This document shows, piece by piece, positions 1 to 27,973 of a stretch of 27,973 bases of DNA; within the stretch, counting starts at the first letter, position 1; every line of letters starts with the position of its first letter. Source of the stretch: a virus; IMG/VR virus record IMGVR_UViG_3300020195_000699, positions 1 to 27,973 of that record. The stretch is one strand, 5' to 3'. A model generated the notes under the pieces. It was given only the letters and a program-made list of their open reading frames with translations. It was not told the origin of the DNA and ran no database searches. A program made the position numbers and the translations under genes.

Positions 1-2
1 CA

Positions 3-50
3 CTGCGCCTAGCGGACGTCAAGGACGAGACGAGGGAGAAACCTAGATGA
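3..50 (+). CDS. 3' end of an unknown small gene cut by the window edge
   Basis: Reading frame 3 is open from the left edge and ends with a TGA that overlaps the next start as ATGA (47-50), giving a charged C-terminal tail of about 15 residues (LRLADVKDETREKPR). The same 4-base overlap joins most genes that follow, which is why I prefer this frame. Frame 2 is also open and ends at 44-46, so the choice is not certain. Nothing can be said about function. Confidence 0.35.
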   Translation: MRLADVKDETREKPR

Positions 51-415
51 TCACAATTGAAGAACTGCAGAAGGTCGTGGCTGACAACTTCGACGGCGCG
101 CTCACGACGGGTCAGCACAACGTAGGGGGCGCCGCCTGCGTCTGGGAGGCGTACAATTTCGCGACCCGTAACGCGCAGCCCGCAGAGTGGCTGCTTTCCA
201 TGCGCGCGCACGAGCGAGAGCTACGCGACGCTGGCAAACGCGACGTGGCCCTGTCGCCCCGCGAGTTTTCTTGGCTGCTAGACTTCGCCGAGGATGCGCT
301 GCGACTGCGCGCCGTGCTGCGCTGGACCCACGACACCTACTGCTTCGCGGACTATGGCAAGCACGCGCCCGAGTGCCTACTCTGTGAGCTGGGCGAGGAG
401 GAGACGACCGAGTGA
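47..415 (+). CDS. hypothetical protein, 122 aa, early-region small gene
   Basis: I do not recognise this protein. It starts at ATG after a purine-rich ribosome binding site (GAGGGAGAA, 8 bases upstream) and ends in a GTGA overlap with the next gene. It is predicted soluble and mostly helical: a helical stretch with the motif MRAHERELRD around residue 52, then an acidic C-terminus (GEEETTE) after three Cys in the last 30 residues (near residues 99, 109 and 112). There is no signal peptide or membrane segment. It is the first complete gene of a run of small co-oriented genes that probably forms part of the early or accessory region of the phage. The opposite-strand frames here lack ribosome binding sites and coupling. 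Confidence 0.7.
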   Translation: MITIEELQKVVADNFDGALTTGQHNVGGAACVWEAYNFATRNAQPAEWLLSMRAHERELRDAGKRDVALSPREFSWLLDFAEDALRLRAVLRWTHDTYCFADYGKHAPECLLCELGEEETTE

Positions 416-621
416 GCACACCAGGCAAGTTGGCGTGTTCCCGCTGCGGCTACGCAGATGCGCGCACGAAGCATAGCTGCGTGCCGAAGCTACTGCCGCC
501 GTACGTGCTCGCCGATGCCCGGCATGAAGCAGCACACGAACCCGGTAACGTCTTCCCCGGCCTAAAGGCTGGGGCTTTCCGGACTGAAGTCCGGGGTCTC
601 CGCCGAGAGGATTTCAGATGA
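412..621 (+). CDS. small zinc-ribbon-like protein, 69 aa
   Basis: The GTG start overlaps the upstream stop as GTGA (412-415), with a GAGGAGGAG ribosome binding site inside the upstream gene. The N-terminus carries a Cys set (C-S-R-C-G-Y near residue 10, then another Cys near 23) that could bind one zinc. The last third is odd: residues from about 47 onward are encoded by two strong tandem stem-loops (555-594), so the C-terminus may be a by-product of an RNA structure rather than folded protein. The stop overlaps the ParB-like gene as ATGA. Function is unknown; nucleic-acid binding would fit the Cys motif. Confidence 0.55.
   Translation: MSTPGKLACSRCGYADARTKHSCVPKLLPPYVLADARHEAAHEPGNVFPGLKAGAFRTEVRGLRREDFR
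555..594 (+). promoter_or_regulatory. tandem RNA stem-loops upstream of the ParB-like gene
   Basis: In the plus-strand transcript, 555-562 pairs with 567-574 (8 bp including one G-U, loop UAAA). After a CUUU spacer, 579-584 pairs with 589-594 (6 bp, loop UGAA). The outer blocks CCCCGG (555-560) and CCGGGG (591-596) are also complementary, so an alternative long-range fold exists. The structure ends about 10 bases before the ribosome binding site (GAGAGGA) of the gene at 618, so it could tune that gene's translation. Paired GC-rich hairpins of this look are also seen at the ends of IS200/IS605-type elements, so a fossil end is the alternative. Confidence 0.45.
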
Positions 622-1121
622 CCATCGACATGCCGTGCACGCGGACGCAACTCGCGCCCCGCGAGAGAGTTATCGCCAATACCTGGAATCCCAACCACGT
701 CAGTCCGGACAAGATGGAACTGCTCAAGCAATCGATCGTGGATAATGGGTTTTGCTTTCCGATCGTCACGATTCACGACGACGAGCGCGACCTCTACGTG
801 ATCATCGACGGGTTCCATCGCCGACTAATCTGCGATCCGGAGTGGCTCGATATCGATCCGATTCCGGTGGTTGTCCTCGGGCACGACATCAGCAAGCGGC
901 AGATCGCGACGGTGCAGTTCAACAAGGCCCGCGGCGTCCATCAAGTTGACTTGGACGCGGACATCATCCGCGCACTCGTCGAACAGGGGATGACAGACGC
1001 GGACATCGCGACTCACCTCGGGATCGATCTCGATACGGTCCACCGATACAAGCAGGTTACTGGAGTCGCGGAATTGTTCCGCAACTCGGAGTACTCGCTG
1101 AGTTGGGAAATGGTTGATTGA
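618..1121 (+). CDS. ParB-like nuclease-domain protein with helix-turn-helix
   Basis: The 167-residue protein matches the N-terminal part of the ParB/Spo0J/sulfiredoxin-fold family. It has a lead-in NPNHVSPDKMELLKQSIVDNG (residues 24-44), the core IDGFHRR (63-69), where GxHR is the ParB box I signature, and NKARGVHQVD (102-111), which resembles box II. Residues 124-143 form a helix-turn-helix (MTDADIATHLG-IDLDTVHRY). In plasmid and chromosomal ParB this fold binds CTP and clamps DNA. Phage versions are often stand-alone regulators or nucleases, and with no parA gene nearby a partition role is unlikely. It is shorter than full ParB and lacks a clear C-terminal dimerisation domain. Its start overlaps the upstream stop (ATGA), its end overlaps the next start (TTGA), and GAGAGGA is its ribosome binding site. 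Confidence 0.85.
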   Translation: MTIDMPCTRTQLAPRERVIANTWNPNHVSPDKMELLKQSIVDNGFCFPIVTIHDDERDLYVIIDGFHRRLICDPEWLDIDPIPVVVLGHDISKRQIATVQFNKARGVHQVDLDADIIRALVEQGMTDADIATHLGIDLDTVHRYKQVTGVAELFRNSEYSLSWEMVD

Positions 1122-1384
1122 TTGACGGGGTCGCATTCGTGACGCCGCATGCCGTGGCGAGGTTTCGCGAGCGGATCGCGCCGCTCGATTACGAGGCGGC
1201 GCGCGCTGCAATACTTGACGGCCTGACTCGCATCGCGGGGGCGCCACAGCCGGCGCGTCATCACCCCGGCGAAGTCCTGGTCAGGGTGCGTCGTGGGCCG
1301 CATGCTTTTCGCGCACGGCTCGCGCCGCCGATGGGACCGGGGATGGCGCCCGTGGTCGTTACCGTCTTCCGTGGTGGTAGGTAG
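1118..1384 (+). CDS. small basic protein coupled to the ParB-like gene, 88 aa
   Basis: The TTG start lies inside the upstream stop (TTGA, 1118-1121), so translation is probably coupled. The protein opens with VTPHAVARFRERI. This type of segment (a His-Ala pair followed by RFxER) recurs at the start of small phage proteins, but I cannot name a characterised family. The remainder is rich in Arg and Pro, with no Cys pair, signal peptide or membrane segment. A function linked to the ParB-like protein (DNA binding or a toxin-like RNA-binding fold) is only inferred from coupling. An inverted repeat starts within its stop codon and a promoter follows, so this is the last gene of its transcription unit. 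Confidence 0.65.
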   Translation: MIDGVAFVTPHAVARFRERIAPLDYEAARAAILDGLTRIAGAPQPARHHPGEVLVRVRRGPHAFRARLAPPMGPGMAPVVVTVFRGGR

Positions 1385-1404
1385 GCTAATACGAGGCATT
1401 AGCC
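1384..1404 (+). terminator. inverted repeat GGCTAAT/ATTAGCC, terminator or operator
   Basis: A perfect 7-bp inverted repeat (1384-1390 with 1398-1404, spacer ACGAGGC) begins on the last base of the upstream stop codon. It is followed by GAATTGTTCTG, which has only a weak U-run, so intrinsic termination would be inefficient. Because a promoter-like sequence lies 30 bases downstream, the repeat could instead be an operator for a dimeric repressor. Confidence 0.4.
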
Positions 1405-1433
1405 GAATTGTTCTGCGGCACCACAGATACCCG

Positions 1434-1463
1434 TTGACTTCCCCAACCGCTTGGGCTTATATG
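1434..1463 (+). promoter_or_regulatory. sigma70-like promoter, possibly giving a leaderless mRNA
   Basis: TTGACT (1434-1439) matches the -35 consensus at 5 of 6 positions. TATATG (1458-1463) lies 18 bases downstream as the -10 element. The first ATG is at 1469, only 5 bases after the -10, exactly where transcription would be expected to start. The upstream G-run touches the ATG too closely to act as a normal ribosome binding site. Confidence 0.45.
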
Positions 1464-1468
1464 GGGAC

Positions 1469-1738
1469 ATGACGAACAGCGGCCAGCAGGTAGCAATCAC
1501 GGGCAACACCTACCCGGTCAAGGATTCGATCCGCGCTCTCGGCGGCCGTTGGAACGCTGCCGCCAAGGCATGGATGGTGCCCGCTTCGGTAGCCGACCAG
1601 GCGCGCGCGCTCGTCGGTGGCTCCTCGCGCGCGCGGCCACGGTATCGCCGCACGGGAACCTGGACGGGGTGTAGCTGCGGGTCTCGCGCGGAGAATCCGC
1701 GCGACAGCGATTGCGCGAGCTGCCAGCACGACGCCTAA
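1469..1738 (+). CDS. small DUF5710/HARP-like domain protein with C-terminal zinc ribbon, 89 aa
   Basis: Residues 10-40 read ITGNTYPVKDSIRALGGRW, then an Ala-rich turn and KAWMVP. This is the compact 'fold back and wrap the Trp' motif seen in DUF5710-like and HARP-like domains that occur in phage and plasmid nucleic-acid-processing proteins. The C-terminus has four Cys (68, 70, 82, 85; GCSCGS and DCASC), a probable zinc site. I chose ATG 1469 rather than the in-frame TTG at 1451 because the promoter lies between 1434 and 1463. Its first 12 bases are identical to the first 12 of the gene at 1751. Role unknown; nucleic-acid binding is inferred from the domain look-alike and Cys cluster. Confidence 0.65.
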   Translation: MTNSGQQVAITGNTYPVKDSIRALGGRWNAAAKAWMVPASVADQARALVGGSSRARPRYRRTGTWTGCSCGSRAENPRDSDCASCQHDA

Positions 1739-1750
1739 AAAGGAGAGACC

Positions 1751-2110
1751 ATGACGAACAGCAACGACACGACACGCCTCGAGACGCGCGTAGATGATTC
1801 TGACGCTCGTGGGGGTGTGACCGACAAGTACAATATTAGCTTCGCGACGATCAGCGCGCTGCGCCATGCATCATACGAGCACGGGGACGACTTCATGGGC
1901 GCGGTCTGCGACCTGGCGCTAGATGGCCAGATCGATACGGACGACTACGGGACCCTCGATCGAGCAGCCCTAATCAGGCTAGGGGATATGTCGCGCGATG
2001 AGGCTTACGCCGCTTGCGCCGCAGCGGTCAACGAGCTGGTGGGCGACGATGCAGCGCCGCAGCCCGGGTGCTCGTGCATCCGGTGCGCCAGGCCGCAGGT
2101 GGCGTCATGA
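1751..2110 (+). CDS. hypothetical protein with C-terminal Cys motif, 119 aa
   Basis: A strong ribosome binding site (AAGGAGAG, 5-6 bases before ATG) supports the start. The N-terminal MTNS shares its 12-base coding sequence with the gene at 1469. The body is acidic and helical (FMGAVCDLALDGQIDTDDYG around residues 48-67), and the C-terminus ends CSCIRCARP (Cys 107, 109, 112), echoing the CSC motif of the preceding protein. There is no membrane segment or signal peptide. The stop overlaps the next start (ATGA). I do not recognise the family. The shared start sequence and C-terminal Cys motif suggest this gene and the one at 1469 may have exchanged ends or been built by partial duplication. Confidence 0.65.
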   Translation: MTNSNDTTRLETRVDDSDARGGVTDKYNISFATISALRHASYEHGDDFMGAVCDLALDGQIDTDDYGTLDRAALIRLGDMSRDEAYAACAAAVNELVGDDAAPQPGCSCIRCARPQVAS

Positions 2111-2484
2111 GCATCGAGAAGTGCGACGGCTGTGGCGAGGCGATCACGGCCGAGGCAAACGCGCAGGGCTGGCCGATCCCCCGCTTGGCGGACGGCACGA
2201 GCATCGGCCCGTGCTGCTACGGCGAGGAGGCCTGGTGCCCGGCTGGACACGTCATGGACGCGCACAGCGAGGACGCCACGTGCGCGGTCTGCGAGGTGCG
2301 GGCGGTGACGATAACGGACGACGCTGTCCGGATAGCCCTGTCTACCCTCAGCCGCGAAATGGTCCGCCTGCGAGTGCCATGTGGCGCGATCACAGCCAGC
2401 GACTTCGGACGCTGGCACGCAATCCACCTCACCCAGATGATCGCGCTCTTGCAGTCGTTGCCGGCATTCCGAGACGCCAGCTGA
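2107..2484 (+). CDS. Cys-rich zinc-binding-like protein, 125 aa
   Basis: The start is the ATG at 2107 that overlaps the previous stop (ATGA), not the in-frame upstream start at 2014. The N-terminal half holds CDGC (Cys 6, 9), a CC pair (36-37), C44, H48, and C59/C62 (CAVC). This is enough for two zinc sites and resembles a rubredoxin- or ribbon-type knuckle. The C-terminal half is helical without Cys except at residue 92. It is probably a soluble intracellular protein. The family is not recognised. A 7-bp stem-loop lies 18 bases after its stop. Confidence 0.65.
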   Translation: MSIEKCDGCGEAITAEANAQGWPIPRLADGTSIGPCCYGEEAWCPAGHVMDAHSEDATCAVCEVRAVTITDDAVRIALSTLSREMVRLRVPCGAITASDFGRWHAIHLTQMIALLQSLPAFRDAS

Positions 2485-2502
2485 TTATCAGACGAAACAA
2501 CG

Positions 2503-2522
2503 GGCGCTCGGGATTGAGCGCC
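2503..2522 (+). promoter_or_regulatory. 7-bp stem-loop in the gap before the 18-codon ORF
   Basis: GGCGCTC (2503-2509) pairs perfectly with GAGCGCC (2516-2522) around a 6-base loop. No U-run follows on the plus strand. The next bases are the purine-rich ribosome binding site AAGGGAGAAGGG for the ORF at 2540, so the hairpin may stabilise the mRNA 5' end or modulate initiation rather than terminate. Confidence 0.4.
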
Positions 2523-2539
2523 AAGGGAGAAGGGACCAC

Positions 2540-2596
2540 ATGAAAGACGATCGCGCGACGATCATACCTGGGCGCGACCCGCGGGGGGCGACATGA
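2540..2596 (+). CDS. 18-aa leader-like ORF coupled to the next gene
   Basis: An ATG preceded by AAGGGAGAAGGGA opens an 18-codon frame (MKDDRATIIPGRDPRGAT) whose stop overlaps the start of the next gene as ATGA (2593-2596). The ribosome binding site serves this ORF, not the next gene, so the next gene is probably translated by re-initiation. Whether the peptide has its own function cannot be told. Confidence 0.45.
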   Translation: MKDDRATIIPGRDPRGAT

Positions 2597-2904
2597 CGAT
2601 CGAATGCCTGGAGCGTATCAGCTCCCTTGGGACGTGGCTGTGTCGGCCGTCGACGGCGACTGTCATCGTCCGCAGCTCGGAGCCGCTGTCCAGCGCCGAG
2701 CTGCGTGACGCGCTGGCGCACCTCGGCCACGTGAGCGGCGCGGCACCGCGGATCGCAGAGCCCGGGTGGAACCCCGCGCCGGTGTTCTGGGGCCAGCTCG
2801 GCCCATCCATGGATTGGACGGCGCACCTACGCGCCGACACCATCGAGTGCGCAAACGCGCTCGAAGAGTTGCCGATGCGCTCGGGACGCCAGCATGGCGG
2901 CTGA
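2593..2904 (+). CDS. hypothetical protein, 103 aa
   Basis: The ATG overlaps the stop of the 18-codon ORF (ATGA), and the stop lies 11 bases inside the next gene. Residues 20-50 look like a small alpha/beta unit (STATVIVRSSEPLSSAELRD then ALAHLGHV), followed by a Trp/Pro-rich middle and a helix with an Asn-Ala-Leu-Glu-Glu core. There are few Cys and no membrane or signal segment. I do not recognise the family. The opposite strand also has a long frame (2562-3386), but it has no coupling signals and runs through a chain of overlapping plus-strand genes, so I treat it as a shadow. Confidence 0.6.
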   Translation: MTIECLERISSLGTWLCRPSTATVIVRSSEPLSSAELRDALAHLGHVSGAAPRIAEPGWNPAPVFWGQLGPSMDWTAHLRADTIECANALEELPMRSGRQHGG

Positions 2905-3358
2905 TACACCCGACCTGTGGCACCTGACCCTGACCACCGGGCACGGCAGGCGCTCCCCGCGCAGCGAGGTCGAAGCGGACACGATCGACGCGCTACGCCC
3001 GATCGTGGCCCTCGCCGGCGGCGTCGTCCACGGCCTGCACATCGACATCCTCCGCCGGACGTTGCTCGATGGTCGCACCCTCGGAGCTGCCTACACCATC
3101 GGCCTCGACGGTCGTTCGCCGGCAGTGCGCTGCGTGCTCTGTTGTGACCGATCTGCGCACGAGACGTCGTGGCGCGATGCGCTCGACCACTTCGCCGAGA
3201 ACCCGATCCAGACGGCATCGGCGGCGCTGATCGAACCCTCCGTACCGTGGCTGACGGTCGAGATGCTGCCGGGCGCGATCGGATGCCAAATCGACGACAT
3301 ACAGCTGATCGCGGACGCAGAGCGGTGCGTCGCATGGACCATGATGGAGCCGAGATGA
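2894..3358 (+). CDS. hypothetical protein with central Cys cluster, 154 aa
   Basis: The ATG lies 11 bases before the end of the previous gene. The protein appears as two beta-rich halves separated by a CVLCC cluster (Cys 80, 83, 84, with His 89). The second half contains a helix (WRDALDHFAENPIQTASAAL) and an acidic C-terminus ending in MMEPR. It has no membrane or export signal. The family is not recognised. The stop overlaps the next start as ATGA (3355-3358), so this belongs to the same operon. Confidence 0.6.
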   Translation: MAADTPDLWHLTLTTGHGRRSPRSEVEADTIDALRPIVALAGGVVHGLHIDILRRTLLDGRTLGAAYTIGLDGRSPAVRCVLCCDRSAHETSWRDALDHFAENPIQTASAALIEPSVPWLTVEMLPGAIGCQIDDIQLIADAERCVAWTMMEPR

Positions 3359-3540
3359 ATGCACCGACGTGCCGCACCCACCACATCCCTTTGGTCTGCC
3401 CTGCGTGTCAGGGCGCCAAGGGTGGTGGCAAGACCAGCCCCCGCAAGGCCGCTGCGGCCGCTGCGAACGCGAAGCTGGCGAGCGCCAAGCGCTGGCCAGA
3501 CAAGGGAGGCAAGGCGCTCGGCTGCCGACGGGACCGCTAA
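3355..3540 (+). CDS. small basic zinc-knuckle protein, 61 aa, last gene of the plus-strand run
   Basis: The ATG overlaps the previous stop (ATGA). The N-terminus has CRTHH (Cys 6, His 9-10) and CPAC (15-18), a plausible zinc knuckle. The remainder is an Ala/Lys/Arg-rich tail (KAAAAAANAKLASAKRW) typical of nucleic-acid-binding extensions. The longer in-frame start at 3169 is rejected because it would run through the previous gene. The stop is 34 bases from the end of the convergent minus-strand gene at 3575, and I see no clear terminator between them. Confidence 0.65.
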   Translation: MNAPTCRTHHIPLVCPACQGAKGGGKTSPRKAAAAAANAKLASAKRWPDKGGKALGCRRDR

Positions 3541-3574
3541 CGCGCAGTCGTCGCCAGCAGCACGAGCGGGCTAC

Positions 3575-3742
3575 CTACCATCCTCGACGACCGAGCTTGC
3601 GAGATCCCGGCCGCACAACTCCCTTGGCGGTGCGGGACGGGTTGACCTTCAGGCGCTCCCCGCACAGCACGCAGTAGGAGAGCCCCCACCCGATTCGGCG
3701 CTGACAGCCCTCAGCTTCGCACCGATAGCGGTAGTCGCTCAA
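3575..3742 (-). CDS. small zinc-ribbon protein, 55 aa, TTG start
   Basis: A frame of 56 codons starts at TTG 3742, which overlaps the stop of the upstream gene as TTGA (3742-3739), and ends in TAG at 3577-3575. The protein begins MSDYRYRCEAEGC and carries CVLCGE at residues 24-29, so four Cys (8, 13, 24, 27) form a two-pair ribbon. A basic Arg/Lys/Gly tail follows. The coupling pattern and Cys spacing support a real gene despite the rare start codon. It is the last gene of the minus-strand block. Nucleic-acid binding is inferred from the ribbon and the basic tail. Confidence 0.6.
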   Translation of the reverse strand: MSDYRYRCEAEGCQRRIGWGLSYCVLCGERLKVNPSRTAKGVVRPGSRKLGRRGW

Positions 3743-3930
3743 GTTCGACCTTCAGCGGCTTCGTTGCCGCGACGTAGCGCGACGCACTCGCCGCACTCGC
3801 ACGCCAGTACCGAGCGATCGACGAGCGCCTGCCGCTCGCACTCCACGCCACACTCGGTGCGCGCCGAATGGACCTGGTTGAAGAAGCGGCGGCAATGTCC
3901 GCAGCGCACCTTCACCGGCGACCGCACCAC
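3739..3930 (-). CDS. small zinc-ribbon protein, 63 aa
   Basis: The GTG start at 3930 is preceded by AGGA 9 bases upstream; the adjacent second GTG codon is an equally good start. Cys residues lie at 10, 13 (CGHC), 27, 31 and 44, 46, 49 (CECGEC), enough for one or two zinc ions. CGHC with a basic RRFF follow-on is reminiscent of small phage zinc fingers of the Com/translational-regulator kind, but the similarity is only in pattern. The gene is coupled to the 55-residue ribbon gene downstream, so the two may form a pair. Confidence 0.6.
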   Translation of the reverse strand: MVRSPVKVRCGHCRRFFNQVHSARTECGVECERQALVDRSVLACECGECVALRRGNEAAEGRT

Positions 3931-3946
3931 GCGCAGCGATCCTGCG

Positions 3947-4021
3947 TTACATGCCCCATCGAGAGTCCCCGATCCGCCAGAGAAGGCGGCGCCACCACGA
4001 CCACCATCGCTTCGGGATCAT
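3947..4021 (-). CDS. possible 24-aa Trp/Arg-rich membrane-active peptide
   Basis: An ATG at 4021 with AAGGG 7 bases upstream opens 24 codons ending in TAA. The peptide core is PKRWWSWWRRLLWRI: six Trp, five Arg and one Lys, no acidic residue until position 19. This is the composition of Trp/Arg-rich membrane-active cationic peptides. It sits directly downstream of two holin-like genes, so a lysis role is a reasonable guess. Against it: the frame is short, and an overlapping frame (start inside this ORF, 30 residues ending in a CxxC) is also open. The high GC content favours TGG and CGN codons by chance. Confidence 0.35.
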   Translation of the reverse strand: MIPKRWWSWWRRLLWRIGDSRWGM

Positions 4022-4031
4022 GTGGCGGCCC

Positions 4032-4226
4032 TTACGGCGCTACGATGGCGACGGGCTGCGTCGTCATGAACCGCACCGCGATATTCAGCACCGCGGCGAC
4101 GATCAGCTCCACCTCTCCAGGTGCGATCGAGACGCCAGTCACGGACTGGACGACCGCCACGGCCGCGAGCGCCAGATTCAGATAGAACGTCTTCGACACA
4201 AAAATTGACTTCGTGTTGCTCATCAT
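4032..4226 (-). CDS. small two-helix membrane protein, holin candidate, 64 aa
   Basis: Start at ATG 4226 overlaps the upstream stop (ATGA). The second ATG at 4223 is better spaced from AGAGG, so either may be used. After a polar N-terminus (SNTKSIFVSKTFYLN) come a membrane segment at about residues 15-34 and a second at 40-53, with a short polar end. The 'SKTF-W/Y-LN ... VTGV ... LNIAVRF' layout is common among small phage membrane proteins in lysis regions, where such proteins are usually annotated as holin-like. A holin forms membrane lesions that release the endolysin. Its neighbours are another membrane protein, a nuclease and an endolysin. Which of the candidates is the true holin cannot be decided from sequence. 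Confidence 0.6.
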   Translation of the reverse strand: MMSNTKSIFVSKTFYLNLALAAVAVVQSVTGVSIAPGEVELIVAAVLNIAVRFMTTQPVAIVAP

Positions 4227-4522
4227 CCACCTCTTTCGTTGGTCGCGCTGGTCGCGACGGTTACGGTCCCTTCGTCTCCATCCGTCTTGCCGGTGATCGA
4301 CGTGACGAGGTTCTTTGCCGCGTCGGGGTCGGGCCGCGAGGCACCAAAGAAGAATCCGAGCACGCCGCTCACCACCGACGCGAATAGTGCGTTCGATGAG
4401 CGCAACACTTCGCCGTTGTCCGCCGGCCACTGGAAGATCGAGACCAGCGTTGTGACCGTGAGCGATGCCATGGCGAACATCGCAATCCGCGCGGCCCACA
4501 AGTATTTCTGCCCGTTGGTCAC
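4223..4522 (-). CDS. two-helix membrane protein, holin candidate, 99 aa
   Basis: I start this at GTG 4522, which overlaps the nuclease stop as GTGA and has AGGTGG just upstream; in-frame GTGs at 4531 and 4528 would add only three residues. Residues 8-30 (AARIAMFAMASLTVTTLVSI) and 46-62 (LFASVVSGVLGFFFGAS) are membrane helices. They are followed by a polar, Asp/Thr-rich tail (residues 63-99). The length and the two-helix hairpin with a hydrophilic tail fit class II-like holins and also small phage membrane anchors. It overlaps the 64-residue membrane gene by 4 bases, suggesting the two work together, for example as holin and antiholin. Confidence 0.6.
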   Translation of the reverse strand: MTNGQKYLWAARIAMFAMASLTVTTLVSIFQWPADNGEVLRSSNALFASVVSGVLGFFFGASRPDPDAAKNLVTSITGKTDGDEGTVTVATSATNERGG

Positions 4523-4980
4523 CGGCACCACCTAGTTGGGTCTCGTTTCCCGCCGTCGTACGGATCGGCGAGCTTCATTCGGATCAGCTCTTTCGAGATC
4601 GACAGGCCGCCGACCTCGATGTCACCGAGCACGCGGCCAAACTTCTCACGCTCCTCGCCGCGGGTGACGAGCACGATCTGCTCGCCTCGGAGCCGATCTT
4701 CGACGAACGCCTTGGCTTCCAGCCCGAGCTTCTTCTCGGCTGGACACGCCGGTCGGAATGTCTCTGGGGCGTTCACGCCGGCCAGTCGCACCGTGTCGAG
4801 GATCTGTGTCGACAGCTCCACGTCCTGCCCTGGCATTCGCACCACCGCTCGCGCCGTGATGAGGGCATCGATCGTGTCAGCATCTACCACTCTCACGAGC
4901 CGCGCGTCGTACCGACGTTCCGGCACGACACGCGGCGCGGGTGTGGCGAGCGCGACCGAGAGTGCGAGGGCGAGGATCAT
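4519..4980 (-). CDS. exported thermonuclease-type nuclease (SNase-like)
   Basis: The 153-residue protein matches the staphylococcal nuclease family, calcium-dependent enzymes that cut DNA and RNA. The hallmarks are VVDADTIDA (residues 31-39; Asp 35 corresponds to metal ligand D21), VRLAGVNAPET (64-74; Arg 65 as R35, Glu 73 as E43) and EKFGRVLGDI (112-121; Arg 116 as R87). Asn 70 and Ala 71 replace the usual D40/T41, a variation also seen in other family members. Residues 1-15 form a short hydrophobic export signal with no basic N-region (MILALALSVALATPA), so the enzyme probably works in the periplasm or outside. Start ATG 4980 abuts the upstream stop. In this lysis context it may degrade released host DNA or incoming competitor DNA. 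Function is family-based; the phage role is inferred. Confidence 0.85.
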   Translation of the reverse strand: MILALALSVALATPAPRVVPERRYDARLVRVVDADTIDALITARAVVRMPGQDVELSTQILDTVRLAGVNAPETFRPACPAEKKLGLEAKAFVEDRLRGEQIVLVTRGEEREKFGRVLGDIEVGGLSISKELIRMKLADPYDGGKRDPTRWCR

Positions 4981-5298
4981 CTACTCGCCCGAATCCTCGG
5001 TCAGCCCGCCGATCGTCAGCACACCGGCGCACTGGAACCCGAGGTTGTCCGCCGTGTACTCCCCCGACGGGTCGAGCACGACAATTGTGCAGCGCTTGAG
5101 CTGCCGCGAGGCGTAGTTCCAGAGCGTCAAGCGCTCCTGGTTGTCGACCTCCGCTTGCGGAATGCACTCGATCACCGACGGGTCGAGTACCTCCGTGCAG
5201 ATCGGGATGAACCGCACGCGGGGCGCGTCCTGCGCCAGCGCCACGAGCGACGTGCATGCGACCGCGAGCGCGGTCAGTGCGTAGACTAGGAACCTCAT
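4981..5298 (-). CDS. small exported Cys-containing protein, 105 aa
   Basis: A clear signal peptide (MRFLVYALTALAVACTSLVALAQD) could be cut after ALA around residue 22. Alternatively, Cys 15 in AVAC could be a weak lipobox, although the residue at -3 is Ala rather than Leu. The mature part has four Cys (in ICTE, IECI, RCTI, QCAG), probably two disulfides, and an acidic C-terminus. The ATG at 5298 has AGGAG six bases upstream. Position inside the lysis block raises the possibility of an outer-membrane lipoprotein (o-spanin) partner, but it is larger and less Pro-rich than usual o-spanins. Family not recognised. Confidence 0.65.
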   Translation of the reverse strand: MRFLVYALTALAVACTSLVALAQDAPRVRFIPICTEVLDPSVIECIPQAEVDNQERLTLWNYASRQLKRCTIVVLDPSGEYTADNLGFQCAGVLTIGGLTEDSGE

Positions 5299-5323
5299 CG
5301 TGTACTCCTTTCGTGCTGCCCGA

Positions 5324-5653
5324 TCAGTCGAACAGCTCTTTCAGCGCGGCAACGAGGCCGCGGATAGCGAGGTCAACTCCGAGCGCGAGCAGCTCGGGCG
5401 GCACGCCACGGAGTTCCTTGACGCTGTGTTGCAGGAGCGGGAGCGCGGCGATCACCCCCTGGCGGACGTAAGCGTGTTTCTGTTCCGACAACCAAGGCAC
5501 CGAGTTGACGCGCAGTACCAGCGGGGCGGCCGCGGGTTCGAGTAGTCGGGCGACGGCCGCGACGGGCAGGAAGAGGCTCGGCTCCGCGGGGAGCAGTGTG
5601 CCCGATGTTCCACGTGAATCATCAACTTCTCCAACGTTGGCGGATTCACTCAT
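5324..5653 (-). CDS. hypothetical protein in lysis region, 109 aa
   Basis: The start ATG 5653 has a strong GAGGTGA ribosome binding site. The first 30 residues are polar, followed by a moderately hydrophobic stretch with Ala/Leu/Pro (FLPVAAVARLLEPAAAPLVL, residues 28-47) that is too Pro-rich and charged for a confident membrane helix. A C-terminal helical half (VIAALPLLQHSVKELRG ... AIRGLVAALKELFD) follows that looks amphipathic. There is no Cys and no signal peptide. I do not recognise the family; membrane association is possible. It lies between the coiled-coil membrane protein and the exported Cys protein, with gaps of about 25-35 bases, so it is probably co-transcribed with the lysis genes. 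Confidence 0.6.
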   Translation of the reverse strand: MSESANVGEVDDSRGTSGTLLPAEPSLFLPVAAVARLLEPAAAPLVLRVNSVPWLSEQKHAYVRQGVIAALPLLQHSVKELRGVPPELLALGVDLAIRGLVAALKELFD

Positions 5654-5688
5654 CGCTTCACCTCACTCCGCTGAGAGTACCGGGTTCT

Positions 5689-6000
5689 TCATTTGCGCGT
5701 TCCCTTGTCCGCCAACGCCTGCTCGCGGCGCTCCGCTTCACGCGCCAGGTGTGTCATCAAGGCCTTCGTGCCTTGCTCATCGATCCGGCTCAGGATCGCC
5801 GCCGTGATCCGGTTGTTGGCCGATGCCTCTTCCATGGATTGCGACGTCTCGCGCTGCTGCTGATTCAGGTCGTTGATCGACGTGCGTTGCTCCGCGTCCA
5901 CGCCGCTCTGGACGTACACCACCGCGATCAGCGCCATGGCGATGATCGTGGGACTCAGCAGGCCCTTCTCGGCGAGGAACTCGAACATCTCCTTGATCAT
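5689..6000 (-). CDS. single-pass membrane protein with long coiled coil, i-spanin or holin candidate
   Basis: The start is ATG 6000, just after the endolysin stop (6008-6006), with GAGGGG 9 bases upstream. The longer frame to 6405 is a shadow of the endolysin gene. Residues 14-34 (LLSPTIIAMALIAVVYVQSG) are one membrane helix, followed by about 65 residues of heptad-like coiled coil rich in Glu, Gln and Arg up to the C-terminus. One N-terminal helix plus a coiled coil is the layout of inner-membrane spanins (Rz type), which fuse inner and outer membranes at the end of lysis, and also of some XhlA-type holin partners. Its position immediately after the endolysin matches Rz. The o-spanin partner is not evident, except possibly the exported protein at 4981-5298. 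Confidence 0.6.
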   Translation of the reverse strand: MIKEMFEFLAEKGLLSPTIIAMALIAVVYVQSGVDAEQRTSINDLNQQQRETSQSMEEASANNRITAAILSRIDEQGTKALMTHLAREAERREQALADKGTRK

Positions 6001-6005
6001 CAGCG

Positions 6006-6479
6006 TCAACCCCTCAGAGGCTTGGTCACCGGCGTCAGCCACAGCGCGGCTTCCGCCTCGCGCCGGCGGACCAGCCCCGGCAGCACGACGAGATCGCCGG
6101 TTAATGGGTGCCGAGCTTTCGTCCAGCGCCGGAGCTGCGTCGGGACGGCGTCGTACTGCCCGCGGTTCAGCACGTCGCGCAGCGTACTTGTCATGAGGTT
6201 GCCCGGCCCGAGATTGAACGTCCACGAGACGAGCGCGCCGCGTTGGTTGTCGTTGAGGTCGACGCGGATCAGTCGGTCGACGTGCTCGGCTGCTTCCTCG
6301 AGGTCTCGACCGAGCATCTCCTCCGCTTCGTCGTCGGTGATGACGTCGCCGAAAATGACGCCGGAGGCGTGCCCGTAACCAATCGTCGGCTTCCCGGCCG
6401 GGCATAGGTACGCCCGAAGACGGAGCCCTTCAAATTGGCGGACCAGATTGACCGTCGCCTGATTGACCGGACGAGGCAT
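6006..6479 (-). CDS. endolysin, GH24 (T4-type) lysozyme
   Basis: The 157-residue protein is a glycoside hydrolase family 24 muramidase that cleaves the MurNAc-GlcNAc bond of peptidoglycan. The catalytic region FEGLRLRAYLCPAGKPTIGY spans residues 16-35. Glu 17 is the acid, Thr 32 the third active-site residue, and Cys 26 sits where T4 lysozyme has Asp 20. Cys at this place is common in AYLCPAG-type phage lysozymes. GALVSWTFNLGPGNLMTSTL (around 89-110) is the conserved second-domain 'N-x-G' helix motif. There is no signal peptide, so release needs a holin. I chose ATG 6479, preceded by GAGG at 7 bases; the TTG at 6521 falls in a hairpin and lacks support. The membrane genes downstream complete the lysis set. 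Confidence 0.93.
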   Translation of the reverse strand: MPRPVNQATVNLVRQFEGLRLRAYLCPAGKPTIGYGHASGVIFGDVITDDEAEEMLGRDLEEAAEHVDRLIRVDLNDNQRGALVSWTFNLGPGNLMTSTLRDVLNRGQYDAVPTQLRRWTKARHPLTGDLVVLPGLVRRREAEAALWLTPVTKPLRG

Positions 6480-6505
6480 CAGGTCGCCTCGCCTTCGGAT
6501 TGTTT

Positions 6506-6522
6506 CTTGCTCACTCAGCAAG
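6506..6522 (-). terminator. 6-bp hairpin between the exported-protein gene and the endolysin
   Basis: On the minus strand CTTGCT (6522-6517) pairs with AGCAAG (6511-6506) around a 5-base loop, followed by AAACAA rather than a U-run. It lies in the 110-base gap 6480-6589, about 27 bases before the endolysin start. It could be a weak terminator, an RNA-processing site or a control element for the lysis genes. Nothing else is evident in this gap. Confidence 0.3.
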
Positions 6523-6589
6523 TCTCCCGCATCTCGCGGCGGTGAAGGTCCGAGACTCTCGCGTCATTCCGCTACTGTGCACGCCTTAC

Positions 6590-7111
6590 TCAATAGGCGA
6601 CGTTGAACTCGTATTTCGTGCAGCCCCACGGCAGGTAGAGCTTGACGAGCCACCTGCCGGCTTGGGGCCTCGGGCGCACCCCCGGTGCGGGGCCGACGTC
6701 TATCGTCCACGTGCCGTCCGGCGCGATCGCGGTCATCTCCAAGTTCGAGCACGACGCGTTGCCGAGGTTGATCGTGAAGATCTCAAAGAACGGGAACGCC
6801 TTTGCTGGGAGGTCGGCGCAGAGAATCCGCTCGACCCCGACCTCTAGGTTGACGTCCTGCTTGCGCCAGTGGTTCGCGCTGATCTTCGAGAAGCGGTCGC
6901 TATCCGAACACGCTGGCGTCGGTCGCGGCGTCGCGGTTGGAATCGGCGTCGCCGTCGGGACTGGTGTGGGCGTCGCCCTCGGCCGGAACTCGACGCACTG
7001 CTTCTTGTTCCCGTTGGTCGTCGTGCAGACGCCGACGATCTCCGCCGCCCCCGCGACGGTGAAAGACAAGACCACCCCCGCAACCGCACCCATCCATTGT
7101 CTCGCCTTCAC
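6590..7111 (-). CDS. exported Cys-rich protein with Pro/Thr linker, moron candidate
   Basis: The 173-residue product starts at GTG 7111 with AGGGGG seven bases upstream. It has a signal peptide (residues 1-22, cut near AGA-AE), then a short Cys-bearing segment (VCTTTNGNKKQCVEF). A Pro/Thr/Ala linker of repeating PTP and TAT units follows (about 46-67). The C-terminal domain of about 100 residues has four or five Cys and aromatic beta-strand patterns (FFEIFTINLG, GRWLVKLYLPWG). Such PT linkers join domains in secreted proteins of deltaproteobacterial-type bacteria. It is not a tail or lysis family I recognise. Terminator- and promoter-like sequences lie upstream (7147-7207), suggesting a host-derived cargo gene. 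A surface role such as blocking phage adsorption is speculative. Confidence 0.7.
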   Translation of the reverse strand: MKARQWMGAVAGVVLSFTVAGAAEIVGVCTTTNGNKKQCVEFRPRATPTPVPTATPIPTATPRPTPACSDSDRFSKISANHWRKQDVNLEVGVERILCADLPAKAFPFFEIFTINLGNASCSNLEMTAIAPDGTWTIDVGPAPGVRPRPQAGRWLVKLYLPWGCTKYEFNVAY

Positions 7112-7146
7112 CGCCGCACCCCCTAACCCCGAGTTGCTACCTTCAC

Positions 7147-7152
7147 ATTATC
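7147..7152 (-). promoter_or_regulatory. possible -10 element for the exported-protein gene
   Basis: GATAAT on the minus strand matches TATAAT at 5 of 6 positions, 36 bases before the GTG start. No good -35 hexamer is seen 16-18 bases upstream (the region reads CACGCAAC), so this is weak evidence that depends mainly on the neighbouring terminator-like sequence. Confidence 0.25.
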
Positions 7153-7185
7153 CCCGAATCGCCCAGATGTTGCGTGCCGCGAATG

Positions 7186-7207
7186 AAAAACCGCTACCGC
7201 TGGTGGT
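7186..7207 (-). terminator. terminator-like hairpin after the tail-tip gene
   Basis: Immediately after the tail-tip stop codon the minus strand reads ACCACC, AGC, GGT, AGC, GGT (7207-7190). This can pair as a 6-bp stem with a 3-base bulge, and is followed by five T (7190-7186) and CATT. The stem is short, so termination would be partial at best. Confidence 0.3.
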
Positions 7208-10200
7208 TCAGAGCTTCTGAATCAAGACGATCTTCTTGTGGTAGGGCAGCCCGCTCAATGCGGCCCCGGTCGAATGCGAGCTCGCACTCAGTCCGGGGTC
7301 GACCGTCGACAGTAGGGCTGTGATCGGATGCGCGTGCCCGCCGAACGCCTCGTTTTCCCCCCCTGCAGCGACGCTGATCGTAGACGCAGCCGCGTTCTCC
7401 CCGATATATTCATATGCCGAGAATCCCCCCATCGGAGCCGCGGAGGGTTGGATCACGGTCCCGCCGTGTGCATGCGAGAGTGTGTGCGAGGAGTTCGATT
7501 GCGTGTGAACATGCCCACCATCTCCGGATCCGGGAGCGGCAGGGCTCGCCGCAGCGCCCTTGATGAAGAAGCCGACCGCGGCCGTCAGGACTCCCCACCC
7601 GCCGGGAGCGTCAGCGGATTGCGCCCAGAAGATGATCGACCCCGCCGGTAGAACTGTCTGGTTCGCGTCGACCGGCTTCATAAACACCAGCTCGTAGAAA
7701 GGCAGGGCCGGCTCGTCGTCCGCGATCGTCCCGGACGCTGATCCAGATGTGGTGTTGTCCCCGGGCGCAGTGATGGTGAACGGGTGTTGATGCTCCCGTG
7801 AAGCGGCGACTCCACCGGTGAACGAATAGAAGAACTTCTGGGCAACGATCGTGTTCGTCGCCGACCCCAAGTTGAAGGCGGCTGCGGAATGGACGTGTCC
7901 ACCTGAGGAATGCGTGTGCGACGGCATCGCTCCGGTGTGCTTGTGCGTCCCCGCCGAGAACGCGGTGTTGACCACCTCCGAGTCGCCGGTGACCGTGGAA
8001 TTCGCCGAGTTGGGGAATGAATAGCTGTTGTCCTGGTCCGCCGTTTCGTGCATCGGCATGACCGTCCACGCCGTTCCGGACCCACCCGTCACAACGACGC
8101 GCACCACCTTGCTCGCGTCGGCGGTGTTGGTGATCGTCAGCCGCTTCCCGATCGATATGTTCGTGCCCGACAAGACGTTCAGCGTAGATCCCGAGTCGGA
8201 AGTCGTGAAGGCCGACGTGTTGACCCGAGTCGAAACGGCCCCGTTCGTCGTCGCTCCCCGGAGATACAGCCCGTCCAGGTCGGTGACGCGAGTCCACCCC
8301 GCTGGGATCGAAGCCGAGCGATACCCGACGATCAGGTCCTGAGAGAGCGCGCCCGTGGTGTTCGCCGTGCGCTGCATGAACTTCACGCGGCGGAAGTCGG
8401 GCTCGTTCGGTCCCGGCACGGTGGACAGCGAAGTCGGCGTGGCACTTGTCCCGCTCGAGGCCCCGACGTTCGAGGGTGCCCCGGGTACAGGGTGCGTGTG
8501 CCCGCCGTCGGTCAAGCCACGGTGCACATCGACCGGAACCTGCCGGCCGGCTGCCGGATAGGCGTACTTTCCGAGGTACTCAATCTCCCAGTCGAGAGTG
8601 ACTGCCCCGGCGCCGTCGATCCCGTGCGACGATGGTGTCGCCGAATGTTGGTGCGACGGAACATCGTGGACGTGCGAGAGGCTGTGCGTGTGGTGAGTGC
8701 CCCCGAGCTGCGTTGCCACATCGGGGGACGATGCTCCCATTGCGAACTGGTTCCGTAGGTCGGTCACCTCGGCGTAGTCGGTGATTGCTCCACTAGCCAA
8801 GGTGATCGGGATGCCGCCCATCGGAACGGAGTCAGGAGAGATGTCGACCCGATCAGCGACAGGATCGTTCTGTCGCTCAGCCTTCAGCTTGACAATCTTC
8901 GCGTTGGCGTCGTCATACTTGACCTCAGTGATGCGCCACACCGGGTACTCGTTGGCCATCTCCGGGACTCGCGGGTTCAGTCGGTGGTAGACATACTCCC
9001 CGACGATCGGCAGCCTCTCTAGTCCGTGCACAATCAACTCGAGCTGGTGACGCTGCCTCGAGTAGTGCAGGACGATGGGCGCTCCGATGCCCGCAGCGGA
9101 CGGTCCATCAGTGGCCAGTGCCTTGACCGCGATTCGCTTGGAACTCTGGATCGCGAACTTGCCCTCCGATGGAAGCGAGCTCGAGAGCCCTCGCGCTTCC
9201 ATGTCCGCGATGATTCTTTCGGCGACGCGATTGGAGGCTTGGAGGTTGACGTCGTAGGTGACCGCAGCCTCGTAGTAGTGCTCATCGAGGAACGAGAGCG
9301 CCCGCGGTTCCGATCGGACCGAATCCGCAAGGACGGCAATGCGATAGACCTCGACGTCGTCCAGCGCGATCGATGTAGCGACGGTGCTGCCGTGGGCGGG
9401 ATAGATTAGCAGCTCGGTGTGCCCTGCGTCCCCAGGTTCGGTTTCAACAAGAAGGGAATGCCTGGTCCACTTGCCGGTCTCCAAGACCATCGGGTCGGAG
9501 AGCGTCTCCACGCCGGATGGTCCGGTGACGCCGATCCGCAACAGGGTGGACGCGCCCGAGAGAAGGGACGCGAGAAACGTGACGACGTAGCTTCCCCCGC
9601 TCGGGAGAATGAAGTTCTGAGCGATAGCCGCCGCGGCATCAGGGGAGCCGCCGTTGGACACCTCCGCCGAGCGGGCGCCGTTGTACTTCCTCGAGGTAGT
9701 GGTCACGAAGGTGGCGGAGTTTGTGACCCGCCATGGGAACCCAGAGGTTGAGTCGTCCTCGAAGCCCGGATTGCGGCAAATGTTGCCCACCGTCAAGTCG
9801 GGCACGTCGATCGCGACTCTGCCTTGACGGTTGACCTTCCAGAACGCGAAGACCCTGGAGCACAACTCGGAGAGCGCATCTTCGGTGTTCATCGCGCCGT
9901 CGATGACCAGTCCGACCTTTGGTGCTGTGGGAATGATCCCGCTGTTGATCTGATACCGCCAACGACGGTCGATCATCCGGAACGAAGGCTCGACAAGATG
10001 CTTCGCTGACACTCCCCCGTAGGTGGCGAGAATGTGTCGCGCGATCGCGCCAGGCGTCTGAAGGGCCGTGCCGGTCGATGCTCCGGTGCTGGTCGAGCCG
10101 ATCAAATCGACGTAGACAACGTCCGCCGGCTCCGTGGTCGTAGGGAAAGCGGCGTTGTTGACCCGCACCTTCCCCAGGTCGATGTAGGCCGCGGTGACGT

Positions 10201-12523
10201 TGAGATTCGCCCCGGCGACCGTCTTTCTGGTGGTGCCATCGAGGTATACCGCAGATACCGATTTTACTGCGTGACCGGCAAACTGATACTCGTTCCAGTT
10301 CGCCCCGCCCTCTAGCGTCGTGATCCGATACGCGATGACCCTCCGAAGGGAGCCGTAGAGGAGCGGCAGCGACTGGTCGTCGCGGGTCCTCAGCGTGGAG
10401 TCCGAAGCCAGCCCCTCCTTCACTGATATGGTCGTCGTCGCGATGGGGCGCTGAATCAGGAGTCGCCGGTCGAACAGTCGAAGGGTGAGCTTGCTGAAGT
10501 CCGATCCGGCAAGACCGAGAACGGCATCGCCGACCACTTCAAAGTCGGCGAGGTTGTTGGACTTACGCGTGAACCCCCTCCGCACCTTCGCGCGGAAGCC
10601 CTCGAACGTCGCAGGAACAAGAAGCGCATCGTCGAACCGACGGTCGGCAGCGACGACCGACAACGCACCGAGGCTGGTGCTGGCGGAGTACTCACCCTTG
10701 CTCGATGAGAGCCTCTGTGTGGCACCGGGAACGTCTTTCAGTAGTGGCGCATAGGGCAGGGTGGTGCCGGCCGAATCGACGAGGTTCTCCTTTTCCCTCC
10801 CGACCAGAAGGGCAGGGATGACGATCACCGTCACGTCGCTGTCGGCGGGCGAATCACCGGATGGGAGTTCGACGTATATGTCCATCATTGCCGAGTCCCA
10901 GAACCACTCCCCATCGGAGAGGTCCGCGAGCGAATAGACCCGGGTGTACTCCACTTCACCGACCGTGACCCTGGAGATCATCTGCACGTCGGAGAGTCGC
11001 TTGGAGAACCTGCCTGACGTGGTCGTCGAGTTCCAGTTCTTGTAGATCCGCCCGCCCATCTCTACGTCGGCGACGACGGCCACTCTCTCGTCTGGCTGCG
11101 CGCGAAAATCCGGTTGTTCCCGCATCCACGAGAACGTGAAATCTCGTGCCTGGAGGACCGTCGTGACGGCGGTGTTGCGACGCAGCTCGACGGCGTTTGT
11201 CGTCGCGCCGGCGTCCCTGCGATTGCGGATGAACCAGAACGTTGGGGAGAAGTCGGTGGACGCCGCACCGAAGATGTCGTTGTGCGACCCTAGTCCTGTC
11301 CCAGCCAATTCGTAGCGCGGCCTCGAGCGGATGGGATTATCTCCCCCTACGGACGCAGCGACGATCTCTATATGCCTGCCGGACGCAAGCGTGACGGAAC
11401 CGGAGGTCTTCGCAGTGACGTAATTGTTGTTGCTGACCGACTGCGAGAAGTTGGTCGACAGGTCCTCGCTGTGCTGACCGGCGGCAAGAGCGGGAATGTT
11501 CGCAAGCGGGATGGCCGCGAGGAATGCATTCTTGATCTTGGCCGTGTTGCCGCCCGACTGGCGGAAGCGGATGCGGATCCTGTTCGTACCGGGCACGGTC
11601 ACGACGCCGAAGAATCCCGCGCTCACGTAGTCGTTCGCAGTCCCGGGTTTGACCAGCTGATTCGCGAGGACTGTCCCGCCGGACGTCAGTTCAAGGACTA
11701 CGTCGGCCCGAGTCGCGGTGTTCGTGTTGGTCGCGACCCACGTGGCGACGATCAGGTACTCGCCGGCGGGAATGTTCGCGCCCAGGTCGAGGTGGTCCTG
11801 GTAGCTTACCGACGTGGTCGTTTGCTCTGCGGTCTTTCCGTCTCCCGCGAATGTGCCGGAGAGATACCGGAGAGCAAGGATGCGCGGAGATTCGATGGTG
11901 ACCGTTGCGCCCGCCGTCGGACTCGTCAGGTAAACGGCCTGCTCGTACCGCTGCCCTCCGACGAGAGACACCTTCGCCGCCGCGACATAGTTGGCCCGGT
12001 CTGGATCCGTAGAGGAGAGGTCGACCCGTGACGCCCCGTGGGCGCCGTCGCCGCTGTATGGATCATCCTGAAGCGCGTTGAGCCACAGTGAGGCTGCGGC
12101 GCCGGATGGAGTCCCGGATGACTCCAGTGTCCCGCACGCTACTACCAGATACGTGTAGGCATCCTCCGGTGCTTCCGAGAGATCTATCACGCAGCGTGCA
12201 ACGAACTCGTCGCCCGGAAAGATCGTGCTGCTGCCCGGAAATGTGTAGGGGAACGTGACGGTGTCGACAGCCGACTGTACCGGCTTGAGCGTCAAGTTCG
12301 TGGAGTCCGTGACCTTCGTCACGTAGCAGCGGGCGAAGCCGGCCGACCCGTCCCACAGCAGAACTAGCTGGCCCTCGACGTAGAGCGGTGAAGCGGGGGC
12401 AGTCAGGACAAACGCGGCTCCCGCCGTGCCGAGAGAGACCGAGCCCGTGGTCGTCGCGGTCGTGCTTGAGATTGAAGCGCTCGACCGGTCCTGCGCGTCA
12501 TAGAACAGGTCGAAGCTATCCAC
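7208..12523 (-). CDS. giant tail-tip / receptor-binding protein with HxH collar-like repeats
   Basis: The 1771-residue protein is the distal tail structure of the virion. The GTG start at 12523 overlaps the previous gene by 8 bases and has GAGG upstream. Residues about 1-460 are beta-sandwich-like. About 580-910 resemble tail-hub proteins of siphophages (FDRRLLIQRPI, TEDALSELCSRVFAFWKVNRQGRV). About 912-1055 form a carbohydrate-binding-module-like jelly roll (NICRNPGFEDDSTSGFPW to LDDVEVYRI). From about 1270 to the end there are eleven HxH motifs and three collar-like repeats of the form 'F-M ... PAG-W', with C-terminal GLPYHKKIVLIQKL. In T4 gp37 and gp12, HxH motifs from three chains bind metal in the fibre tip. 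Trimeric, metal-bound receptor binding is therefore inferred. Fusion of hub and fibre in one chain is notable. Confidence 0.85.
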   Translation of the reverse strand: MDSFDLFYDAQDRSSASISSTTATTTGSVSLGTAGAAFVLTAPASPLYVEGQLVLLWDGSAGFARCYVTKVTDSTNLTLKPVQSAVDTVTFPYTFPGSSTIFPGDEFVARCVIDLSEAPEDAYTYLVVACGTLESSGTPSGAAASLWLNALQDDPYSGDGAHGASRVDLSSTDPDRANYVAAAKVSLVGGQRYEQAVYLTSPTAGATVTIESPRILALRYLSGTFAGDGKTAEQTTTSVSYQDHLDLGANIPAGEYLIVATWVATNTNTATRADVVLELTSGGTVLANQLVKPGTANDYVSAGFFGVVTVPGTNRIRIRFRQSGGNTAKIKNAFLAAIPLANIPALAAGQHSEDLSTNFSQSVSNNNYVTAKTSGSVTLASGRHIEIVAASVGGDNPIRSRPRYELAGTGLGSHNDIFGAASTDFSPTFWFIRNRRDAGATTNAVELRRNTAVTTVLQARDFTFSWMREQPDFRAQPDERVAVVADVEMGGRIYKNWNSTTTSGRFSKRLSDVQMISRVTVGEVEYTRVYSLADLSDGEWFWDSAMMDIYVELPSGDSPADSDVTVIVIPALLVGREKENLVDSAGTTLPYAPLLKDVPGATQRLSSSKGEYSASTSLGALSVVAADRRFDDALLVPATFEGFRAKVRRGFTRKSNNLADFEVVGDAVLGLAGSDFSKLTLRLFDRRLLIQRPIATTTISVKEGLASDSTLRTRDDQSLPLLYGSLRRVIAYRITTLEGGANWNEYQFAGHAVKSVSAVYLDGTTRKTVAGANLNVTAAYIDLGKVRVNNAAFPTTTEPADVVYVDLIGSTSTGASTGTALQTPGAIARHILATYGGVSAKHLVEPSFRMIDRRWRYQINSGIIPTAPKVGLVIDGAMNTEDALSELCSRVFAFWKVNRQGRVAIDVPDLTVGNICRNPGFEDDSTSGFPWRVTNSATFVTTTSRKYNGARSAEVSNGGSPDAAAAIAQNFILPSGGSYVVTFLASLLSGASTLLRIGVTGPSGVETLSDPMVLETGKWTRHSLLVETEPGDAGHTELLIYPAHGSTVATSIALDDVEVYRIAVLADSVRSEPRALSFLDEHYYEAAVTYDVNLQASNRVAERIIADMEARGLSSSLPSEGKFAIQSSKRIAVKALATDGPSAAGIGAPIVLHYSRQRHQLELIVHGLERLPIVGEYVYHRLNPRVPEMANEYPVWRITEVKYDDANAKIVKLKAERQNDPVADRVDISPDSVPMGGIPITLASGAITDYAEVTDLRNQFAMGASSPDVATQLGGTHHTHSLSHVHDVPSHQHSATPSSHGIDGAGAVTLDWEIEYLGKYAYPAAGRQVPVDVHRGLTDGGHTHPVPGAPSNVGASSGTSATPTSLSTVPGPNEPDFRRVKFMQRTANTTGALSQDLIVGYRSASIPAGWTRVTDLDGLYLRGATTNGAVSTRVNTSAFTTSDSGSTLNVLSGTNISIGKRLTITNTADASKVVRVVVTGGSGTAWTVMPMHETADQDNSYSFPNSANSTVTGDSEVVNTAFSAGTHKHTGAMPSHTHSSGGHVHSAAAFNLGSATNTIVAQKFFYSFTGGVAASREHQHPFTITAPGDNTTSGSASGTIADDEPALPFYELVFMKPVDANQTVLPAGSIIFWAQSADAPGGWGVLTAAVGFFIKGAAASPAAPGSGDGGHVHTQSNSSHTLSHAHGGTVIQPSAAPMGGFSAYEYIGENAAASTISVAAGGENEAFGGHAHPITALLSTVDPGLSASSHSTGAALSGLPYHKKIVLIQKL

Positions 12524-13337
12524 TGGCTTCCTCGAAGGAGATGCGCAGATCGTTCAGTTCTGGAGCCTCCAGTGTCCCGGTCTGACTGTCGGAGAAGTAG
12601 CCGTAGAAGCACCCGCCGCCCTTCACGATCGGATCGGTGGAATATGCATGTACGTCCAAGATGGCGTGTTTCGAGCCCTGAGCCGCGACCTTTCTCTTGA
12701 GGGTGTAGAACTCCGCGAACGTCATGTCGGCGACCGTCAAGTCAATCTCGTGGTAGGGCCTGATTGGGTCGGACCACTGTGCGCGGCCGTAGGCTCTCTG
12801 CCTGTCCGAGGGGTCGTTGGGGGAGATTCTCACGCCCTGATTCGGCGTGATCGCGGTGTAGTCGCCGAGGAAGACGGAGCCGATTTCGAAGAGGTCTTCG
12901 TCGGTTCCATAGGAACCACCTGGCGGGAGCCACACCTTCCAGAACCGCCGCACCCCTGCGGTACCACCCGTCGGCGTGCCCAGGTACCACCGCAGCACCT
13001 TACTGACGTCGTCCTGCGGATAGAGCGGGAAGTCCCAGCGTACCGGGTTGACCAGGCCGGCTGAATCATCCGAGGCGCGAAGGATGACAGTCGTGCCCGC
13101 ATCGAAGTTGACGTCCGTCAATGCAAAACACGTCGGGAGCTTTGCCGACCCCAGGTCGAAGCTGACATACTGGTCGGCGGTCGCATCGGTTGACCGCCAA
13201 GTCTCCGACCTGTGCGGAGAGAGCAGGTTGGTCGCGGGATACAGCGCTCGCTCGGTGGTCTTCCCCGCGATCGATGCGTCGAGGGCCCAGTTGTTGAACC
13301 AGATGGCTCCGGCTTCAGGTGGCGATTCTAGCGGCAC
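12516..13337 (-). CDS. distal tail protein, discoidin-like N-terminal region, 273 aa
   Basis: I start this at GTG 13337, one base after the tape measure stop, because GGAGG lies five bases upstream. The TTG at 13373 would overlap the tape measure and has no such site. Residues 30-80 (YPATNLLSPHRSETWRS then ADQYVSFDLGSAKLPTCFAL) resemble the discoidin / F5-8C-like beta-sandwich found in tail proteins placed right after tape measures. Residues 100-150 are rich in aromatic strands (WYLGTPTGGTAGVRRFWKVW). The C-terminal half (RQRAYGRAQWSDPIRPYHEI, FAEFYTLKRKVAAQGSKHAI) looks like a distal-tail (Dit-like) domain. It probably joins the tape measure tip to the big tail-tip protein, which overlaps it by 8 bases. 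Sugar binding is possible but unproven. Confidence 0.75.
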   Translation of the reverse strand: MPLESPPEAGAIWFNNWALDASIAGKTTERALYPATNLLSPHRSETWRSTDATADQYVSFDLGSAKLPTCFALTDVNFDAGTTVILRASDDSAGLVNPVRWDFPLYPQDDVSKVLRWYLGTPTGGTAGVRRFWKVWLPPGGSYGTDEDLFEIGSVFLGDYTAITPNQGVRISPNDPSDRQRAYGRAQWSDPIRPYHEIDLTVADMTFAEFYTLKRKVAAQGSKHAILDVHAYSTDPIVKGGGCFYGYFSDSQTGTLEAPELNDLRISFEEASG

Positions 13338-13338
13338 A

Positions 13339-16300
13339 TCAGCCTCCGAACGAAATCCCAGCCTTGTCGGCAACTCGCTTTGCGATCGTCCACGCCTCGA
13401 TCAGGACCTCGTCGTTCATCTTGACCTCAGCGTGGAGCGGCTGATTCTTCAGCGAATCGGCAAGGCGATTGAGAGCCTTCGCGACATCCTGGTTGCCGGA
13501 ATCGCCGCTCCGTGCGCGACTCAGCGGGATGATCGCCTCCGGCCCTGACTCGCCGATAAGCGCGTACGTCGGACGGGTGACGATGCCACCAGCGGCCAAG
13601 TGCGGCAGATCTACCAACTGGCTGTCAGACACCCCGCCCGTCCTCCCGAAGGCGTCGAGCTGGGTGATCTTCTCGTCGGTCGTCACGAGCTTCTGTCCCA
13701 GGTCGCACTCTCCGGTGCATGCGTTCGCGGCCTTGTCCGCGGCCGTGTCGAAGCTCTGCCCGGCCCGGTCGATGTTTTGCACCGTGGTGTCGAGGTTGAG
13801 GCCCAGCGCCTTAGCCGCGTCCGTGCCGATGTCGATGATCGACTGTATGGCCGCCTTGAACGCGGGGTCGTCGAGGATGTCAGCGATCAAGCCGACCTGT
13901 ATCGCGATCCCGGCGGCGGCCATGGCGATGCCCTCCGCGCTGCCAGCAGCAATGGCCTTGCCGAGGTTCTCGAACTCCCCGGTGATCAAGGCGAGCATTG
14001 GAGCAAGCGCACCCTGGATCACTGCGGCGTCGATGAACGCACCGACCAAGCCCTCGACGATGTTGCCGTATACTGCCTGCCGGAGAGCCAGAGAGAACGT
14101 GTCGAATGACAGGTTCTTTGGGTCGCGCAGAGCAGACTGGAGACTGCCGCCGATCAGGTTGCCAGCGGTCGCGCTCGCCGTGGTCAGCGCGTCGACGACC
14201 TCCTCCTCCGTCTTCAGCCCGAAGGCCTCCGCGACAACGTCGAACGCCGGGCCCATGGCAAGGATCGCCGTCTCTGCCGTGCCGGCGAACTCTTCGGCCA
14301 TGTTCCCGAGTTCGGCCGCTTCCGCGACGTCGATGACCCCGTCCTTCATCGCCTCGCGCGTCGCATCGGAGAGCTTCTCGTTGAACGCCTCGAAAGCGAT
14401 GCTCTCGACGAGCGCGTTCATCATGCCATCGAGGACCCCTTCGCCCGTGGACTTCCTCAGCGCCTCCTGCAGGTCATCTGCGGATCCGCCGTTGGCGAAC
14501 TCCTCGATCGCGTTGTCGAAGTTGAAGGAGACCAGGACATCGAGCTTGTCGTCGCCGGCCGCTGGCTTGTCGCGCGGGTCGACGAAGTCGGGGTGTCGAG
14601 GGTCGAGCGGCGACGTGATCGGCTCACCCGTGTCGGGTCGTCCGACGCCGATCGGAATCAGGTCGCCGGTGCCGTTCGCGAAACCGGGCACGCCGTCAAG
14701 CGGCATGACCGAGACGCCGCCGCCCTCGTGCGCGAGGATCAGCTCGGGGCCACGCTCGCCGACGAACGCCATCGTGCCGGCCGGCACCGGGCCGCCGTTC
14801 GCGCGGCCAGGGATCGGCGGGACGAGTCCCAGCGCTTCGGCCAGCTTGCGCGCCGCCGCTTCGGCTAGGTCCAGTCCGCTCTTGAAGTTGCCACGGAGCG
14901 CCTCGGCAGCCTCGTCCGTCGCCGGCTGAAGCCCGCTGCGGAGCTTCTCGGCCATCTCGTCGGCGGCACCGGCCGCGCCAGTCGCGCCGAGCGCGAGCGC
15001 CACCTTTTCGGCCGACGACAGTACGCCGTCGCGCAGCGCCGTGCTGGCATCGGTGGCGGCTACGGCGAGCGCCTCCGCTCCACCGTTCGCCCCGAGCGCC
15101 GCCTTGATCTTTTCGAGCCCGGCTCCGATCTCTTCTGGGCTCGCGTCAGGACCGAACGCCTCGCGCAGCGCCGCGAGCCCGGCGCCGATCTCGGCCGCCT
15201 TGTCGCCCCCGAGCGCCGCCTTGATCTTTTCGAGCCCGGCTCCGATCTCTTCTGGGCTCGCGTCAGGACCGAACGCCTCGCGCAGCGCCACGAGCCCGTC
15301 GCCGATCTCGGCCGCCTTGTCGCCACCCAGCTCGACCGCGAGCGTGTTGATGCCGTCCTTTAGGGCGCCGGTCACGTCCGGCCCGACCGCGTCGCCGACC
15401 TCCTCCAGGTTCTTCGCGGCACGCCGCGCCATCTCGTCAAGCTCGCCGCCAGTATTCCTCGCGTTCTCGTTCAACTCCTTGACGTCATCCACCGCCTTGT
15501 CGGTGTTCCCGACGACCGTCTGTGCGACGCCGCCCAGGGTCTCGAGCGTCGGGCCGAGCGCGGTGAGCGTCGCGTCAGTCGCGCTGCCGACCCCCTTCGC
15601 GAGCCCGTCGATGAACGCCTGCTCGTCGGCCGAGATGAACCCGTCTTCGAGCGCGACCGAGACGGCCTGCTTGAGCTGCCCCATCAACGTGCCGAGCGCG
15701 CCCTCCATAACTGCGCTCTGCACGAGTGCTTCCTGCATCCCCTGCAAAATGTTGTCGCGCACCGACGAACGGAACGACTCACCGAACGCGGCGACGCCTT
15801 CGGATGTCGAGCCGCCACCCTTGATGACGTCGAACATCGAGCCACTCGCGCCGCCGACCGCGTCCCGGAGCGAGGACGTGGCGGCGTCGATCGCCTCTTT
15901 CAATCGGTCAGCCCGGAAGAGATCGGACAGGCCGGCCGTGCCGCTCGAGATGGAATCGGCGAACACTTGGCCCGCCTCATCCATCTTCGCCTTCAGGCGC
16001 GTGAGGTCGGCCTTTTCTGCCCCCGAGATCACGCCGTCCGAGAACGCCGCCGCGACCTTGAACTGGAACTCGGTGGTGAGTTGCGCGAGCGCGTCGCCCT
16101 GCGGACTCTTCGCAGCGAAGTCGCCAGCGGCTACCTTCGCCGCGTTGAACGCGCTCGCGTCGATCGTCGAGTCCATTTGCTCGCGCGCAGCATCGCGACC
16201 CGACCCGGGGGCGAGCGCTTCCGCGTTGGCAGCCACCTCGAACAACGACTCGGCCATGCCCTCGATCGCGTCCTTGTTCGCCCTGATTGTCTCTTCGAGA

Positions 16301-19300
16301 TTGATCCAGAACGCCTCGGCATCCGTCGGCTTGAGCGCCTCCTCGATCGCCTGATCGACCTCCGCGGCCGCGTCGCGTATCGCACGAAGCTGCGGGATGT
16401 ACTCCTGGAGATTCGCCTTGCCGAGCGCGATCGCGGATACCATCTGGTTGCGGAACGACTCCAGCCCGACCGTATCCGTCAAGTCGAAGTCGCCCCCCTG
16501 TAGCTTGGTGACTACCTCGAACACCGGAGAGAACGCTTCGGCGATTCTCGTCTTGTCGAACAGCTGCTCGGTGGCAACCCCGATCGTCGCGCTGTTGATC
16601 TGGTTGCGCAGCTCCTGCCCCATGGCTTCGATGCCGGAGAACACGGAATCTCCAGTGAACACCGCGGCGATGTTCCCGCCGATGAACGACGCCGACGCAG
16701 CGATCGAGGCTAGCTGGCGCTCGAACTCCTCCGTGTCAATCGAGAAGCCCTGCGCGACTAGCTGCTCGATGACGTCCATCGTCAGCGCGGTGTCGTCGGA
16801 GAGGTTGCGCAGCGTATCTTTGGCTGCATCGTCGATCTCGCCGAACGCGTTGACCCCGTCCTTTTCCATGTTGCGCAACGCGATCGAGGTCAGATTGACA
16901 CCAGCGGGGTAGTCGCCCTTGAACAGCTGAGTGACGCCAACGAGAGCCTCGGCGTACGAGCGGGCACCCTGAGCAGCGGCAGCAGACGGGTCGAGCCTTC
17001 CGAACTCGACACCAGCCGCCACGGAGTCTTCGAGCACGTCGTTGATGCCGCGCATCGAAGTCATAACGTCGATGCCAGCTTCGTGCGCGAACAGGCGGAG
17101 CTGGTCGAACATGGCCTCGAACTCGACGCCTTCCGCCAGCCCGCGCGACAGGAACTCGGCCATGATGTTGCCCATGGCCTCGCCGAGCCTGCCTGCGTCC
17201 TCGTTCAACTCACTGCTGCCGAGCTGCGAGAACAGCGACTGCGTTGCACCGAACGTGAGGTCGATCTGCTCGTCGCTGAACCCCCGCGCCCGCGCGGTGT
17301 CGCTACCCGTCAGGTTGTTTCTGGAGACGCCCTGCGGCCCGCCGCTCCGAACGGTGATGTCGCCGAACTTGACCTGGAGAGCTGCGAACGTCTCGCTCGA
17401 GTCGAGTATTGCCTCTGCGCCCTTGCGCATCGCGAGGCCCAGCGTCGGCAATGCCAACACGATGTCGGTGAGCCATGCGTGAAAAAACCCGTTCGGGTCG
17501 ATCAACTGTCCCGCTGCCGACTGCTGTACGCCAACGAAGCCCGTGTATTGGCCAGAGCGAAATGTGTCGCGATCGACAGAGCTAGCAATCGCGCTTGCGA
17601 GCCCGCTGCCCACGGCCGCGCCGAGAACGCCGCCAAGCGGGCCGAGCCAGATCGAGGCGACCGCGCCAATAACAGTCCCGATCACCTGGCCCAGCGTATT
17701 GCTGGCGTTGATCACGCCCTCCTCGACGCCCTTCGCCAGAATGCCCTGAAGCTGGGTGTTGTCGGTCGGCTGGAACAGGGAGAACGCAGTGGCCCCGCCC
17801 CCGAGGGCATCACTCGCGACCCCGCCGACATCGACCGTGCCGTCCTTGTTCCTCGCGACCCCGCCACCGATCCGCTCAGTGAAGCTGATGGACTCGCCAT
17901 CTGCGTTCTTCGAGCCGGTATCGCCGGTGAACAGCCCCTTCAGTCCGTCGAAGGTGGCTGCGCCGATGCCGCTGACGCCGCCCATCGTTTCCGTCCAGTC
18001 CTTGAGCAGACCGAGCGTGAACGACTGCCAGACATCCGACATCTCCAGCGTACCGTTGATCAGCCCGTCGATGGTCTGCCCAAACGCGGCGTCGATTCCT
18101 TCAAACGCATCATTGGCGTCATCCTTCGTTTCGCCAAACTTGTCCTTCAGCGCGTCAAGCTCATCCCCAAGCTTCTTGGCCTGATCGACTTGCTGCTCGG
18201 CTTGCTCCTGCGACGCGCCTTGCGACTTTTCTTTCTCGATCGCCAGTTGGCGATACGCCTCCTCGACCGAGATCACCTGCGCCTCCACCTGTCTCCAGAT
18301 GCCGACTTCCGTCGTGAGGTCAGCGATCTGCTTCGCGTTGTCGAAGGTGTTCGCAGCAGCAGCCTTCGCTGCACCGGCCGCACGCGCAGCGTCCTCCTCT
18401 AGTAGCCACGCACCGACGTTCTCGATGGTCGCGCCAGCCGCGAGCTTCTGGGCAGCCTCGACCTCAAGCGATGCGCGCGCGGCGTCATCGAGGATCGCAG
18501 CGAAGGCGTCTCCCCCAGCGACGCCTTGGAGTATCGCGTTTGTTTGGGCAAGGATCTGATCCGTGCTGGCCCGCATGGAAGCGGTCGACGTGATGAGCGC
18601 CGTGTTTGTCGCGGCCATGGCGTCCGCGACCTGTTTGGCGGCACCCGCGACCTTCGGCAGCTCGAGCGCGGTCTTACTCGCTGCACCGCCCGCGGCATCA
18701 ACAGCCGACGTGACGGGCGGAACCTTGGTGCCGAGCGTTTGGAACGAGCCACCCAGATCGTCGGTGAGCTTCAGGAACGGTTGCCCGGCCGCCTTCGCCT
18801 TCTCCACGGATGCGTTAAACGCGTCGATCCCTTGGCTGGCGGATAGGCCGAGCTGATCAGCGCGCGAGCGTGCACCGGGGGTGAGCAGTTCGTTCGGATC
18901 GAGGCCACCCTGGCCAGCGGCGATGTCATCGAGGAACCTGACTTGGTCAGCGGCGAATTTTGCGCCTTCAGCGATGATCGCCGCGAGCTTCGTCGTGAAC
19001 GTCGCCGCGACTTCCGTCACCAGCCCGGTGACGATTGCACTGCCGATGTTTGCGCCAACTTCCGTCGCTTTCGAGACCGCCGCATCCATCGCGCTGTTCA
19101 GGGCGTTGACCAGCGCCGGCCCGAACCCGATCTGTTCGACTTCGGTCTGGAAGGTCTTGACCACCCCGCTAGCTTCGCCCAGGGCATCGCGAACCCAGGT
19201 GCCGATCGCCTCGCCGAACGCTCGAATGCCCCCCTCGCCGATCCCAAGGGACGAGACCAGCTCGACCAGCTCGGTACCGGCCGCAGCCAGCGCCGGCGCC

Positions 19301-20124
19301 ATGCCGATCGCGAGCTGATTCTGCACACCCTCGACCGCAGCCATGAACACGTCGGTCGAGTCGCCGATCGAGTCCATGGCGCTCGTAAGCTCGCCGGTCA
19401 GATTCAGCCCCAGCTTGGCCGAGAGCTCTTGCCACTTCCGCAGACCGTCAGCGCCCTCGTTGAGGAACGGGATGAGCTGCGCGCCGGACCTGCCGAGGAG
19501 TTGCATCGCGATCGCGGTCTTTGCCGCGCCGTCCTCCGCTCCTGCGAACTGGTCCGCGATCTGGAGGAGGATCTCCTCGCTCGACTTGAGGCGTCCGTTC
19601 GCATCAGTGACGGCAATGCCCAGGGAGGCGAAGCCCGCCTGTGCCTCCTTCGAGCCGGTAGCCGCCTCAACCATGTTCCGCGAGAGCATCTGGATGCCGG
19701 TGCCGAGCCCCTCGATCGACACCCCCGACGTTCGCGCCCCGAGCTCGAGGGAGGACAGCGTCTCGACCGACACGCCGATCCTCTTCGAGAGGTCGTCGAA
19801 CTCTCCGCCCCGAGAGATGCCCGCGAAGACGCCCTCGATCGCGCCACCGATGGCGGACATCGCCTTGCCGGCCAGATCCAGAGCACCGACGACACCGCCG
19901 ATCTTGAGCGCGATCGACTCGAACGACGACAGGGACGAAGACGCCGCTTTCTTCGCGCTGTCGCCGAACTGATCCGCGGCGTGCTCGCCCTTGGCGAGAC
20001 TCTCGACGACGCCCTTCTTGAACCCGTCCCCGAATCCAGCTGCGAACTCGGACGCCTGCTTGAAGGCCGTCCGCACGCTGTCGGAGTTGGCCTTCAGCGT
20101 AATGACGTATTCGCGTTCAGCCAC
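13339..20124 (-). CDS. tail tape measure protein, 2261 aa
   Basis: This protein sets tail length and travels through the tail tube during DNA ejection. The call rests on size, Ala/Gly/Asp-rich helical composition, location after the frameshifting chaperone genes, a hydrophobic Gly/Ala-rich section (about residues 808-846, LGQVIGTVIGAVASIWLGPL) and two C-terminal motifs typical of tape measures, GERGPELI (about 1788) and GESGPEAI (about 2190). The N-terminus reads EREYVITLKANSDSVRTAFK. It carries a 39-residue perfect-period tandem repeat (about 1600-1678) and four DG-(V/F)-(I/L)-(S/D)-x-x-E motifs. At about 0.15 nm per residue the tail would be near 340 nm, an estimate only. GTG start 20124, two bases after the chaperone stop. 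Long plus-strand frames opposite it are shadows of its codon bias. Confidence 0.95.
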   Translation of the reverse strand: MAEREYVITLKANSDSVRTAFKQASEFAAGFGDGFKKGVVESLAKGEHAADQFGDSAKKAASSSLSSFESIALKIGGVVGALDLAGKAMSAIGGAIEGVFAGISRGGEFDDLSKRIGVSVETLSSLELGARTSGVSIEGLGTGIQMLSRNMVEAATGSKEAQAGFASLGIAVTDANGRLKSSEEILLQIADQFAGAEDGAAKTAIAMQLLGRSGAQLIPFLNEGADGLRKWQELSAKLGLNLTGELTSAMDSIGDSTDVFMAAVEGVQNQLAIGMAPALAAAGTELVELVSSLGIGEGGIRAFGEAIGTWVRDALGEASGVVKTFQTEVEQIGFGPALVNALNSAMDAAVSKATEVGANIGSAIVTGLVTEVAATFTTKLAAIIAEGAKFAADQVRFLDDIAAGQGGLDPNELLTPGARSRADQLGLSASQGIDAFNASVEKAKAAGQPFLKLTDDLGGSFQTLGTKVPPVTSAVDAAGGAASKTALELPKVAGAAKQVADAMAATNTALITSTASMRASTDQILAQTNAILQGVAGGDAFAAILDDAARASLEVEAAQKLAAGATIENVGAWLLEEDAARAAGAAKAAAANTFDNAKQIADLTTEVGIWRQVEAQVISVEEAYRQLAIEKEKSQGASQEQAEQQVDQAKKLGDELDALKDKFGETKDDANDAFEGIDAAFGQTIDGLINGTLEMSDVWQSFTLGLLKDWTETMGGVSGIGAATFDGLKGLFTGDTGSKNADGESISFTERIGGGVARNKDGTVDVGGVASDALGGGATAFSLFQPTDNTQLQGILAKGVEEGVINASNTLGQVIGTVIGAVASIWLGPLGGVLGAAVGSGLASAIASSVDRDTFRSGQYTGFVGVQQSAAGQLIDPNGFFHAWLTDIVLALPTLGLAMRKGAEAILDSSETFAALQVKFGDITVRSGGPQGVSRNNLTGSDTARARGFSDEQIDLTFGATQSLFSQLGSSELNEDAGRLGEAMGNIMAEFLSRGLAEGVEFEAMFDQLRLFAHEAGIDVMTSMRGINDVLEDSVAAGVEFGRLDPSAAAAQGARSYAEALVGVTQLFKGDYPAGVNLTSIALRNMEKDGVNAFGEIDDAAKDTLRNLSDDTALTMDVIEQLVAQGFSIDTEEFERQLASIAASASFIGGNIAAVFTGDSVFSGIEAMGQELRNQINSATIGVATEQLFDKTRIAEAFSPVFEVVTKLQGGDFDLTDTVGLESFRNQMVSAIALGKANLQEYIPQLRAIRDAAAEVDQAIEEALKPTDAEAFWINLEETIRANKDAIEGMAESLFEVAANAEALAPGSGRDAAREQMDSTIDASAFNAAKVAAGDFAAKSPQGDALAQLTTEFQFKVAAAFSDGVISGAEKADLTRLKAKMDEAGQVFADSISSGTAGLSDLFRADRLKEAIDAATSSLRDAVGGASGSMFDVIKGGGSTSEGVAAFGESFRSSVRDNILQGMQEALVQSAVMEGALGTLMGQLKQAVSVALEDGFISADEQAFIDGLAKGVGSATDATLTALGPTLETLGGVAQTVVGNTDKAVDDVKELNENARNTGGELDEMARRAAKNLEEVGDAVGPDVTGALKDGINTLAVELGGDKAAEIGDGLVALREAFGPDASPEEIGAGLEKIKAALGGDKAAEIGAGLAALREAFGPDASPEEIGAGLEKIKAALGANGGAEALAVAATDASTALRDGVLSSAEKVALALGATGAAGAADEMAEKLRSGLQPATDEAAEALRGNFKSGLDLAEAAARKLAEALGLVPPIPGRANGGPVPAGTMAFVGERGPELILAHEGGGVSVMPLDGVPGFANGTGDLIPIGVGRPDTGEPITSPLDPRHPDFVDPRDKPAAGDDKLDVLVSFNFDNAIEEFANGGSADDLQEALRKSTGEGVLDGMMNALVESIAFEAFNEKLSDATREAMKDGVIDVAEAAELGNMAEEFAGTAETAILAMGPAFDVVAEAFGLKTEEEVVDALTTASATAGNLIGGSLQSALRDPKNLSFDTFSLALRQAVYGNIVEGLVGAFIDAAVIQGALAPMLALITGEFENLGKAIAAGSAEGIAMAAAGIAIQVGLIADILDDPAFKAAIQSIIDIGTDAAKALGLNLDTTVQNIDRAGQSFDTAADKAANACTGECDLGQKLVTTDEKITQLDAFGRTGGVSDSQLVDLPHLAAGGIVTRPTYALIGESGPEAIIPLSRARSGDSGNQDVAKALNRLADSLKNQPLHAEVKMNDEVLIEAWTIAKRVADKAGISFGG
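15091..15324 (-). repeat. two 117-base tandem copies inside the tape measure gene
   Basis: 15091-15207 and 15208-15324 are identical except for two substitutions near the end of the unit. Each encodes 39 residues, starting with GGDKAAEIG and ending in GAGLEKIKAAL. The near-identity at DNA level points to a recent in-frame duplication that lengthens the tape by 39 residues. Confidence 0.9.
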
Positions 20125-20126
20125 GG

Positions 20127-21022
20127 CTACTCGTCCTCGTCATCGTGCGACTTGGGCCTGCCGACCGCTTCCTGTGCGGCCTCTGCGACGCTCGACGCCC
20201 AGAGCAACGCTTCCAACCTTCGCTCCGGCCGAATCATGTAGAGCCGACACAGCGCCTCGAAGTCCTGCAGGTACAAGACCCCGTAAATGTGCTCGTCCCG
20301 CTTGCCCTTGCTCTTCCGGACCTCGTAGCGGAGCGCTTGACGGCAGAACTGATAGACGGAGTACAACTCGGGATCGGCGAGGAAGATCTCCCATGGGCAC
20401 TCGTCGAAGATGCACGTCCCGGGCTCTTTCTTGAGCGAGGTCCTGACCGCGCAGGAGTCCTCGCTCTTAGTCTCGAAAGGCGCGCGCCCACAGGCCGAAG
20501 GGCGGTTCAGCTTGAAGACCTGGAGGGCGAACGCCTTCAGTCGTTTTTTTGGTCCTCGACCTCCGCCTGCTGCTCACGGGCGCGGTTCCACATCGCGTCT
20601 TGGATCAGGTCGCCGAACTCCGTGGAGTCGGTGTGGGAGAGCAAGTAGACCGCAGCCTCTACCGAGAACTCGATCTCGTCCTTCGATCCGCTCGGGGCAT
20701 CGAGCACGACGTCACCACGGTTGATGTGGTCGAAGTTCTTCGGGGCAAGGCCCGACCACCCGAGAAAGAACTTCTGCGCGTAGCTCTCCCGCCAGTCGAG
20801 GCGGAACTTCTTTGCCTGCGGGCTACCGGGACGAAAGCCTTTCGTTGGAGCCTTCGCCTGCTGCGCCTCCGAGAGTGCGTTCAGGTCGTCGACGGTGCCC
20901 TCCCTGACGATGACGACGAAGGCCGGCTCCTCCGGCCCCGTCGCGCCAGCGGGAATGATTGAGACGTCGATGGTCTTTCGCTCGCGCGGGACGAGCTTGT
21001 AACCCTTGGGCAAGAACGACAT
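20127..21022 (-). CDS. tail assembly chaperone fusion (lambda G-T type) made by -1 frameshift, 298 aa
   Basis: Reading the upstream frame to AAC (20545-20543) and slipping back one base gives an open frame of 138 more residues with no stop, ending at TAG 20127, for 298 residues in total. The second part continues RLKAFALQVFKLNRPS and later LADPELYSVYQFC. The stand-alone frame here has only a TTG internal start at 20366, which supports expression by frameshift rather than as a separate gene. In lambda the minor G-T fusion binds the tape measure and recruits tail tube subunits, and neither chaperone is in the finished virion. The gene sits directly before the tape measure, the conserved place for this arrangement. 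The T part has several Cys (SACGR, DSCAV, GTCIFDEC), unusual but without known meaning. Confidence 0.9.
20523..20549 (-). promoter_or_regulatory. programmed -1 frameshift site A AAA AAC with downstream stem-loop
   Basis: The heptamer A AAA AAC occupies 20549-20543 in the correct phase (CAA AAA AAC in the zero frame), followed by GAC TGA. Four bases after the heptamer, 20538-20523 can form a 6-bp stem with one A-C mismatch and a GUUC loop. The -1 frame is open to 20127. This is the canonical tail-chaperone frameshift design. Confidence 0.9.
20537..21022 (-). CDS. tail assembly chaperone (lambda gpG type), unshifted product, 161 aa
   Basis: ATG 21022 has a strong GGAGGAG ribosome binding site. 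The 161-residue protein begins SFLPKGYKLVPRERKTIDVS and contains an alpha/beta region (AFVVIVREGTVDDLNAL) plus a helical C-terminal half (FSVEAAVYLLSHTDSTEFGD, then MWNRAREQQAEVEDQKND). It lies between the tail tube and tape measure genes, the fixed location of this chaperone. Its last codons CAA AAA AAC contain the slippery heptamer; non-shifting ribosomes stop two codons later and make this major product. It is expected to coat the tape measure during tail assembly with the longer fusion at a low ratio. Sequence similarity in this family is low, so the call rests on position, frameshift and size. Confidence 0.88.
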   Translation of the reverse strand: MSFLPKGYKLVPRERKTIDVSIIPAGATGPEEPAFVVIVREGTVDDLNALSEAQQAKAPTKGFRPGSPQAKKFRLDWRESYAQKFFLGWSGLAPKNFDHINRGDVVLDAPSGSKDEIEFSVEAAVYLLSHTDSTEFGDLIQDAMWNRAREQQAEVEDQKND

Positions 21023-21069
21023 GCACTCCTCCTGTGACTGTCAAAGTTGCGGTTGATGGTGAGCGTCGA

Positions 21070-22050
21070 TCAAGTCTTCTCGACGAAGGAGATCGAGAGC
21101 TCGCCCTCGTCGGTGATCGACTGGAGCCCGTAGCGAACGCGCATCATGCGGATGCCATTGTCGTCCTCTGGCGTGATGGAGACGGGCTGCGGCGTCGTGG
21201 CGGAGATGACGATCCTCGACTGGACACCGTCACCGTGCGTCGCGGTAATCGCGTTGGAAGAGGTGCCCGCCGAGATTTCCGCCCAGAAATTCTTGTTCAC
21301 GAGGGTGTCCTCGAACTCGAACAGGAACTCCATGAACGGGTCGCGGTCGGTGATGTGCGTGCCCTTGAATCCGAAGGTGTGATTGACGCTTCCCCGATCC
21401 GGGCGCGTCGTGCCCCAGTCGAGCATGATCTCGCGACAGACCAGCCCTTGAGCGTCTCCCCAGCCGCCGATGGCGAGACCCATGCTCTGCACCATCGTGG
21501 AGTTGTCGTTGGGGTAGGTCGGCGCCGCGGGGAACGCCACGGTGGTCGGCTCGTTGTACCTGCCATCCATCGTGAAGTTCAGCGTCGGGTCGTCACCCGC
21601 CGGCAGTTTCAGCTGGAACCCGCCGTAGATGCCGTTGGCCTTCTTCAGCAGCCCGTCGGCGTAGACCCACGCGGTTGCCGAGACCGGCAAGTCCGAGGTC
21701 GGGGTGTAGACCGTTGAGCTCGATCCGCCACCAGACCCGGAAGCTGCGGCGAGGCCGCTCGCCTTCAACAGAGGACCGAAGAAGGGCGCCCCAAACCCCG
21801 CCGAGACGCCCTTCGACATGAGGATCGTCTGCGGGGTGAAGTTCCACTTGTGGCGACCGATGCCGCGCTTCCCGCGGGTCAGGGACTTGCGCAGGGGACG
21901 GCGCTCGATCAGCTTGACGTCCGGCTTCATGATGTTTCCGTCGCCGAACACGATCATGCTGTCGACCGACGAGGACGGCGTCGGGTCCGTCCCGTAGCTC
22001 ACCTCCGACTTGACCAGGCAAAGGGTCTTCCGAACCAGGTTCAGCCCCAT
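21070..22050 (-). CDS. major tail tube protein, 326 aa
   Basis: ATG 22050 has GGAGGT six bases upstream; the frame extends a little further upstream (22065) without support. The protein opens with GLNLVRKTLCLVKSEVSYGT, a typical tail-tube N-terminus. It continues with PQTILMSKG and PFFGPLLKASGL around residues 75-100, and beta-rich segments to the C-terminus (MRVRYGLQSITDEGELSISF). Hexamers of this protein stack around the tape measure to form the tail channel. At 326 residues it is longer than the compact tubes of lambda (about 250), which leaves room for a surface-exposed inserted domain. Position after the tail terminator and before the chaperones fits. It should be the most highly expressed tail gene and has a stable UUCG hairpin before its ribosome binding site. 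The adjacent glycosyltransferase suggests it may be glycosylated (inference). Confidence 0.85.
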   Translation of the reverse strand: MGLNLVRKTLCLVKSEVSYGTDPTPSSSVDSMIVFGDGNIMKPDVKLIERRPLRKSLTRGKRGIGRHKWNFTPQTILMSKGVSAGFGAPFFGPLLKASGLAAASGSGGGSSSTVYTPTSDLPVSATAWVYADGLLKKANGIYGGFQLKLPAGDDPTLNFTMDGRYNEPTTVAFPAAPTYPNDNSTMVQSMGLAIGGWGDAQGLVCREIMLDWGTTRPDRGSVNHTFGFKGTHITDRDPFMEFLFEFEDTLVNKNFWAEISAGTSSNAITATHGDGVQSRIVISATTPQPVSITPEDDNGIRMMRVRYGLQSITDEGELSISFVEKT

Positions 22051-22066
22051 GACGACACCTCCCACG

Positions 22067-22080
22067 CCGGCCGAAGCCGG
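22067..22080 (-). promoter_or_regulatory. C(UUCG)G tetraloop hairpin upstream of the tail tube gene
   Basis: On the minus strand CCGGC-TTCG-GCCGG forms a perfect 5-bp stem with a UUCG loop closed by C-G, an exceptionally stable tetraloop. It lies about 5-6 bases before the GGAGGT site of the tail tube gene, in the 86-base gap after the glycosyltransferase (22051-22136). No promoter consensus is evident in that gap, so the hairpin may mark an mRNA 5' processing or stabilising element. Confidence 0.45.
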
Positions 22081-22136
22081 AAGACGTGATCGTGAGGTGA
22101 GGATGAGTCGCGGTTACGACGCCACCGCGCAGGGCG

Positions 22137-23177
22137 CTACGTCCCCAATCCGCCAAGTGACGTAGTGGGCGATGGTGGGACGATAGCACGATGGCGGTCC
22201 GCGGTCACACGATCGAGGATCTCGACGAGCTTTCTCGCCGATGCTCCCCACGAAAATCGACGCATGTCGCGAGCGGCCTGCTTGCCGATCTTCAACGCCC
22301 GAGGATAGTCGAGCATCACCTCGGAAACCGCCCGCATCGCGTCCTGTAGGTCTGGCCACGCATAGCCCCGGTCCTTCTTGCCGGAGAGCTTCACTGGAAA
22401 ACTGTTGGCCCGGTCGGCGTACTCCTGGCTGCCGGAGTAGTCGGTGATCACAGTCGGCAGTCCGGTGGCCATGGCTTCGGCGCCGGCAAGCCCGAAACCC
22501 TCGCCGCAATGCAGGAACAGGAACCCGTGCGATTGGTGGTAGAGCTCGATCAGCTCCGACACCGGAAGCCGCCGGTTGTCGAAGGTCACGCCCTGACCAT
22601 GCAGAAGTCCCGGCTCGATCTCTTTTGCCGAACCAGATTCGAGGATCTCGGGCAGTTTCCGGACGTCCGCTCCGGTGGTCTTGATGTAGAGCTCGACTCC
22701 CGGCCACCGGGAGAGCAGGACCTGATGCAGGTTCGTCAGCTCGGTAAACTTCCGCGGATTGGGGGCGCCGACGTACAGCCAACGGAACTTCTGGCCCGGT
22801 CGCCATGACCTCGGGCGGTGCTTGAACAGATGGACGTCAACCCCGAGAGGGCAGGTGTAGATCGGCGCGTTGGTGTGCGGCCGGAACAACTCGACGCAGA
22901 ACTTCGACGGCGTGATGATCACGTCCGCGGTCGCCAGCCCAACGAGTGCCTGGTAGGGCATCTCTGGCGACTCGAACATCGTGAACAGGATCGAGAGTCC
23001 GTCGCTGGGCTCGTGGTCCATGGGCGTGCCGTAGGTCACCGCGAGATCAGCTGCGTCGTCGAGTTCTACCAGCGGAGCCAGGTGCTTCAGCAGCATCGCG
23101 TTGGACGCCGCGTAGCCGAGGAAGTTACCCACGGCCTCGTCGGGGTGCCCAACCTTCCCGACCCAACGGACCTTCAC
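22137..23177 (-). CDS. glycosyltransferase, GT-B fold, family 4 type, inside tail module
   Basis: The 346-residue protein transfers a sugar from a nucleotide-activated donor. The GT4-type C-terminal domain is clear: WLYVGAPNPRKFTELTNLHQ (about 157-176), HGFLFLHCGEGFGLAGAEAM with the E-x7-E motif (Glu 226 and Glu 234), and a downstream GLPTVITDYSGSQEY. The N-terminal domain is recognisable but shorter (FTMFESPEMPYQALVGLATADVIITPSKFC, in two parts). The start is GTG 23177, overlapping the upstream stop (GTGA) with AGGG six bases before; the TTG at 23207 lies within the previous gene. No signal peptide or membrane helix, so it acts in the cytoplasm. Lodged between tail terminator and tail tube genes and coupled to the former, it probably glycosylates a virion tail protein. 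Donor and acceptor are unknown. Confidence 0.9.
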   Translation of the reverse strand: MKVRWVGKVGHPDEAVGNFLGYAASNAMLLKHLAPLVELDDAADLAVTYGTPMDHEPSDGLSILFTMFESPEMPYQALVGLATADVIITPSKFCVELFRPHTNAPIYTCPLGVDVHLFKHRPRSWRPGQKFRWLYVGAPNPRKFTELTNLHQVLLSRWPGVELYIKTTGADVRKLPEILESGSAKEIEPGLLHGQGVTFDNRRLPVSELIELYHQSHGFLFLHCGEGFGLAGAEAMATGLPTVITDYSGSQEYADRANSFPVKLSGKKDRGYAWPDLQDAMRAVSEVMLDYPRALKIGKQAARDMRRFSWGASARKLVEILDRVTADRHRAIVPPSPTTSLGGLGT

Positions 23178-23662
23178 CTGATGCCCTGGACGGACGGATC
23201 GTGCCAAGACGTTCGGTAGTCGAGCTCGTAGGTGATGTCGCCGTACACCGTGGCGTTCTCCGGGCCGTAGCCGTTCAGCACGTTCTGCTTCTCGCGAATG
23301 TTGACCTTCGTCGGGCCGGTTCCACCAGCGGCCTTCGCGACGGTCAAGCTCATCTCCCCGCCGATCTTCACGGCCTTCTGGATGTCCGCGAGAAACGCGG
23401 ACGCCTCTCCGTCAGGGTCGTCGCCGCCGTATGCGTCCACGAAGACGAGCATGATTTTGAGGAGGCGGCGGTAGCCGGATCCGTCTTCCCTCGGAATCTC
23501 CTCCGCCTGCAGCATTACGATTCCCGGTCGGGCCACGGCCAGTGGGTTGGACCGCTTCGAGAAGACGCGTTCGCCGACCTCGCGAGAGTAGCCGTTTGCT
23601 TCGGTGATCTGCGTCAATCTAGTCCGGAAAGCGGAGATGACCTGGTCGCGGATGATTGCCAC
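23174..23662 (-). CDS. tail terminator / tail completion protein, 162 aa
   Basis: The protein caps the growing tail tube and joins it to the head. Evidence is the family-like layout: IRDQVISAFRTRLTQIT at the N-terminus, a Gly-rich EVGERVFSKRSNPLAVARPG around residues 28-47, alternating strands (LLKIMLVFVDAYG, residues 67-79) and a C-terminal strand pair (ATVYGDITYELDYRTSW). It resembles lambda gpU-type terminators in size and in position, after the gp10-like gene and before the tail tube. GTG 23662 is the start, with GAGGG nine bases upstream. Its stop overlaps the glycosyltransferase start by four bases, so the two are translationally coupled. Family similarity is weak, so position carries much of the call. 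Confidence 0.75.
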   Translation of the reverse strand: MAIIRDQVISAFRTRLTQITEANGYSREVGERVFSKRSNPLAVARPGIVMLQAEEIPREDGSGYRRLLKIMLVFVDAYGGDDPDGEASAFLADIQKAVKIGGEMSLTVAKAAGGTGPTKVNIREKQNVLNGYGPENATVYGDITYELDYRTSWHDPSVQGIR

Positions 23663-23663
23663 G

Positions 23664-24200
23664 TCAGAGGTCCCTCAACGCCATCCCGACGTACTTGTCG
23701 ATCAGAGCCGGGGCTTGCGCTTCCGCGGTCTTGGTCAAGTACCCGGAACCCTCCTGCCTGACCTCCATCACCCTCCGCCATTCGGTCCCTGACGCGAGCC
23801 CCGAGAGCTTCGCCGCCCCATAGCCGAGCCCACCGACGCCGGATGCGGTGAACGCCGCTCCGGCCACAGGGAAGAACAGGCCCTTGTCGGTCTTGGCGCG
23901 AATGACCCCGCCCGGGAGGTATCCGGTGCCTTCGTCCCTGACCCGCGCGTACTTGAGTACGGTCGCGTTGGAGCCCTGCATGAAGCCGACCTTGAGCTCC
24001 AGGCCGGCGGATCCCGCGGTGATCACTCCGGTCGGGTGGATCGCCGATCGAAGGCGAGCGCTCTTGACCGGGGCGTTGCTCACGACCGCAGACGACAGCT
24101 CTTGCCCGACCCACTCTAGCCCCCTACGGAGAGCAGCGGTCACCTTGACAGCGTCCTCCTCGAGGAACCGCGGATCAGCGATTTCGACGTCAACCCTCAC
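23664..24200 (-). CDS. HK97 gp10-like head-tail/tail component, 178 aa
   Basis: The start is GTG 24200, overlapping the connector stop as GTGA; the longer frame to 24605 is a shadow. The pattern ALRRGLEWVGQELSSAVVSN followed by APVKSARLRSAI (residues 20-55) is the recurring 'hydrophobic helix then thin-tail-like N-APV-(K/D)-(T/S)-G-x-L' signature of the gp10-like family of siphophages. A Gly-rich middle with HK97 gp10-type strands (YARVRDEGTGYLPGGVIRAK) and a C-terminal helix (TAEAQAPALIDKYVGMALRD) follow. These proteins sit at the head-tail junction. Gene order connector, gp10-like, terminator, tail tube is the usual one. No unusual features except a Gly/Ala-rich central segment. Confidence 0.8.
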   Translation of the reverse strand: MRVDVEIADPRFLEEDAVKVTAALRRGLEWVGQELSSAVVSNAPVKSARLRSAIHPTGVITAGSAGLELKVGFMQGSNATVLKYARVRDEGTGYLPGGVIRAKTDKGLFFPVAGAAFTASGVGGLGYGAAKLSGLASGTEWRRVMEVRQEGSGYLTKTAEAQAPALIDKYVGMALRDL

Positions 24201-25117
24201 AGGCGTACCGGTCGGTATACCGGGTCGCGAAGAATCGCCTCGACTCCGGGAAGGATGTCCTTGACGTAGATGGTCAAGCTTCCGGGTGCAGTCGATTCCG
24301 AGGTGATGCCGAGCTTGTCTCGGTGCTGGAACCAGAACGCCACTTGCTGGATCGCCGCCATGTGGAGGTCCGCTGGGGCGTCGCCGACATCCCGACAGAG
24401 CCCGCCTTCGTAGGTGACCTGCACGGACTTCGCCCCGGCAAGGAAGGGACGACTTCTCATGCGGATGATACCGTGCGGCTCGATCGCGTAGTCCCCTGCA
24501 GTGATCACGTTCGGGTCGGTCACGAAGTCGCCGTGGAAGTCCTCTTTGATCGAGGCCACCGATGCGATTGGGAACCGCTTGACCCGGACCCACCACTGGT
24601 CCCACCGCGGAGAGAACGTCTCGACCAACCCCGAAGCCCTGCGGAACACGCGTCCGGTGACGTTCTGCGCTCGAATGGTGAAGGCGTCGATCAGCTTCTC
24701 TACGAAGAGCTGGTGAGAGTCGTCGATGTCCTTCAACTGCAGCTTGACGTCATCGAAGGTGCAGAGGTTCCGGAGAGCGGTGCAGTAGAGGCGGTGGACG
24801 ATCTTGCCCTTCAGCCCCGACGTGGTGGTGAACAGGATCTCCGCGGCGTGCTCTTCCGATTCGAGGGTCGCATCGAGCAACGTCGTGTCGAGGATCGCGA
24901 TGGTCCAGACCAAGGCCCCGGAGCTGTTTACCGTCACTCCGTTGCTGTTGAGGACGTTCTGAGCACTGCGGGAGTTGACGATCGACCCCGACCTTGCGTC
25001 CCTGAGCGTCATCGTCAGGGCAGAGAGGTTCGCTACGGGGATGACTGCCCCAGCGTTGTCGAGCAGGGTATAGCGCGCCTCTCCGGTTGTGCCTGCGTCA
25101 AGTCGGACGATAGCCAT
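24197..25117 (-). CDS. gp6-like head-tail connector fused to an N-terminal beta domain, 306 aa
   Basis: Residues about 118-306 resemble the HK97 gp6-type head-tail connector: FDDVKLQLKDIDDSHQLFVE, then a helix into NVTGRVFRR (about 155-163), a beta segment, FPIASVASIKEDF and a final helix (HMAAIQQVAFWFQHRDKLG). Residues 1-115 form an unrelated beta-rich domain (ARYTLLDNAGAVIPVANLSA then LTMTLRDA, later SGALVWTIAILD) like the BppU/Ig-like N-terminal domains of phage baseplate or surface proteins. The family is usually about 100-200 residues, so the extra domain roughly doubles it. A dodecameric ring below the portal is expected, with the extra domains facing outward. ATG 25117 has AGGGGG five bases upstream. 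The stop overlaps the next start (GTGA). Confidence 0.8.
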   Translation of the reverse strand: MAIVRLDAGTTGEARYTLLDNAGAVIPVANLSALTMTLRDARSGSIVNSRSAQNVLNSNGVTVNSSGALVWTIAILDTTLLDATLESEEHAAEILFTTTSGLKGKIVHRLYCTALRNLCTFDDVKLQLKDIDDSHQLFVEKLIDAFTIRAQNVTGRVFRRASGLVETFSPRWDQWWVRVKRFPIASVASIKEDFHGDFVTDPNVITAGDYAIEPHGIIRMRSRPFLAGAKSVQVTYEGGLCRDVGDAPADLHMAAIQQVAFWFQHRDKLGITSESTAPGSLTIYVKDILPGVEAILRDPVYRPVRL

Positions 25118-25143
25118 TCAGACCCCCTTCACGGCCCGGTGCC

Positions 25144-27954
25144 TCAGTACTCCGTCAACTGCAACGTCGCCCCGGCGCCGAACTGTGCGCTGGCGGCGGT
25201 GTCGGCGCAGGCGCAGAGCCGATACGACACGGAGCCGGACTGCCCGGTGTCGGTAAAGCCCAGCGCGACCGTGGTGTTCTCATTCGACTTGAGTTCGGTG
25301 TCTGCCGTCACGAGCGCGGCAGCGGAGCAATCCGCCCCGCGCGCGATTTTCGTGGTGAATACGCGCGTTACTGCGCCGGTGATATCGGCCGCCGCAAAGC
25401 CCTGGAGCCTGATGGTCCGGCCGCTGGTGGCGGCGTGAGTGATCGACGTGGCCTGCGTGAAGGTCGTGCAGCCCGTCATGCCGACGGTGCCGGAGTTCTG
25501 CCCGTAGGCGAACTTCGGGAACGCCTCGGTTGTGTTCTGGATCGGTGGCGTGACACCGATCAGGCAGTCGAACGTGAGGCCGGTCGTGGTGGTTTCAAGG
25601 GCCGAGCCGATGATAAGGTCCGAGCTACCCGAGATGGTGGCGACGCTACCGGCTGTCGACCCCGACGGTTTCAGCAAGTCGCCACGTGTCACCGAGCCCT
25701 GCGCGATGCATACCCCAACACCCGATGTCAGCACCTTCGCCGGGTAGGTGCTCAGCGCGGTCGCGAGCACGACACCGACCGCGCGCTCGGGGTTTGCCGT
25801 CGTCGTCTTGGTGACCGTGTTGGCTGCCGCAGTCGAGACGGATACGACCTGGCCGCGCGTCAGCGCCTCGCCCGCAGTCAGCGTGACGGGCTCGCCTTGG
25901 TCGTCGGTCGCGATCAATCCCTTCAGGCCCGAGACGTCGCCATAGCTCCAGTCCCAATTCACCAGCGGCGTCGTGACCCCGGAGGCGTCACCAGAGATCG
26001 TCACATTCTCGACCTGCCCCCTGCACTTGCCGCTCCCGGTGCAGGTGGCGTCGGCTGCGCACGATGTTCCGTCGTTCGAGCCGCCGACGCAGACGCGCGC
26101 GATTGCCGGGAACTTGAAGCCAGTCGTGAATCCCTGGAGCTTGACGCCGAACACGCCCCAATTTATAATTGATGGTGTGTCGGCCACCACGGCAACACCG
26201 ACCGAGGATGTAGAGAGATCGACTGCCGTCGTACCGTTGCCGAAGTAGAACATTGCACCGTCAATCAGGGAATTGTTCCAGAATAGAAAGTCGCACGCGC
26301 CCGTGGAGCAGTCGCCATCTACCGTGCACGGCCCCCCGAAGTCGGTAGCGGCGGAGTTCACGCAACGCTTCGAGTCTGTCGTCCGAAGGAAGGTCGTGGA
26401 AGCGCCCTGGTCGGTGTGCCATAGCGAACCAGCGCCGAGCACGAAGTGACCCGCCGAGCCAGCCGGGAACAAGTCATTCGCGTTGCACGCTGCGCCAGTC
26501 GGGCACCCGATCGTGGCGTCGTTGCCAGCACCAAAGACACAGACCTTCCCCGATCTGGTACCCGACGCGCAGAGGCCGCGCTGGTCGCCGAGGCCCACGA
26601 TTGCGCCACGGCCCCCCCATGCACCGCGATTGCCGATGTACTGGTTCCCGGACCCCTGAACGATAAATTTCGGCCCGATGTTGCCGTCGCAGTAGGCGTT
26701 CGTGACGATGAAGTTGTAGCCGTCGTTGAACTTTGGCAGGACGCAATAGAGGCTAGATCCGCCCCGGAAGTCGTCGGCGATCACGCCAGCCAACGAGATC
26801 AACAGGTCGGAGTTGCCGACCCAGCCGCTCAGCGACGGGTCGCCATAGCCCCCTCCGGTTGACGACGAGATGGTGTTGAAGCCCATCGCGTGAATACCGG
26901 CCGTCCAGCCGTAGCCGGTCGACCGGACAACCGAAGTGGCGATGCCGGCGATGATGCCCTTGTCGGTCGAGGCGTTGACCTGGTAGTTGACCCAGCCGTT
27001 CGTCGCGATCTGCGGCGTCGTCAGCGAGGTGCCGTTGTTCGCGCTGTCGATCACCCGGCCGCTGGCGCCGGTCTTGATCGTGAAGTCGCCACGGCGGTGG
27101 TCGTAGACCGTGACGTTCTCGACCCGCGCGTTCGAGGCCGCGCCGAAGTCGATCGGGTTGATCTTCCCGGGACCGCTCGCACCCCAATTCGTCGCGTATG
27201 GCACGTCGCCACAGGTGCCGCCGTCCGCCTTGCAGTGCCCGGCCGGGATCGTGCAAGCGCCGGCCCCGCAGTTGAGGTCGACGTTGCAAGCGACGCCCTC
27301 CAGTATGCCGGACGACGCGTTGCAAAACTGCGCGCACGCTTCGCCCAAAGTCCCGCCGCCGGTGTTGTCGCAGTAGCCCCATCGCTTCCCGGCGCCACCC
27401 ATTGCCGGCGAGTCGCCAGACGCACCGTTGACCCAGATTCCGCAGTTCTTGATCGCGATGTTCTTGGCGCTCGCCGCAGCGCCAAAGACGGTGTAGGTCG
27501 ATGCTTCGGTCGGGGCGAAGGCCGTCACCGCATTAGCGTCGGCGACGCACGTCCCGTTGACGCACTGGTTATCGGCCGTGCAGGCAGCGCCCGGCGTGTC
27601 GCTGACTCCACTGCACGACTTGCGCGCCAGCACGAAGCCAGCGGTTCCATCCTCGCACTGGATCGTCGTGTTGCTGGCGAGGTCCGCAACCGAGTCGGCC
27701 GCACCCGACGTACCGAGCAAGATCTTGCAGCCACTCGGAACGAACAGCGTCTTGCCGGCTGCTTCGCCGCCCGATTCGAGCGCGGCCCGCAGTACCGCCG
27801 TGTCGTTCTTCGAGTACGCGCAGCCGACGTTGAGCGCACGCACGTTAAGCTGCGGCCCCGAGTAGCCGTTCAGCCCATCGAGCAGCGCGGCGGGCGTGGC
27901 GCTCGCGAGCAATACGCCCACGAGCGCCGTAAGGAAGATAGACCAGCGACGCAT
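25144..27954 (-). CDS. exported beta-helix protein with DUF2190-like segment and Cys motifs, 936 aa
   Basis: I start this at ATG 27954 with GAAGG four bases upstream; a TTG lies one codon earlier. Residues 1-24 are a clear signal peptide (RRWSIFLTALVGVLLASATPA). Residues about 36-110 begin a right-handed beta-helix of the pectate-lyase/tailspike type (LNVRALNVGCAYSKNDTAVL ... LFVPSGCKILLG), and repetitive Gly/Asn-rich rungs run to about 660. Four CxxDxxCxxG-type motifs (such as CTADNQCVNGTC and CTVDGDCSTGAC) interrupt it; these are typical of exported proteins of deltaproteobacterial-type bacteria. About 683-783 resemble DUF2190 phage capsid-associated proteins (EPVTLTAGEALTRGQVVSVS ... ITRGDLLKPSG pattern). 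The C-terminus (830-936) is a Cys-containing beta domain. It could be a tailspike, an exported depolymerase or a capsid decoration. Catalytic residues are not identifiable. Confidence 0.8.
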   Translation of the reverse strand: MRRWSIFLTALVGVLLASATPAALLDGLNGYSGPQLNVRALNVGCAYSKNDTAVLRAALESGGEAAGKTLFVPSGCKILLGTSGAADSVADLASNTTIQCEDGTAGFVLARKSCSGVSDTPGAACTADNQCVNGTCVADANAVTAFAPTEASTYTVFGAAASAKNIAIKNCGIWVNGASGDSPAMGGAGKRWGYCDNTGGGTLGEACAQFCNASSGILEGVACNVDLNCGAGACTIPAGHCKADGGTCGDVPYATNWGASGPGKINPIDFGAASNARVENVTVYDHRRGDFTIKTGASGRVIDSANNGTSLTTPQIATNGWVNYQVNASTDKGIIAGIATSVVRSTGYGWTAGIHAMGFNTISSSTGGGYGDPSLSGWVGNSDLLISLAGVIADDFRGGSSLYCVLPKFNDGYNFIVTNAYCDGNIGPKFIVQGSGNQYIGNRGAWGGRGAIVGLGDQRGLCASGTRSGKVCVFGAGNDATIGCPTGAACNANDLFPAGSAGHFVLGAGSLWHTDQGASTTFLRTTDSKRCVNSAATDFGGPCTVDGDCSTGACDFLFWNNSLIDGAMFYFGNGTTAVDLSTSSVGVAVVADTPSIINWGVFGVKLQGFTTGFKFPAIARVCVGGSNDGTSCAADATCTGSGKCRGQVENVTISGDASGVTTPLVNWDWSYGDVSGLKGLIATDDQGEPVTLTAGEALTRGQVVSVSTAAANTVTKTTTANPERAVGVVLATALSTYPAKVLTSGVGVCIAQGSVTRGDLLKPSGSTAGSVATISGSSDLIIGSALETTTTGLTFDCLIGVTPPIQNTTEAFPKFAYGQNSGTVGMTGCTTFTQATSITHAATSGRTIRLQGFAAADITGAVTRVFTTKIARGADCSAAALVTADTELKSNENTTVALGFTDTGQSGSVSYRLCACADTAASAQFGAGATLQLTEY

Positions 27955-27973
27955 CAAGCCTTCGCTATCAAGC

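Follow-up and report, generated by a model that had tools for sequence, protein, structure and literature searches.

A gene located between the tail terminator and tail tube genes of a 27,973-base virus fragment (the window, i.e. the whole stretch of DNA that was analysed) was confirmed, by its sequence and a structural model, as coding for an intact GT4-type glycosyltransferase (GT) of GT-B fold, predicted to be active and retaining. We moderately favor the view that this enzyme glycosylates the virion at the tail, the tube protein being its leading acceptor; this prediction combines sequence, modelling and comparative analysis. It is supported by the invariant catalytic residues, the GT-B model, the structural context of GT genes in 64 of 68 contigs, the separate clades of tail and head copies, and the conserved pairing of GT and tube genes.

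In the proposed scheme a soluble retaining GT4 enzyme would be made late, together with the tail genes. Before the tail is assembled, or while assembly is under way, it would use a nucleotide-sugar donor to glycosylate a virion protein, for which the neighbouring major tail tube protein is the likeliest candidate. Phages of this group would have two paralogues, a head copy situated by the major capsid protein gene and a tail copy situated by the tube gene. We infer the GT activity, the virion acceptor and the tube as that acceptor, as well as the sugar used and the benefit gained (masking, stability or evasion).

The GT gene in the tail operon

All structural genes of the window are on the minus strand, in the order head-tail adaptor, neck, terminator, GT, tail tube, a gene where the chaperone is expected, and tape measure. 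The features are as follows.

24197..25117, minus strand: head-tail adaptor, 306 aa (phrog_442, 8.3e-16)
23664..24200, minus strand: neck/tail completion protein (gp10-like), 178 aa (phrog_5, 0.0051; neck profile match; start read from the sequence)
23174..23662, minus strand: tail terminator, 162 aa (phrog_4204, 2.7e-7; neighbour-gene cluster 5)
23174..23177, minus strand: GTGA stop/start overlap of terminator and GT (read from the sequence)
22137..23177, minus strand: GT4-type glycosyltransferase, tail-site copy (GT-T), 346 aa (Pfam, PHROG, alignment, fold match)
22476..22502, minus strand: E226-x7-E234 motif (GEGFGLAGAEA), invariant in 51 homologues (coordinates computed from the GTG at 23177)
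21070..22050, minus strand: major tail tube protein, 326 aa, two-domain T5/P74-26 type, proposed acceptor (PF18906, 3.8e-11; phrog_290; fold match)
21712..21744, minus strand: Ser/Gly-rich tube residues 103-113, speculative acceptor site (composition)
20537..21022, minus strand: gene following the tube gene, where a tail assembly chaperone is expected, 161 aa (assigned by position alone; L007 has a homologue)
13339..20124, minus strand: tail length tape measure protein, 2261 aa (phrog_8462, 2e-35)

The PHROG and Pfam profiles of the neighbours bear out the initial annotation, which had placed the GT gene inside a tail operon, between terminator and tube; the 161-aa gene at 20537..21022 had no PHROG match. 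The GT open reading frame extends from the GTG at 23177 to the TGA ending at 22137 without an internal stop, and an AGGG Shine-Dalgarno-like motif is located 6 nt upstream of the GTG. The terminator frame (23662..23174) stops with the TGA inside ...AGGGCATCAGGTGAAGG..., so that the start of the GT gene in a 4-nt GTGA overlap, as initially described, was confirmed from the sequence. Overlaps at the same junction were observed in five relatives: GTGA in L011, ATGA in L010 and L081, TTGA in L007 and TAATG in L076. The adaptor/neck junction (24197-24200) is also a GTGA overlap; thus, such an overlap is not special to the GT gene, and coupling of this kind is usual within operons.

The gap separating the GT and tube genes contains a CCGGC-UUCG-GCCGG hairpin with no T-run (22062-22080, minus strand), which may separate expression of tube and GT; folding of the GT-tube gap carrying this hairpin was no more stable than that of shuffled sequences (z −0.45).

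Some other large proteins of the window deserve mention. A 1771-aa protein encoded after the tape measure gene (7208-12523, minus strand) carries a CBM_4_9 carbohydrate-binding domain at residues 914-1022 and probably belongs to the tail tip or a fibre. Genes for large proteins whose N-termini resemble signal peptides separate the head genes from the adaptor gene in the structural operon of the window (25144-27957, minus strand), in L172 (9225-13488) and in L010; the 937-aa protein of the window has Cys-rich repeats of CTVDGDCSTGAC type and a weak match to phrog_673. Contig L002 is 99.8% identical to the window over 15207-25269, with no alignment beyond 25269 (window 25269-27973 versus L002 1-1226); the region of the 937-aa gene therefore seems to be variable among near-identical viruses.

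Enzyme family, catalytic residues and fold

The GT protein matched GT4-conflict (7.4e-10), Glyco_trans_1_4 (4.2e-8) and Glycos_transf_1 (9.6e-8) in Pfam, all past the cut-off, and the glycosyltransferase family phrog_2170 (1.1e-19) in PHROG. Residues G21, E69, G112, R142, K143, K166, D200, E226, G227, E234 and W310 were invariant across 51 homologues; these sequences thus share both the E-x7-E motif and the basic donor-phosphate residues (R142, K143, K166) that mark GT4 enzymes. The AF2 model has a GT-B fold (pLDDT 93, pTM 0.90). With the uninterrupted frame, the profile matches, the invariant pair of Glu residues and this model in agreement, the earlier reading of the gene as an intact GT-B glycosyltransferase with E-x7-E is upheld.

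The closest structural matches of the model were two retaining GT4 enzymes, MshA (Z 29.8, with 302 residues aligned) and BshA (Z 28). MshA, BshA, a chlorovirus NY2A GT (3oy2) and SdgB are alike in fold over the whole length of the GT, at 13-20% identity, and differ in acceptors. SdgB glycosylates Ser of a protein, i.e. a GT4-type fold is able to take protein acceptors; the fold is also common to lipid and small-molecule GT4 enzymes, e.g. PimA and BshA. As the acceptors of enzymes with this fold differ, the fold is silent on the acceptor of the GT. No membrane segment was detected in the protein (best 19-residue hydropathy 1.49), and its N-domain is acidic, with net charge −5.

The tail tube protein

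For the tube gene the start at ATG 22050 (326 aa, with AGGTG upstream) is more likely than the one at GTG 22065. The initial annotation had taken the tube for an enlarged one, with room for an exposed domain that could accept the sugar. The predicted tube, however, matches the two-domain tubes of P74-26, T5 and SH-Ab15497 over its full length, and in P74-26 and T5 each subunit is built of two tube-fold domains (PMC10034513). The length of the tube is thus accounted for by a duplicated tube fold with no added surface domain. Tubes at GT-free junctions (about 308-392 aa) are as long as those at GT-bearing ones (319-339 aa), and in cultured phages that share this gene order the tube measures only about 192-196 aa; hence the suggested co-occurrence of the transferase with a long tube was not seen. 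Given the structure match and the family-normal length, we rejected a domain beyond the tube fold as the sugar acceptor.

Within the tube, residues 103-113 form a Ser/Gly-rich stretch, which is Ser-rich also in L007, L008 and L011, less so in L010 and not in L073 or L081. This composition is suggestive only of a candidate glycosylation site, the compared tubes being uncontrolled for relatedness.

Genomic locations of the GT homologues

A search with the GT sequence alone produced 77 loci, which reduced to 68 non-redundant phage contigs, the window included. Neighbour-gene profiles recognised structural genes around the GT gene in 64 of them; as in the window, the transferases are encoded along with structural genes. 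Two sites recurred: a common one directly after the major capsid protein gene and before the adaptor gene, and another between terminator and tube. The latter was occupied in the window and in 11 other contigs: L007, L008, L010 (terminator not recognised), L011, L073, L076, L081 and L169, with second copies in L043 and L058 and a copy in L069, the tubes of L058 and L069 being less certain. Searching with the tube sequence only, for which we used a three-sequence alignment (a broad tube alignment was too variable), we found four loci: a near-twin of the window, L007, L010 and L169, the last of them new. The GT gene was directly upstream in all four.

Several features of the capsid site are worth recording. 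A gene for a radical SAM or SPASM-type enzyme was found beside the GT gene in 24 of the 68 contigs (L013, L014, L015, L018, L025, L026, L029-L032, L036, L037, L039, L041, L045, L048, L049, L056, L058-L061, L063, L068), in most cases in the interval from capsid to head-tail adaptor; together with the head GT it is a possible virion-modification cassette. In L012 we saw by eye what seems to be a second, divergent GT in the capsid-adaptor region.

A genome-wide scan contributed 80 loci, which were examined along with Kitkat and Che8 (82 in all). Phage structural profiles matched only L085, a contig of a planctomycete MAG with the order portal, capsid, GT, adaptor (5616-10286), which represents either a prophage or a phage binned with the MAG and hints that some of the GT-bearing phages infect planctomycetes. 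The remaining loci are presumably ordinary bacterial GT4 genes.

Head and tail copies in the same phage

Both a head and a tail copy were present in the records of L007, L008, L010, L011, L043 and L058. Among them are the four nearest relatives of the window with sufficiently complete records (L007, L008, L010 and L011), each of which yielded a second GT in a whole-record search. This second GT gene is directly downstream of the capsid gene in L007, L008 and L011; for L010 the capsid gene is past the contig end or was not recognised. The window contig itself stops upstream of the adaptor region, short of the expected position of the capsid gene. In L069, which has a tail copy, a head copy was not detected in a whole-record search; therefore, the head/tail pair is not obligatory.

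In phylogenetic analysis, the copies at the tail site in the window's group were monophyletic (100/99), and the head copies carried by these phages grouped in a second clade with other head GTs (98/90). The tail copies of L058 and L069 were placed elsewhere, outside the tail clade of the window's group, so that the tail site was filled at least twice; single origin of all other tail copies was not rejected (p 0.53). These data raise the possibility, which we put forward tentatively and a little short of an even chance, of paired virion GTs, in which one GT4 paralogue would serve the major capsid protein and another, inherited separately, the tail tube. In the many relatives where the head copy shares a cassette with radical SAM/SPASM enzymes, these may build virion glycans or peptide modifications of unknown type.

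Other possible substrates

The earlier proposal of a virion substrate with the tube as acceptor thus retains the conserved GT-tube pair and the two-copy pattern on its side and loses the one based on the size of the tube. An acceptor is not proven by gene position, and late operons carry morons as well. Distant homologues from Streptomyces phages, located outside the structural genes, the tail-clade copy of L003 near the portal gene, a fold shared with lipid and small-molecule enzymes and a tube with no added exposed domain also count against a tube-directed enzyme.

One could suppose that the GT acts on a virion protein other than the tube (capsid, decoration, neck or fibre protein) and that its place next to the tube gene reflects only the timing of expression. 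Most GT homologues indeed adjoin the capsid gene, the tube has no obvious exposed domain, and L003 carries a tail-clade copy upstream of the portal gene (1614-2633), with a head-clade GT after the capsid gene (9076-10068). Still, paired copies sit one at the capsid gene and one at the tube gene, as separate clades, and the GT-tube pair was retained in all relatives of the tube found in the tube-only search; we regard a non-tube acceptor as unlikely.

The enzyme could also be a moron riding in the late operon and acting on the host envelope, with LPS, capsule or teichoic acid as the glycan whose modification would block superinfection or phage-receptor binding. PHROG classes the family as moron/AMG; GT4 enzymes often build envelope glycans, and such enzymes are among the Pfam and NCBIfam neighbours. 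Against this, the genes are nearly always found in the head-connector-tail cassette, at two specific junctions refilled at least twice, and an enzyme aimed at the host would leave it unexplained why there are two paralogues, linked to capsid and tube. Enzymes of PimA/WaaG type have a basic membrane-docking face, unlike the soluble GT with its acidic N-domain. We find this explanation rather improbable.

A DNA-modifying GT acting on hypermodified bases could be imagined from the best Pfam match (GT4-conflict) and from the gene overlapped by the tail-clade GT of L003, which reads by eye as a DNA C5-cytosine methyltransferase; with structural neighbours and no base-hypermodification genes recognised beside the GT gene in the window or in most relatives, we rejected this reading as highly improbable for want of supporting neighbour genes.

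Comparison with known systems

The initial annotation held that tail glycosylation would be new in this phage group. The gene order as such is not new: terminator, annotated GT, (small ORF), tail protein is already present in the annotated genomes of the cultured Arthrobacter phages Kitkat, KellEzio, BeatusComedenti and DanielleIgnace and Microbacterium phage Magritte. The terminator of DanielleIgnace carries no more than a hypothetical-protein annotation and was placed by synteny. The GTs of these phages are very divergent, that of Kitkat having been reached only via another family member (25% identity over 62%). Unlike the window, the cultured phages with this order have, besides the short tubes, an ORF of 47-69 codons between GT and tube; no ORF of this size was recognised in the GT-tube gap of the window. 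In the records of cultured phages, small ORFs between GT and tube were located at 16633-16842 in L084, 7184-7327 in L166 and 5597-5803 in L167.

Mycobacteriophages, cited earlier as a precedent, are reported to encode enzymes that attach sugars to their capsid and tail tube proteins (PMC12363180, which cites Freeman et al. 2023 for virion glycosylation of Che8, Corndog and Myrna). The precedent holds for this outcome and fails for the enzymes and their positions. The Che8 proteins gp108, gp109 and gp110 belong to GT2 and GT25, not GT4, and are encoded at the right end of the genome; the Corndog transferases are in the structural operon, between portal and protease and not by the tube (PMC4351075). 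We found no homology of the window GT to the Che8 enzymes, and in a tblastn search with the window GT there was no mycobacteriophage among the matches. The phrog_2170 GTs of Streptomyces and Rhodococcus phages belong to the same family, with about 30% identity in an alignment covering two thirds of the protein; their genes are beside ribonucleotide reductase or endolysin genes, outside the structural operon. The window GT is probably a variant of the already known virion-glycosylating transferases, from an enzyme family different from that of Che8.

Implications

If the proposed function is true, sugar-coating of phage heads and tails would be widespread in environmental siphophages rather than special to actinobacteriophages, and its evolution would have drawn on another enzyme family, with head and tail each served by an enzyme of its own. 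Virion glycans influence antibody recognition (PMC12363180), and could affect stability and adsorption. With two paralogues per genome, each having a named candidate acceptor, the pairing would be directly testable.
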